A program made the translations under genes and the position numbers. The notes beneath the pieces were generated by a model that worked only from the letters and a program-made list of their open reading frames with translations, had not been told where the DNA came from and ran no database searches. Positions 1 to 45,685 of a stretch of 45,685 nt of DNA are shown piece after piece; position 1 is the first letter of the stretch, and each line of letters opens with the position of its first letter. Source of the stretch: a virus; the IMG/VR virus record IMGVR_UViG_3300036861_000169, positions 1 to 45,685 of that record. One strand, 5' to 3'.

Positions 1-127
1 CAGTCGACGACCGCAAAGATCGTCTACGAGAAGATCGCCGACGACACCTCGGCGGGCTCGGCGCCGGACGTGGAGGTGTCGATGCTGCGCTCGCTCAAGG
101 ATGTGATCGCCTACGACATAGGCGACG
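1..127. repeat. Left copy of 127-bp terminal direct repeat
   Basis: Bases 1-127 are identical to 45559-45685, read base by base. An exact overlap of 127 bp at both ends of a contig is the signature of a circular or circularly permuted molecule assembled with a 127-mer graph, so I read it as an assembly overlap rather than a biological terminal repeat. It lies inside a coding gene, which also argues against physical phage ends here. Confidence 0.95.
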
Positions 128-291
128 ACTTCGGCCTGGACGAGGCGAGGATGCTGCGCTTCCAACGGGAGGCGATGCAGGCCGAGAAGAACATCCGCAA
201 GCTGGTAGTCGAGCGCAAGAGCACCGAATACCGCCCGGTGTCGGTCGACGACTGGGGCTCCTACGACGATCCGGAAGGCTGGGATCTCTGA
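1..291 (+). CDS. Head-tail connector / P22 gp4-like tail accessory protein (3' part)
   Basis: This is the C-terminal part of the gene that begins at 45151; the reading frame is open from base 1 and continues the window-end frame across the 127-bp overlap. The joined protein is about 232 aa. The C-terminus is acidic and tryptophan-containing (DDWGSYDDPEGWDL). Size, position between capsid and tail genes and the mainly helical N-terminal half fit the P22 gp4 / packaged-DNA-stabilising connector group that docks under the portal. The assignment to that family is by resemblance and synteny, not by a diagnostic motif. The stop overlaps the next start (TGATG). Confidence 0.7.
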   Translation, partial: QSTTAKIVYEKIADDTSAGSAPDVEVSMLRSLKDVIAYDIGDDFGLDEARMLRFQREAMQAEKNIRKLVVERKSTEYRPVSVDDWGSYDDPEGWDL

Positions 292-482
292 TGCCTAACG
301 CCAACGCCATCATCAACGACGCGAACTATGTGCCGCTCGTGACCGAGACGCCGGACGTGCTGGTGACGCAGGACTATGACGGAGACTTCATCATCGTTTC
401 CACGTCGCTCGCCAACCCGAGCGGGTCGTTCGGCAAGATCCGAACGTGGCTTAAGACGCCGCTGCGTCGGGTGAGGCGCTAG
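291..482 (+). CDS. Small virion-module protein, unknown function
   Basis: A 63-aa protein whose ATG shares its A with the TGA of the connector gene, so it is translationally coupled to it. It has no membrane segment or signal peptide; the N-terminal half is polar with a predicted strand-rich DYDGDFIIVS stretch and the last 15 residues are basic (LKTPLRRVRR). It sits between the head-tail connector and the tailspike, so a minor structural or assembly role is likely. I do not recognise a family. Confidence 0.6.
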   Translation: MPNANAIINDANYVPLVTETPDVLVTQDYDGDFIIVSTSLANPSGSFGKIRTWLKTPLRRVRR

Positions 483-2237
483 ATGGCGACGCCAAAGACC
501 ATCAACGATCTCAGCGCCGCCGCCGCGATGGCGACGACGGACACGTTCCCGATCTGGCGGAACAGCCAGACGCTGAAAGCCACTGCGGATCTGCTGCCAT
601 TTCTCCAATCCGGTATTGGTGCTACCGCCGAGACGTTGCAGACCGCCGTTCGGAAGATTTTCTTCTCGGACTCTTACACAACTCTCCAGAACGCCGCTGA
701 TGCGGCAGCAGGCGGAATCCTCGTCATCCGCGGCACGAACACCATTACCGCAGCGGTCACGCTCTCCAGCAACACGGACATTTTTGCGGCCCCCGGCGCG
801 CTCGTCCAATCGGCAACGACCTCGATCTCTCTGTTCAAGGCCACAAGCAAGACGAATATCAAGATCCGAGGCGTTCATTTCAAGTACACCGCCGCAGGCT
901 CATCCGGGCTTATCGGTGGCGTGGAGCTGCAAAGCTGTACGAACTGCGTCGTTGAGGACAACGATTTCGAGGGCATGCAGTGGGCTGGGCCGTTCTTGCA
1001 GAACTCAGAGCGCTGCACGGTTCGCGGCAATGACATCTACAGCACTCTTGGCACGCACGTAGACGCTAGCGACATCATCATCTACGACAACAGTAAGTAC
1101 GACCTCATCGAGGGTAACTGGTGTTTCGGCACCGGCGGGCATGGCATCCTGTGCCAGGGCACGACGGGCACCTTGCCATTCCGAAATCAGTTCAAGAGCA
1201 ACTACGTCAATCAAAAGACGACGTACGGCATTGTCAATTATCTTACGACAGCCGGCGATACAGAGACCCTTATCGACGGGAATCATGTATGGGACATCCT
1301 CGGCTCTGGGCTGGCGGGCGCTTCTGGATCTGGGATCTACGTCCAAACGGCCGGTGGGAATACCGTAACCAACAACTGGATCACGAACTGCTGTGGCAGC
1401 ACCACCTCGACCAGCAATCTCCCAGCCGGGATCTCGATGGCCCTTAACGGCGCTATCCGCGAGACCAACATTGTTTCGCACAACCACATTATTAGTCAGC
1501 CGAAGTATTCGGGTATTGCCATTTCGGACTCGTCCAACGAAACGATCTGCGACGGAAACGAGATCACCTTTTCGGACGGAGCAGCCGGTATCGGCATCCA
1601 GCTCGTGGACAGCAGCAATACATCGGTTATCAACAACCGCATCAAGGCTGCAATTACCGTCGCGCGTCCAGCGATCAGCGTTTTGGCTAACGGCGCTGAT
1701 TGCGTCAACAACAAGATTGCGTTCAATGACATCGTTGGGACGAATGGCAACCTGATTTCGTTTAGCTTTGCTTCAACCAATCGGCACAAGAAGGCCAACG
1801 TCATTGGAAATACCTGCGTCAGCACGGGGGCGAGCGCGCAGGCATTAGTCGCATCTGGCCTGACCGGTTCCACGATTTCCAACAACACCCTGGAAGCGCC
1901 AGCGGCGGGGTTTTATGTCGATACGGTCGTCAACTGCCGCGGGTCTGGGAATGTGGTGACAGTCGGCACCACGAACGCATTCCTCTCTGGTGGCACTTGC
2001 TCGAATACGTTCTTCGATGATTCCAACGATTTCGGCACGAACACCGGCCTGATTCAGAACACGGCGGCAGGGGTGAACATCCGGGTTCGCCTAGGCGCTG
2101 TACCGGCAAGCGGCAACTGGCAAGTCGGCGACGAGTGGACTCAGACCACGCCGACTGCGGCGGGCGTACCGGGCGGGATGTGCGTTACGGCTGGCGCGCC
2201 AGGTACGTGGAAAAACAGGGCAGCGCTCGCGGCATGA
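483..2237 (+). CDS. Tailspike-like protein with parallel beta-helix
   Basis: A 584-aa protein whose start directly follows the previous stop (TAGATG). From about residue 60 to 490 it is built of short strands ending in N-rich turns (VVEDNDF, CTVRGNDI, SVINNRI, CVNNKIAFNDI, TISNNTL), the pattern of NosD/pectate-lyase right-handed beta-helices used by phage tailspikes. The N-terminal 60 residues (TINDLSAAAAMATTDTFPI) resemble a virion-anchoring head. The C-terminal 50 residues form a small separate domain with WQVGDEW. Such spikes bind, and often cleave or deacetylate, surface polysaccharide. No catalytic residue can be assigned by eye, so enzymatic activity is inference. Confidence 0.8.
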   Translation: MATPKTINDLSAAAAMATTDTFPIWRNSQTLKATADLLPFLQSGIGATAETLQTAVRKIFFSDSYTTLQNAADAAAGGILVIRGTNTITAAVTLSSNTDIFAAPGALVQSATTSISLFKATSKTNIKIRGVHFKYTAAGSSGLIGGVELQSCTNCVVEDNDFEGMQWAGPFLQNSERCTVRGNDIYSTLGTHVDASDIIIYDNSKYDLIEGNWCFGTGGHGILCQGTTGTLPFRNQFKSNYVNQKTTYGIVNYLTTAGDTETLIDGNHVWDILGSGLAGASGSGIYVQTAGGNTVTNNWITNCCGSTTSTSNLPAGISMALNGAIRETNIVSHNHIISQPKYSGIAISDSSNETICDGNEITFSDGAAGIGIQLVDSSNTSVINNRIKAAITVARPAISVLANGADCVNNKIAFNDIVGTNGNLISFSFASTNRHKKANVIGNTCVSTGASAQALVASGLTGSTISNNTLEAPAAGFYVDTVVNCRGSGNVVTVGTTNAFLSGGTCSNTFFDDSNDFGTNTGLIQNTAAGVNIRVRLGAVPASGNWQVGDEWTQTTPTAAGVPGGMCVTAGAPGTWKNRAALAA

Positions 2238-2239
2238 GA

Positions 2240-2371
2240 TTACTCATCCCTGCCGCGCGGGTTGTAGATGTCTGGAGCGGCCTTCTCAAGCCAATCGAAG
2301 AACGCGCCCGCGATGCTACTGACGGCGAAGGGCGTCAGGACACCGACGACGTAGATCAGGAAGTAATCCAT
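2240..2371 (-). CDS. 43-aa membrane microprotein
   Basis: The ATG at 2371 has a strong ribosome binding site (AGGAG, 5 nt before the start), and it overlaps the 3' end of the FkbM methyltransferase by 16 bp. Residues 3-25 are one hydrophobic segment (YFLIYVVGVLTPFAVSSIAG) followed by FFDWLEKAAPDIYNPRGRDE, so it is a single-pass inner-membrane peptide with a charged tail. It is the last gene of a three-gene antisense group. Function unknown; a membrane partner of the methyltransferase or a superinfection-type moron peptide are both possible. Confidence 0.65.
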   Translation of the reverse strand: MDYFLIYVVGVLTPFAVSSIAGAFFDWLEKAAPDIYNPRGRDE

Positions 2372-3033
2372 TTCGCTCCTCTCACGTATGTAAAGAACCA
2401 CGCCACGCGTCCTACGAAGTCGTACCCATCTCGGCGTAACCGTCTCGTCCAGCGGTGCGCTTTGAGAAGCGCATCGTTTCCTTCCCACGCCACGATGATG
2501 ACTCGGGGGAAGATGCGCGCGGCGAGCATTGCTTCCAAGACTTCATGCTCCGCGCCTTCGATGTTCATCTTGAGCAAGTCCACGCGGTCGTGTCCGAGGG
2601 ACTTCATAGCGGACGCCATTGAAACGCAGGGGGCGTCGAAGTGACCGAAGTCCGACTTCTCGGTGATGGAATGGGATACCCACTTCGGGTTATGCGGGGC
2701 GTAGAAGCGCAGCGTCGCATCTTCTTTCCAAAGTCCCTTGGGGATGAAGTGCAGGTTGTGCGGCGTGGCTTCCATGAACTTGATTGCTCGTGGTGTGGGG
2801 TCGAACGCCCAAACCTTCGCGCCGAGTTTGTTGGTCAGGTAGTTCTCAAAGCGGATGTCCTCACCGACGCCGACGCAGTAGCAGATCCACTCCTGATTGA
2901 CCAAGCCTACGGGCAGGAGCATGTCGGCGACCGTGATGCGGCGCATGTGCCCGTCCGGTCTGACGAGCAAGTGCAGCATGGGGAGATTGACGTGCCAATG
3001 CACCGCGTCTCGAAACTTATGACGCAGGCTCAT
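2356..3033 (-). CDS. FkbM-family SAM methyltransferase
   Basis: A 225-aa protein. The start ATG at 3033 overlaps the upstream stop as ATGA. The FkbM signature is visible: a SAM-binding strand (CYCVGVGEDIRFENYL), an acidic ribose-binding loop (VWAFDPTPRAI), and the conserved LLKMNIEGAEHEVLEAM segment followed by VIIVAWEG. FkbM enzymes O-methylate sugars or other small hydroxyl groups, including capsule and O-antigen residues. It is encoded antisense between the tailspike and tail-fibre genes, flanked by two membrane microproteins. A moron acting on host or virion glycans is the likeliest reading; the substrate is unknown. Confidence 0.87.
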   Translation of the reverse strand: MSLRHKFRDAVHWHVNLPMLHLLVRPDGHMRRITVADMLLPVGLVNQEWICYCVGVGEDIRFENYLTNKLGAKVWAFDPTPRAIKFMEATPHNLHFIPKGLWKEDATLRFYAPHNPKWVSHSITEKSDFGHFDAPCVSMASAMKSLGHDRVDLLKMNIEGAEHEVLEAMLAARIFPRVIIVAWEGNDALLKAHRWTRRLRRDGYDFVGRVAWFFTYVRGAKWITS

Positions 3034-3173
3034 GTGGCGAGCCACCAGCTAATGGCGAGGCAGAGCAGGATCAGCGCCAACCCGGCCGCACCGGAAAGAA
3101 CGTACACGACCACGGCGATTGTGGCGGAATGGACTGCCAAGCCTGATAACACAAAGAACTTCACGGGCAGCAA
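3030..3173 (-). CDS. 47-aa membrane microprotein, TTG start
   Basis: I place the start at TTG 3173 because GGAGG lies 5 nt upstream; the frame stays open further upstream but would then overlap the tail-fibre start. The peptide has two hydrophobic stretches (VKFFVLSGLAVHSATIAVVV and LSGAAGLALILLCLAISWWL) and is almost entirely membrane-embedded. Its stop overlaps the FkbM start as ATGA, so the two are coupled. It is the first gene of the antisense trio 2240-3173. No family recognised. Confidence 0.55.
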   Translation of the reverse strand: MLPVKFFVLSGLAVHSATIAVVVYVLSGAAGLALILLCLAISWWLAT

Positions 3174-3233
3174 GTCTACCTCCGGTTTCAGCACGATGAA
3201 CAAGTGGAACGACCAAACAAGAAAGAACGATAA

Positions 3234-3956
3234 ATGGCATCCACCGACTTCGCCAACGGCGTAACGGTCACCGACGAGGACTGGTTCGATGACGTAAATC
3301 GTCTCCACTATGTGATTTTCGGAGATCCGACGAATCTCGCCTCAGCGCAGGCGGCCATGTTCTCGGGCGCCCCGTCGTTCACCACCACGAACCTCACGGT
3401 GGCCGGGACCCTCAGCGTCTCGGCGCTGGCGGCTGTGCAGGGGCTCCAGGTAGCGGGGATCCTGAGCGTTTCTGCCCTCGCTGCTGTGCAGGGACTGCAA
3501 GTCGCTGGCGCGCTGAGCGTGTCGGCGAAGGCCGCCGTGAATGCGCTACAGGTCGGCGGCGTACTGAGCGCGACATCGATTGCCGGGGATGTGATCGCGA
3601 CGCAGGCGCAGATGGAAGCGGCGGCCTCCAGCGACGTGGTTGTGACGCCGCTACGGCTGCACTTCCATCCAGCGGCAGCGAAGGCATGGGTACGCTTCGA
3701 TGGGACTGCGACCTCCGTCACTGCGGCGGCGGCCTACAACGTCGCGTCGATCACCGATAAGGGGACCGGCAACTACAACATTATTTTTTCGACCGCATTT
3801 TCTAGTGGCAACTTCGCGGCGGTTCCAGGGGCGAATCTATATAACGTCAAATTGACTAGCATGAGTGCGGCTTCTGTCGAGCTCACTGTCGTGGATCTCA
3901 GCGGCACTGCCGCGGACGCGGCCATCGTCACGCTGGTGGCCTTCGGGGACCAATGA
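3234..3956 (+). CDS. Tail fibre protein with internal repeats
   Basis: A 240-aa protein starting at ATG 3234 with an AGAAAGAA purine tract upstream. The N-terminus (STDFANGVTVTDEDWFDDVNRL) is the attachment-type head found on many phage tail fibres. Residues about 60-110 are three 17-aa repeats based on LSVSALAAVQGLQVAG, expected to form a trimeric stalk. The C-terminal domain (AKAWVRFDGT...YNVASITDKGTGNYNIIFSTAF) matches the small jelly-roll-like tip of many tail fibres. It overlaps the next gene by 4 bp. It probably contributes to host recognition beside the beta-helix spike. Confidence 0.78.
   Translation: MASTDFANGVTVTDEDWFDDVNRLHYVIFGDPTNLASAQAAMFSGAPSFTTTNLTVAGTLSVSALAAVQGLQVAGILSVSALAAVQGLQVAGALSVSAKAAVNALQVGGVLSATSIAGDVIATQAQMEAAASSDVVVTPLRLHFHPAAAKAWVRFDGTATSVTAAAAYNVASITDKGTGNYNIIFSTAFSSGNFAAVPGANLYNVKLTSMSAASVELTVVDLSGTAADAAIVTLVAFGDQ
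3411..3563 (+). repeat. Three 51-bp in-frame tandem repeats in tail-fibre gene
   Basis: Units 3411-3461, 3462-3512 and 3513-3563 each encode 17 residues of the form LSVSAxAAVxxLQVxGx. The third copy is the most diverged (AKAAVNALQVGGV). The copies differ at many third codon positions, so they are selected at protein level rather than being a fresh slippage product. Repeat number could vary fibre length. Confidence 0.85.
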
Positions 3957-5461
3957 GCAAGCCATTCCGCATCCCGCTCGTCGGCCCCTACAACAGCCGC
4001 GTGGGCGCGCCCTCCACCGCGAGCGGCATCGTCGGAATCGGCGTCGTGGGCGTGATGATCGTCGGTGGCACTGCGAGAAACACCGACAAGGATGCCCGCT
4101 ACGTCAACTGCTACGGTCAGAAGATCTCTGACACCTTCACCGGCCGCGAGAGAATCTATACCGTCAAGCGCCCAGGGTTCGGGACGCATACCACGCCCGC
4201 CAGCGGCGAGAAGGGCCAAGCGGTGTTGCTATGGACGGGGCAGGGAAGCGGCGACAAGGTCATCTCTGCCTTTGGGGCCACGAACTCCACGGTCTACGAC
4301 GGCACCACGAGCCTCGGCGCCATCACTGGCCGCTGCACGGGACTGACCGAGACCGTCATCTCGACCACGCCAACGCTCGCGGTGACGAGTTCGGACCATA
4401 CCGCCTGGTACTACGACACGGGCGTGGGCGTCATGACGAGGATCACGGATGGCGATTTCCCAGGCAATGCCAGCCTTGAACTTGCCGGCACATTCGCGCA
4501 CATGGACGGCTTCGCCTGCGTCATGACGACCTCGGCGAGCCTCTATGCGGGCGACCTGAATAGCATGACCGCTTGGACGGCGAACAGTTTCGGCGCGCAC
4601 AACGCATACCCGGACCGCGGCGTCGGGTGCGTCAGGCACCGGAATTTCATCATGGCGTTCGGCACCGAGTCGGTGGAGTTCTGGTATAACGCCGGCCTCA
4701 CGCCGTTCCCGCTTGCGCGCGCCAATGCCAGTACGCTGAAAATCGGCGCCGTGTCGGCCGGGGCCATCGCGCAGATCTCGGACACGACGTTCTGGTGCGG
4801 CTCGACGCCGCAGGGCGGGATGTCAATCTTCCAGTATGACGGCAGCGTGTCGCGCATCTCCACACCGGAGATCGATTCGACCCTCATTCTCTCCGGCGCG
4901 GCGAATATCTCGCTCACGACCATTCGCTTCTACGGGCGCTCTTTTGTCGTGGTGCGCGCCGGCTCGCTCACGCTCGTGTATTGCATCGAGGAGAAGTTCT
5001 GGCACGAGTGGACGACAGCCTCGGCGCCGCTCTGGTACAAGTGCGCCGGACTCTCGACCACGGCGAATCCCATGAGCAATTACGCCGTGTCGAACGTGTC
5101 GACAAGCGGCAAGGTCTATGTGATGAATCCGGCGTCTCTCGTATTCACCGACGACGGGTCCACTTATACCGCGCGCATCCAACTCCCGACGCTTGACCTT
5201 GGGACGCGGCGCACAAAATTCTGGCACGACGTCGAGATCGTGGGCGACAGGGAGACCAGCGCTTCGGCCGTCTCGCTTCTCTACACCGACGACGATTACC
5301 AGAACTACACGACGCACGGGAGTGGCGATCTCGCGAACGACCGCGTGCGCTTCACGCGATTGGGGTCAAGCCGTCGCCGTGGCTGGGTGCTCACGCATGC
5401 AGCCAATACGCCGATGCGCTTGGAGGCGCTCGAAGGGAATGTGACCATTGGCAACTCCTGA
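3953..5461 (+). CDS. P22 gp10-like tail hub / packaged DNA stabilisation protein
   Basis: A 502-aa protein starting within the previous stop (ATGA). P22 gp10 family members begin with a motif announcing the gene's own parameters (DARYVNCYGQKI here, DYLPVNM-like in P22) and then form a beta-propeller with repeated short strands. FGTESVEFWYNAGLTPFPLAR matches the family's conserved EFFYN segment. Residues 140-400 alternate beta strands with WY/FW turns. In P22 six copies plug the portal-gp4 assembly and hold the tailspikes and needle. Position after the connector and among tail genes supports the call. Confidence 0.78.
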   Translation: MSKPFRIPLVGPYNSRVGAPSTASGIVGIGVVGVMIVGGTARNTDKDARYVNCYGQKISDTFTGRERIYTVKRPGFGTHTTPASGEKGQAVLLWTGQGSGDKVISAFGATNSTVYDGTTSLGAITGRCTGLTETVISTTPTLAVTSSDHTAWYYDTGVGVMTRITDGDFPGNASLELAGTFAHMDGFACVMTTSASLYAGDLNSMTAWTANSFGAHNAYPDRGVGCVRHRNFIMAFGTESVEFWYNAGLTPFPLARANASTLKIGAVSAGAIAQISDTTFWCGSTPQGGMSIFQYDGSVSRISTPEIDSTLILSGAANISLTTIRFYGRSFVVVRAGSLTLVYCIEEKFWHEWTTASAPLWYKCAGLSTTANPMSNYAVSNVSTSGKVYVMNPASLVFTDDGSTYTARIQLPTLDLGTRRTKFWHDVEIVGDRETSASAVSLLYTDDDYQNYTTHGSGDLANDRVRFTRLGSSRRRGWVLTHAANTPMRLEALEGNVTIGNS

Positions 5462-5837
5462 TGAATTCGACCAACGCTCATTCGCCTACCGCGATCTTCT
5501 GTCGACGGATCGGTGGGAGTCGTTCACGCCCGTCTTCGGCGCGCTCACGGTTGTGGGAGCTACAAGCTACACCGGACGCTATCGGATTGTCGGTCGTCAG
5601 TGTCAGTTCCAAGTGCAATTCAGCGCCGCGACGTCGATCGCTTCCACGGCCGGCACCGATTACCTCACGCTGCCGATCACCGCAGCAGGGCTTTCAGGGA
5701 TCGCGGTCATGACGAACGACACGACGAATATCGCCGTTGGCGTATGCCATATCGACACAGGTACGAGCCGCTGCTACCTGCCGACGCAGGCGGCGTCCGG
5801 CAGCGTGTTCACGATTTGCGGCTCATATGAAATTTAG
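5448..5837 (+). CDS. Small tail/receptor-binding-type structural protein
   Basis: A 129-aa protein starting with TTG at 5448, inside the end of the gp10-like gene; AAGGGA lies about 9 nt upstream. The 5461 ATG is in another frame and gives no plausible protein. The sequence from WESFTPVFGALTVVGA through YRIVGRQCQFQVQFSA to FTICGSYEI is strand-rich and resembles the beta-sandwich tip domains seen at the end of phage fibre and spike proteins. A separate subunit of the adhesion apparatus is likely. No catalytic motif is visible. Confidence 0.62.
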   Translation: MATPDEFDQRSFAYRDLLSTDRWESFTPVFGALTVVGATSYTGRYRIVGRQCQFQVQFSAATSIASTAGTDYLTLPITAAGLSGIAVMTNDTTNIAVGVCHIDTGTSRCYLPTQAASGSVFTICGSYEI

Positions 5838-5850
5838 CGGAGAAAAATAA

Positions 5851-7095
5851 ATGGCGATCGACTGGAGCCAAATCAACCCGCGCGTATTGGATGAGCGCTA
5901 TACCCCGAACCCCTGGGCTGGCAGCGAGGGGGAGACTCAATATCTTTTCAACGGTGATCGTTACTACGGCGAGCAAAGTCCGTATCGCGCACCGACGTGG
6001 CGCGATTTTCAGGCCGAAGGGTTATGGAAAGACCTAGGCGATCCGAATGGCGCGTTCTGGCGCGCGCACCCGAATGGCATGGGGCCGAACGATCCGAACC
6101 AGATCGCTCGCTCGCTCTTGCAGTATGTGCCGAGCAGCGAAGTCGCGCAGGCGTTCGCTGGGCAAAATCTGCCCTCAGGACTCGCTGGCGAGATTCAGGG
6201 CACTACTGAGGCTGGCAGGCAGGACGCCGCGAGCCAAGATTTTCTACAGCGCTACGGCGAGCAGGCGGTCATGGCCGCGGCCCTGGCTGCAGTCGGCGGC
6301 TCGGTGTTTGGAAACGCTGGCGTCGGAAGCGCAAGCGCAGGCGGTACTGCCGCCGCGCCGGCAGCCGCCGACTACGCATCATTTCTGGGACCGGCCACCG
6401 GAACGATCGAATCCGCTCCGATGATCGGTGCCGCCGGGGCGCCGACTGTCAGCGCGGTTGCGTCCGGTGCCGGCCCGTTCGTGCCAGTCTTGGGCGGGCT
6501 CACGGGCGTATCGAATGCCATATCCGGCGCGCTCGGGAAAAATGGCGTTGGAAATGCATCCGGCGGTGGGACGGGCCTTGTGGATGACGGTTCGACGCTC
6601 GCCGCGCTCGCCCGTGGCATCCCCGGACTGCTTGGCGCCTACGGGGCGAGTAGGCAGACAGACGCCTACAAGGACCTCGCGAACAAGTACATGGAAATGG
6701 GCGGGCCATCTCGGGGCCGGTTCGAGGGCAGCTTCGCCCCCGGATTCACCATGGCGAACGATCCGGGCTACAGCGACGCCTTGAACCAGACGGCGAAGGC
6801 CACGCTGCATGGCCTGTCGGTGAACGGCAACCCGGCCGACAGCCCCAATGCTTGGTCGCAGACGCTCTCGGACCTCTACCAGAAGACCGCCTATCCGGCG
6901 CTCCAGAACTACCGGAACACGAACGCCGGCGCCGGCGGCCTGGCGCAGTTCGCTGGCGCAGCGCCAGGCGCGGCCTCGAACGCCATCACCTCGCAAGGGA
7001 ACATCTACAACGCCATCGGCGCTGGGGCGGCCGATATCTTCAATCCGCCGAAGTCGCTGGCGCAAATCTTCAAGGAAATGCGCGCCTATGCCTGA
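5851..7095 (+). CDS. Ejection (internal virion) protein, candidate 1
   Basis: A 414-aa protein with start at ATG 5851 after GGAGAAAAATAA. The N-terminal 120 residues are polar with YTPNPWAG and YRAPTWRDFQAEGLW. Residues about 145-290 are Gly/Ala-rich and hydrophobic (AALAAVGGSVFGNAGVGSAS, GPFVPVLGGLTGVSNAISGALG), suited to insertion in the host envelope. The C-terminal part carries long helices. This composition and the position after tail-hub genes and before the lysis cassette match P22 gp7/gp20/gp16-type DNA ejection proteins. No sequence motif assigns it to one of these. Confidence 0.6.
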   Translation: MAIDWSQINPRVLDERYTPNPWAGSEGETQYLFNGDRYYGEQSPYRAPTWRDFQAEGLWKDLGDPNGAFWRAHPNGMGPNDPNQIARSLLQYVPSSEVAQAFAGQNLPSGLAGEIQGTTEAGRQDAASQDFLQRYGEQAVMAAALAAVGGSVFGNAGVGSASAGGTAAAPAAADYASFLGPATGTIESAPMIGAAGAPTVSAVASGAGPFVPVLGGLTGVSNAISGALGKNGVGNASGGGTGLVDDGSTLAALARGIPGLLGAYGASRQTDAYKDLANKYMEMGGPSRGRFEGSFAPGFTMANDPGYSDALNQTAKATLHGLSVNGNPADSPNAWSQTLSDLYQKTAYPALQNYRNTNAGAGGLAQFAGAAPGAASNAITSQGNIYNAIGAGAADIFNPPKSLAQIFKEMRAYA

Positions 7096-8146
7096 TCTTA
7101 ATAGCGTTCTCGCGTCCATTCCCGGCTACGGCGCCTACATCGCCAAGCGGCAGATGAACGAGCAGCAGCCGCTGCAGGGGATGCAGCAGGCCGGGATGCT
7201 CGTCGGGCTGCAGGAAAAACTGCGGGAACAGGCGCGTCGGCAGGCGTTCGAGAAGGATATCGCTGCCATCGGCCCTGAGGCGACGCAGGAACAGCTTGCG
7301 CAGATCGCCATCAAGCATGGGACACCGGCGGACGTACTGAAGACGCAGCAGTCCTCGCTCGACCGCAAATCGGCGCTGGAAGTGGCGCGGGAGAACAAGG
7401 CGGCGGCGCTGGTGCAGGCTAAGGCGACGGCAGAGCAGATGCACGAGGCCAGGATGGCTCGCATCACCGGCGACGCCGAAAAGCGCGTGGAAACGGCCAG
7501 GCATAACGCCGAGATGGAGCGGCTGCGGCTCGAAATCGCCAAGATCGGCATGGCCGGCGGGAAGCCGCCGCCAGGATACCGTCATACCCCAGACGGCAAC
7601 CTCGAGGCGATCCCAGGCGGCCCGGCCGATACGAAACTGCAGGGGCAATTCAATCAGGACACCGCAGCCTTGAGTTCCATGACGAACGACATGGACCGGC
7701 TCGCAGCCGAGGCGAATCGTCTAAAGACCCATCCAGGCCTGACGAAAGCAACTGGCGGCATGGCTGCAGTGCCGCTGATCGGCGGGACGGCGACATGGCC
7801 GGGAACGGACGCGGCCAATTTCAAGGCGGGCCTTGAGACGCTGAAATCTCAGGTGGCGTTCGGCGTTCTTCAGAACATGCGGAACAATTCGAAGACTGGC
7901 GGCGCGCTGGGCCAGGTATCGGATAAAGAAGGCGCCCTTCTTGCCGCGAATCTTGCCGCGCTCGATCGCGCGCAGTCAGCCTCTGAATTCTCGGCAGCGC
8001 TTGATCGCATCGTGAAATTCACGGAGGGAGCGAAAGGCCGCCTGCAGGCCGCTTACAACATGAAGCATGCGAGCAAGCCGCAGGCTGCACCTGGTGTCGC
8101 CCCTGCGGCCCCTTCCGTCGAATCGTTGCTGGAAAAGTACAAGTAA
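7088..8146 (+). CDS. Ejection (internal virion) protein, candidate 2
   Basis: A 352-aa protein. I start it at ATG 7088, overlapping the previous stop by 8 bp; a longer open frame upstream is not needed. Residues 30-160 are highly charged, Ala/Gln/Arg-rich alpha helix with coiled-coil character (LREQARRQAFEKDIAAIG; RHNAEMERLRLEIAKIG). Residues 195-310 form a helical domain ending in GGALGQVSDKEGALLAANLAALDRAQS, a segment common in phage DNA-transfer proteins. The tail ends APSVESLLEKYK. Together with both neighbours it would form the ejected channel. Confidence 0.65.
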   Translation: MPDLNSVLASIPGYGAYIAKRQMNEQQPLQGMQQAGMLVGLQEKLREQARRQAFEKDIAAIGPEATQEQLAQIAIKHGTPADVLKTQQSSLDRKSALEVARENKAAALVQAKATAEQMHEARMARITGDAEKRVETARHNAEMERLRLEIAKIGMAGGKPPPGYRHTPDGNLEAIPGGPADTKLQGQFNQDTAALSSMTNDMDRLAAEANRLKTHPGLTKATGGMAAVPLIGGTATWPGTDAANFKAGLETLKSQVAFGVLQNMRNNSKTGGALGQVSDKEGALLAANLAALDRAQSASEFSAALDRIVKFTEGAKGRLQAAYNMKHASKPQAAPGVAPAAPSVESLLEKYK

Positions 8147-8148
8147 AT

Positions 8149-9660
8149 ATGGCCGACCTCGCCCAACTGGAGGCGGCGCTGGTCAAGGCGGACGCTGCGG
8201 GGGACGCAGACGGCGCGCGCATTCTGGCTGGAGAGGTACGCAAGATGCGCTCGGCTGCGCCCGTGGCGTCTCCAGCTGAGCTGTCTTCGACCCTGCCGGC
8301 GAATGCTGGCTTGGCGAAACTCGCCACCAGCGTGCTCGGCCTCCCGGTCGACACCATCGAGAACGTCGCCAATCTTGGCCTTGCTGGCGTCGGCACGGCG
8401 CTCACGGCCGCCGGCAAGCCGGATCTCGCCCCGAACCTCCTGAAAGGCTCTTTCGGCGGCTCTGATAGCCTGCAGCGCGGCTTGCGCGCAACGGGGATGC
8501 CCGGCCTATCCCCGGACAACCCGAGGCCACAGGACGCGCTAGGAACGGCCCAGTACGACTTCGTCGCCCGCGGCGGTCCGCTGCCCGGCGGCGCGATCCC
8601 GGCGGCGGCTTCGATGGCAGCGGAGGCGATCGGCGGCCCGGAGTGGGCTGGCGTGGGCTCGCTGGCGCCGAGCGCCGCCACGGCGGGCTATAACGCCGCC
8701 CGGGCGAAGTCGCTGATCGACGCCAGGGCCCGGAACGTCGTGCGCGATGCGACCCTCAAGGATGCGCAGGATGCCGGCTACAAGGTCATCCCCTCGCAGG
8801 TCAATCCTGGCCTAGTAGAGAACGCCGCCGAAAGCTTGGCCGGAAAGGCCGCGCTCAAGCAGCGGGTAACGATCGAGAACCAGGGCGTAACGGACGCCAT
8901 CGCGCGGCGCGAGATCGGATTGCCGGAGAACGCCCCCCTCACGATGCAGACGCTGGAGGCCAGACGCCAAGCGCTATCGGCACCCTATAAGGCGCTGGAA
9001 GCCGTCTCCTCGAATGCGGCTTACTTCCTGCGCGAGCTGCGCGACGCTAGGCAGAAGGCGACTCAATTCTGGAAGGAATACGAACGGCAGGCGACCGTGG
9101 CATCGCTTGAGAACTTCAAGGCGATGAACGCGAAGGCGACGGCGATGGAGGGGCGGCTCGATGCGGAAGCCGTGAGGGTCGGGAAGCCAGATCTGGTGCC
9201 GCAGATGCGCGCCGCGCGGCAGGACATCGCGAAGACGTGGGATGTCGAGCGGGCGCTGAACCTCGGCGACGGCACGATCGATGCTCAAGTCCTCGGGCGC
9301 CTACATGATCACGGTGCGAAGCTTTCCGGCGGCCTTGAGACGATCGCCAAGTTCGCGCAGGGGCCTGGGAAGCAAGTTACGGGGCAGGCAGCGGCGCAGG
9401 GCACGCCAGGCGTCAGCAAACTCAATTGGACGGTCGGGACGCTGCTCGGCGCTGGCGGACTCGCGGCGTTTGGTCCGGTAGCAGGGGCGGTGGGGGCTGC
9501 GGCGCCCTTTGTGGCCCCGCCGATGGCGCGCGGCGCGCTCCTCTCGGACATCTACCAGCGCAACTTCGCCCGCCCCAACTATGAGCCAGCGATGCAGCCG
9601 GAGAACAACCTGCAGTCGCTCGCTCGAATCGCAATCATGGCCAACCAGAATGCACGCTAA
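8149..9660 (+). CDS. Ejection (internal virion) protein, candidate 3
   Basis: A 503-aa protein starting 2 bp after the previous stop. The N-terminus (LAQLEAALVKADAAGDADGARILAGEVRKM) is a short helical repeat frequent at the start of phage ejection and transglycosylase-like proteins. Residues 50-140 are Gly/Pro/Ala-rich; 180-390 are helical with many charged residues; about 415-470 is strongly hydrophobic (TLLGAGGLAAFGPVAGAVGA). No lysozyme or transglycosylase catalytic motif is visible. As the largest of the trio it is a likely counterpart of P22 gp16 or gp20, by position and composition only. Confidence 0.6.
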   Translation: MADLAQLEAALVKADAAGDADGARILAGEVRKMRSAAPVASPAELSSTLPANAGLAKLATSVLGLPVDTIENVANLGLAGVGTALTAAGKPDLAPNLLKGSFGGSDSLQRGLRATGMPGLSPDNPRPQDALGTAQYDFVARGGPLPGGAIPAAASMAAEAIGGPEWAGVGSLAPSAATAGYNAARAKSLIDARARNVVRDATLKDAQDAGYKVIPSQVNPGLVENAAESLAGKAALKQRVTIENQGVTDAIARREIGLPENAPLTMQTLEARRQALSAPYKALEAVSSNAAYFLRELRDARQKATQFWKEYERQATVASLENFKAMNAKATAMEGRLDAEAVRVGKPDLVPQMRAARQDIAKTWDVERALNLGDGTIDAQVLGRLHDHGAKLSGGLETIAKFAQGPGKQVTGQAAAQGTPGVSKLNWTVGTLLGAGGLAAFGPVAGAVGAAAPFVAPPMARGALLSDIYQRNFARPNYEPAMQPENNLQSLARIAIMANQNAR

Positions 9661-9678
9661 CAAAAAGAGGGCGCCATC

Positions 9679-9924
9679 ATGGAAGGCTTCACCCCGACGT
9701 TTTTCCTGCAGTTAGTCATCGCGCTCATGGCGGGCGTGGGTTCCTACTACGCCATCAAGACGGATCTGCGCAACTGCATCGATGGGTTGAAGAAGGAAAC
9801 CGCGCTCCGGGAAAAGCATGAGGAGGAAGACGACAAGACCCATCACGACATTCGCGGCGAGGTCGGGGTGGTGAGCAATCGCGTCGCAATTCTCGAAGGT
9901 CGAATGACCGAAAGGGGTCAATGA
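9679..9924 (+). CDS. Membrane protein with coiled-coil, holin candidate
   Basis: An 81-aa protein with ATG 9679 and an AGAGGGCG ribosome binding tract. One transmembrane helix (residues about 6-25, TFFLQLVIALMAGVGSYYAI) is followed by a charged helix (KKETALREKHEEEDDKTHHD) and a heptad-like tail. First gene of the lysis cassette, overlapping the next start. Single-pass N-in holins and Rz-type inner-membrane spanins share this architecture; I favour holin or lysis accessory. Confidence 0.55.
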   Translation: MEGFTPTFFLQLVIALMAGVGSYYAIKTDLRNCIDGLKKETALREKHEEEDDKTHHDIRGEVGVVSNRVAILEGRMTERGQ

Positions 9925-10217
9925 TGCGCTACATCCTGTTTCTCGCTGTCCTGTTCTGCCTGCCGACGCAGGCAATCCCGATCTTCGCCGGAGAGTCTGG
10001 AGGTATCCGCGTCGTCCTGACCGATGAACCCTGCACGCTCAAGGAAGTGACGAACCTCCCATTCCGCGCCGTCTGGACCGAGAAGGGCAAAGACCTCGAG
10101 GGATGCTGGAGTCCGCAAAGGCTGGACGAAACCCAGACGGTGGTGAAGGCGTATTTCTCCGACCTGACCGTCGTGACTTTCCCGACCACGATGTTTCAAC
10201 ACGTGACTGGCGTATGA
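9921..10217 (+). CDS. Secreted small lysis-module protein
   Basis: A 98-aa protein (ATG 9921; the ATG at 9924 has better spacing, 6 nt, from AAGGGG). Residues 3-18 (RYILFLAVLFCLPTQA) are a signal peptide with a likely signal peptidase I site near AQA/IPI. The mature part has two cysteines (CTLKE and GCWSP), so one disulfide in the periplasm is possible. No lipobox, so it is not a classical outer-membrane spanin. It lies between the putative holin and the endolysin, overlapping both by 4 bp. Function unknown. Confidence 0.6.
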   Translation: MMRYILFLAVLFCLPTQAIPIFAGESGGIRVVLTDEPCTLKEVTNLPFRAVWTEKGKDLEGCWSPQRLDETQTVVKAYFSDLTVVTFPTTMFQHVTGV

Positions 10218-10558
10218 GCCTGAGCGAGAAGCAACGCCTCTTCGCCCGGTACGTCGGGATGCTCATTACGTGGTGCTACAAAAATGGGTACGAGTTGACC
10301 CTCGGGGAAGCCGAGCGCTCGACGGCTCAGGCGCTCGCCAATGCCGCCAAGGGGACGGGCATCGCCAATTCCCTGCATCTCATCAAGCTGGCGATCGACC
10401 TTCATCTGTTCATCGACGGCAAGTACCAGCCAGACACCCCAGCTTACAAGCCTCTCGGGGAATACTGGAAATCGCTCGATCCGCTCTGCGCATGGGGAGG
10501 AGATTTCAAGCGCGCCGACGGCAACCACTTCAGCCTTTCACACGAAGGAGTCAAATGA
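10214..10558 (+). CDS. Endolysin, M15 (VanY-like) peptidase
   Basis: A 114-aa zinc peptidase that starts inside the previous stop (ATGA). It carries the compact phage M15 layout: SLHLIKLAIDLHLFIDG supplies H55 and D62 as zinc ligands, and WGGDFKRADGNHFSL supplies H105 near the C-terminus. The length is that of minimal L-alanyl-D-glutamate-type or D,D-peptidase endolysins. There is no signal peptide, so release would depend on a holin. This is the best supported lysis gene. Confidence 0.9.
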   Translation: MSLSEKQRLFARYVGMLITWCYKNGYELTLGEAERSTAQALANAAKGTGIANSLHLIKLAIDLHLFIDGKYQPDTPAYKPLGEYWKSLDPLCAWGGDFKRADGNHFSLSHEGVK

Positions 10559-10794
10559 GTCCCCTGCTGTTCATCCAAGCTGTAGCCCCGCTGATCCCCT
10601 ACGTCGTCCAGATCGTGGAGAAGACTTTCCCCGCCCCGAAGTCCGGCAAGAAGAAGCGGGCGAAGGCCATCAAGATCATCACTGCGCTCGCCAAGGAAGT
10701 GCCGGCGCTGGCCGGTCAGTTGGACGCGATCTCGAAGAAGGTCGGCAAGCAGATTGACGATCATGTGGCGCAGATGAACGGCGGCGCCGGCTAG
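10555..10794 (+). CDS. Small lysis-module protein, possible holin
   Basis: A 79-aa protein starting inside the endolysin stop (ATGA), with AAGGAG upstream. The N-terminal 20 residues are hydrophobic (PLLFIQAVAPLIPYVVQIV) and the remainder is lysine-rich and amphipathic (KSGKKKRAKAIKIITALAKE, ISKKVGKQI). The last gene on the plus strand before the convergent sugar operon. It could be a small holin or a membrane-associated accessory protein. Confidence 0.6.
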   Translation: MSPLLFIQAVAPLIPYVVQIVEKTFPAPKSGKKKRAKAIKIITALAKEVPALAGQLDAISKKVGKQIDDHVAQMNGGAG

Positions 10795-10842
10795 TGGCGC
10801 CTCCGCTCAAGCTGGGCAGTAGTCCTTGGAAGCCTTGGGCGT

Positions 10843-11751
10843 CTATCGCTCGCTCGGTGCGGCTCGCGGCGACCCTATATGCTCCGACAGAGCCGCAGGC
10901 GTCACCGACTGTCGATGGCCGATCACGCCGCACTTTATCGCCCCGGCGGCGTTCCCGACGCGGCAAAGCGTAGGCATATCGGCTCCAGCAGCGGCAAAAA
11001 GCGCAGCCACGCAGAAGAAGGCATCTCCGGCGCCCATCGTGTCGACCACCTTCTCGGCGTGTGACGGCTCGCGGTGGAACGCCCCGTCGTAGCCGATGCA
11101 GCCGGCATTGCCGAGCGTGACGATGATCTTCTTAAAGCCGAGGCGCTCGATCACGCTCTCGATGGGCGAATCCCGGTCGTGGGCGGCGAGCCGCGCTTCA
11201 AGCTCGTCCAGCACCACGAGGTCCGCCGTGCGGTACTTCGTGATCAGATTGAAGCCATGATTCGCCGAGTTGGTCTGCGCGTTGACAGCTAGGAAGCGCG
11301 CGCCCTCGATCATCTCCTCGATCATCGGCGGCGTGATCGCGCCGTGCCCGAAGTCGGTGACGATGACGAGGTCGTACTGCGAATAGGGCGGCGGGTCGAG
11401 CTTGGCGCTCGTGCGCTGCTCCTCGTGGACCTCGAAGAGCTTTCGCACGCGCTCCAGTTCCACGAACCGGCGCTTGATGGTGAACGAGGTGGCCGTGGCG
11501 ACGTCGATCGACTTGCAGAATCCTTTGACGTGCGCGCCCGCCGCCCACACGCCGCCCGCGAATATCTCCTTGTGCGTGAAGCGCGTGGCGATGATGTTCT
11601 CTTTCGGCGACTTGCCGAGCGGCCTGACGTAGTGGTACTCGTCGACTATCCCGTCACCGGCTACAAGTACTCGGAACTGCGAGATAGCCGCCAGATATGA
11701 GGCGAGTGGAGGAGTAGACGTCGTCGTCGGTGAAGACGACTCGGCCGCCAT
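10843..11751 (-). CDS. PfkB-family sugar kinase, HldE1-like
   Basis: A 302-aa protein if ATG 11751 is used, which overlaps the nucleotidyltransferase gene by 98 bp; homology begins at QFRVLVAGDGIVDEYHY (about residue 25), so the exact start is unsure. N-terminal sugar-binding segment FAGGVWAAGAHV and C-terminal anion-hole motif DTMGAGDAFF (residues 237-246, D243 catalytic) identify a ribokinase/PfkB fold. The opening VLVAGDGIVDEYHYV...SPKENI resembles the kinase half of HldE, which phosphorylates heptose-7-phosphate at O1. Last gene of the operon. In bacteria the kinase and nucleotidyltransferase are often one fused protein; here they are separate and in reversed order. Confidence 0.82.
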   Translation of the reverse strand: MAAESSSPTTTSTPPLASYLAAISQFRVLVAGDGIVDEYHYVRPLGKSPKENIIATRFTHKEIFAGGVWAAGAHVKGFCKSIDVATATSFTIKRRFVELERVRKLFEVHEEQRTSAKLDPPPYSQYDLVIVTDFGHGAITPPMIEEMIEGARFLAVNAQTNSANHGFNLITKYRTADLVVLDELEARLAAHDRDSPIESVIERLGFKKIIVTLGNAGCIGYDGAFHREPSHAEKVVDTMGAGDAFFCVAALFAAAGADMPTLCRVGNAAGAIKCGVIGHRQSVTPAALSEHIGSPRAAPSER

Positions 11752-12064
11752 AATGCTCGACGAGACACTGTTCAGGCAGGTTGTTCTCATATTCTTTGCC
11801 CTTGACGTAGATGTCCGGCTTGATCTTTTTGATGGCTTCGACGGCGCTGCGGGCGGCGCGTACCTCGTCCACAATGGCGAGGGCGCGCAGCACCGCCATG
11901 CGCTGATGCAGGTTGAAGATCGGGCGCCCAGGACCCTTGTTGACGTTCTCGTCTCGCGTCACAGAGACGATCAGCACATTCCCATGCGTGCGCGCCGTCT
12001 GGAGGTGGAGCAGGTGCCCATAGTGGAATGGATCCCAGCAGCCGTGAGCGAGTACGACGATCAC
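11654..12064 (-). CDS. Sugar-phosphate nucleotidyltransferase, HldE2-like
   Basis: A 136-aa cytidylyltransferase-fold protein. The start GTG 12064 overlaps the upstream stop (GTGA). The nucleotide-binding motif HGCWDPFHYGH (residues 7-17) is the GCFDxxHxGH signature, followed by VSVTRDENVNKGPGRPIF and IKPDIYVKGKEY, both typical of the HldE C-terminal domain that makes ADP- (or CDP-/GDP-) heptose from heptose-1-phosphate. It is a single-domain version of normal length. The nucleotide used cannot be told from sequence by eye. Confidence 0.86.
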   Translation of the reverse strand: MIVVLAHGCWDPFHYGHLLHLQTARTHGNVLIVSVTRDENVNKGPGRPIFNLHQRMAVLRALAIVDEVRAARSAVEAIKKIKPDIYVKGKEYENNLPEQCLVEHYGGRVVFTDDDVYSSTRLISGGYLAVPSTCSR

Positions 12065-12330
12065 AAAGCCGTTTTGAGATACCCGAGTGCCTTCAGCGCG
12101 CGCCAGCACGCCCCGTAGAGGAGCGAGTAGCCCTGCGATGCGCCGTCAACGTAGATGTGGGCGAGTTCGGCATCGCCGTCCTCCCTGCGTCCGAGCACCG
12201 CCGCACCGTGCAGCACGCCATCATCGCCCACGCCGATCGCGCAGATGGCCTCGACGGGCGCTTTGTAGTGCCGCTCGTGCTTCTCGAGGAATACCTCAGC
12301 GGCCTTCACGCTCAGCGCGACAATTCGCAT
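12061..12330 (-). CDS. XF1762-type N-acetyltransferase-like small protein
   Basis: An 89-aa protein starting at ATG 12330 inside the end of the upstream dehydratase gene. The stretch AIGVGDDGVLHGAAVLGRRE, then LAHIYVDGASQGYSLLYGAC and WRALKALGY matches phage XF1762-family N-acetyltransferases. Those are usually about 150 aa; this one ends right after ALGYLK and so lacks the C-terminal strands. It may still acetylate an amino sugar or be degenerating. It sits in the middle of an operon without polarity problems, so I think it is translated. Confidence 0.65.
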   Translation of the reverse strand: MRIVALSVKAAEVFLEKHERHYKAPVEAICAIGVGDDGVLHGAAVLGRREDGDAELAHIYVDGASQGYSLLYGACWRALKALGYLKTAL

Positions 12331-13175
12331 AGCCCATCCTTCAGCGTGATCGTGTCCTGCCAGACGAGCGCGCGCACCTTCTCGCTGTCCAGCAGGTAAG
12401 CCTCATCCTTGCCGAGCCGGTCTGGCACGACTTCGTAGCGCGCGCCGATCATCTCCACGAGCCGAGCGATTGAGCACGCATTGCGCGTCGAGATGTGGTA
12501 CGTCTCGCCTGGCGTTCCGCGCTTGGCGAGCAGGTACGTGGCCTCGCAGGCGTCGCGCACGTGAATGAAAGAGCGGATGGAACTCCCGCCGCCATGCAGA
12601 GGGAGAACTTCCCCACGTCGTTTGTAGGCGAACGCCTTCGGGATAATCCGGTGTTCTGGCTGACCGTGGCCGTAGATGTTGGCGGTGCGGGTGATGATCG
12701 CGGGGAAGCCGTAGGCGCGGTGGAACGCTTTGAGCATCATGTCGCCAGCCGCGCGAGAGACGGCGTACGGAGTCGTCGGGTTGAACGGATAATCCTCTTT
12801 TACCCACGTCGGCGTCGAGCCATAGACCTCGGGCGTCGAGACGTGGATGAACTTTTTACATTTCACCTGACGTAGATCATCAAAAAGCCGTGTGGTGCCT
12901 ACTGCATTCGTTTGCAACCACAAGGCCGGTGCTTTCCAACTCTCAGCCACTAAGCTGCGTGAGATAAAATTAACTACGTAATCAGCTTTCGTGGCTTCCA
13001 CTTGCGGCGCAGATCCCAACTCGCCGTAAACATAATCGTCAATATCCCACCCATTATGTCCATGCTCGGCGCGGTGCCACATTTGGACAACAATGTCGCC
13101 CTTCTCCTCCACCAGCTTGGCGAAGTTCGACCCGTAGAACGACGACGCGCCAAGTATCAGGAACTTTTCAGCCAT
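12312..13175 (-). CDS. NAD-dependent epimerase/dehydratase with altered active site
   Basis: A 287-aa SDR-family protein starting at ATG 13175. It has the overall plan of dTDP-glucose dehydratase-type extended SDRs: FLILGASSFYGSNF at the N-terminus, KKFIHVSTPEVYGS, then PYAVSRAAGDMMLKAF, ITRTANIYGHGQ and SIRSFIHVRDACEA. Two key positions differ from the norm: the glycine motif GxxGxxG reads GASSFYG, and the YxxxK lysine is arginine (Y137, R141). It may be a non-catalytic or altered-mechanism member, perhaps a reductase or scaffold. It overlaps both neighbours by 19 bp. Confidence 0.8.
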   Translation of the reverse strand: MAEKFLILGASSFYGSNFAKLVEEKGDIVVQMWHRAEHGHNGWDIDDYVYGELGSAPQVEATKADYVVNFISRSLVAESWKAPALWLQTNAVGTTRLFDDLRQVKCKKFIHVSTPEVYGSTPTWVKEDYPFNPTTPYAVSRAAGDMMLKAFHRAYGFPAIITRTANIYGHGQPEHRIIPKAFAYKRRGEVLPLHGGGSSIRSFIHVRDACEATYLLAKRGTPGETYHISTRNACSIARLVEMIGARYEVVPDRLGKDEAYLLDSEKVRALVWQDTITLKDGLCELSR

Positions 13176-13603
13176 GCCATCGCTCGATGACCTAAGTGAA
13201 TCTGCCGGTCCTCGGCCTGCTGCATGTCCTTGCCGAAGCGGATGCACTCGCCAGCCAGTTGCATCGCCTGCGAGTCCTTATTGAATTCCCCGGTGATCGC
13301 CCATGTCTCCATGCCGATGCGCTCTGCTTCCATCAGTGCGTTGATGATATTCAGAGAGTTTCCGCTGCCGGAAAGGGCAATCAGCAAGTCGCCGGGCTCA
13401 CCTACGACCGCCAGCCAGCGCGAGAATACGTTCTGATAGCCGAGGTCGTTCGCCGTCGCGGTCAGCGTCGCCGGATCGAGCGTGTACGCCTTCACGCCGC
13501 ACGAGAGCAGATCGTTCGCGATATGCACGGCGTTCGCGTAGCTGCCGCCGTTGCCGATGATGTAGACGCGCTTCGCCCTCTTGATGGCCTCGGCGAGCCT
13601 CAC
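13157..13603 (-). CDS. SIS-domain phosphoheptose isomerase, GmhA-like
   Basis: A 148-aa SIS protein; I start it at GTG 13603, which overlaps the upstream stop as GTGA. Motifs: VYIIGNGGSYANAVHIANDL (residues 13-32), TATANDLGYQNVFSRWL, GDLLIALSGSGNSLNIINAL (71-90) and RQIHLGHRAM near the C-terminus. These follow GmhA, which converts sedoheptulose-7-phosphate to heptose-7-phosphate. It is shorter than E. coli GmhA (about 190 aa) because the N-terminal helix is missing. The usual HFAAEL glutamate reads as aspartate (HIANDL). It is the entry enzyme if the operon makes nucleotide-heptose. Confidence 0.83.
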   Translation of the reverse strand: MRLAEAIKRAKRVYIIGNGGSYANAVHIANDLLSCGVKAYTLDPATLTATANDLGYQNVFSRWLAVVGEPGDLLIALSGSGNSLNIINALMEAERIGMETWAITGEFNKDSQAMQLAGECIRFGKDMQQAEDRQIHLGHRAMAWLKSS

Positions 13604-14529
13604 GCGGCGACCCACCCGTTCTGCTGCATATAACGCAGGTTGTAGCAGCGATCCTCGTCCTTGAGCGAGCCGGTCGAATACGCCTCCGCGATGTTGGCGA
13701 TAGCATCGTCCACCGAGAACCGTGGCCGGAAGCCGGCCAGCAGCAGCTTGGAGGAGTCCACGCAGTACGAGCGCTTGTCGGCCACCGTCGTCACCTTTAC
13801 CGTCGCCGGCACATGCTGTGTGATCTTCTCGGCGAGCGCCGCCACCGACAGGTTCTCGAAGCCGGCGTTGTAGACGCCCGTTACCTCCGGGTGCGCGAGC
13901 AGCCACACGTACAGGTCCGTCATGTCCTCGATGTGCGTATGCGGGCGCATGAGGCCGGCGCCGTGCTCGCCGCAGTGCGCCATGATCTCGCCCTTGGCGA
14001 GCGCCTGCATCGTGAGCATGTTCACGATGACGTCCAGGCGCATCCGCGGCGACATGCCGCAGACCGTCGCCGGCCGCACGATCTGGATGTTCATTTTCGA
14101 GGCGTAGGACAGCAGGATGCGCTCGGCGACCATCTTTGTCTTGTTGTAATCGCTCACCGGCTCAAGCGACGTTTCCTCGCGCACCGGCTCATTATCCTTC
14201 AGGCCGTACACGCTGGCGGACGAGGCGAAGATGAACCGCTTGATGCCGGCGCGCACCGCCATGTCGGCGAGCAGCACCGTCCCGAGCGCGTTCACCTCCC
14301 ACGTCAGCTTCGCATCGAGCTCGCCGCAGGGGTCATTCGCGATGTTGGCCAAATGCACGATCGCGTCGACCACGGGCAGCGACTTCAGCGTCCTGATGTC
14401 GCACTTGATATTCGGCTCACCGCCGAACCAGCCGGTGTCGCAGGTCGTGACCTGGTGCCCCGCCTTGCGCAGCTTCGGTAGGAGAACGCTGCCGATGTAG
14501 CCGCAGGCGCCGGTCAGGAAGATCCTCAT
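13600..14529 (-). CDS. NAD-dependent epimerase/dehydratase
   Basis: A 309-aa extended SDR starting at ATG 14529, overlapping the upstream stop as ATGA. Intact Rossmann motif GACGYIGS (G7, G10, G13), FIFASSASVYG with the catalytic serine, and the catalytic pair Y128/K132 in DYNKTK. The C-terminal half (VRPATVCGMSPRMRLD, THIEDMTDLYVWLL, GVYNAGFENLSVAALAEKI) is the substrate-binding domain seen in nucleotide-sugar epimerases. It would act on a nucleotide-heptose or related sugar. Unlike the second SDR in this operon it keeps every expected catalytic residue. Confidence 0.87.
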   Translation of the reverse strand: MRIFLTGACGYIGSVLLPKLRKAGHQVTTCDTGWFGGEPNIKCDIRTLKSLPVVDAIVHLANIANDPCGELDAKLTWEVNALGTVLLADMAVRAGIKRFIFASSASVYGLKDNEPVREETSLEPVSDYNKTKMVAERILLSYASKMNIQIVRPATVCGMSPRMRLDVIVNMLTMQALAKGEIMAHCGEHGAGLMRPHTHIEDMTDLYVWLLAHPEVTGVYNAGFENLSVAALAEKITQHVPATVKVTTVADKRSYCVDSSKLLLAGFRPRFSVDDAIANIAEAYSTGSLKDEDRCYNLRYMQQNGWVAA

Positions 14530-15059
14530 TTGTTGTACTCGTTCATGTACTCCACCATGATCACCGAGCCTTCGCAGGCGAGCGCCCGTTCGTACTGCTC
14601 GTAAACGTACTTGGCGTTGAAGAGCTCGACCACGCGCACCGTCTTCAGCATGTAGCGCAGCGCCGGCGTGTGGTTCTGGGTGTGCTGGTGCCCAGGATCC
14701 AACGGCTTATTCGAGCCGACCGCCGTGCGGATGATCACCTTGGGCTTGAAACCGCCCATCAGCGGGATCTTGTCAAGGTGATTAATAAGCTGGTCCGCGG
14801 CGATGATCAGGAAGTCCATCCGCGGGAAAATGCTGACCGGGATGTAGCCCTCAAGCGCGAGGCCGGTGCAAAAGCCGACTTGGAAGTTCTCGGCGACCGG
14901 CATCTCGATCCGGCGCTCCATCGGCACGTCCTTGAGCGTGGCGTGCAGGCGCTGGCCGTCGTAGCGCACCGCCTGGCCGACGAACAGCGTCTTCGGGTGC
15001 TTGGCGAGCATGCCCATCGCGCGGGTGACCTCTCCGGCGTAGGTCAGAACTGGACCCAC
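14526..15059 (-). CDS. TPP-dependent E1 beta / transketolase C-terminal-like subunit
   Basis: A 177-aa protein. The likely start is GTG 15059, overlapping the alpha subunit by 16 bp; family similarity begins at VLTYAGEVTRAMGML. It resembles the pyrimidine-binding half of E1 beta subunits: TLFVGQAVRYDG, RRIEMPVAENFQVGFCTGLA with the conserved glutamate, and YIPVSIFPRMDFLIIAADQLINHLDK. The E1 beta C-terminal (transketolase C) domain is missing, so it is about half normal length. With the alpha subunit it should form a minimal thiamine-diphosphate enzyme that transfers a two- or three-carbon unit, perhaps to a sugar. Confidence 0.78.
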   Translation of the reverse strand: MGPVLTYAGEVTRAMGMLAKHPKTLFVGQAVRYDGQRLHATLKDVPMERRIEMPVAENFQVGFCTGLALEGYIPVSIFPRMDFLIIAADQLINHLDKIPLMGGFKPKVIIRTAVGSNKPLDPGHQHTQNHTPALRYMLKTVRVVELFNAKYVYEQYERALACEGSVIMVEYMNEYNK

Positions 15060-15649
15060 TTTTCCACGCCGACGTGGGGGTACTGGCGCTGGTAGGAGTA
15101 GCGGCGCGCCAGGCCCAGCCACGCCGCCGCGGTGCCCCAGCATTGGTCGGTGGGGCTGTTGCAGGATAGACCGTTGTCCTCGACCACGAACCGGATCTGC
15201 AAGTCCTGCCGCGCCGCGTACGTCGTGACCTCATGGAAAGCGCCGGTGGTCGACGCCATGTCGCCCACGAAGCACCAGACCCGGCGGGACGCCCCGAGGC
15301 GCTTGAGGCCGGCGGCGACCCCGACCGCGATCGGCAGCGTCCCGCCGACGATGGCGGAAGTGAAGAACCGGTGCTCCGGGCATGTGATGTTCATCGACCG
15401 CCCGGCCAGGATCTCGGCCATCAGCCAGTCTGGGTTGATGCCGTGCAGCAGGGCGTGGTAGTGGTTCCGGTAGGTCGAGAATACCCAGTCCTCCGGGTCG
15501 ACATCGCGGAAAATCTCGATGAGTTGCTGCTCGTTCCCGCCGGACAGGTGGACCGGCCCGCGGATCCGGGCGGCGGCAAACTCCTCTGCGACTCGTGCCT
15601 CGAAGGCGACGAGCTCGGCGGCGGTTATTGTTTTTCGCGCGGCGGTCAG
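15044..15649 (-). CDS. TPP-dependent dehydrogenase E1 alpha-like subunit, no ATG start
   Basis: About 201 aa if CTG 15649 is the start. Conserved E1 alpha sequence runs from AAELVAFEARVAEEFAA through STYRNHYHALLHGI and FFTSAIVGGTLPIAVGVAAG to the thiamine-diphosphate motif GDMASTTGAFHE...EDNGLS. The first ATG (15421) would remove the N-terminal third. Upstream of ITAAEL the frame contains no ATG, GTG or TTG before a stop at about 15665. CTG is the only near-cognate start. It is the first gene of the operon. A lost start codon, non-AUG initiation or a local base error could explain this. Confidence 0.75.
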   Translation of the reverse strand: MTAARKTITAAELVAFEARVAEEFAAARIRGPVHLSGGNEQQLIEIFRDVDPEDWVFSTYRNHYHALLHGINPDWLMAEILAGRSMNITCPEHRFFTSAIVGGTLPIAVGVAAGLKRLGASRRVWCFVGDMASTTGAFHEVTTYAARQDLQIRFVVEDNGLSCNSPTDQCWGTAAAWLGLARRYSYQRQYPHVGVEKWVQF

Positions 15650-15650
15650 G

Positions 15651-15676
15651 TTAGGGGCGGTTTTTTACCCCCCTAA
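15651..15676. promoter_or_regulatory. Inverted repeat in leader of the sugar operon
   Basis: TTAGGGG at 15651-15657 pairs with CCCCTAA at 15670-15676 around a 12-nt loop containing six T. It lies just upstream of the E1 alpha coding frame, where the operon promoter or leader must be. It could be an operator, or an attenuator hairpin in the leader. The T run is in the loop and not after the stem, so it is not a standard terminator. Confidence 0.4.
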
Positions 15677-15732
15677 GCGCTGATGGGCAAGAACTTTTTC
15701 GCGCTTAGCGCAGCGATTCCGCTTCGGAACGC

Positions 15733-15994
15733 TCAGTCCTGGAATGGCCGGTACGCCCAAAGCGGACATCCGTACCCGGTGCAGTGTTTGATGGTTTCCC
15801 GGTCATACCCGACGCATGTCAGGCACATGGCTTTGATCGCCGCCCGAGGGGCTTGCAGCGCCAGAAAACGCTCTGGTGAGCGAGCCCTTGGCCGATTCTG
15901 GGGCTTCGGAGATCACCTTCAAGACCCTCGGTTCCCTCGGTGCATTCTGGGTGCAGATCCCGCCATCTGAGGCTGGTTTCGTCGCTTCTGGCAT
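15733..15994 (-). pseudogene. Small Cys-rich phage protein interrupted by a +1 frameshift
   Basis: The gene starts at ATG 15994 with AGGAG 8 nt upstream and reads MPEATKPASDGG...KGSLTRAF. In the other frame the protein continues as LALQAPRAAIKAMCLTCVGYD then ETIKHCTGYGCPLWAYRPFQD, with the CxxC...C...GCPLW pattern of a widespread small phage protein. Joining the frames needs a one-base skip at a run of four identical bases (15865-15868, A on the plus strand). The result would be about 86 aa. Frameshift mutation, sequencing error or programmed slippage remain open. It is the last readable gene before the attachment region. Confidence 0.6.
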
Positions 15995-16045
15995 GCGCTA
16001 AACTCCTGTTTTGCTGTAAGTCCCTGAATTGCCGTTTGTGCCAAA

Positions 16046-16084
16046 ACGGATTCGTAATCAGTAGGTCGCCCGTTCGAGTCGGGA
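16046..16084 (+). other. tRNA-Thr(CGT)-like 3'-half fragment
   Basis: The spacing matches a tRNA 3' half: anticodon-loop TTCGTAA at 16051-16057 (anticodon CGT), variable AGGTC at 16063-16067, T-loop TTCGAGT at 16073-16079 with GCCCG/CGGGA stem (4 of 5 pairs). There is no matching 5' half or acceptor stem, so it is not a functional tRNA. It may be a relic attachment site. Coincidence is possible because the same bases partly code for the LuxR-like frame. Confidence 0.4.
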
Positions 16085-16259
16085 GTTGGAAGCCTTCAAG
16101 TACATCGCGGAGGGCAAGCGGGATGCCGACGTGGCGCAGATCATGGGCACCACGCCAGGGGTGATACGACATATGGTCTGGCGGGCCTATACCCGGCTTG
16201 GGGCTGAAACCCGGACGCACGCGGCGATCATGCTGGATCGGGCGGGGAAGCTGAAGTAG
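16065..16259 (+). pseudogene. LuxR/GerE-type HTH fragment
   Basis: The open frame SRELEAFKYIAEGKRDADVAQ then IMGTTPGVIRHMVWRAYTRLGA and ETRTHAAIML is a nearly complete LuxR-family DNA-binding domain. No ATG or GTG precedes the domain; a stop lies at 16062-16064, and the only candidate is TTG 16086, which would cut into helix 1. It is therefore a 5'-truncated remnant, or a small regulator with an unusual start. It lies on the plus strand between the sugar operon and attP. Confidence 0.5.
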
Positions 16260-16520
16260 AATCGCCTCGGGCGGACATCCGAGTGTTTGCTTAGGCGTTG
16301 CATCCTAGAGGGTCAGGCGGGCGAAGTTCTGGCGGACACGTCGGAAGCCGGAAACGGTTCCCGTAAGGAACGCCAGCTCCGTGCGATCCGGGGCAGCTTT
16401 TCTCCCATTCCGCTTCGTGCTGATTCCTGCCCCGCTGTAGCCCCCGCTGGCGGGTTCCCCTAGCCCTTTACTGCACCGCAGCGCACTATGAGGGCCGAGG
16501 GCTCCGGCAGGGTCAGGGTG
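16260..16520. other. Non-coding region next to attP with inverted repeats
   Basis: No convincing gene. It contains GGGGCAG (16390-16396) and CTGCCCC (16427-16433), a 7-bp perfect inverted repeat with a 30-nt loop, and a short GTTCC/GGAAC hairpin shortly before it (about 16358-16372). The position beside the integrase and tRNA-Leu segment makes integrase arm-binding or excision-factor sites likely. An untranslated small RNA is another possibility. Confidence 0.45.
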
Positions 16521-16572
16521 ACTTAAAATCCCTCGGCGTAATGCCGTGGCGGTTCAAATCCGCCCCCGGGCA
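16521..16572 (+). other. attP core: 3' half of tRNA-Leu(UAA)
   Basis: The segment is an exact-looking tRNA-Leu 3' half: anticodon loop CTTAAAA (16522-16528, anticodon TAA), long variable arm CGGC/GCCG (16534-16547), T arm GGCGG-TTCAAAT-CCGCC (16548-16564) and acceptor CCCGGGC plus A (16565-16572). The 5' half, D arm and partner acceptor strand are absent, and the anticodon 5' stem pairs imperfectly. Phages that integrate in tRNA genes carry exactly this part, restoring the host tRNA. It ends 20 bp from the integrase stop. Confidence 0.85.
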
Positions 16573-16591
16573 TCATAGGAGAATCAGCACT

Positions 16592-17560
16592 TTACGCCGC
16601 TTTCTTCTTCTTTTGTCGTCCCCGCGCCATCCCCGCAAAAGTCTGCCGGATCGCGCTCTTCAGGTGCCCGGGGAGTAGGTGGGCGTAGTGCGTGGCGGTG
16701 ATCTGCATGGTGGTATGGCCCAGCAAGTCCTGTGCGGCCTTCAGGGAGCGCGTTTTCTGGACGACCCACGAGCCGAATGTCCGTCGGAGATCCCGGAACT
16801 GCAGCCAAGGCATGCCCGCCTTGTTCCTGGCCTCCCTGTAGCGTTTCTCGACCTCGGTGGCGGTCAACCCATAGGGGAAGTCCTTCGGCTTCAGGAAGGG
16901 CGCCAAGGGCACGCTGCGGGGCTTTCCTGTCTTGGTTTTCGTCACGATGATCGAGCCGTCGCGGAAGTGGTGGGGCTCGACCCGGCGCATCTCGCCCTGC
17001 CTCAGTCCCGTGCCGATCGCCCAGAGGACCGCCTTCCGCGTGCGCCCCTTGGCGACCCGGAGGAGCCTTTCGGCCTGTTCCGTGGTGGCCTGGACGTAGC
17101 GGGGTTCTTCGCCTGGGAGGAGGGTGATGCGGGCTGCCAAGTCACGATCAGTCCATTCCCACTTCCGATGCGCGAGACGAGCCACACGTCGAAGAATTGC
17201 AAGTCTCCGGTTGATGGTGGCTGGGCGTAGGCCCACTGTGGCACCAGCGGCCTTGACCTGTTCTGCCGCGTCAGGAATCTCTTCCAGCGTTTTTCCAACA
17301 ATGTGAGGGTAGAGCGCGCGGACCTTATCCTGGAGATTCGAGAACGATTGGAGGGCTTTTGCTTCACCGCCTAGCCAGCGGTCAATCGCTTCTTCAAGCG
17401 TGTGGGTCGGCGCTCGTCCAACGCGATGATCTTCGATCCTTTGGCGAGTGCGGCGCTCAAATTCGGTAGCGTCCCGATAGCGGCGAAAGCTCTTGCTGAT
17501 TTCCGGCTTGACGCTTCGGATTCTGACTTCCCAGCCAAGGCCATGCCTGCGGATCGGCAT
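16592..17560 (-). CDS. int: Tyrosine integrase
   Basis: A 322-aa site-specific recombinase. N-terminal arm-binding region (RRHGLGWEVRIRSVKPEISKSF), core-binding domain about residues 55-145, catalytic domain from 155. Catalytic residues: R187 in GTGLRQGE, K210 in KTKTGK, R259 in FRDLRRTFGSW, H282 in LLGHTT and Y292 in THYAHL. The HxxR histidine is arginine (R256). It lies next to the tRNA-Leu 3' half, as expected. The start ATG 17560 lies 155 bp inside the excisionase-like gene. It ends in a lysine run (RQKKKKAA). Confidence 0.93.
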   Translation of the reverse strand: MPIRRHGLGWEVRIRSVKPEISKSFRRYRDATEFERRTRQRIEDHRVGRAPTHTLEEAIDRWLGGEAKALQSFSNLQDKVRALYPHIVGKTLEEIPDAAEQVKAAGATVGLRPATINRRLAILRRVARLAHRKWEWTDRDLAARITLLPGEEPRYVQATTEQAERLLRVAKGRTRKAVLWAIGTGLRQGEMRRVEPHHFRDGSIIVTKTKTGKPRSVPLAPFLKPKDFPYGLTATEVEKRYREARNKAGMPWLQFRDLRRTFGSWVVQKTRSLKAAQDLLGHTTMQITATHYAHLLPGHLKSAIRQTFAGMARGRQKKKKAA

Positions 17561-17715
17561 TGTTTTCTATACTCCTCCAGGTCCCCGCCGGCGATTCTAG
17601 TACACCCACGGTAGCGAGTGGCAATCAGCCTGCCGTCAGCAATCTCCCGCTTCACGGTCGAGGGCGACACCTTCAGGATGCCAGCAGCTTCCTCGATTGT
17701 GAAATCGTTGGTCAC
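17371..17715 (-). CDS. Excisionase / MerR-like HTH protein
   Basis: A 114-aa protein starting at GTG 17715 (GTGA overlap with the upstream micro-ORF). Residues 4-54 form a helix-turn-helix of the excisionase/HTH_17 type: FTIEEAAGILKVSPSTVKRE, then GRLIATRYRGCTRI and DLEEYRKQCR. The remaining 60 residues are encoded within the integrase gene in another frame and are basic, ending RPTRLKKRLTAG. It should bend attachment-site DNA and control integration direction. The long 190-bp overlap with int is unusual; the C-terminal part may be dispensable. Confidence 0.75.
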   Translation of the reverse strand: MTNDFTIEEAAGILKVSPSTVKREIADGRLIATRYRGCTRIAGGDLEEYRKQCRSAGMALAGKSESEASSRKSARAFAAIGTLPNLSAALAKGSKIIALDERRPTRLKKRLTAG

Positions 17716-17780
17716 AGCGGCCCACCCTGCGTTGCCCAGATGAGCGCCACGATGAAGGCGATGAAGAGGAGCGCGGTCAC
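17712..17780 (-). CDS. 22-aa transmembrane micropeptide
   Basis: GTG 17780 overlaps the stop of the upstream gene (GTGA), and the stop overlaps the excisionase GTG the same way. The 22 residues are nearly all hydrophobic (TALLFIAFIVALIWATQGG). Being coupled at both ends is strong structural evidence for translation of such a short frame. A membrane peptide in an early operon could affect superinfection or host physiology; function unknown. Confidence 0.5.
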   Translation of the reverse strand: MTALLFIAFIVALIWATQGGPL

Positions 17781-17962
17781 TTCCTCTTTCCCCGCTTGAG
17801 GAAGCACGCGGCGGACATCACGCACTCAAGGACGTGCTTCAACTCGGCAAGCTCGCGCTCAAGCTCCTCCATGTCCTTCGCCATCACCCACAGGCCATCA
17901 TCGGTCGTGGTGAACTGATAGCCGTCGCCGACCTTCTCGAAGATGTAGCGCTGAATTTTCAT
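17777..17962 (-). CDS. Small early-operon protein, unknown function
   Basis: A 61-aa protein starting at ATG 17962, overlapping the upstream stop by 3 bp (ATGA). It reads KIQRYIFEKVGDGYQFTTTD then DGLWVMAKDMEELERELAEL, so a short beta hairpin is followed by an amphipathic helix with heptad spacing. The C-terminus has two cysteines (CVMSAACF) and a basic end. No domain recognised. Confidence 0.6.
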   Translation of the reverse strand: MKIQRYIFEKVGDGYQFTTTDDGLWVMAKDMEELERELAELKHVLECVMSAACFLKRGKRK

Positions 17963-18141
17963 ATCCCCGCGAACAGCTTCCACAGCGCACGGCTTTTCTC
18001 GGTCAACCGTCGGCACGCCAACGTCCGCGCCCGCTTTGTATACGGTGTCAGGCCCTGCATGTTCCAGACCATTGCCGTGTGCGCCTCGCGGATTTCTCTC
18101 ATGATACGGTCGCGCTTCTGGCGGAAGTTATGAGCCGTCAC
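17959..18141 (-). CDS. Small basic early-operon protein
   Basis: A 60-aa protein if it starts at GTG 18141, which overlaps the HNH gene's stop as GTGA. The ATG at 18102 would give 47 aa. It is basic throughout (FRQKRDRIMREIREAHTAMV, YTKRARTLACRRLTEKSRAL), helical and probably binds nucleic acid or folds only with a partner. Not recognised. Confidence 0.5.
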   Translation of the reverse strand: MTAHNFRQKRDRIMREIREAHTAMVWNMQGLTPYTKRARTLACRRLTEKSRALWKLFAGI

Positions 18142-18728
18142 TCGACGGCCTGGAATGTGTTGCCGAGTTTGATGTCGCTGATAACGGCGCGCGACACACC
18201 GTATTTGTCCGCCAGCTTCGCGCACAGGCCATGCTTGTAGTCTAGGAGCGCGGCCCGGACTTCTCGGACTTGCTCTAGCGTCAATCTCGCCACTCCGCTG
18301 CGGCCCTTGCGGCTCATATCCCGCCCATTCAACCTCTTCGTGCCGAGGAACAGGTGCTCCGGGTTACAGCATGGAGGCGTATCGCAGGTATGGCAGACCA
18401 GCATCCCTTTCGGGATTGGCCCTATCAGCAACTCGTGGGCGAGCCGGTGAGCTAGTTTGTGGCTGCGGCCCCAGCCGGGATAGCCGTAGCCGTTCGATTC
18501 GACCGGCCCGGTGAAGATCCAGCAGCTTCCAGATTTATCGACCTGAGCCCAGAACCGAGCCGCACGGTACTCGGTCGTCTCGCGATATGCTTGATAGCAC
18601 TTCTTCGTGCAAAACTTCTTCTCGTCCAGATTGCCGCCCACGTCCCTGCATGACGTGCAATAGAACTCCGTGCCGCAGTGAACGCACGGCTTCATCCTGC
18701 CTTTGAACTTACCGTCCCATCTACCCAT
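18138..18728 (-). CDS. HNH endonuclease with N-terminal zinc-binding region
   Basis: A 196-aa protein. Residues 12-50 hold a zinc ribbon (CVHCGTEF...FCTKKC). Residues 70-135 are an HNH_3 nuclease: CWIFTGPVESNGYGYPGW, KLAHRLAHELLIGPIPKGML, then VCHTCDTPPCCNPEHLFLGT with histidine and asparagine catalytic positions. The C-terminal 50 residues are an HTH-like DNA-binding segment (LTLEQVREVRAALLDY, AKLADKYGVSRAVISDI). Stand-alone HNH proteins of this layout are homing-type nucleases common in phages. A packaging-associated HNH is less likely because it lies far from terL. Confidence 0.87.
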   Translation of the reverse strand: MGRWDGKFKGRMKPCVHCGTEFYCTSCRDVGGNLDEKKFCTKKCYQAYRETTEYRAARFWAQVDKSGSCWIFTGPVESNGYGYPGWGRSHKLAHRLAHELLIGPIPKGMLVCHTCDTPPCCNPEHLFLGTKRLNGRDMSRKGRSGVARLTLEQVREVRAALLDYKHGLCAKLADKYGVSRAVISDIKLGNTFQAVE

Positions 18729-18749
18729 TATCGACTTTCAGCTTTTCTA

Positions 18750-18977
18750 TTAATCGCTTTGCGCATCGAGTACGGATAGCAATTGCTTCTTCGCGCGTTC
18801 AAGCTGCCATAGCACCATCGCGCTATCGCCTTCGCTTGATGCGAAGTAAAACTCGCCCTTACTGTCCACGCCTATGACGATGACGAGCTTCAGCCCGGCA
18901 TGATCTGCGGCCTCGGCGACGCGATCCACCGGAATCGCTAGCGTTGTCTCGAAAGAACCCAGCACCACATTACCCAT
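18750..18977 (-). CDS. Small hypothetical early protein
   Basis: A 75-aa protein from ATG 18977. It reads as strand-helix-strand (VVLGSFETTLAIPVDR, VAEAADHAGLKLVIVIGVDS, GEFYFASSEGDSAMVLWQLE) and ends with an amphipathic helix. It looks like a compact alpha/beta fold. No catalytic motif. It sits between the HNH gene and a chain of coupled small genes. Confidence 0.6.
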   Translation of the reverse strand: MGNVVLGSFETTLAIPVDRVAEAADHAGLKLVIVIGVDSKGEFYFASSEGDSAMVLWQLERAKKQLLSVLDAQSD

Positions 18978-18998
18978 CTGACTGTCTCCACTTTTGGA

Positions 18999-19169
18999 TC
19001 ACGACGCAAGCGACTCACGGTAGGTTTCCAGGATGACGCGGACGAGTTCTTCAAACGCCGCCTGCTCGGAATAGCCCTCGGCGATCGCTGAGTGATAGCG
19101 CCGCTGGCAGAGCGCGCCCAGCTCGGTAACCATCCGGATGTAGCTATCATTTGAGGAAGGAACGCTCAT
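18999..19169 (-). CDS. Small hypothetical early protein
   Basis: A 56-aa protein from ATG 19169, which overlaps the upstream stop as ATGA. It is a helical peptide (SYIRMVTELGALCQRRYHSA, GYSEQAAFEELVRVILETYR) with no membrane segment. The GYSEQAAFEELVRVI pattern is common in small phage proteins of unknown function. Short length hides it from a 60-aa cut-off, but the overlap supports it. Confidence 0.55.
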   Translation of the reverse strand: MSVPSSNDSYIRMVTELGALCQRRYHSAIAEGYSEQAAFEELVRVILETYRESLAS

Positions 19170-19324
19170 AGGAGCTGCGTGTAGGAGGTAATCCAGCTTT
19201 CATACTCGGCATCTCCAGCTAGAAGGCGCTCCACCGCCAGCCAGCACCGGATGAAATCTATCTCCGTATAAAAGCCAAGATCATGTCCACGGAACCGCCA
19301 ATTCACAACCACTTCTTCGCGCAT
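19166..19324 (-). CDS. Small hypothetical early protein
   Basis: A 52-aa protein from ATG 19324, 7 bp after the upstream stop, ending in ATGA overlap. The sequence REEVVVNWRFRGHDLGFYTE, then DFIRCWLAVERLLAGDAEYE is mixed strand and helix. An upstream longer frame exists but overlaps the preceding gene heavily and is not protein-like. Function unknown. Confidence 0.5.
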   Translation of the reverse strand: MREEVVVNWRFRGHDLGFYTEIDFIRCWLAVERLLAGDAEYESWITSYTQLL

Positions 19325-19331
19325 CTGGTTT

Positions 19332-19547
19332 TCAATCTCCCCTTTTCCAGTACCAATCAACGAAATCGCTGACTGCCATGGGTTCGCACTCGGGGCCAAA
19401 GAGGGACCGGAAAGGTTCCTCAAGCTTGAACCCGCCGGCAGCGACATTAGCGAGAGCGTGGCAGCAAAAGTTGTCCTGCTGCGCCTCAATGCGCTGCGCC
19501 GCCGCTCGGTAGATTTCAGCCTCTTCCAGAGGTAGAGCGCTAGCCAC
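19332..19547 (-). CDS. Small hypothetical early protein
   Basis: A 71-aa protein; I start it at GTG 19547, overlapping the upstream gene by 8 bp, since a longer version would run inside that gene. Body: LEEAEIYRAAAQRIEAQQDN, CCHALANVAAGG, then FGPECEPMAVSDFVDWYWKR. Two adjacent cysteines followed by HALANVA resemble small phage proteins of unknown role. No family named. Confidence 0.5.
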   Translation of the reverse strand: MASALPLEEAEIYRAAAQRIEAQQDNFCCHALANVAAGGFKLEEPFRSLFGPECEPMAVSDFVDWYWKRGD

Positions 19548-19857
19548 CGAGCGCCACCGCGCGCAGCACTGCGACAACTTGATCGGCTGGCGTGCTATCA
19601 CTCCAATATGGCAGACACGTCAGCCCATGTTGCCGCAGGTAGCGCGCGACTCTTCTGGTGGCTGGGTCAATATGCTTTATCTGATTGCTATCGTATGCGA
19701 GCATGACGATAACCATGGCGGTGCATTTGTGCCCTTGCATGTCTATATGACCGCCGCAACTGAGGCCGTGCGTCTCGATATAGTCGGCGGCGCGCAGCAA
19801 TAGCGTGGATGTGATGTCCAGCGTCGTCTTCAGATGCTCCTGTACACTCTCGTCCAT
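19540..19857 (-). CDS. DUF6197-like small protein, paralogue of the 23390 gene
   Basis: A 105-aa protein from ATG 19857. It shares its N-terminus (MDESVxEHLxxT) and C-terminus (VxxLRxVALGG) with the protein at 23390-23710, and the middle (LLRAADYIETHGLSCGG) has the AAD.I..HG pattern of DUF6197 proteins. Three cysteines and a histidine are spread over the middle third. The last 30 bp are almost identical in DNA to the other copy. Role unknown; duplication within one operon suggests a dose- or partner-specific function. Confidence 0.7.
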   Translation of the reverse strand: MDESVQEHLKTTLDITSTLLLRAADYIETHGLSCGGHIDMQGHKCTAMVIVMLAYDSNQIKHIDPATRRVARYLRQHGLTCLPYWSDSTPADQVVAVLRAVALGG

Positions 19858-20061
19858 CTATGCCTCCTTGGGTTGTTTCTCCGATGCGGCGTCGCTGCCC
19901 TTGTACTGATCCGCGAACCGATCAGCGCGGTCCTTGCAAGCATGCGGCGCGACGCACCGGCAGCCGTGTCTGCAATCAAGCGGTAGATCGTGCGCTACGC
20001 ATACATCCTCGGTGGGCTTGCAGCCCCAGCGGTTCGGCGGTCGATTGCGGCGATCGCTCAT
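19858..20061 (-). CDS. Small cysteine-rich zinc-binding protein
   Basis: A 67-aa protein from ATG 20061, overlapping the upstream stop as ATGA. It contains CKPTEDVCVAHDLPLDCRHG then CRCVAPHACKDRADRFADQY, i.e. six cysteines and three histidines packed in 25 residues, which should bind one or two metal ions. Small metal-bound proteins in early phage operons often inhibit or redirect host enzymes. No specific family recognised. Confidence 0.6.
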   Translation of the reverse strand: MSDRRNRPPNRWGCKPTEDVCVAHDLPLDCRHGCRCVAPHACKDRADRFADQYKGSDAASEKQPKEA

Positions 20062-20330
20062 TTCGGCTCTTTCTCTCCCTGGCGTTCGGCTTCGCGCTTC
20101 CAGTAGTCTCGCTCCTCGGTCATTCGTTCGAGCTTCATCATCACGCGCGCCGAGACTTCGCCATCCCAAACGGCGTGATATAGAGGCAGGATCAGCTTGC
20201 CGTAGCGCTCGGACGTGATCAGCACGCTCCCGTAGCGGTCCGCTAGCACCGCGAGCTGCGGGTCGCACCACCGGCGCGCGAGCCACAGGCGGATGTAGTA
20301 GCCCCACTTCGACAGCAGCAGCATTCTCAT
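20058..20330 (-). CDS. Hypothetical early protein, membrane-proximal helix
   Basis: A 90-aa protein from ATG 20330, coupled at both ends by ATGA overlaps. The N-terminus (LLLSKWGYYIRLWLARRW) is an amphipathic or membrane-lining helix, followed by AVLADRYGSVLITSERYGKL and a charged coiled-coil tail (MTEERDYWKREAERQGEKEP). Function unknown. Confidence 0.6.
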   Translation of the reverse strand: MRMLLLSKWGYYIRLWLARRWCDPQLAVLADRYGSVLITSERYGKLILPLYHAVWDGEVSARVMMKLERMTEERDYWKREAERQGEKEPK

Positions 20331-20953
20331 GGGCGCTCCACTACGTATCGAGAACGCTTTTTATCTGTTGCATCCAGCGCGGCTCGCGCAGCCACCTCCG
20401 CATCGGCCGCGCCCTGCGACTGATACCTCTTGCCGTCGTTGTCTATGCAGTCGTAAACGCCCTCGTATTGGACGAGCAGGTTCGTCAGGGCTGTCCGCAG
20501 CGTTTCAAGATCGTGCGCGATGCCGGGGTATCCCTCGCTTTCTCTCGTTGCGGATAACACCGCTGGCTGGTGGTTCTGCATCGCGTCCTCTACCGCGTCC
20601 ATCGCCTGCTCGAAGCCTGCCTGGATCTCGCGGATGTGATCCTTCAGGTCATTCGGCACGCTTTCCCATTGGTCGAGCAGGTTGCCGATGAGCGGGGTAA
20701 CGGCGAGCGCCTGCCCAAGGCGCAGCGCCTCGACTGGCGCTGTATCAGAGGAGGGCACCGCTTCCAGAGCTACGATGGCCGCGAGCATCTTGCGATAGGC
20801 GATCAAGCCTCGGTGCGCTCGCGGGTCGCCCGCAGGGATGCTCGCTTCGCCGAGATTCCACTCCTCGCCCTCGGCCAAGTTGAGCGCGTACTTCAGCGCG
20901 TCGAGCGCCAGCTCTTTCCCCGACTTATCGGGAGAGTGCTTCTCGTCGCTCAT
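20327..20953 (-). CDS. Hypothetical helical early protein
   Basis: A 208-aa protein; start ATG 20953 (an ATG two codons upstream is possible). N-terminus MSDEKHSPDKSGKELALDAL, then long helices (LKDHIREIQAGFEQAMDAVE, IAHDLETLRTALTNLLVQYE). The terminal AADAEVAARAALDATDKKRS also looks helical. It is the longest unassigned protein of the leftward operon. No motif points to an enzyme; a scaffold or inhibitor is possible. Confidence 0.6.
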   Translation of the reverse strand: MSDEKHSPDKSGKELALDALKYALNLAEGEEWNLGEASIPAGDPRAHRGLIAYRKMLAAIVALEAVPSSDTAPVEALRLGQALAVTPLIGNLLDQWESVPNDLKDHIREIQAGFEQAMDAVEDAMQNHQPAVLSATRESEGYPGIAHDLETLRTALTNLLVQYEGVYDCIDNDGKRYQSQGAADAEVAARAALDATDKKRSRYVVERP

Positions 20954-21057
20954 ATGCATTTCTTTCCACAGGTGGCGCAGCGCGGCGATCCGAGTGCGCC
21001 GCTGCAAACGTGGCAACCGCCGGGTGTGTCTTGTTGCAATGGAGTAGGAGTGCTCAT
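20950..21057 (-). CDS. 35-aa zinc-ribbon micropeptide
   Basis: ATG 21057 overlaps the upstream stop (ATGA) and the stop overlaps the next ATG region. The peptide contains CHVCSGALGSPRCATCGKKC, a four-cysteine treble-clef-like knuckle with two further cysteines. It is under the usual length cut-off. Tight coupling and cysteine spacing argue that it is translated. Confidence 0.5.
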   Translation of the reverse strand: MSTPTPLQQDTPGGCHVCSGALGSPRCATCGKKCI

Positions 21058-21269
21058 AGCGGCAGCTTCCCTACCTTCAGGATGTACGTCACCAGCACCG
21101 AAGCCACGGCAATCCAGAAAACGACCCAAACAACGGCGTCGCCGATAGCCGAGTAGTCCGGTGCGCCAGCCGCGGCGATCTCTTTTTTCGCTTTGGTCAG
21201 TTCGCAGCCGAGATCGCAACTCTCGTTCTGGCAAACCGAGTTCATCGCGTGCGGGCAAATTCTGCTCAT
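21054..21269 (-). CDS. Small membrane protein with Cys-rich N-terminus
   Basis: A 71-aa protein from ATG 21269. Residues 5-22 have four cysteines and a histidine (CPHAMNSVCQNESCDLGC), probably a metal or disulfide-stabilised domain; residues 43-66 are one transmembrane segment (AVVWVVFWIAVASVLVTYIL). It overlaps the zinc-ribbon micropeptide by 4 bp. Function unknown. Confidence 0.6.
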   Translation of the reverse strand: MSRICPHAMNSVCQNESCDLGCELTKAKKEIAAAGAPDYSAIGDAVVWVVFWIAVASVLVTYILKVGKLPL

Positions 21270-21317
21270 CCGTCCTCCGAGATACGGCGTGATGTGCTCA
21301 TGCGTTGCGATGGGGTA

Positions 21318-22241
21318 TCAGACGAAGAGCCCTTGCTGCTCATCATAGTGTTCCTCCGGTACGTTCTTTCGCTTCGGGTCGAACTCGCTGAAAGGCATGC
21401 GGGCGTGCGCTCCGTTGACCCAGCGCGCCACGTTCACCAGCTTTTGATGCGTCCAGTCGAAGCGCACCCAGTAGCGTTTCTCCCGCGCGTTGAGCTTGAT
21501 TTCCGGCTGGACGTGCGGCTCGCAGCCAGCCTCTAGGCACTCGTGGATGCGCGCCATGCAGTCGTAGTACGGCTCGTTGCCGATGAGGACGTAAGGGCGT
21601 TTCCGCTTGGCCGCTTCGTCGGCCAGCATCTTCAGGACGCGGCGCACCTGCGGCGCTTCCTTCTTCGTGTCGTACCCGAAGCGCCACGGCCCGCCCCCGG
21701 CATTGATAAGCGGCTTCCAGCGTGCGTAGACCTCGGTTGTGAAGGTGATCGGCTCGAACCCGCTGTTCGCATCGCGCAGCTTCACCCCGGCCTCTTGGTA
21801 GCGCCGGATGATGTAGTTTTGGTAGTCGGCAGGCAGCGCCGACAGGTTGTTGTCGCAGAGCACTGGCCGCACTGGGAAGTCCGGCAGCAACTTGAACTTC
21901 GTGCCCTCCATCGGAGGGACGATGCAAAATGAGCATGGCTTCGGCGCTTCCTCGGTCCCCATGCCGGGGCATCCGCGACTCGCGACCGTGGCATCCGGGT
22001 TGTGATGGCTGAGCGCATCCGGGTACTCCGCCCCGTACTCCGCCAGGTCGAACAGCTCGTGCCGCAGCTTCGCCTTCTGAAGCAAAAAGACACCCGGCCC
22101 GCCGACCATCACGCGCCATCCGAGCATTCGGTAGGACAGCGCCCGCTGTGCCGCATGATCGCAGAGCCACGAGAACGCGATCGACAGGTAGGCCGTGCGC
22201 GTTGTCTCGTCGCCCCATTCGGCGTATCCCTTGCTCCACAA
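21318..22241 (-). CDS. Radical SAM-type phage protein
   Basis: A 307-aa protein starting with TTG 22241, AGGAG 8 nt upstream, directly after the stop of the DUF5131 gene. The cluster motif is in SRGCPGMGTEEAPKPCSFCI: one cysteine, then CxxC after an 11-residue gap, a widened version of CxxxCxxC. VWSKGY-like N-terminus, RMLGWRVMVGGPGVFLLQ and PVLCDNNLSALPADYQNYII match a phage radical SAM group with an RNA/protein methylthiotransferase-like core. Substrate unknown. It is likely a partner of the neighbouring gene. Confidence 0.8.
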   Translation of the reverse strand: MWSKGYAEWGDETTRTAYLSIAFSWLCDHAAQRALSYRMLGWRVMVGGPGVFLLQKAKLRHELFDLAEYGAEYPDALSHHNPDATVASRGCPGMGTEEAPKPCSFCIVPPMEGTKFKLLPDFPVRPVLCDNNLSALPADYQNYIIRRYQEAGVKLRDANSGFEPITFTTEVYARWKPLINAGGGPWRFGYDTKKEAPQVRRVLKMLADEAAKRKRPYVLIGNEPYYDCMARIHECLEAGCEPHVQPEIKLNAREKRYWVRFDWTHQKLVNVARWVNGAHARMPFSEFDPKRKNVPEEHYDEQQGLFV

Positions 22242-23126
22242 CTAACGTTCTCCTGTGGCATCGTGGCTACGGCTTGGGAATTCCTGCACGCGAAGATCCT
22301 CCGGCCACTCGGCAGGATCGGCACCAGCGCGGTCCTTCAGAACGGCGCGGAAGTTACCCTTTCCAGTGTCATCCAGCTTCGCGAGCCAGACAGGGCCGCA
22401 TCCGCTCGTGATGATGTTGGACCCGAGTTGCTTCACGAATGGAGCTGCACCGATCGTTCGACATTGCGCGATGGTGCGGCGGGCGGTATCTGGGTCAAAG
22501 GCCGGCGCTGGCTTCCTCTGGCGGCTGGCCCCGCCAACGATGATCCAGTCAATGCCTGGGAACTTCGTCCAGTCCACCGGCCCTAGTGCTGGCTCGTAGG
22601 ACACGAAGCGCTTGGCGGCCGGCGTCGCCAGCAGTTTCGGCACGTCGCGGTCGGCCTCGCGCTGGTTCACGATGGTGGCCCCGATCCAGACGTTCGGCAG
22701 CGGTGGCGCGTCCACCATCATCGTGCACAGCATTGGCGTAGCGTTCCCGATGCGCTTCGTCAGCAGGAGCCACGTCAGCGCCGGAGTTTTGGCGATCAGC
22801 CTGAACAGGTTCGTGCGCCACACCTGCGGCACTTCGTTGTCGAACACGTCGGCCAGCGACGCGCAGAACACGCGCCACGGCTTCCCGGATGCCGCCGCCT
22901 TCCGGTTCCACGTCACCGGCTTGGTCCAATAGTCCGGGCTGGTCAGCATGCGCGGCACACCAGCGCCCCAGTGCGTGGCACCGCCCCACCGATGGCGGGC
23001 GTCCAGCGCGCGGGCATAGCAGTCGTCGCAGCCGCCTCCGCCGCTCTCGGCGGTGCTAACCTCCGTGCACCCGATCCACGGGTTGAAGGTGCTGTCGGTC
23101 CAGGCGATGCCGGTGGTTTCAGCCAT
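22242..23126 (-). CDS. Phage Gp37/Gp68 family (DUF5131) protein
   Basis: A 294-aa protein from ATG 23126. Signature GIAWTDSTFNPWIGCTEVS then CDDCYARALDARH, the cysteine set of DUF5131, and FCASLADVFD, WLLLTKRIGN, RFVSYEPALGPVDW and DWIIVGGASRQ follow in family order. DUF5131 proteins have a radical SAM-like TIM barrel and occur in phages and in some defence-associated loci. No substrate is known. The next gene starts one base after its stop, so a two-protein system is likely. Confidence 0.9.
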   Translation of the reverse strand: MAETTGIAWTDSTFNPWIGCTEVSTAESGGGGCDDCYARALDARHRWGGATHWGAGVPRMLTSPDYWTKPVTWNRKAAASGKPWRVFCASLADVFDNEVPQVWRTNLFRLIAKTPALTWLLLTKRIGNATPMLCTMMVDAPPLPNVWIGATIVNQREADRDVPKLLATPAAKRFVSYEPALGPVDWTKFPGIDWIIVGGASRQRKPAPAFDPDTARRTIAQCRTIGAAPFVKQLGSNIITSGCGPVWLAKLDDTGKGNFRAVLKDRAGADPAEWPEDLRVQEFPSRSHDATGER

Positions 23127-23156
23127 TGGCGGTGTAGTAGCTGTTTGCAGAAAGCG

Positions 23157-23363
23157 TCACTTGATCTTCCAGTCGATATCGTCAACGCACACCTTCGATC
23201 CGCTCGGTGACGAGGCGTATTCGCTGTCCGTCAGATGGACCACATAGCCAGCGCCGAACGACTCGCGTACGTAGCCGATGTGCCAGCCCTTATCGCACTT
23301 GAAGCGCCATATGATCCACATCCCGACTTGCGGGCGGCGCGGACGCTTCGCCTTCTTATCCAT
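23157..23363 (-). CDS. Small beta-rich hypothetical protein
   Basis: A 68-aa protein from ATG 23363. Basic N-terminus (KKAKRPRRPQVG) followed by strands GMWIIWRFKCDKGWHIGYVR and GAGYVVHLTDSEY. It looks like a small SH3-like or chromo-like barrel that could bind nucleic acid. No family recognised. Confidence 0.6.
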   Translation of the reverse strand: MDKKAKRPRRPQVGMWIIWRFKCDKGWHIGYVRESFGAGYVVHLTDSEYASSPSGSKVCVDDIDWKIK

Positions 23364-23389
23364 TCTTTCCCTCCTCCGTGCAGAGAGCG

Positions 23390-23710
23390 CTAGCCACCGA
23401 GCGCCACCGAGCGCAGAAAGCTAATGACTTCATCGGCGGTTCTTTCCGGAGCGTCGTTCCACTCGATAATGTTCACTGGAAGCTTCGCTTGCAGCCGATC
23501 CATCACGGCGCAGTGAGCCTCATTGTCATAACAATCTTCGCTAAACGTGGCCTGCGTGACAGCACCGCTGATGCAGTGGGCTCCCTTCCATATCGCGGTT
23601 CCCTTGCAATGCCCATACTTTTGCAAAATGTCAGCCGCCAGAAGCATTAAGCGGCTCGCTGCGTCCATCTCGGTTGTCTGCTCCAGATGCTTGACTACGC
23701 TTTCGTCCAT
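23390..23710 (-). CDS. DUF6197-like small protein, paralogue of the 19540 gene
   Basis: A 106-aa protein from ATG 23710, with an AGGAGGAAAT ribosome binding site. It shares MDESVVKHLEQT and the C-terminal EVISFLRSVALGG with the 19540-19857 protein and has MLLAADILQKYGHCKGTAIW in the middle. The last 30 bp are nearly identical between copies (one change), suggesting a recent event or gene conversion. Role unknown. Confidence 0.7.
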   Translation of the reverse strand: MDESVVKHLEQTTEMDAASRLMLLAADILQKYGHCKGTAIWKGAHCISGAVTQATFSEDCYDNEAHCAVMDRLQAKLPVNIIEWNDAPERTADEVISFLRSVALGG

Positions 23711-23742
23711 TTCATTTCCTCCTTAGATTTCAGAGTATTCAG

Positions 23743-23925
23743 TCATCGCGCCGCTTTCCGCATCATCCGGATCTTCCGCAGTCCGCGGCGGCCACCGCGT
23801 TTTACCGCCTCGGCGGTTGTGAGGCAGCGGTATTCGCCACGGTCCAGCGCCGCCAGGATCGCGTAACCCTTGCGCGTTATGCGGACGTTGCGCGTCCGAC
23901 GATTGGTTGTGCGATGCCAACTCAA
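23743..23925 (-). CDS. Small basic DNA-binding-type protein
   Basis: A 60-aa protein; I start it at TTG 23925 because GGAGA lies 6 nt upstream, giving LSWHRTTNRRTRNVRITRKG then YAILAALDRGEYRCLTTAEA. The peptide is strongly basic and ends RRGLRKIRMMRKAAR. A winged-helix or MarR-like fragment is possible. A longer reading frame upstream is not protein-like. Confidence 0.45.
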   Translation of the reverse strand: MSWHRTTNRRTRNVRITRKGYAILAALDRGEYRCLTTAEAVKRGGRRGLRKIRMMRKAAR

Positions 23926-23993
23926 GCGGTGTCTCCGAAGGTGAGAGAAATCCTCACGCGATTTCCGAAGTAAGGGCCGGTCTCTCCCGGCGG

Positions 23994-24437
23994 TCACGAC
24001 CTGTCTGCGAGTCGGTGCTGCAACGCGGTCGATGGTTTCCGCTCGCTGAGCCTCGCGCCAGTGCTGCGCGCATCCACGTCGTTCTCTCCTCGGGGATTCT
24101 TGCGGTAGCGATATCGTTGTGCGTAAACAGGCTTCGCGCGATGCCCTGCGGGCCTCCACGGACGCGGCCTTGCAGCGAAGAAGGCGCGGACTTCCTCCGC
24201 TATCTCCTTCGGAGTGCGCTTGCTGGCGGCTGGTGTACCGCGTCTGTGGCTACGCGCCGTCGAATATGAATAGTCTGCGAAGAGCGCGAGGAATTTGCCG
24301 AGGAAGCCGTCAGCCGTCTTTAGCTGCTTCGCTTCCAGTTCCTTCTGCACGGCACGCTTGACCGTCTCCTGCACACTGAGTTTCAGCAACGGCGCGGCTT
24401 CGGTGCGAGGAAGTTCTTTCCGATTTTCTCTGTTCAC
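23994..24437 (-). CDS. Hypothetical basic early protein
   Basis: A 147-aa protein if it starts at GTG 24437 (GGAG 5 nt upstream); the alternative ATG 24464 adds nine residues but has no ribosome binding site. Residues 15-50 are helical (LLKLSVQETVKRAVQKELEA, TADGFLGKFLALFADYSYST). The C-terminal half is Arg-rich and low in complexity, so part of it may not be maintained. No domain recognised. Confidence 0.5.
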   Translation of the reverse strand: MNRENRKELPRTEAAPLLKLSVQETVKRAVQKELEAKQLKTADGFLGKFLALFADYSYSTARSHRRGTPAASKRTPKEIAEEVRAFFAARPRPWRPAGHRAKPVYAQRYRYRKNPRGENDVDARSTGARLSERKPSTALQHRLADRS

Positions 24438-24471
24438 GCTCGCTCCATTTATCCAAGTTCCCATTGAAAAA

Positions 24472-24573
24472 TCAGCTATATCCCCGATTACCTATCGCTC
24501 TGAAATTGGCCGGGCAGACGAGGCTCCGCTTACCCAGCGAAATGCCGCGCCCCGCCGCCCGATGGAGAGTCAT
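24472..24573 (-). CDS. 33-aa coupled micro-ORF
   Basis: ATG 24573 lies within the stop of the upstream zinc-ribbon gene (ATGA). The peptide starts MTLHRAAGRGISLGKRSLVC and ends FRAIGNRGYS. Only the overlap supports it; composition is not distinctive. The remaining bases between 24438 and 24471 hold only the start region of the next gene. Confidence 0.3.
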   Translation of the reverse strand: MTLHRAAGRGISLGKRSLVCPANFRAIGNRGYS

Positions 24574-24767
24574 GTCTTCACCTTGCGGATCTTGCGAAGC
24601 CACGTCACCTCGCAGCGCGGGCATTGATATTCGCGCTCGCCATCGGATTCAGGACCGCCTACCGTATAGACGACGCGCTTGCCGCGCTTGTGTCCGCGAA
24701 GAAAGCAGATCGCCTTTGCAATGAAGCCACCGGGCGGAACGGTCATTCCGGCTTTGAAGGAAATCAC
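24570..24767 (-). CDS. Small zinc-ribbon protein
   Basis: A 65-aa protein from ATG 24767, overlapping the exonuclease stop as ATGA. It has CFLRGHKRGKRVVYTVGG, then YQCPRCEVTWLRKIRKVK, where CPRC with the upstream CxxxH forms a plausible zinc site. Basic C-terminus. It may bind nucleic acid or modulate the adjacent exonuclease. Confidence 0.55.
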   Translation of the reverse strand: MISFKAGMTVPPGGFIAKAICFLRGHKRGKRVVYTVGGPESDGEREYQCPRCEVTWLRKIRKVKT

Positions 24768-25417
24768 GCCGCCTTCCAGAAAGTCAGCTTGCGATGACAG
24801 TCCCGCACCGCCTCAACATCGCTTTTGCAGTGCGCGAGGATCTTGTCGAGTTCCCCTGCTTTGAAAAGCTGGTAGACCTGGCTCCCATCAACTGGGTCGT
24901 CCTTTGGAATTCCGAGGATCTTGCAAAGCTTCGCAAGAGAAACCCTGTTCTGCGGATGCCACATGAGCATCGTGTCGTTGATGCCTTTGTCCCAGGGCTT
25001 CGCCTGCATGAAGTTGAAAAGCCCGCTCGGGAACACACCGTGGACTACGCAGCGCTGCCAGAGGAACCGAAGATCAAAGCCTGCGATGTTGTGACCGATG
25101 ATGATGAGCGCGCGGTCCATGACATCGGAAAGTTCCTGCATCACGATTTGCAGGAGAAGCTGTTCTTCGTCTTCATGGGCGACCACGACCGGCGCATCAC
25201 CCACAGCCCAGCCAATGCACAGCACTCGACCGAACCCACCGTCAAGGCCGGAGCGCTGAATGGCCTCTTCGATCAGCTTCGGCTTTTCGGTCTTCTCCCA
25301 TTCCGCGATTGTCTCGGGCTTCTTGTAATTGCCAGGAGGGACGATGCCCGCGGCGATTTCGGCGCGCAGGGTTTCGTCTTCGCAGGGAATCGTTTCGATG
25401 TCGAGATAGAGGTTCAT
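24764..25417 (-). CDS. DnaQ-like 3'-5' exonuclease
   Basis: A 217-aa protein from ATG 25417. RNase H-like exonuclease motifs are present: Exo I LYLDIETIP (D6, E8), Exo II GHNIAGFDLRFL, and Exo III HCKSDVEAVRDCH with the final aspartate. The C-terminal NRVSLAKLCKILGI and GSQVYQLFKAGELDKILAHC agree with the PolB-exonuclease-like phage group. It would trim DNA ends during replication or recombination, consistent with the SSB-like and HNH-like neighbours. Confidence 0.88.
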   Translation of the reverse strand: MNLYLDIETIPCEDETLRAEIAAGIVPPGNYKKPETIAEWEKTEKPKLIEEAIQRSGLDGGFGRVLCIGWAVGDAPVVVAHEDEEQLLLQIVMQELSDVMDRALIIIGHNIAGFDLRFLWQRCVVHGVFPSGLFNFMQAKPWDKGINDTMLMWHPQNRVSLAKLCKILGIPKDDPVDGSQVYQLFKAGELDKILAHCKSDVEAVRDCHRKLTFWKAA

Positions 25418-25419
25418 GG

Positions 25420-25779
25420 TTATTTCACCATCGCGTGCGCTTGTTTGTGATGTGGCGGACATAGCCAGACGACTTCCAGCGGTGCGTCATAGTGCGTGTG
25501 ATGTGCCTCGGCCTTCTCGCCGCAAATCAGACAAGGAAGCGCCCTAATTCGACCATCGCGCAGCGCGTTGTTGAGCGCTACCTGCGCGCCCCTGCGCTGT
25601 GAGTATTTCGTACGGTACTCAAGCGCATAATCCCGGCGCCCATGAAAACCGCGCTGCCGGTCATATACCCGCAAGCACGTCTTGCAGGCAGCAGTGAGCC
25701 CGTCAGGACTTGCTTTTCTCACCTGGAACTCGGTGAGCGGCTTTACAACGCGGCAGCGCGAACAGGATTTCATTTTCAA
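25420..25779 (-). CDS. Zinc-ribbon HNH-type nuclease
   Basis: A 119-aa protein from ATG 25779 (ATGA overlap). The N-terminus has two CxxC pairs (CSRCRVVKP, ACKTCLRVYD); the C-terminus has CLICGEKAEAHHTHYDAP then LCPPHHKQAHAMV, a His-rich HNH/endonuclease VII-like metal site. A DNA junction- or branch-cleaving role in replication and recombination is likely. The order SSB-like, nuclease, exonuclease suggests one functional set. Confidence 0.75.
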   Translation of the reverse strand: MKMKSCSRCRVVKPLTEFQVRKASPDGLTAACKTCLRVYDRQRGFHGRRDYALEYRTKYSQRRGAQVALNNALRDGRIRALPCLICGEKAEAHHTHYDAPLEVVWLCPPHHKQAHAMVK

Positions 25780-26189
25780 AAGGGCACATCGTCCTCGAGA
25801 TCATCGAATTTGCCGCCGTCATTGCCGGCTGGCTTCCTCGCAGCCGGAGGAGTGGGAGCGGACTTCTGATTCTTCGGCGCGCGCAGGCGCAGGCCGCCAA
25901 CCAGCTTGCCGCCGAAGCTCACGTTCGGATCGGAATAGATGACGATTTTTTGGCCAAGCCAACCATCGGTGTCATCGCCGTAGATCGCGCCGATAATGTG
26001 CATGTTGGTGCTGTTCAGCACGAGAGGCTTGTCCAGTTCCGGAAAGGTCATCGTCCACTTGTTTTCCGGGGGCTGACCGTCCGGGGCGACGTTGACCTGT
26101 TCGATGTCGCCAACAGTAACGAGCATCGGAGAAGGAACATCGTCCTTCTTCAGAAAGCGGGAGGGGAGCATTTCACTGAGCTTTGGCAT
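25776..26189 (-). CDS. SSB-like protein with acidic C-terminal tip
   Basis: A 137-aa protein from ATG 26189. The first 100 residues are a beta-rich domain (MLVTVGDIEQVNVAP, WTMTFPELDKPLVLNSTNMH, WLGQKIVIYSDPNVSFGGKL) that could be an OB fold, followed by a disordered Pro/Ala linker and the tip GGKFDDLEDDVPF. Bacterial and phage SSB proteins end in DDDIPF-type tips that recruit partners. I infer single-stranded DNA binding from this layout; the core has no diagnostic SSB motif by eye. Confidence 0.65.
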   Translation of the reverse strand: MPKLSEMLPSRFLKKDDVPSPMLVTVGDIEQVNVAPDGQPPENKWTMTFPELDKPLVLNSTNMHIIGAIYGDDTDGWLGQKIVIYSDPNVSFGGKLVGGLRLRAPKNQKSAPTPPAARKPAGNDGGKFDDLEDDVPF

Positions 26190-26358
26190 GTTCGTGTCCT
26201 ATCTTGATGTGTTTGGGATCGATGCCACATTCGCGCGCCAAGGTGTTCAGATCCTCAGGTCTTGCGCCCGCTGCGGCACAGCGGTTCAAAGCTTCGATGG
26301 TCATCATCCAACGCTCACGCTCGCATTCCTGTTGCTGTTCCCATCCGGCTCGGTCCAT
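26173..26358 (-). CDS. Small hypothetical protein
   Basis: A 61-aa protein from ATG 26358, overlapping the upstream stop by one base. Helical: GWEQQQECERERWMMTIEAL, then LNTLARECGIDPKHIKIGHE. It overlaps the SSB-like start by 17 bp. No domain recognised. Confidence 0.55.
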   Translation of the reverse strand: MDRAGWEQQQECERERWMMTIEALNRCAAAGARPEDLNTLARECGIDPKHIKIGHEHAKAQ

Positions 26359-26522
26359 TAGCCCCTCCGTAGGGCGGTGAGTTTGTGATCCAACTCTTTC
26401 CGATTGGCTTCGCACTTTTTCTTTTTTTCTTCAAGCTTCTTTCGGGCTTCGGCCCACGACTTCGTAACGTCGGTGTTGAAGCTCGGCCGGTACTTGAATT
26501 TCCGATCAAGGATCGATTTCAT
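26358..26522 (-). CDS. Small basic coiled-coil protein
   Basis: A 54-aa protein from ATG 26522, coupled by ATGA to the preceding membrane protein. It reads LDRKFKYRPSFNTDVTKSWA followed by ARKKLEEKKKKCEANRKELD, a lysine- and glutamate-rich single helix. A protein-protein or nucleic acid clamp is possible. Function unknown. Confidence 0.55.
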   Translation of the reverse strand: MKSILDRKFKYRPSFNTDVTKSWAEARKKLEEKKKKCEANRKELDHKLTALRRG

Positions 26523-26698
26523 GACAGGCTGAAGATCATCGCCACCAGCCCCATGACGAGGGCCGCGCACAGCAGAGCGCCAAGTACTAGGCAGATGCTT
26601 TTGAATATCTCGATGGCCTTTCTCACGGAACGCTCGGCGGGCTTGGGGCGGTAGTCGTCCAGTTGGAGAACGCGGGCAACGTCTTCATAGTGGGTCAT
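26519..26698 (-). CDS. Small membrane protein
   Basis: A 59-aa protein; I start it at ATG 26698, which overlaps the upstream stop (ATGA). The last 25 residues are one membrane segment (SICLVLGALLCAALVMGLVA) and the first 30 are a soluble charged region (DVARVLQLDDYRPKPAERSV), so the protein is tail-anchored. Function unknown. Confidence 0.6.
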   Translation of the reverse strand: MTHYEDVARVLQLDDYRPKPAERSVRKAIEIFKSICLVLGALLCAALVMGLVAMIFSLS

Positions 26699-26880
26699 GC
26701 GGCCTCCGCTTCGCCTTTGGCCTTGTTGATGGCCTTCTCGGCCTGGTAGCGGGCTTCCATCTCGCGCACGTCCCCGTAGATGCGCCCCCAGCGCTCGGGC
26801 TCGACGTGCGGCGCGTAGTCGCGGTTGCAGGCGTAGTTGATGTAGGTCAACTCCTGAACGATCGGGGAAAGGTTTTTCAC
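26695..26880 (-). CDS. Small hypothetical protein, GTG start
   Basis: A 61-aa protein from GTG 26880 (GTGA overlap with the upstream stop). Acidic helical peptide: KNLSPIVQELTYINYACNRD, then RIYGDVREMEARYQAEKAIN. It closes with AKGEAEAA. No family recognised. Confidence 0.6.
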   Translation of the reverse strand: MKNLSPIVQELTYINYACNRDYAPHVEPERWGRIYGDVREMEARYQAEKAINKAKGEAEAA

Positions 26881-27119
26881 CGCAGCCCCCGCTGGTCGAG
26901 ATCTTCAAGGGCCTGCTCAAGTCCCTGGCCGCGGTCCAGGACATCAACGATGTCGCGTTCATCGAAGCCGTACTTGATGGTCCCTAAGATGGCGTCGAGG
27001 ATTACGCGCGACTCCCAGGCGTCGGGGCGAAGGTCTGAGATTTGCTGAACGATCCCAATCAGCCGGGCGCCACGCGTCGGCTTGACGGCGTTCCCGATGA
27101 TCTCTTGCGCTTGGTCCAT
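26877..27119 (-). CDS. First gene of leftward early operon
   Basis: An 80-aa protein from ATG 27119 with GGAGGGAAAG upstream, the first start downstream of the promoter at 27153-27182. It reads AQEIIGNAVKPTRGARLIGI, then SRVILDAILGTIKYGFDERD and LEQALEDLDQRGL, all helical. The position of a lambda N-like or early regulator is only positional; the sequence is not Arg-rich and I see no antitermination motif. Confidence 0.6.
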   Translation of the reverse strand: MDQAQEIIGNAVKPTRGARLIGIVQQISDLRPDAWESRVILDAILGTIKYGFDERDIVDVLDRGQGLEQALEDLDQRGLR

Positions 27120-27152
27120 CTTTCCCTCCGCTATGAAGTAGCGTCAGGAGAG

Positions 27153-27182
27153 AGAATAAAACGGATACGGCTAGCTTGTCAA
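27153..27182 (-). promoter_or_regulatory. Leftward early promoter (PL-like)
   Basis: On the minus strand a perfect -35 box TTGACA (27177-27182) is followed, 18 nt later, by TATTCT (27153-27158), and the first gene of the operon starts at 27119. An operator-like CTAGCCG sits inside the spacer and overlaps the -35 box, so the repressor would block RNA polymerase here. Confidence 0.7.
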
Positions 27183-27200
27183 GCCTTAAACGGCTAAGCC
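27166..27200. promoter_or_regulatory. Operator repeats at PL
   Basis: On the minus strand two copies of a C(T)TAGCCG motif lie at about 27168-27175 (GCTAGCCG) and 27190-27199 (GGCTTAGCCG). Similar copies occur at 27833 and 27894 beside the repressor gene, and both promoter-proximal copies follow TTGACAA. This is the expected pattern of repressor operators shared by PL and the repressor/cro region. Confidence 0.6.
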
Positions 27201-27204
27201 TAAA

Positions 27205-27453
27205 TCAGCCCTTTTTGTCGTTCGGCATATCAATGAGCTTATGGGCTTCCTTGGACAGGCCGGCGATCAGCAGGAACTTACCCGTACCCTCGATCTCACC
27301 CGCGCTGCTGGATTCGACGTTATGCAGGCGATCGGATGTGACGATAGAGCAAGCCTGGATGTGGCCTTGCCGAGCTGCGTCTATAGCGGTTTCAAGGAGG
27401 AGCAAAACATCATCATTGGGCCGTGGATTTTTTCTGAATCGCTCCTTGGGCAT
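27205..27453 (-). CDS. Small protein downstream of the repressor
   Basis: An 82-aa protein from ATG 27453, 24 bp after the repressor stop and so probably co-transcribed with it. Body: DDVLLLLETAIDAARQGHIQ, then SAGEIEGTGKFLLIAGLSKE. It ends before the PL operators. It may modulate lysogeny; no motif identifies it. Confidence 0.55.
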   Translation of the reverse strand: MPKERFRKNPRPNDDVLLLLETAIDAARQGHIQACSIVTSDRLHNVESSSAGEIEGTGKFLLIAGLSKEAHKLIDMPNDKKG

Positions 27454-27476
27454 GTCCGGAAGCGTACATGACCGTG

Positions 27477-27833
27477 CTATTTTTTGCGCGTGATTTTTTC
27501 GCGTCTTTGGTAATCAGACCACGGTGCAAAAGCTGTGGGTAACTTGGAAATGTTTCCCTTCTGGGTGGCGCCCGGCATTCGGAATACACGCTGCTCTACA
27601 GTGTATTGGTCGGTGAATAAAATCCACGCCGGAATGTCCAATACCTGCGCAATCGCATCAATTTTTTCCAGCGTCGGATCTTGCTTACCCCGAAGAATCC
27701 GGCTCACACTGACCTGAGAAAGTTCTAACCCCTTCGTCTTAGCCTGCTTGGCTAGGGTGTTGTGGCTCAGGTGGCGCGCCTCAAGCTCCTCCCCCAAGCG
27801 CCGGATAAACAGCTTTTGAAGGTCTGACCGCAT
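27477..27833 (-). CDS. XRE-family repressor (CI-like)
   Basis: A 118-aa protein with the most conservative start at ATG 27833; a longer in-frame reading from GTG 27866 or TTG 27908 is possible, but the TTG is also the -35 box. Helix-turn-helix of the HTH_3 type in GEELEARHLSHNTLAKQAKT, LSQVSVSRILRGKQDP and LEKIDAIAQVLDIP. There is no LexA-type serine peptidase domain, so induction cannot be by RecA-mediated self-cleavage as in lambda. The C-terminus is short and basic. It is divergent from the Cro-like gene and flanked by operators. Confidence 0.8.
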   Translation of the reverse strand: MRSDLQKLFIRRLGEELEARHLSHNTLAKQAKTKGLELSQVSVSRILRGKQDPTLEKIDAIAQVLDIPAWILFTDQYTVEQRVFRMPGATQKGNISKLPTAFAPWSDYQRREKITRKK

Positions 27834-27908
27834 ACGGCTAGGGTGCCATTTCTCCCTCTTAGCCACATGGGGCTTGCGCTCTAAGACGTTTTCGGCTAAG
27901 GTTGTCAA
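27826..27908. promoter_or_regulatory. Repressor/cro operator-promoter region
   Basis: Minus strand: TTGACA at 27903-27908 is a perfect -35 for leftward repressor transcription, with a weak -10 (TTAGAG) 18 nt further. Operator-type motifs: CCTTAGCCG next to the -35, CTAGCCGTAT at 27829-27838 (identical over ten bases to the PL copy), and CTTAGCCA on the plus strand near 27858. For rightward transcription TTGCGC (27874-27879) and TAAGGT (27897-27902), 17 nt apart, are weak but correctly placed before the Cro-like start. Confidence 0.55.
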
Positions 27909-27912
27909 ATCT

Positions 27913-28113
27913 ATGGCCCAATCAGCGCATGAGCGCGTGGTTGCCTGGCTTCAGCCACGGCGCCACGAATTCGAGAAGATCGAACAGGAAACCGGCATTT
28001 CCAGATGGACCCTGCAGAAGATCAGATTGCGCCAGATCAGGAATCCAGGAACCAAAAGCATTGAGATTTTGGACCACTACCGGCGCACAAAACGCGGTAA
28101 CAGCCACGCATGA
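27913..28113 (+). CDS. Cro-like HTH protein
   Basis: A 66-aa protein from ATG 27913. HTH-like segment: FEKIEQETGISRWTLQKIRL followed by IRNPGTKSIEILDHYRR, as in small phage Cro/YdaS-type regulators. It starts only about 5 bp from the divergent repressor's longest frame and begins the rightward early operon. No strong ribosome binding site is visible, so it may be read from a nearly leaderless transcript. Confidence 0.65.
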   Translation: MAQSAHERVVAWLQPRRHEFEKIEQETGISRWTLQKIRLRQIRNPGTKSIEILDHYRRTKRGNSHA

Positions 28114-28119
28114 GCATGA

Positions 28120-28162
28120 CCCGCACGCATTGGACTCCTCCTCCCTTGTCGGTGCGTGCGGG
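28120..28162 (+). terminator. Strong hairpin after the Cro-like gene
   Basis: CCCGCACGCA (28120-28129) pairs perfectly with TGCGTGCGGG (28153-28162) across a 23-nt loop. The stem is followed by GTTTCCCC and not by a long T run. It may terminate or attenuate the rightward early transcript between the Cro-like and RHH genes, or stabilise RNA. The loop is C/T-rich. Confidence 0.5.
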
Positions 28163-28224
28163 GTTTCCCCAAAAACTATTCCTAGACCTCCCGCTAAGAG
28201 GCTTTTCACTTGCGAGAGGTCCAG

Positions 28225-28410
28225 ATGAACCGTGAGAAACGCGAAGCAGATCTCAAGATTTACGTCCGTCCCTCGATTGAAGAAAAGATTCGCCAACTCG
28301 CCGAAAAGGAGAGACGCCCTGTTTCGGCGTACTGCAGTCATATTCTTGAACAGCATGTCGCATTGAAGATATTTCAGCAGGAGATCGGCGGGGCGGGGCG
28401 GACCAACTAG
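28225..28410 (+). CDS. Ribbon-helix-helix / Arc-like protein
   Basis: A 61-aa protein from ATG 28225. The start NREKREADLKIYVRPSIEEK then IRQLAEKERRPVSAYCSHIL has the RHH pattern: a short basic beta strand, two helices and a conserved turn. Proteins of this size are dimeric DNA-binding repressors in phages and plasmids. It is likely to control replication or a later early promoter. It follows the strong hairpin at 28120-28162. Confidence 0.65.
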   Translation: MNREKREADLKIYVRPSIEEKIRQLAEKERRPVSAYCSHILEQHVALKIFQQEIGGAGRTN

Positions 28411-28525
28411 GAACGAAGTAGGGCAGTTAAAAAAATTTGACCGCAAAGTAGGGCGGTCAAGGGCGAGCCGGGGCAACCCGGTTTTTTTGAAGCCTACGAA
28501 TCACAAGATTTGGCACAAGAGGTAG

Positions 28526-29359
28526 CTGAACATTTACGGCAAGGTCTTCGATTCGATCTACGACGGCACGCTTTACGGCCATTGGGAAGCGATCGTCACG
28601 ATGCAGCAACTCATCGTCTTGGCAGGACCGGACGGCATCGTGGACATGACGACTGCTTCGATCTGCGCCCGGACCAGCAGTCCGCAAAAAATAATCGAAA
28701 AGGGGATTGCTATTCTGGAGGACCCCGACCCATTTTCACGCACCCCCGGAGAAGATGGCCGGCGCATCGTTTTATTGGACCCGCATCGTCCTTGGGGGTG
28801 GCGATTGGTCAACCACGGCAAGTACATGAGGCTACGCAACATGGAGCAGAAGCGCGAGGCCGATCGTGTGCGTATCTTCGAAAAAAGACAGCAAATCAAT
28901 GATGTCGCCAGCGTGTCGCAAATGTCGCAATGTGTCGCGAATGTCGCCCACACAGACACAGACACAGACGTAAAAGAGCAGAAGCAGAAGCGCTCGCAGG
29001 GCTCGCGCCTACCCCTGGGTTGGCAACCAAGCGAACCGCTAAAAGCGTGGGCGATACGAAAGCGTCCGGATTTAGAAATACCCGAGATGGTGGAGAAGTT
29101 CCGGGATCACTGGTGCGCAATGTCGGGTAGGTCTGGCGTGAAGCTCGATTGGGAGGCCACCTTCCGCAACTGGATTCGTGGAGAGCGCGTTGGTTCGTTG
29201 AAGGGAGTGTCCGCGGCGCCGAGCGCGCAGATCGTCAAGAAGTTGTGCGCCTACTGTGATCGCGTGGCGGTTGGATCGGTCAATGGATACAACCACTGTT
29301 CAGCCGACGCGCAAAAAGCGATGGACGGTGAGAAACCTTTCCAGATGAGGCGGGCGTGA
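28526..29359 (+). CDS. Phage replication initiation-type protein, CTG start
   Basis: A 277-aa protein if CTG 28526 is the start. The family N-terminus is visible as NIYGKVFDSIYDGTLYGHWE, then TSSPQKIIEKGIAILEDPDP and RPWGWRLVNHGKYMRLRNME; it starts before the first ATG (28601). The DTDTDVKEQKQKRS linker separates a C-terminal DnaT-like DWKAT segment (LPLGWQPSEPLKAWAIRKRP, DWEATFRNWIRGE) and a small CAYC-type metal motif. A stop lies immediately upstream of CTG. It probably loads the host helicase at the phage origin. Confidence 0.75.
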   Translation: MNIYGKVFDSIYDGTLYGHWEAIVTMQQLIVLAGPDGIVDMTTASICARTSSPQKIIEKGIAILEDPDPFSRTPGEDGRRIVLLDPHRPWGWRLVNHGKYMRLRNMEQKREADRVRIFEKRQQINDVASVSQMSQCVANVAHTDTDTDVKEQKQKRSQGSRLPLGWQPSEPLKAWAIRKRPDLEIPEMVEKFRDHWCAMSGRSGVKLDWEATFRNWIRGERVGSLKGVSAAPSAQIVKKLCAYCDRVAVGSVNGYNHCSADAQKAMDGEKPFQMRRA

Positions 29360-29571
29360 AGTGGCCCTGCGACTGGAATCGACCCTTAAGCCGGGAAGAA
29401 AGAGAGATAGCAAAGCGCCTTGGCAGAGAGCCAAAGGGTGATGGAGTGGTGCGCGTTCTACCGGCAGAGTTCGCTGAAATACAACATGAACGCGCTGACG
29501 GCGGTATTGAAGAACGATGGGGAGCGGATGCTGGAGCTCGTTTTAAAAGAGCTTGGTTTGACGTCGAGTAA
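29356..29571 (+). CDS. Small hypothetical protein
   Basis: A 71-aa protein from GTG 29356 (GTGA overlap with the replication gene). N-terminus KWPCDWNRPLSREEREIAKR; the remainder is less protein-like (EIQHERADGGIEERWGADAG). In another frame an alternative peptide beginning at ATG 29441 (MEWCAFYRQSSLKYNMNALT) also looks credible. I cannot decide between them; a one-base shift between the two frames is possible. Confidence 0.4.
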   Translation: MKWPCDWNRPLSREEREIAKRLGREPKGDGVVRVLPAEFAEIQHERADGGIEERWGADAGARFKRAWFDVE

Positions 29572-29582
29572 GGATCTCGAGC

Positions 29583-29666
29583 ATGCGGAACAAAAAGGAG
29601 TTCGGCGAATTCATGGAATCGACCGAGGCCTGGTACATCCAGGAGTTCGGGGTGTGGCTGGAATGA
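29583..29666 (+). CDS. 27-aa coupled micro-ORF
   Basis: ATG 29583 with a Glu- and Trp-containing peptide (MESTEAWYIQEFGVWLE at its end). Its stop overlaps the nuclease ATG 29663 as ATGA, and AAAAGGAG lies within it. It may act as a translational coupler or be a real micropeptide. Confidence 0.35.
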   Translation: MRNKKEFGEFMESTEAWYIQEFGVWLE

Positions 29667-29956
29667 GGCGGTGGGCGGCGCGTATTGATGAGAATCAGCC
29701 CGCGATCGTCAAGGCGCTGCGCGCGATCGGGGCGTCAGTTACCCCCTTGCATGCGGTTGGCGGCGGCGTGTCCGATCTCCTGGTGAGTTTCCGGCAGCGC
29801 TGGTACGTGCTCGAAGTGAAAAACCCGGCGAAGCCGAAGTCCGATCAGGAATTGACTCCGGATCAGCGCAAATGGATCGGGGAGCAGCGGGCGCCGGTCT
29901 ATACCGTGCGCGATGCGCTTGAAGCGATCAATTTCCTGCAGGCAGTCACCCCATGA
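29663..29956 (+). CDS. VRR-NUC-type small nuclease
   Basis: A 97-aa protein from ATG 29663. It follows the VRR-NUC/Holliday-resolvase-like pattern: QPAIVKALRAIGASVTPLHA, GVSDLLVSFRQRWYVLEVKN (aspartate and ExK catalytic set), then LTPDQRKWIGEQRAPVYTVR. The length is that of single-domain phage members. Such proteins cut branched DNA or junctions. The open frame extends further upstream but without family support. Confidence 0.82.
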   Translation: MRRWAARIDENQPAIVKALRAIGASVTPLHAVGGGVSDLLVSFRQRWYVLEVKNPAKPKSDQELTPDQRKWIGEQRAPVYTVRDALEAINFLQAVTP

Positions 29957-30045
29957 GAACCCCCCACGGAAACCCATGGACCCCCCCGGGCACCCACTGG
30001 ACATCGTACAGCGCGATCGCCGCGCTCAAGGAGTACCTCGCATGA
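29953..30045 (+). CDS. 30-aa coupled micropeptide
   Basis: ATG 29953 lies in the nuclease stop (ATGA) and its own stop TGA 30043-30045 overlaps the next ATG. The sequence is PHGNPWTPPGTHWTSYSAIA then ALKEYLA, a Pro/Trp-rich N-terminus with a helix. Coupling on both sides suggests it is translated. Function unknown. Confidence 0.45.
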   Translation: MRTPHGNPWTPPGTHWTSYSAIAALKEYLA

Positions 30046-30311
30046 TCCCAATTGCAGATACCCGCGAGTTCCAGATTGGATGCTTCACGGTGCAGCAGCG
30101 CCCGAGGCCGGACAATCCGGCAGTCCCGGCCTATGTGGTCTTTATCGGCGAGCGGCTCATCGGCAAGAGTTTCAGCCTGCCCAACATCGACTGCTGCGAG
30201 TCGCTCCTGCGGCAGACGCCATGCGCCAGGCACATCTACGCGTACGCCCATGAGAGCGCGCCCCTTCGCCGGTACACGATGGGCTCATCGATCAAGCGCC
30301 GCGCTGCGTGA
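30042..30311 (+). CDS. Small hypothetical protein
   Basis: An 89-aa protein from ATG 30042, with AAGGAG 8 nt upstream. Strand-rich: EFQIGCFTVQQRPRPDN, AYVVFIGERLIGKSFSLPNI, then CCESLLRQTPCARHIYAYAH with four cysteines. It may bind metal. It overlaps the transposase-like gene by 4 bp (GTGA). No family recognised. Confidence 0.55.
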   Translation: MIPIADTREFQIGCFTVQQRPRPDNPAVPAYVVFIGERLIGKSFSLPNIDCCESLLRQTPCARHIYAYAHESAPLRRYTMGSSIKRRAA

Positions 30312-30806
30312 GCTGGGGGAAAGCCCTGATTATCGAGTGCGAGCGCTGCGCTCACCAGCAGACGGTCGAGCGCGCCGGGCTTCTACCGCTGCAACGCCTG
30401 CGAGGAGGCATTCACGGTGCGCACCGGGACCGTTATGGAGCGCAGCAAGATCCCGCTCACGAAGTGGCTGCACGCCATGTACCTGCTCGTGACGAGCCGT
30501 AAGGGCATCAGCAGCATGCAATTGAGCAAGGAATTGAGCATCCGGCAGGCGTCCGCCTGGTTCCTCTTGCAACGCCTGCGCGAGGCATGCGGCAAGAATC
30601 TCGACACGCTGCGCGGGATCGTGCTCAAGCGCGGGCTCAACGGCGTGTACCACCACGCGAGCCGCAAGCACCTTGGCCGTTACGTCAGCGAATTCGCGTT
30701 CCGGCTCAATGAGGGCGCGTGCAAGCGGCACACGATTAAGCGGCTCGACTCGCTGATCGCCGCGACGGTCGGCAAGCGCATCACCTACGCGGAGTTGACG
30801 CGATGA
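30308..30806 (+). pseudogene. IS1595-family transposase remnant, catalytic core deleted
   Basis: The second frame reads VRTGTVMERSKIPLTKWLHA, LVTSRKGISSMQLSKELSIR, ASAWFLLQRLREACG, matching the N-terminus of IS1595/ISXO2-type transposases, then jumps to GVYHHASRKHLGRYVSEFAF then RLNEGACKRHTIKRLDSLIA, the conserved C-terminal segment. The DDE domain between them is missing. The zinc ribbon is split: first CxxC (CERC) in the GTG 30308 frame, second (CNAC) in the other, joined by a one-base skip at GGG 30377-30379. It is coupled to genes on both sides, so a domesticated regulator is possible. Confidence 0.7.
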
Positions 30807-30931
30807 AAACCCCCAAGGCCCTCGACGCGATGCTGGATGTCGTCCTCGCGCATAAGCCGCCAGCGCGCACGCGAAAGGCCAAGAAGCGCGCACGCCGAGC
30901 GAAGCGGATTCAGCACAAGTCATCTAGATAA
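30803..30931 (+). CDS. Small very basic protein
   Basis: A 42-aa protein from ATG 30803, inside the stop of the transposase-like frame (ATGA). Residues 20-37 (PARTRKAKKRARRAKRIQ) are almost all basic, so it binds nucleic acid or is condensed on DNA. Last gene of the rightward early group before the non-coding region. Confidence 0.5.
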   Translation: MKTPKALDAMLDVVLAHKPPARTRKAKKRARRAKRIQHKSSR

Positions 30932-31417
30932 TTCCCATAGAAATCACAGCCGTGGATGGCTCGCCGCGTTCCGTCGTCACATCGCGCGCATGCCTCCCCG
31001 ACGTTCGGGCTCTAGCCCCCGGCCGGAAGTGTTGCTGGCACGGCACAAACCAGGCGCCACTCACTCCCAAGCCATTGATATCTTAGGGCCAATTCATGCT
31101 ATTTAACATAATGGATATAGTCCAACGCTTAGTGTGGCGCAAGCGTGCGCTCACTCCATGCGGGAAAGCATGCTTTTGCGCCCAGCTCGACCAGGGGGGG
31201 CTGATCGCCCAGTCAGGGCAAGGGGCAAGGCGTACGCGGGTCCGTTACGCCCGTCTAGAAAATTGCCGTTGAAAAGTTGACGGTTTGTAGTCGGTCGTCG
31301 ATTGCTGTAAAAGCGCTGCGCCATGCGGGCTCGGTGGCGTCCCCTCCATCCTCCTCTGACTGTTGCTGGGCTCGCTTTCTTGCGTGGGGAAGCCGGCGCA
31401 AGACCGGCGCTCTGCGC
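30932..31417. promoter_or_regulatory. Non-coding region before TerS, candidate late promoter and pac/cos elements
   Basis: A gap of about 485 bp with no convincing gene. At 31093-31121 TTCATG and TATAGT lie 17 bp apart and could be the late promoter for the virion operon. At 31131-31155 AGTGTGGCGC pairs imperfectly with GTGCGCTCACT around AGCG, a hairpin, and 31165-31176 is a perfect 12-bp palindrome (AAAGCATGCTTT). G7 at about 31195-31201 follows. Such sequence just upstream of a TerS gene is where a packaging site is expected; this is inference. Confidence 0.5.
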
Positions 31418-31930
31418 ATGACGACGGTGGCGCAGAGGGAGGAGGCGTTGCCGGAGATCGTGACGCGGTACTTGTCTGGCGAGTCGATGGCGGACATCGC
31501 GCCTGACTTTCGGAAGTCGCGGCGCACGCTTTACCGGTGGATGTTGACGGAGCTAGGGGGGGAGGTGTACCGGGAGGTGGTGACGCAGTGTCTGGTGGCG
31601 CGGGTGGCGGACGCGGACCAGGAGCTCGAGGACGCGCGGAACGCTCATGACCCAGTGAGGGTGGCCGCGGCGCGGGAGGTATGCCGGTTTGCGCGGATGG
31701 ACTTGGAGCGGCGCCGTCCGGCGCTGTACGGGCCAAAGCAGGAGGTGAAGCACAGCGGCGCGGCGCCCTCGTTCACGGTGGTGCTGCTTGCGCAGCCCAG
31801 TGAGGGCGGAGGGGTGGTAATCGATGGGAGTCACGTTCCAGCCTTGCCGGCGGTGGTCGGCGGCGAGGCAAGCCAAGGAGATGACGATGAGCAAGAAGGA
31901 CATGCAGGTCAGGCAATTGGGGCGGGATAA
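31418..31930 (+). CDS. Terminase small subunit candidate
   Basis: A 170-aa protein from ATG 31418. HTH-like N-terminus (LPEIVTRYLSGESMADIAPD, SRRTLYRWMLTELG) for packaging-site recognition, a central helical region (ARVADADQELEDARNAHDPV, AREVCRFARMDLERRRPALYG) like oligomerisation domains of TerS, and YGPKQEVKHSG as in several phage TerS proteins. The terminal 50 residues are acidic and low complexity. It lies 4.8 kb upstream of terL, separated by an island of sugar-related genes. Confidence 0.62.
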   Translation: MTTVAQREEALPEIVTRYLSGESMADIAPDFRKSRRTLYRWMLTELGGEVYREVVTQCLVARVADADQELEDARNAHDPVRVAAAREVCRFARMDLERRRPALYGPKQEVKHSGAAPSFTVVLLAQPSEGGGVVIDGSHVPALPAVVGGEASQGDDDEQEGHAGQAIGAG

Positions 31931-32087
31931 CACTGGGCAGTTGAAGAGCGAGGGCGGGGCGCCGGATTTTGCGCGCGAGACGGGGGCGCCGGCGTTCGTG
32001 AAGGCGCACGAGAGCGCGCACTCGGCGAACACGCTGGACCCGGCGCGGGGGAAGGGAAAACAGTCGGGCGACGATCGGACGCAGTAG
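31887..32087 (+). CDS. Small basic/disordered protein
   Basis: A 66-aa protein; ATG 31887 has AAGGAG exactly 6 nt upstream, so I choose it over ATG 31881. Sequence SKKDMQVRQLGRDNTGQLKS and FVKAHESAHSANTLDPARGK is polar and disordered. It overlaps the TerS 3' end by 44 bp. No domain recognised. Confidence 0.55.
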   Translation: MSKKDMQVRQLGRDNTGQLKSEGGAPDFARETGAPAFVKAHESAHSANTLDPARGKGKQSGDDRTQ

Positions 32088-32089
32088 GC

Positions 32090-32749
32090 GTGGCGGCGCA
32101 GTTCGACATGATTCAGGCCGGCCCTGAACCGGTGCGCATCCGCGGCCAGGAGATGGCCGAACCGCGCGAGCTCGGGATGATGAGCGGGTACGGTTGGGTC
32201 GAGGATCCGAAGCGCCTGGTGTTCAACGCGGCGCGCTACAAGTTCGTGGCGAAGATGCTGGAGGGCAAAGCGAGCGTGCTCGAGGTCGGGTGCGCGGATG
32301 CGTTCTACTCGCGCATCGTGCGCCAGCACGTGGGGTCCCTGGTGGCGGTGGATTGCAATACCGCCTACATCGGCTCGGCGAAGAAGGTGTCGAGCCCGAA
32401 GTGGAAGGTGTACCTCAATTCGTGGGACATCCTGAAGGAGGGGCCGCTCACCGGGTTCGACGCGGTGTATGCGCTCGATTTATTCGAGCACATCGCGGAC
32501 GAGGACCTGCTGCTCGGGAATCTCGCTCAGTGCGCGCCGGTGTGCATCGTGGGTGCGCCGTCGCTTGAGAGTCAGGCGTACGCCTCGGCGATCTCGAAGG
32601 CTGAGCACGTGAACTGCAAGTCGAAGGAGGGGCTGCGCGCGGCGATGCAGCGGCACTTCCGGCAGGTGTTCATGCTCGGGATGAACGACGAGACGCTGCA
32701 CACGGGGATCATGGCGGCGTACCTCTTCGCGATCGGAGTGAATCCTTGA
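32090..32749 (+). CDS. Class I SAM-dependent methyltransferase
   Basis: A 219-aa protein from GTG 32090 (ATG 32108 is possible). Rossmann motif I in ASVLEVGCADAFYSRIV (EVGC then acidic LVAVDCNTAYI), motif II/III in FDAVYALDLFEHIADEDLLL. The SAM site resembles the ubiE/methyltransferase-11 group, which often methylates sugars, lipids or small metabolites. First gene of the island between TerS and TerL. Substrate unknown. Confidence 0.83.
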   Translation: MAAQFDMIQAGPEPVRIRGQEMAEPRELGMMSGYGWVEDPKRLVFNAARYKFVAKMLEGKASVLEVGCADAFYSRIVRQHVGSLVAVDCNTAYIGSAKKVSSPKWKVYLNSWDILKEGPLTGFDAVYALDLFEHIADEDLLLGNLAQCAPVCIVGAPSLESQAYASAISKAEHVNCKSKEGLRAAMQRHFRQVFMLGMNDETLHTGIMAAYLFAIGVNP

Positions 32750-32970
32750 GCGCGATCTGGCACGACCACGGGTTGCCGTCTTTCCTCGGCACCGCGCCGC
32801 GGTTCTCGTTTTTCGACGTCGCCGAGATCGTGCAGCCGGCGCCGGCGGTTTACGAGGCTCGCCGCGAGCGCATGCAGCGTTGGGAACGCAAGATGGGCGC
32901 GGGCTGGTTCCAGCACAACGCTGAATTGGCGAAGGTGTTCTGGCAAATGAAAAGGCCGTGGTGGCTATGA
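32746..32970 (+). CDS. Small hypothetical protein, TTG start
   Basis: A 74-aa protein from TTG 32746 (TTGA overlap with the methyltransferase stop), ending in an ATGA overlap with the radical SAM gene. It reads SAIWHDHGLPSFLGTAPRFS, then ERMQRWERKMGAGWFQHNAE, with four Trp residues in the second half. It is coupled at both ends and probably assists the adjacent enzymes. Function unknown. Confidence 0.55.
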   Translation: MSAIWHDHGLPSFLGTAPRFSFFDVAEIVQPAPAVYEARRERMQRWERKMGAGWFQHNAELAKVFWQMKRPWWL

Positions 32971-34097
32971 CGATCCGCGACGCTACCGCAAGCCAAGTCG
33001 TGACGCCCATCGGCTGGATCGTGGAGCCCCTGCCGCGGCCGGAGCCATCGGCTGGGGTGGCGGCCTACGACATGGAGCGGTCCATCTGCCTCGCGATGGA
33101 TCAGCGAAAGACCGACAACTACGCGCGCTACATGCGCCGCATGCTCACCGCGGAGCCGGACTACCTCCCGATCAAGCTCGACATCGAGAACGTGTCGCGC
33201 TGCAACTTCGCTTGCTCGATGTGCGCGGTGTCGAAGTGGCTGAAGGGCAAGCGCGCCGAGGACATGAGCCTTGATTGCTTCAAGCGCCTGATCGATGAGC
33301 AGTACGGCTTGGTCGAGATCAAGCTGAACGGCTTGGGCGAGGCCCTCATGCAGGGCGACGAGTACTTCGAGATGATCCGCTACGCCCGCGCGCGCCATAT
33401 CTGGGTGCGGATGACGACCAATGCGTCGCTCCTGCATCTCCGAGAGAACTACCGGAAGCTCATCGACGCCGGGGTGAACGAGATCGACATCTCGATCGAT
33501 GGAGCGGATGCGCCGACCTTCGAGGGCATACGCATCCAGGGGGACTTCGACCGTGTGACGAAGAACTGCCGTCTCCTGAACGATTACTGCGAGTCGCTGG
33601 GCATCGTCAGGACGAAGATGTGGACGCTGGTGCAGCGCGCGAACGCGCGGGATCTGGGCCGGCATGTGCGCCTCGCGAAGGAGCTCGGGTTCCGCAATCT
33701 CGTCTTCAGCCTGCAGCTCCACGGCTGGGGCGACGAGCGGCTGGCCGAGCGCAATCGCGCCGAGCAGGTCGAGTTCGATGGGGCATATCTCTGGAATTTT
33801 GTGGAGCTCGGCCAAGGGTTGGGCGTGCGGGTGTCGTTCTGGGATGTCTCCCAGAAGTTCGAGGCGAAAAATCGCAAGAACCTCTGCCCGTGGCCCTTCG
33901 AGCGCGCGGTGGTGACGAGCGATTCGCGCACGGTGCCCTGCTGCATGATCGGTGATCCAACGGTTTATGAAATCGGTAAGGGGCTGTCGTTTATGCAAGC
34001 TTGGCAAGGCGAGGAGTACAGAGCATTCCGCCAAGCCCACTTAGACGGCGAAATACCAAAGGTCTGTAAAGCCTGCTATCGGAATGCCGATGGTTGA
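32967..34097 (+). CDS. Radical SAM/SPASM-domain enzyme
   Basis: A 376-aa protein from ATG 32967. The cluster motif CNFACSMC gives C79, C83 and C86; TIM-barrel strands follow (EIKLNGLGEALMQGDEYFEM, RMTTNASLLHLRENYRKLID, EIDISIDGADAPTFEGIR). A SPASM domain with auxiliary cluster cysteines closes it: CPWPFERAVVTSDSRTVPCCMIG and KVCKACY. Family members activate a substrate or modify a peptide or sugar. It stands between a methyltransferase and a virion-type protein; that protein and a nucleotide sugar are the possible targets. Confidence 0.9.
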   Translation: MTIRDATASQVVTPIGWIVEPLPRPEPSAGVAAYDMERSICLAMDQRKTDNYARYMRRMLTAEPDYLPIKLDIENVSRCNFACSMCAVSKWLKGKRAEDMSLDCFKRLIDEQYGLVEIKLNGLGEALMQGDEYFEMIRYARARHIWVRMTTNASLLHLRENYRKLIDAGVNEIDISIDGADAPTFEGIRIQGDFDRVTKNCRLLNDYCESLGIVRTKMWTLVQRANARDLGRHVRLAKELGFRNLVFSLQLHGWGDERLAERNRAEQVEFDGAYLWNFVELGQGLGVRVSFWDVSQKFEAKNRKNLCPWPFERAVVTSDSRTVPCCMIGDPTVYEIGKGLSFMQAWQGEEYRAFRQAHLDGEIPKVCKACYRNADG

Positions 34098-34115
34098 AAT
34101 GTTAAGGAGATAAAA

Positions 34116-34787
34116 ATGCCACTTGACGGCTATCAGGTAGTTGCAACCACAACGCCAAATTCAAACGACGCCGGCACAGTCGTGCGTCAGGTCGGTATCG
34201 GCTCGGCGGCTGCGGCGGCCGATGGTGCCGCGAATCCGACGACGATCGACATGAAGGCGTACGGGCTCGTCTGGAACGGCGCGACGTGGGACCGCGCGCT
34301 CGGGGCGGCCGACAACGCCGATGGCGTGGCGGTGGCGACGCAAGGCGCGGCGCGCGTGGTCGCGGAGACCATGCGCTTTAACGGCACTACCTGGGACCGC
34401 GTGCGTAACAACGTCGACGGGACCGCGCTTGCGACGGCGACCAGGACTGCGGGCACGGTCGAAAGCGCGGACATCGTCAACTATAACGCCCGCGGGGTGC
34501 ATGTCGCGCTTCACTACAGCGTCGGGCAGGCGAACCTCGTGCTGAGGATTCAAGGCAAGGATGCACTGTCGGGTGGTTACTACAACCAGGTGACGACGGC
34601 GACCATCTCAGCCACTAACGGTGCCGCCGTGGCTATCTACAAGCTCTATCCCGGCATTTCAGCCGGTGCCGCGACAAATGTCGGCGGCTCGGCGAACGAC
34701 GTGCTGCCAAGAACGTGGCGCGTGCAGGTCGTGCCGTCGGGAAGCCCGACCGCTACGTACGGCGTCGGCTATTCGATGATCCAGTGA
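34116..34787 (+). CDS. Virion-associated protein of unknown fold
   Basis: A 223-aa protein from ATG 34116 with AAGGAG upstream. Repeated WNGATWDRALGAADNADGVA and FNGTTWDRVRNNVDGTALAT blocks, then strand-rich HVALHYSVGQANLVLRIQG. It resembles small structural proteins that occur with phage heads or decorations, rich in Ala, Thr, Gly and Asn and free of cysteine. It could be an acceptor for the neighbouring modification enzymes. No definite family. Confidence 0.55.
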   Translation: MPLDGYQVVATTTPNSNDAGTVVRQVGIGSAAAAADGAANPTTIDMKAYGLVWNGATWDRALGAADNADGVAVATQGAARVVAETMRFNGTTWDRVRNNVDGTALATATRTAGTVESADIVNYNARGVHVALHYSVGQANLVLRIQGKDALSGGYYNQVTTATISATNGAAVAIYKLYPGISAGAATNVGGSANDVLPRTWRVQVVPSGSPTATYGVGYSMIQ

Positions 34788-35944
34788 AGGCGACGGTTCT
34801 CGGCGGGGGCTTTGCCGGCACCACCGTTGCGCATCTGCTCGCGCGCGACGGCTGGGAGGTAACGCTCATCGAGAAGGAACCGCATCTTGGCGGAGGCTGC
34901 CGCACATTCTTCTACGGCGGGCACCCGTTCACCTACGGGCCGCGCGTGTACTACGGCTATTCGGCCAAGGTCTGGAAGTGGATCGACTCGATCATCCCGA
35001 TGCGGCGCTTCCCGTTCGAGCTCCTGACCTACGTGGAGGACGAGCAGAGATTCTTTTCCTACCCGATCCACCAGGACGACATCCCGCACATGAAGAATGC
35101 CGTGCAGATTTGGCTGGAGATCGCATCGGCGGACAATTCGAAGGAACCGCGCGACTTCGAGGAGTACTGGATTCAGCGCGTCGGTCGCACGCTCTACGAC
35201 ATGTTCGTGAACGGCTACTCTAAAAAGATGTGGATGATCAATGACAATCGCATCTTCGACATCTTCAAGTGGTCGGCGAAGGACAAGGCGATCGAGAGTG
35301 GCACGAAGGAAGCATACAAGGGATCCTACATCGGCTATCCGGCGAATCTGCACGGGTACAACCCGTATTTCGATCGGATGACGCAGGGCGTGGAGGTGCT
35401 CACCGAGCACGAGTTCAAGCACGACGAATTCGTCCGCTCCGATGCGATCATCAGCACGATCCCCATCGATGAATTCTGCGGCTACAAATATGGCGAGCTC
35501 CCATACGTGGGGCGCGATTTCACGGTGTTCATTCTCCCGTGCAAACAGGCTTTCCCTGGAGACGTGAGGTTTTGCCACTATGCCGGCCAAGAACCGCACA
35601 CGCGCATCACGGAGTTCAAAAAAATCACCTACTACGATTCCCCCGACTCGCTCTTTGTTCTGGAGACTCCTTCAAAGCGCAACAAGCTTTATCCGTACCT
35701 TACGAAGGCGAACACAGCGCTGACGAAGAAATACCTAGACAGCCTGCCGCCGAATGTCCACTCGATCGGGCGCCTCGGGACATATCGATACTCCACAATT
35801 GAACAAACGATCTGTCAGGCGTTCGAGTGCTACGCGAAGATCACCGGCAAGCCCAATCCGATGGACGGCGAATTCTTCGGCATCGGCGACACCGCCATGA
35901 TGAAAAACCGCGGGGAAGACAGTGGCCTCAAGCGCGCAGCCTGA
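34784..35944 (+). CDS. glf: UDP-galactopyranose mutase-like flavoenzyme
   Basis: A 386-aa protein from GTG 34784, overlapping the previous stop (GTGA). FAD-binding start KATVLGGGFAGTTVAHLLAR (GGGFAG at 7-12) followed by LIEKEPHLGGGCRTF; C-terminal GRLGTYRYSTIEQTICQAFE is the conserved GRLGxYrY segment of UGM. YFDRMTQGVEVLTEHEFK and SDAIISTIPIDEFCGYKYGE agree. UGM converts UDP-galactopyranose to UDP-galactofuranose, a precursor of O-antigens, with FADH2. The length is that of bacterial UGM. A phage UGM would need a furanosyltransferase partner; the next gene is a candidate. Confidence 0.87.
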   Translation: MKATVLGGGFAGTTVAHLLARDGWEVTLIEKEPHLGGGCRTFFYGGHPFTYGPRVYYGYSAKVWKWIDSIIPMRRFPFELLTYVEDEQRFFSYPIHQDDIPHMKNAVQIWLEIASADNSKEPRDFEEYWIQRVGRTLYDMFVNGYSKKMWMINDNRIFDIFKWSAKDKAIESGTKEAYKGSYIGYPANLHGYNPYFDRMTQGVEVLTEHEFKHDEFVRSDAIISTIPIDEFCGYKYGELPYVGRDFTVFILPCKQAFPGDVRFCHYAGQEPHTRITEFKKITYYDSPDSLFVLETPSKRNKLYPYLTKANTALTKKYLDSLPPNVHSIGRLGTYRYSTIEQTICQAFECYAKITGKPNPMDGEFFGIGDTAMMKNRGEDSGLKRAA

Positions 35945-36746
35945 AAAACGAGTCGCGCTCTACGACCTTGCGTCGATGCCGACGACGTTCGACTTCGCGG
36001 TCTACGCCGTCATGGCAAAGACGCTCGGCTACGACGAGATTCGCTTCGTCGTGGGCAACATAACGACATGGAAATACCCGGCCGAGATCGGCTGGCGGCG
36101 CTGGGCGAACATCTGCATTCCGCTGTGCGGCCTCGCAGGGCTGAAGTTCACGGTCGAAGGCCAGCCGGGGCTAGGCGATGTGCTCGGCTACGCCACCGGG
36201 CACGCCGAGGCCCTCTATAAGCGTCTCGGGCGTATCGAGAAGCTGAAAGCGCCGGATGCCTTCACCGGCAGCGGCTACGTGACGATCACCATGCGCGAGT
36301 CGTTCCGCAACAAGTGGCGCGACTCGAACCGGCCGGAATGGGCGAAGGTGAGCGAGTGGCTGATGCGCCGCGGCGAGGAAGTGATCGTGCTCGAGGAGTG
36401 CGAGTTCCAGCCGATGGCGCTGGAAAAGCGCATTTCGGTCTACGCGAACGCGAAGATGAACCTCGCAGTGGGCAATGGCCCGATGGTGCTGTGCTGGCTC
36501 TCGGAAGCCCCTTACCTGACCTTCCAGCTTCCGAAGCGCGAGGGCCGCGAAAAGGATTACGACACGCTCGTCGAGCAGTGGAATCGCATGAAGTTCCCGG
36601 TCGGCTCGCAGCTTTCCTTCCGCAATGAGCGGCAGGAGATCGTCTGGGGGCCGGATGATTTCGAGACGGTGACAGGCCACTACGAAAAAATCATGGAACA
36701 AAAAGAAGCGCAGCAAATGCGCCTGAAAAATGGAACTACGGCTTGA
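35922..36746 (+). CDS. Possible glycosyltransferase-like protein
   Basis: A 274-aa protein from GTG 35922, overlapping the mutase end by 23 bp, with GGGGAA upstream. No signal peptide or membrane segment. The C-terminal half (RGEEVIVLEECEFQPMALEK, KMNLAVGNGPMVLCWLSEAP, YLTFQLPKREG) recalls the donor-binding half of GT-B glycosyltransferases, in particular the conserved ALxxADLxxxxxSGPxHL region of GT9, but the match is loose. The N-terminal part is not recognised. I infer glycosyl transfer from this and from the mutase neighbour. Confidence 0.45.
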   Translation: MASSAQPEKRVALYDLASMPTTFDFAVYAVMAKTLGYDEIRFVVGNITTWKYPAEIGWRRWANICIPLCGLAGLKFTVEGQPGLGDVLGYATGHAEALYKRLGRIEKLKAPDAFTGSGYVTITMRESFRNKWRDSNRPEWAKVSEWLMRRGEEVIVLEECEFQPMALEKRISVYANAKMNLAVGNGPMVLCWLSEAPYLTFQLPKREGREKDYDTLVEQWNRMKFPVGSQLSFRNERQEIVWGPDDFETVTGHYEKIMEQKEAQQMRLKNGTTA

Positions 36747-38166
36747 GCCCAAGCAAACCGTAGCGTTCACCACGCCCGCCACCGAAGTGCTCTACGGTGG
36801 CGCCAAGGGCGGGGGTAAATCGTATCTTCTTCGCGTAAGCGCGATCCGCTGGGCGCTCGATGTGCCCGGCATCCAGATTTACCTCTTCCGCCGCAAGCTC
36901 CCCGATCTTCGCCGCAATCACCTCCAGGGGCCGACCAGCTTTTTCAAGATGCTGCGCGAGTACTTGAAGGCCGGAACGGTGAAGTACCGCGCGGTAGAGA
37001 ACGAGTTCGAGTTCGAGAACGGCTCGGTGATTCATCTGTGCTACTGCGACGCCGAGGGCGACGTCGAGAACTACCAAGGCGCGGAGATGCACGTTTTGAT
37101 GCCCGATGAGCTCACCCACTACACCGACTATCAATACCGTTACCTGCGCTCACAGGTGCGCATTTCCGGTGTCGAGATCCCAGAGCGCTACAAGGGGCGC
37201 CTGCCGCGCATAGAGGCGGGCTCCAACCCCGGCTCGGTGGGCCATGCGTGGGTGCGCCGTTCGTTCATCAGCCCCAAGCCCGCGCTAGAGATCTGGCGCG
37301 CGCCGAAGGACGAGGGCGGCATGGTGCGCCAGTTCATTCCGGCGAAGCTCGCCGACAACCCGCATCTCACGAAGGACGATCCCGAGTATGCCGATCGCTT
37401 GCATGGCCTGGGGTCGGACAATCTCGTGCGCGCGATGCTTGAGGGCGACTGGGACATCGTGGCCGGTGCCGCATTCGAGAAGCTTCGCCGCGAGATCCAC
37501 TGCATCGAGCCATTCGACCCGCCGGAGGACTGGCTGTGTTTCGGCTCGCTCGACTGGGGGTCGACCAAGCCCTTCTCTTTCGGCCTGTGGACGGTTGCAA
37601 ACGGCAACCAGTTGCCGGATGGCCGTCACTACCGCCGCGGCGCCATGATCCGCTACAACGAGGTCTATGGCTGGAACCGCAAGGCCGATGAGGGCCTGCG
37701 CAAGGAGGCGACCGAAGTCGCCGACATGGTGAAGTCCCGCACCAATGGGCGGCGCCTCGCCTACATCGCGGCCGATCCCTCGATGTGGAAGGTCGACGGC
37801 GGCCCGTCGATCGCGGAGACGATGCTGCGGCGCGGCGTGGTGCTGCGCAAGGCTGACCATAACCGCCTGACGGGCTACGTGGAAGTGCGCCAGCGCATCG
37901 CGGGCGACGGCGACGGGCCGATGCTCTACGCGACGAAGAACTGCCACGACGGCTTCTGGCGAACGATGCCCGACATCGTGCTCGACGAAGACCACCCAGA
38001 GGACGTCGATACCGACCAGGAAGACCATTGCTATGACGATGTCCGTTATGGCTGCGTGAGCCGTCCTTGGATGGCGGCGCCGCACCGCAAGGAGAAAAAG
38101 CCAGACCGCTGGATGAAGCGCTTCGAGGAGGACGAGCACGCCGAAGAGTCCTGGAGGACTGCTTAA
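36730..38166 (+). CDS. terL: Terminase large subunit
   Basis: A 478-aa protein from ATG 36730. ATPase domain: Walker A GGAKGGGKS (residues 23-31, K30), arginine-rich FRRKLPDLRRNHL, Walker B VLMPDEL (D126, E127) and the coupling motif AGSNPGSVGHAWV. Nuclease domain: LDWGSTKPFSFGLWTV, AYIAADPSMWK and HCYDDVRYG supply the acidic metal ligands. Length is slightly short but complete. It overlaps the island's last gene by 17 bp and stops 1 base before the portal start. Confidence 0.93.
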   Translation: MELRLEPKQTVAFTTPATEVLYGGAKGGGKSYLLRVSAIRWALDVPGIQIYLFRRKLPDLRRNHLQGPTSFFKMLREYLKAGTVKYRAVENEFEFENGSVIHLCYCDAEGDVENYQGAEMHVLMPDELTHYTDYQYRYLRSQVRISGVEIPERYKGRLPRIEAGSNPGSVGHAWVRRSFISPKPALEIWRAPKDEGGMVRQFIPAKLADNPHLTKDDPEYADRLHGLGSDNLVRAMLEGDWDIVAGAAFEKLRREIHCIEPFDPPEDWLCFGSLDWGSTKPFSFGLWTVANGNQLPDGRHYRRGAMIRYNEVYGWNRKADEGLRKEATEVADMVKSRTNGRRLAYIAADPSMWKVDGGPSIAETMLRRGVVLRKADHNRLTGYVEVRQRIAGDGDGPMLYATKNCHDGFWRTMPDIVLDEDHPEDVDTDQEDHCYDDVRYGCVSRPWMAAPHRKEKKPDRWMKRFEEDEHAEESWRTA

Positions 38167-40182
38167 GTGGCCGACAAAGAGAAGAATGAGATCAAGCTCG
38201 GCACGCTGATCGAGTGGGTCAACGACTCGGACGACGCCACACTCGACTCCCGCGCGAACGCGGAGAAGTGCCGCGACTTCTATGACTCCAAGCAATGGAC
38301 CGAGGCCGAGGCGAAGGCGCTCAGAAAGCGCAAGCAGGCCCCAGTGGTGATCAACCGCATCAAGCCCAAGGTCGACGGTCTCATGGGCATGGAGCGCGCG
38401 AATCGCACCACGGCGAAAGCCTATCCGCGCACGCCGCAGCACGAGAAGGCGGCGACGGCGGCGACGGAGGCGGTGCGCTTCGTGCTTGACGATCAGTTCT
38501 ACCGGCAGACGCGCTCGGCGGCGTGGGACAACCTGTGTGTGGAAGGTAGCGGGGGCGTGGAGGTCATCGTCAAGCCGCGCGGCGACGGCTTCAAAATCTT
38601 CATCAATCATATCCAGTGGGATCGCCTCATCTACGATCCGCACGACAGGACTAGGGACTTTCACGCGCCGCGCTACCTCGGTCAGGTGGTATGGCTTGAC
38701 TACGACGTGGCCATGGGGCAGTTCCCTGACGGCGAGGACGTGCTGGAAAGCATGATCGAAGGCTCGACCACCTTCGCCGACAAGCCTACCTGGATGGACA
38801 CGAAGCGCAAGCGCGTGAAGATCGTCGAGCTCTACTACCTGCAAGATGGCGACTGGTGGTACGCCTGCTTTACGCACGGCGGATTCCTTAAGCCGCGCAA
38901 GAAGTCGCCCTATGTGAATGAGGAAGGCGAGACCGAGCATCCCTATGAGTTCGCCTCACTTTTCGTGGATCGCGAGGGCAACCGTTACGGTGCGACGTTG
39001 CAGTATCTGGACGTGCAGGACGAGATTAACAAGCGCCGCTCCAAGGCGCTGCACCTGATGAGCGTGCGGCAAGTGCGCTGGGAGCGCGGTGCGGTCGAGG
39101 ACATCAATAAGGCGAGGGAAGAGCTTGCGAAGCCAGACGGGGTGGTGGAAACGACGCCCGGCATGGAGTTCGAGGTTCTCAAGACTGGCGACATGGCGGC
39201 GGCGCAATTCAACCTGCTGGCCGAAGCGAAGCAGGAGATCGATGCCGTGGGCTACAACGCTGCGGCGAGTGGAAAAGAGCCGCGCAGCATGTCCGGGATC
39301 GCGCTGAAGAATCGGGAACTTGCGGCGCAGACCGAGCTCGCCCCCATGTTCGATGTGCTCAAGCACCTCGACGTGCGGGTATACCGCAAGGTCTGGAACC
39401 GCATCAAGCAGTACTGGCGCGCCGAGATGTGGATTCGCGTTACCGATGACCCGTCGAACTTGCGATGGGTAGGGCTTAATCGCCCGATGACGAAGGGCCA
39501 GTTGGCGCTCGAGCAGGCTAAGGATGCGGGCGCGGCTCCCGAGCAGTTGCAGCAGCTCCAGGCGCAGTTGGCGGCCGATCCTACGGCAAACGAGCCGGCG
39601 CCGATGCAAAACGAAGTGGCGACCCTAGACGTCGACATTGTGATCGACGACGCGCCAGATTCGGTGACGATGCAAGTCGAGGAATTCCAGGCGCTTGGCG
39701 AAATGGTGAAGTCCGGCATCCCGATTCCGCCCACGGCGGTCGTCGCGGCCTCGACCTTGAAGGACAAGGACAAGATCCTGAAGGAGATGAAGCAGGGAAA
39801 TTCGGTGCCGCCCGAGGTGCAGGAACAGATGAAGAAGATGCAGGAGGAGGGTCAAAAGCTCGCGCAGGAGAACCAGCAATTGAAGGCGGGCGCTGCGGAG
39901 GCGCAGGCGAAGATTGTGGCCCGCGAGCGCGAGGCGCAGATGAAAGCGCAGATGGAAGCGCGCGTCGAGCAGATGAGAGAGCAGATGCAGGCGCAATCGC
40001 GCGAGCGGGAGGCGCTCATGTCAGCGCAATTCGATGCGCAGCAGGCGCGCATGGATGCGCAATTCGAGCGCTGGAAGGCGCTTCTGGAGGCGCGCACCAA
40101 GATCGAAGTCGCTGAAATAGGCGCGAAGAGCGCCATCGATACCGCAGAAATTAGCGCAGCGAAACAGGCCACCGCAGCCTAA
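38167..40182 (+). CDS. P22-like portal protein
   Basis: A 671-aa protein from GTG 38167. The P22-type portal opening with a protease-like wing is present: FYDSKQWTEAEAKALRKRKQ, VVINRIKPKVDGLMGMERAN, then WDNLCVEGSGGVEVIVKPRG and WDRLIYDPHDRTRDF. The C-terminal 190 residues are a very long Gln/Glu-rich coiled coil (PAEEQMKKMQEEGQKLAQEN-type), the barrel or crown extension of podovirus portals. It forms the twelve-fold channel through which DNA passes. Confidence 0.9.
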   Translation: MADKEKNEIKLGTLIEWVNDSDDATLDSRANAEKCRDFYDSKQWTEAEAKALRKRKQAPVVINRIKPKVDGLMGMERANRTTAKAYPRTPQHEKAATAATEAVRFVLDDQFYRQTRSAAWDNLCVEGSGGVEVIVKPRGDGFKIFINHIQWDRLIYDPHDRTRDFHAPRYLGQVVWLDYDVAMGQFPDGEDVLESMIEGSTTFADKPTWMDTKRKRVKIVELYYLQDGDWWYACFTHGGFLKPRKKSPYVNEEGETEHPYEFASLFVDREGNRYGATLQYLDVQDEINKRRSKALHLMSVRQVRWERGAVEDINKAREELAKPDGVVETTPGMEFEVLKTGDMAAAQFNLLAEAKQEIDAVGYNAAASGKEPRSMSGIALKNRELAAQTELAPMFDVLKHLDVRVYRKVWNRIKQYWRAEMWIRVTDDPSNLRWVGLNRPMTKGQLALEQAKDAGAAPEQLQQLQAQLAADPTANEPAPMQNEVATLDVDIVIDDAPDSVTMQVEEFQALGEMVKSGIPIPPTAVVAASTLKDKDKILKEMKQGNSVPPEVQEQMKKMQEEGQKLAQENQQLKAGAAEAQAKIVAREREAQMKAQMEARVEQMREQMQAQSREREALMSAQFDAQQARMDAQFERWKALLEARTKIEVAEIGAKSAIDTAEISAAKQATAA

Positions 40183-40192
40183 GGAGAAGAAG

Positions 40193-41122
40193 ATGGCAAC
40201 GAGCATGGACGACATCCTGAGCGACAAGCCGGAGAAACCGGAGAAGCCGGAACCGCGCGAGCCGGAAGCGAAGGAGCCTAAGGAACCAAAGGAGCCGAAG
40301 GACAAGAGCGCGGCCGAGCCAGCGGACAAGCCTGAAAAGCTGGAAGTCGAGCGGGCGACCTCGCGGCGCAAAGAGCACCAGAAAAAAGAGTGGGAAGCGC
40401 AGGGGCGCGATCCCGAGACTGGGAAATTCCTGCCCAAGGAGGGCGGCGAGTCGAAACCGGACGCCAAACCGGAAGCGAAGCCGGAAGCCAAAGCCGAGCC
40501 GGCCAAGCCGCCGGAGAAGCCGGCGGCACCCGTCCAGGAGATGACCGAGAAGGAGCGCGGGTTGCTCGCCGAGGCCGACCGCCAGCGCCGGAGGAACCAG
40601 CAACTCGAGCAGGAACTCGCTGCGGCCCGCGGCCAGAAGCCGGAGGAGAAGAAAGCGTTCTGGGACGACCCGGAGGGGGCGCTCAAAAAGCACCAGGCCG
40701 AGATGGCGAACCTCGGCGTGACGACGCGGCTGCAGACCGCCGAGCTTATTGCCCGCTCGCGCTATCCGGACTTCGACGAAAAGGTCACGAAGTTCGCCGA
40801 ACTCGTGCAGCAGACCCCAGGCCTTGCCCAGCAATGGCTCGCGGCACCGGACCCTGCGGAGTTCGCCTACCGCACCGGCAAGAATCATCTCGAGATCCAG
40901 CAGGCGGGGAGCCTCGACAAGCTGCGCGAGGAGATCGACAAGAAGGCCCGCACCGAGGAGCGGGCCAAGGTGGAGGCCGAGTTCAAGGCGAAGCAGGACG
41001 AGGCCGAGCGCCAGCGCGCGGCGCTCACCGGCACGCTCTCGGACGTGCGCGGCGGGGCTGTTGGGCCGCAGAAGGCGGTCTGGAACGGGCCAACCCCGAT
41101 GGGGGACATCCTGAAGCACTAA
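40193..41122 (+). CDS. Scaffolding protein
   Basis: A 309-aa protein from ATG 40193 with AAGGAG upstream, located between portal and major capsid genes. It is Lys/Glu/Pro-rich and disordered in its first 130 residues (PEKPEKPEPREPEAKEPKEP-type repeats), followed by coiled coil (QRRRNQQLEQELAAARGQ, LREEIDKKARTEERAKVEAE). The conserved end VWNGPTPMGDILKH is typical of capsid-binding tails of scaffolds. No protease motif. Confidence 0.8.
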   Translation: MATSMDDILSDKPEKPEKPEPREPEAKEPKEPKEPKDKSAAEPADKPEKLEVERATSRRKEHQKKEWEAQGRDPETGKFLPKEGGESKPDAKPEAKPEAKAEPAKPPEKPAAPVQEMTEKERGLLAEADRQRRRNQQLEQELAAARGQKPEEKKAFWDDPEGALKKHQAEMANLGVTTRLQTAELIARSRYPDFDEKVTKFAELVQQTPGLAQQWLAAPDPAEFAYRTGKNHLEIQQAGSLDKLREEIDKKARTEERAKVEAEFKAKQDEAERQRAALTGTLSDVRGGAVGPQKAVWNGPTPMGDILKH

Positions 41123-41293
41123 TTCGACTTTGCGCGCGGGACTCTGTATAACCCGCGCCTCATAAAGGCGTCGCCGGCCGTCAACGGGCGCGTAGGGCAG
41201 TTGCAGGACCGTCGCCGGGTTTAGCGGGCGTTCTCAAGTGTCGCCGACTCACGGGCGCGTTGCGAACCCCACTAACCAAACGGAGGCGGCCAG
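41123..41293 (+). promoter_or_regulatory. Capsid-gene leader with promoter, hairpin and three GTCGCCG repeats
   Basis: TTCGAC (41123-41128) and TATAAC (41147-41152) are 18 bp apart, a candidate promoter that would boost capsid expression. GCGCGGG (41134-41140) pairs with CCCGCGC (41152-41158), so the same site may form a hairpin after the scaffold gene. Three related units of GTCGCCG-N7-CGGGCG type start at 41170, 41211 and 41240. The capsid start has GGAGG 7 nt upstream. Confidence 0.5.
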
Positions 41294-42403
41294 ATGGCCC
41301 AGACCTATGTACCGGTAGGAACCGTCCGGACAGGTCTTACCCCCCAGTACTGGGACGATCAGTTCTTCACCGACTATGTGCGCTCCTCGCGATTCCGGCG
41401 CTACATGGGCACCGATGAAGCCTCGATCATCCAGATCCGGGAGGAACTGACCAAGAGACGCGGCGACACGATCGCATTCGCGCTCGTGAACGAGCTCACC
41501 GGCGCCGGCGTCACCGGAAGCACCACCCTGAAGGGCAACGAAGAGCGCATGAACTTGCGCTCCCACATGCTGACGGTCGATGTCCTGCGTCACGCCGTCG
41601 CGGTGGATAGCTGGGATGAGCAGAAATCCGTCATCGATCTACGCGACGCCGCCCGCGCGCAGCTCCGCGAGTGGGCGCAAAAGACGCTTCGCGACGACAT
41701 CATTCGCGGCCTTGGCCAGATCGACGGGGTGAACTTCTCGGCCTCGACTGCAGCGCAGCGCAATACCTGGACGGCGAACAACCAGGATCGCCTGCTCTTC
41801 GGCTTGGCGACGACCAACTACACCAGCATCTTCGCCACCGCCATCCAGTCGCTCTCATCCGGCGAGCAACTCACGCCGAACGTGCTGTCGCTCATGAAGC
41901 GCCTGGCGCAAGCGGCGTCGCCGAAGATCAAGCCCGTGTACGTGAAGGAGATGGACCAGGAATGGTACGTCTGCTTCGTCGGCCCGCGGGCCTGGCGCGA
42001 TCTCACCGAGGACAACCCGACCACCAACGTGCTCACGCTCGCGAACCGCGACGCGCGGGTGCGCGGTGTGGATAACCCGCTCTTTACCGGCGACTCGCTG
42101 GTGTGGGACGGGATGATCCTGCGGGAAATCCCAGAAATCGCCCCGGAGACGATCGTGTCCGGCAGCGCGGGCGCCGCGATCGAGCCGGTCTACCTCTGCG
42201 GGGCGCAAGCGGTCGGCCTCGCCTGGGCGCAGCGCACCAAGTCCACGACCGACACCGACGACTACGAGTTCCTGCATGGCGTGGGCGTTCAGGAGATCCG
42301 GCGCATCGAAAAACTGCGGTTCGGCACGGCTTCTGGCGCGGATCAGACGACGCCCAAGGACCACGGGATCGTCACCGCCTTCGTTGCCGCGGCTGCGGAT
42401 TAA
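41294..42403 (+). CDS. Major capsid protein, N4-gp56 family
   Basis: A 369-aa protein from ATG 41294. N4 gp56-type HK97-fold sequence: QTYVPVGTVRTGLTPQYWDD, SIIQIREELTKRRGDTIAF, ALVNELTGAGVTGSTTLKGN, EERMNLRSHMLTVDVLRHAV, FVGPRAWRDL and LFTGDSLVWDGMILREIPEI. The length is normal for the family and a separate scaffold precedes it. It is paired here with a P22-like portal and tail hub, an unusual combination worth noting. Confidence 0.9.
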   Translation: MAQTYVPVGTVRTGLTPQYWDDQFFTDYVRSSRFRRYMGTDEASIIQIREELTKRRGDTIAFALVNELTGAGVTGSTTLKGNEERMNLRSHMLTVDVLRHAVAVDSWDEQKSVIDLRDAARAQLREWAQKTLRDDIIRGLGQIDGVNFSASTAAQRNTWTANNQDRLLFGLATTNYTSIFATAIQSLSSGEQLTPNVLSLMKRLAQAASPKIKPVYVKEMDQEWYVCFVGPRAWRDLTEDNPTTNVLTLANRDARVRGVDNPLFTGDSLVWDGMILREIPEIAPETIVSGSAGAAIEPVYLCGAQAVGLAWAQRTKSTTDTDDYEFLHGVGVQEIRRIEKLRFGTASGADQTTPKDHGIVTAFVAAAAD

Positions 42404-42414
42404 AGGAGACAACT

Positions 42415-42840
42415 ATGGCAACCAGAACCGCCAGCGCCGCCCAAGCAACCGCCATCGCGAAAGCACTGCGAGTCGGCCTCGTCGCCGTGAACTCGACCTT
42501 CTCGATTCCCGCCAGCCAGTCGATTTCGATCGGCGACGTGATCCAGATGATCCGCGTTCCGCAGAACTCGCGCGCCGTATTCGTCGGCCTCACCAGCACC
42601 TACGTGCAGGCGACCGTCGAAGTCGGCGACGGCTTGCTTACCAACCGCTACATCGGCACTCAGTCGACGAGCGCCTTGCACGCCTCGTCCACATTCATGC
42701 CCTCTGGCGTGGCGAACGTGCCGTACACGTACTCGCTCGACGACACGATCGACATCCAAGTGTCGCTCGTGTCGGTGTCGACCATCGCCGGGGCGTTCTA
42801 CCTCACGGCAATCCTGTCGATGGACCCGACGCAGGGCTAA
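42415..42840 (+). CDS. Head decoration or completion protein
   Basis: A 141-aa protein from ATG 42415 with AAGGAG upstream, right after the capsid gene. Strand-rich: VNSTFSIPASQSISIGDVIQ, AVFVGLTSTYVQATVEVGDG, YTYSLDDTIDIQVSLVSVST. The beta-rich, cysteine-free composition suits a trimeric decoration protein or small head protein. No named family is recognised with certainty. Confidence 0.65.
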   Translation: MATRTASAAQATAIAKALRVGLVAVNSTFSIPASQSISIGDVIQMIRVPQNSRAVFVGLTSTYVQATVEVGDGLLTNRYIGTQSTSALHASSTFMPSGVANVPYTYSLDDTIDIQVSLVSVSTIAGAFYLTAILSMDPTQG

Positions 42841-42853
42841 ACGCAAGGCCAAA

Positions 42854-42879
42854 GGCGGGGCGGCGCTCGTCGCCCCGCC
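42854..42879 (+). terminator. GC-rich terminator after the capsid operon
   Basis: GGCGGGGCG (42854-42862) pairs perfectly with CGCCCCGCC (42871-42879) across an 8-nt loop, followed by GTTTCATC. The T tract is short, so it may be a partial terminator or attenuator that limits expression of the genes downstream compared with the capsid gene. Confidence 0.65.
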
Positions 42880-42906
42880 GTTTCATCACAACGCTCTCGG
42901 AGAAAA

Positions 42907-44271
42907 ATGGATTTATTCGAAGAAGCGACCGAGCACCACAAAAACGGCAGATATGCAGAAGCGGAAAAGCTCTACGACATGCTTCTGTCGCAGAACCATG
43001 ATAACGCGGGGCTCCTCGCAACGATGGGAACGCTGTACCTGCAGACTAGCCGGTATGGGCTCGCCATCCACATGCTTGAGGCGGCCAAGAAGCACAACCT
43101 CATTCAAAGCGATGTCCTCTCGAACCTGTCGCTCGCCTACAAAAACAGCGGCCAGTCCCAGAAGGCGATCGAGTACATCGAAAAGGCGTGCGCCATCCCG
43201 GACCCGTGCGCCGGGGCATTGGCGAATTATTCGGGCTTCTTCACGAACACCGGCACGCCCGACAAGGCGATCGCGCTCTGCACGCGGGCGCTGGAGAAGG
43301 AACCAGAACTAGTCGTCGCGCATTGGAATCTCGCGCTCGCGCTGCTTGAAAATGGCGAGTGGGCGCGCGGCTGGGAAGAGCACGAATGGGGCCTGAAGCC
43401 AGCGAAGCACATTACGCCAATGCGCGTCGACCGCAAGATCGGCGAACTGCCGCAGTGGGATGGCATGCCCGGCAAGACCGTCGCCGTGTATGGCGAGCAG
43501 GGTCTGGGCGACGAGATCATGTTCGCCTCGATGCTCCCGGACCTCATGGCCACGAGCAACGTGATCATCGAGTGCCACAAGCGGCTCGTGCCGCTCTTCG
43601 AGCGCTCCTTTGGGGTGACCTGCTACGGGACCCGCGAGGACACCTCGATTAGTTGGCCGTTCGATCACCAGATCGACTACCGCGTGTCGATCGGCTCGCT
43701 CGGCAAGTTCTTCCGTCGCTCGGCGGATGCCTTCCCCGGAACGCCGTACCTCAAGACCGAAGCGGCACCGCGGGACAAGAAGTTCCGCGTCGGAATCTCT
43801 TGGACCGGCGGGTCGAAGGCTGGGCGCATTCTTACCCGCACGGTGCCGCTTTCCTGGTGGCAGCCGATCCTTGAGAACGACTGCGAGTTCGTGTCGCTCC
43901 AGTACACCGACCAGGCGGCCGAGATCGAGATCGTCGAGAAGCTCGGCTACCCGATCACGCAATACCCGTTCATGACTGACCGGACGCTCGACTATGACGA
44001 GACGGCGAAGGTCGTCGCCTCGTGCGATCTCGTGATTTCGGTCTGCACTTCTGTCGTGCATCTTGCGGGCGCGCTGGGCGTGCCCTGCTGGGTGATGACG
44101 CCGAATAAGCCCGCTTGGCGCTATGGCACCAAGGGCCGCATGCCCTGGTATCGCTCGGTGCGCCTGTACCGGCAGCAGCCGAACGACCCATGGAATCCGG
44201 TGATCGAACGCATCGCCGATGACTTGGCGGCGCTCGTCAAGACGCGTGAGCCGGTGATGGAGGCCGCCTGA
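42907..44271 (+). CDS. TPR and glycosyltransferase family 9-like protein
   Basis: A 454-aa protein from ATG 42907, just past the terminator. Residues 1-145 are tetratricopeptide repeats (AEKLYDMLLSQNHDNAGLLA, SDVLSNLSLAYKNSGQSQKA, VVAHWNLALALLENGEWARG). Residues 190-440 follow the GT9/ADP-heptose:LPS heptosyltransferase GT-B fold: VAVYGEQGLGDEIMFASMLP, FRVGISWTGGSKAGRILTRT, ASCDLVISVCTSVVHLAGAL and GVPCWVMTPNKPAW. It may transfer a sugar to protein or glycan. Its position between head genes favours a virion acceptor. Confidence 0.82.
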   Translation: MDLFEEATEHHKNGRYAEAEKLYDMLLSQNHDNAGLLATMGTLYLQTSRYGLAIHMLEAAKKHNLIQSDVLSNLSLAYKNSGQSQKAIEYIEKACAIPDPCAGALANYSGFFTNTGTPDKAIALCTRALEKEPELVVAHWNLALALLENGEWARGWEEHEWGLKPAKHITPMRVDRKIGELPQWDGMPGKTVAVYGEQGLGDEIMFASMLPDLMATSNVIIECHKRLVPLFERSFGVTCYGTREDTSISWPFDHQIDYRVSIGSLGKFFRRSADAFPGTPYLKTEAAPRDKKFRVGISWTGGSKAGRILTRTVPLSWWQPILENDCEFVSLQYTDQAAEIEIVEKLGYPITQYPFMTDRTLDYDETAKVVASCDLVISVCTSVVHLAGALGVPCWVMTPNKPAWRYGTKGRMPWYRSVRLYRQQPNDPWNPVIERIADDLAALVKTREPVMEAA

Positions 44272-44948
44272 TGGCGCTGCCGCTGACGGCCCTCCAGCGC
44301 CTCGCGCCGCTGATGCGCGGGGCGAAGATCCTGTCGCTCGGCTACCCGGACATCATGGCGAGCGCCGCCGAGGTCAAAGCGCTTTTCGGCTATACGCCGA
44401 CGCAGTTCACCAAGGCGCACGAGTGGCACAAGACGAAGGAGCCGATGCCGGAGTCGCTCGAGCTATTCGAGGCCATCGACGCCAAGGTGACGATCGTGGA
44501 CTTCGATGCCGATCACGGCGTCGAGACGATCGCGGACCTGAACTATCCGCACGACTTTGGGCAGTTCGATCTGGTGATCGATCCGGGGACGCTCGAGCAC
44601 TGCTTCAACATCGGGCAGGCGTTCATGAATGCGGCAGGTGCCGTGCGCCCCGGCGGGCGGATCTTTCACATCTCGCCGATGTCGTTGCTCAACCATGGGT
44701 TCTACAACCTGTGCCCGACGCTGTACCACGACTTCTATCGGCAAAACGGCTGGGATGTCCGGGTCCTCATTGTGCTTCCCGCCTTTGCGCCGGTGTGCAG
44801 GGCAACCGCGCGCTTCGACACGCATTCCGAGTACCTCATGCATGTGCTGGTGGAGCGCATGACGGATGCGCCGCTCAAATTCCCGATCCAGACGAAGTAC
44901 CTGGACAAGATCAAGGAGCGCGAAGAGAGGAAGGCGAAGGCCGCATGA
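44271..44948 (+). CDS. SAM-dependent methyltransferase
   Basis: A 225-aa protein whose ATG shares its A with the upstream TGA. Motif I in GAKILSLGYPDIMAS, then acidic VTIVDFDADHGVETIADLNY and FDLVIDPGTLEHCFNIGQAF, then GAVRPGGRIFHISPMSLLNH and FYNLCPTLYHDFYRQNGW. The class I fold is clear though the GxGxG glycines are relaxed (LGYPD). It is coupled to the glycosyltransferase gene and may methylate the added sugar. It overlaps the next gene by 4 bp. Confidence 0.78.
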   Translation: MALPLTALQRLAPLMRGAKILSLGYPDIMASAAEVKALFGYTPTQFTKAHEWHKTKEPMPESLELFEAIDAKVTIVDFDADHGVETIADLNYPHDFGQFDLVIDPGTLEHCFNIGQAFMNAAGAVRPGGRIFHISPMSLLNHGFYNLCPTLYHDFYRQNGWDVRVLIVLPAFAPVCRATARFDTHSEYLMHVLVERMTDAPLKFPIQTKYLDKIKEREERKAKAA

Positions 44949-45154
44949 AGTTCATCTATACGGCGGGTCAGTACACCCACTTCATGGGCCGCGCGTTTGC
45001 GTTCAAGAAGGCGACCGAGGTCACCGACCGCGCGACAATCGAGGCGCTGCTCAGGCGCAAGGACTTCATGCGCGTGGACGACGATGCGGCGCCGCCGCCG
45101 CCCCCGGCCAAGCGCCCGATGCTCACGCTCCCCGGCGTGAAGCGTAAGCCATGA
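44945..45154 (+). CDS. Small head-region protein
   Basis: A 69-aa protein starting in an ATGA overlap at 44945. N-terminus FIYTAGQYTHFMGRAFAFKK, centre DRATIEALLRRKDFMRVDDD, then a Pro-rich tail (PPPPPAKRPMLTLPGVKRKP). The helical RATIEALLRRKDF motif is common in small phage proteins next to the head-tail connector. Function unknown; a completion or gating factor is plausible. Confidence 0.6.
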   Translation: MKFIYTAGQYTHFMGRAFAFKKATEVTDRATIEALLRRKDFMRVDDDAAPPPPPAKRPMLTLPGVKRKP

Positions 45155-45685
45155 GCATCAGCTTCTCGCGCACCAGGGAGCAGTTGCGCTCGATGGTCCT
45201 GCGCAAACTCGGCGTCGCTGGGGCGAGCACCTCCGTCGTCAGCACCGATGCGGAGGTTGTCTACGAGGCGATCGATCTGCGCCTGAAGGAGATGCACCGG
45301 CTCGGGATCTTCTGGCGCAAGGTGGACAAGGTGCCGGCGACGTTCTCCCTTGCGGCTGGCGTGGCGACGGCGCACGCGGCGACCAACGACATCCTGTTTC
45401 CCATCCTGATGACGGTGACGGACGGCTCGCTCGATGAGCCACTACAAGTAATCGGCGTCACCGAGTATGCGCGCATCGAGAACAAGGGCGAGCGGGGGAT
45501 TCCGACTAAGGCACTGTGGAAGGGCAGCACCGAGTTCGCGTTCCATCCGGTGCCATATCAGTCGACGACCGCAAAGATCGTCTACGAGAAGATCGCCGAC
45601 GACACCTCGGCGGGCTCGGCGCCGGACGTGGAGGTGTCGATGCTGCGCTCGCTCAAGGATGTGATCGCCTACGACATAGGCGACG
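45151..45685 (+). CDS. Head-tail connector / P22 gp4-like tail accessory protein (5' part)
   Basis: ATG 45151 overlaps the upstream stop (ATGA). The frame runs to the window end and continues at base 1 after the 127-bp overlap, giving about 232 aa in total. N-terminal 60 residues are helical (TREQLRSMVLRKLGVAGA, YEAIDLRLKEMHRLGIFWRK), the middle is beta-rich (DGSLDEPLQVIGVTEYARIE), as in gp4-like connectors that bind under the portal. The C-terminal half is on the other side of the junction. Confidence 0.7.
   Translation, partial: MSISFSRTREQLRSMVLRKLGVAGASTSVVSTDAEVVYEAIDLRLKEMHRLGIFWRKVDKVPATFSLAAGVATAHAATNDILFPILMTVTDGSLDEPLQVIGVTEYARIENKGERGIPTKALWKGSTEFAFHPVPYQSTTAKIVYEKIADDTSAGSAPDVEVSMLRSLKDVIAYDIGD
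45559..45685. repeat. Right copy of 127-bp terminal direct repeat
   Basis: Identical to 1-127; see the left copy. If the molecule is circular the unit genome is 45,558 bp and the connector gene (45151 to 291) is intact. Confidence 0.95.

Follow-up and report, generated by a model that had tools for sequence, protein, structure and literature searches.

The window analysed here is the whole of the IMG/VR virus record IMGVR_UViG_3300036861_000169 (45,685 nt). Between positions 10843 and 15649 its minus strand carries a single block of eight intact open reading frames, which lies between an endolysin gene and a tRNA-Leu/integrase site (Table 1). In order of transcription these encode E1-alpha and E1-beta subunits of a thiamine-dependent enzyme, an epimerase, a SIS isomerase, a second SDR, a GNAT-like protein, a nucleotidyltransferase and a kinase, with successive overlaps (computed from the coordinates) of 16, 4, 4, 19, 19, 4 and 98 nt. 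Pfam and NCBIfam searches confirmed the family assignments of all eight, and the gene order and the overlap at every junction are as an initial annotation of this DNA had described them. The eight-gene operon proposed there is nevertheless incomplete, as four more genes at 32090-36746, respectively encoding a methyltransferase, a radical SAM protein, a mutase homologue and a glycosyltransferase, are contiguous with the rest of the set in related phages. From this comparison the full set appears to comprise about twelve genes, here split between 10.8-15.6 kb on the minus strand and 32.1-36.7 kb on the plus strand. The virus carrying the block is a temperate phage; a pattern search with the end of its tRNA-Leu gene recovered no related integration sites.

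Table 1. Positions of the predicted genes in the window and the matches on which their assignments are based
Feature	Coordinates	Strand	Evidence
PfkB/HldE1-like sugar kinase (kin), GAGD motif	10843..11751	-	TIGR02198 9.6e-21, below cut-off; Pfam PfkB 2e-17; alignment
HldE2-like cytidylyltransferase-fold nucleotidyltransferase (NT)	11654..12064	-	TIGR02199 1.4e-28, below cut-off
Short XF1762/Mom-type GNAT protein, 89 aa	12061..12330	-	XF1762_fam 1.3e-12; fold match phage Mu Mom
Second SDR, RmlB-like	12312..13175	-	dTDP-glucose 4,6-dehydratase model 4.9e-52, below cut-off
GmhA-like SIS isomerase, short form, 148 aa	13157..13603	-	NCBIfam GmhA 1.7e-23, 6e-23; PDB 1x94 3.7e-18
SDR/epimerase (epi), closest solved relative Cj1427 (PDB 6vo6)	13600..14529	-	phmmer 1.2e-25; family alignment
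E1-beta-like pyrimidine-binding subunit (E1b), 177 aa	14526..15059	-	Pfam Transket_pyr 5e-7; phrog_34187 second half
E1-alpha-like ThDP-binding subunit (E1a), about 195-201 aa	15044..15649	-	Pfam E1_dh 8e-17; NCBIfam PDH E1 alpha 4e-26
tRNA-Leu(TAA)	16493..16572	+	ARAGORN; likely attachment-site copy, adjoins integrase
Integrase	16592-17560	-	PHROG integrase 1.7e-36
Class I methyltransferase (MT)	32090..32749	+	Pfam Methyltransf_23; 54-59% identity to operon member in G002, G004
Radical SAM/SPASM protein (rSAM)	32958..34097	+	Pfam Radical_SAM, SPASM; 63-64% identity in G002, G004
UDP-galactopyranose-mutase (GLF) homologue	34715..35944	+	Pfam GLF 9e-29; TIGR00031 5e-29, below cut-off; 70-71% identity in G002, G004
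GT-B/heptosyltransferase-like glycosyltransferase (GT)	35922..36746	+	AlphaFold2 pLDDT 86.5; Foldseek

The families of the block are real and, judged by comparison with their orthologues in other phages, under purifying selection: frames are kept, synonymous change is saturated and amino-acid change is restrained. Of 82 viral E1 loci, 72 contain SDR, 29 NT, 23 kinase and 8 SIS genes, against 2, 1, 0 and 0 respectively among 65 control loci. As the orthologues keep their frames with restrained amino-acid change and the viral E1-alpha loci, unlike the controls, are rich in block families, the block is more than a chance assemblage. A host fragment flanked by assembly breaks can also be dismissed, because the block is internal to a 45.7 kb virus record and other phages with the window's terminase, portal and capsid genes carry orthologous operons within their own sequence. 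The contigs L148 and L149 show the order GT-rSAM-GLF-SIS-NT-epi-SDR-GNAT-E1a-E1b, which is repeated from GLF onward in the truncated contig L145; in its available stretch this long-tailed phage has nothing resembling the terminase, portal and capsid genes of the window. The corresponding orders are NT-SIS-epi-SDR-GNAT-E1a-E1b-MT-rSAM-GLF-GT-TerL in G004 and kin-SIS-NT-epi-E1a-E1b in G017, and relatives of the rSAM protein occur in L148 and L149 as well as in the phages listed in Table 1. The heptose core is not fixed among these elements, since G002, G004, L145, L148 and L149 have no kinase and G002 has neither SIS nor NT. A scan of viral contigs with the kinase alone returned nothing; this reflects the exactness of the peptide patterns used, as kinase homologues did turn up near E1 genes.

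The SIS, kinase, NT and epimerase proteins had initially been read as the core of ADP- or GDP-heptose synthesis. In comparisons with GmhA and HldE the first three indeed find their top NCBIfam models among heptose enzymes, but none of the four proteins reaches a curated score: SIS obtains 83 and 81 bits with two GmhA models (cut-offs 265 and 209), the kinase, which has an ATG at 11749-11751, 74 of 345 bits for HldE1, NT 100 of 181.5 bits for HldE2 and the epimerase 65 of 274.6 bits for HldD (TIGR02197). The epimerase is intact as claimed, with its catalytic triad (YNKTK) and an SPRMRLD motif, the Tyr-x3-Lys being kept in five homologues, but it resembles the C4-dehydrogenase Cj1427 more closely than HldD (the next phmmer match after 6vo6 is at 1.3e-17). 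Cj1427 is a GDP-heptose C4-dehydrogenase according to an account of heptose pathways, which also reports pyranose/furanose mutases in them (PMC10680097); this relationship gives moderate grounds for predicting that the phage enzyme oxidises C4. The phosphatase GmhB was correctly noted as missing: neither TIGR00213 nor PF13242 had a match in the window or in 14 related records, while an E. coli control was positive. The GT may provide separate evidence for heptose that does not depend on SIS, kinase and NT. It has no Pfam match and a PDB profile search with its alignment gave chance matches only, so that its assignment rests on the predicted fold, for which Foldseek placed TibC and POMGNT2 and then WaaC at the top of the PDB (E 3e-5, probability 1.0; TM-scores only moderate at 0.38-0.46, with 12-14% identity to TibC and WaaC) and GT9, TibC and RfaF at the top of a viral library. 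These similarities make a fairly strong case that the sugar of the pathway would be a heptose. Alternatively, SIS, kinase and NT might act on another sugar phosphate to give a non-heptose branched or deoxy sugar, as the scores well below every heptose cut-off, the N-terminal half of the kinase with no Pfam or NCBIfam match and the proximity of NT to other cytidylyltransferases would allow; this appears rather unlikely given heptose enzymes as the best models of all three, a GDP-heptose enzyme as the closest relative of the SDR and heptosyltransferases as the closest folds to the GT.

The thiamine-dependent enzyme consists of two short subunits adjoining nucleotide-sugar genes. In a 15-sequence alignment E1-alpha shows the ThDP-binding GDM-x26-N motif; its start is uncertain because the homologous N-terminus offers no ATG, GTG or TTG, but only a CTG at 15649 or an ATA. 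E1-beta has the conserved Glu (in PVAEN) and is devoid of the C-terminal transketolase domain of ordinary E1-beta proteins. In operons of matching organization the slot following SDR-GNAT is filled by E1 proteins of two lineages divided by a deep split (support 100/100), on account of which the thiamine step looks required; distant lineages look to have been swapped into one operon slot with the neighbours unchanged. The pair could in principle be a small transketolase making sedoheptulose-7-phosphate, in which case the block would merely supply ordinary nucleotide-heptose for host LPS or capsule. The order kin-SIS-E1a-E1b in several phage loci, the position of SIS immediately before E1a-E1b in Chloroflexi MAGs, the annotation of cyanophage homologues as 'transketolase central region' and a weak transketolase match of the window's own pair are consistent with such a role. 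We consider it improbable, as the PDH E1 family is by far the better match for the pair (4e-26 versus 1.7e-5 in NCBIfam), and 49 of the 82 viral E1 loci contain no SIS, kinase or NT, so that extra sedoheptulose-7-phosphate would have no evident use there. This distribution, with SDR and RmlC genes frequent across the 82 loci, fits a nucleotide-sugar tailoring enzyme better than a supplier of sedoheptulose-7-phosphate. Two-subunit E1-type enzymes of antibiotic pathways add pyruvate-derived C2 units to keto sugars, as established or proposed (PMC12247030; PMC4802897). By analogy the role we prefer for the predicted E1 pair, with weaker support than the preceding steps, is C2-branching of a 4-keto sugar. 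The small thiamine-dependent enzyme of the initial annotation is supported as two short subunits, and the branched sugar suggested there is chemically reasonable.

The second SDR is altered as the initial annotation stated: relative to RmlB it shows STPEVYG (Asp to Pro), YAVSR (Lys to Arg) and a modified Gly motif, and both the Asp-Glu dyad and the Tyr-x3-Lys of RmlB are absent, with Pro for Asp and Arg for Lys in all six aligned homologues. The neighbouring gene, first termed acetyltransferase-like, does encode a GNAT-like protein but is better assigned to a short XF1762/Mom-type form (47.7 bits against a cut-off of 50 for XF1762_fam, covering model positions 2-92 of 143). The best match of its predicted structure is phage Mu Mom (8bv8, TMq 0.75); since a PDB profile search with its alignment gave chance matches only, this likeness rests on the predicted fold. 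The protein ends about 55 residues before its XF1762 relatives do and has no counterpart to the last third of the family. This is not a truncation scar, since other phages carry the short form, 75-81% identical, next to the same SDR. The protein is also the most strongly conserved of those compared across phages. Its conservation and its Mom-like fold could be taken to mean that it and the rSAM protein put a sugar-derived group on a base of the phage DNA, but this is very improbable in view of the heptosyltransferase-like GT, the loss of the C-terminal third from the Mom-like form and the tested subset of window ORFs, which yielded neither a base hydroxymethylase nor a similar nucleotide-modifying gene.

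We propose, with a probability of about one half, that the genes encode a mobile phage glycosylation pathway, in which a modified heptose is oxidised at C4, given a C2 branch by the E1 pair and transferred by the GT. SIS would convert sedoheptulose-7-phosphate to aldoheptose-7-phosphate, the kinase would place a phosphate on C1, GmhB or a similar phosphatase of the host would remove that on C7 and NT would form the NDP-heptose. The Cj1427-like SDR would then oxidise C4 to a ketone, to which E1-alpha/beta would add two carbons taken from pyruvate or a ketose to give a branched sugar; after tailoring by the second SDR, MT, rSAM and the GLF-type mutase (pyranose/furanose), the GT-B enzyme would transfer the product to a virion or host-envelope acceptor. 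Weighing against this scheme are the scores of the heptose enzymes below their cut-offs, the variable core, the moderate TM-scores of the GT, the departures of the second SDR from the usual catalytic Asp and Lys, the missing C-terminal domain of the E1 proteins and the doubtful start of E1-alpha. Only tentatively do we go further and suggest a sugar not yet described, namely a nine-carbon heptose derivative branched at C4, made by the C4-dehydrogenase together with a minimal thiamine enzyme of two subunits, perhaps aided by the Mom-type protein, and transferred onto virion proteins by a phage heptosyltransferase, with two distant thiamine-enzyme lineages swapped in one slot. The pathway predicts, in testable form, a new activated sugar, glycan branching by short E1 pairs in settings other than antibiotics, and glycosylation of virions or envelopes by phages.

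Several of these steps have parallels in known systems. The GDP-heptose pathways of Campylobacter jejuni likewise include 1,2-isomerase, 1-kinase, NT, C4-dehydrogenase and pyranose/furanose mutase steps, but differ in having a 7-phosphatase, C3/C5 epimerases and C4 reductases of their own, while the available part of the account notes no thiamine step (PMC10680097); the phage enzymes are distant from their Campylobacter counterparts. TibC and WaaC, though among the closest solved folds to the GT, show a TM-score of only about 0.4 with it. The alpha-KADH2 enzymes (AviB1/B2, Pau11/12, Plm8/9 and KbDH), which we liken to the window's pair by description, similarly comprise E1-alpha/beta pairs beside nucleotide-sugar genes and attach a C2 unit to keto sugars, but belong to antibiotic clusters and act on deoxyhexoses, not heptoses. 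The initial annotation knew of no phage with this exact set of genes. Most of its core is in fact already known from the cyanophages S-SM2 (Synechococcus) and P-TIM68 (Prochlorococcus), which carry E1, a PfkB-type kinase, an HldE2-like NT, a phosphoheptose isomerase and epimerases in one cluster. These are T4-like phages with large clusters, in which E1-alpha/beta are fused in one protein (about 45-48% identical to the window's) and no SDR2-GNAT pair or GLF is annotated; little has been written on the full set, on its thiamine-dependent step or on how it is spread over unrelated phages, and we found no dedicated study of the co-occurrence of heptose and thiamine genes in phages. Sullivan et al. 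2010 had noted seven LPS genes co-occurring in P-SSM2, S-SM2 and S-SSM7 and proposed their functional linkage, without deciding between a function for the LPS-type genes of phages and mere filler DNA (PMC3037559). Several phages, the long-tailed L145 among them, carry a coherent pathway as a single block; this recurrence, the purifying selection on the genes and the replacement of the thiamine enzyme by a distant relative beside unchanged neighbours bear on that question.

The eight minus-strand ORFs of the operon proved to lie in the order first read, overlapping at every junction, and all are intact. Only for E1-alpha is the start codon not evident: the region homologous to its N-terminus (window 15600-15649) contains no ATG, GTG or TTG, only CTG or ATA. 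The ATA occupies the position of the ATG or GTG present in many relatives; either a sequencing error or an atypical start may account for this. Both E1 proteins are short and match the PDH E1 family; E1-beta comprises the pyrimidine-binding domain only, and the pair retains the ThDP-binding motif (GDM-x26-N) as well as the PVAEN Glu. The closest match of the first SDR is PDB 6vo6, which we take to be Campylobacter Cj1427, in line with a structure paper cited in PMC10680097. PMC10680097 describes Cj1427 as a GDP-heptose C4-dehydrogenase. The proposed nucleotide-heptose core is favored by the top models of the isomerase (SIS), nucleotidyltransferase (NT) and kinase, namely GmhA, HldE2 and HldE1, but all score well under the curated cut-offs. 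The second SDR belongs to an RmlB-like group and has lost the usual Asp and Lys; since six homologues share STPEVYG and YAVSR, this loss is, judged by these motifs, a conserved change. The acetyltransferase-like protein of the initial annotation is present, but is better read as a short XF1762/Mom-type protein; its predicted model (pLDDT 89.7) has phage Mu Mom as nearest fold.

The window, a virus record of 45,685 bases, yields PHROGs matches to terminase, portal, major head protein, head-closure protein and endolysin; an integrase adjoins a tRNA-Leu, which makes a temperate phage likely. The beta-helix protein listed below may serve as a tail spike or in receptor binding. Related phages, with terminase, portal and head proteins 55-77% identical to those of the window, carry related genes in one block, and the pathway gene set is larger than the eight-ORF block, additionally including a methyltransferase (MT), a radical-SAM protein (rSAM), a UDP-galactopyranose-mutase homologue (GLF) and a glycosyltransferase (GT). 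In the DUF115/Maf-type-looking protein PHROGs matches only the C-terminal part, to a methyltransferase.

Gene orders and features in the window and other viral loci
Locus	Coordinates	Strand	Genes or feature	Remarks
Window	10843-15649	-	eight-ORF operon
Window	32090-36746	+	MT, rSAM, GLF, GT	directly before TerL
Window	22242-23126	-	DUF5131/phrog_2045 protein	Pfam 1.8e-58; among minus-strand genes
Window	483-2237	+	right-handed beta-helix protein	NosD/Beta_helix match
G004			NT-SIS-epi-SDR-GNAT-E1a-E1b-MT-rSAM-GLF-GT	directly before TerL
G002			G004-type order from SDR onward
G017			kin-SIS-NT-epi-E1a-E1b	between portal and head genes
L148, L149			GT-rSAM-GLF-SIS-NT-epi-SDR-GNAT-E1a-E1b
L145			L148/L149-type order from GLF onward	adjoins tail tape measure gene
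L145	1122-1802	+	FkbM-like methyltransferase (by sequence reading)	replaces window's MT
L148	3326-4072	+	FkbM-like methyltransferase (by sequence reading)	replaces window's MT
G002	29977-31482 (L104:9977-11482)		DUF115/Maf-type-looking protein	between portal and head genes
G017	20075-21415 (L109:75-1415)		DUF115/Maf-type-looking protein	between portal and head genes

We tentatively favor a pathway in which the E1 pair would add a two-carbon branch to a 4-keto sugar. In the order suggested by known chemistry, a heptose would be formed from sedoheptulose-7-phosphate and oxidized at C4, after which a two-carbon unit would be joined to the ketone by carboligation, as in antibiotic pathways. That E1 instead supplies the sedoheptulose-7-phosphate is less likely, because the majority of viral loci with E1 contain none of the SIS, kinase and NT genes. 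Among 82 viral E1-alpha loci (the 80 best IMG/VR matches among 162, together with two cyanophages; mean 15.4 kb), compared with 65 somewhat shorter viral controls (phages that carry XF1762 genes, and relatives lacking the cassette; mean 12.5 kb), all being non-independent samples, we found SDR genes in 72 versus 2, RmlC-like genes in 56 versus 0, DegT aminotransferases in 34 versus 1, NT in 29 versus 1, kinase in 23 versus 0, rSAM in 16 versus 1 and SIS in 8 versus 0. Apart from these loci, two hits (H8, H9) are acoA in an 'Acinetobacter phage' record which, by its annotation, probably contains host sequence assembled with a phage. E1-alpha also occurs with SDR, SIS or rSAM genes in 23 cellular loci, mostly MAGs. 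In five MAG loci (L135, L137, L139, L140 and L141, from Desulfobacterales, Nanoarchaeota and others) radical-SAM genes adjoin the E1 pair, and in L135 and L141 they flank it on either side; this suggests that the thiamine enzyme also serves in another, distinct pathway.

In a tree of 38 E1-alpha sequences a long, fully supported branch separates G002, G004, G017, L148 and L149 from the window, L145 and G001. In both lineages the adjoining SDR and GNAT genes are homologous throughout, except in G017, which has neither; the simplest reading is thus that the E1 pair was replaced while the pathway still needed that step. Between window genes and their orthologues synonymous differences approach saturation (pS 0.61-0.83) and non-synonymous ones are lower (pN 0.13-0.36), with the GNAT-like protein the most constrained.

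The predicted GT model (pLDDT 86.5) best matches TibC and POMGNT2, then WaaC, in the PDB, and its viral matches are GT9, TibC and RfaF proteins; as TM-scores are moderate, we call it heptosyltransferase-like and no further. Its location on the late strand, immediately before the terminase gene, suggests virion modification as the target. However, the other half of the gene set adjoins the integrase, a common site of lysogenic conversion genes.

Openly licensed papers, the only literature covered and hence weak evidence of absence, yielded no description of the core with the conserved altered SDR, short Mom-type protein, mutase and GT, no account of such a combination in the window's phage group, and none of E1 lineage exchange. 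The initial suggestion that no phage was known with this exact set is too strong, since gene clusters of the cyanophages Synechococcus phage S-SM2 and Prochlorococcus phage P-TIM68 already contain the same core, and the window is therefore not its first occurrence.
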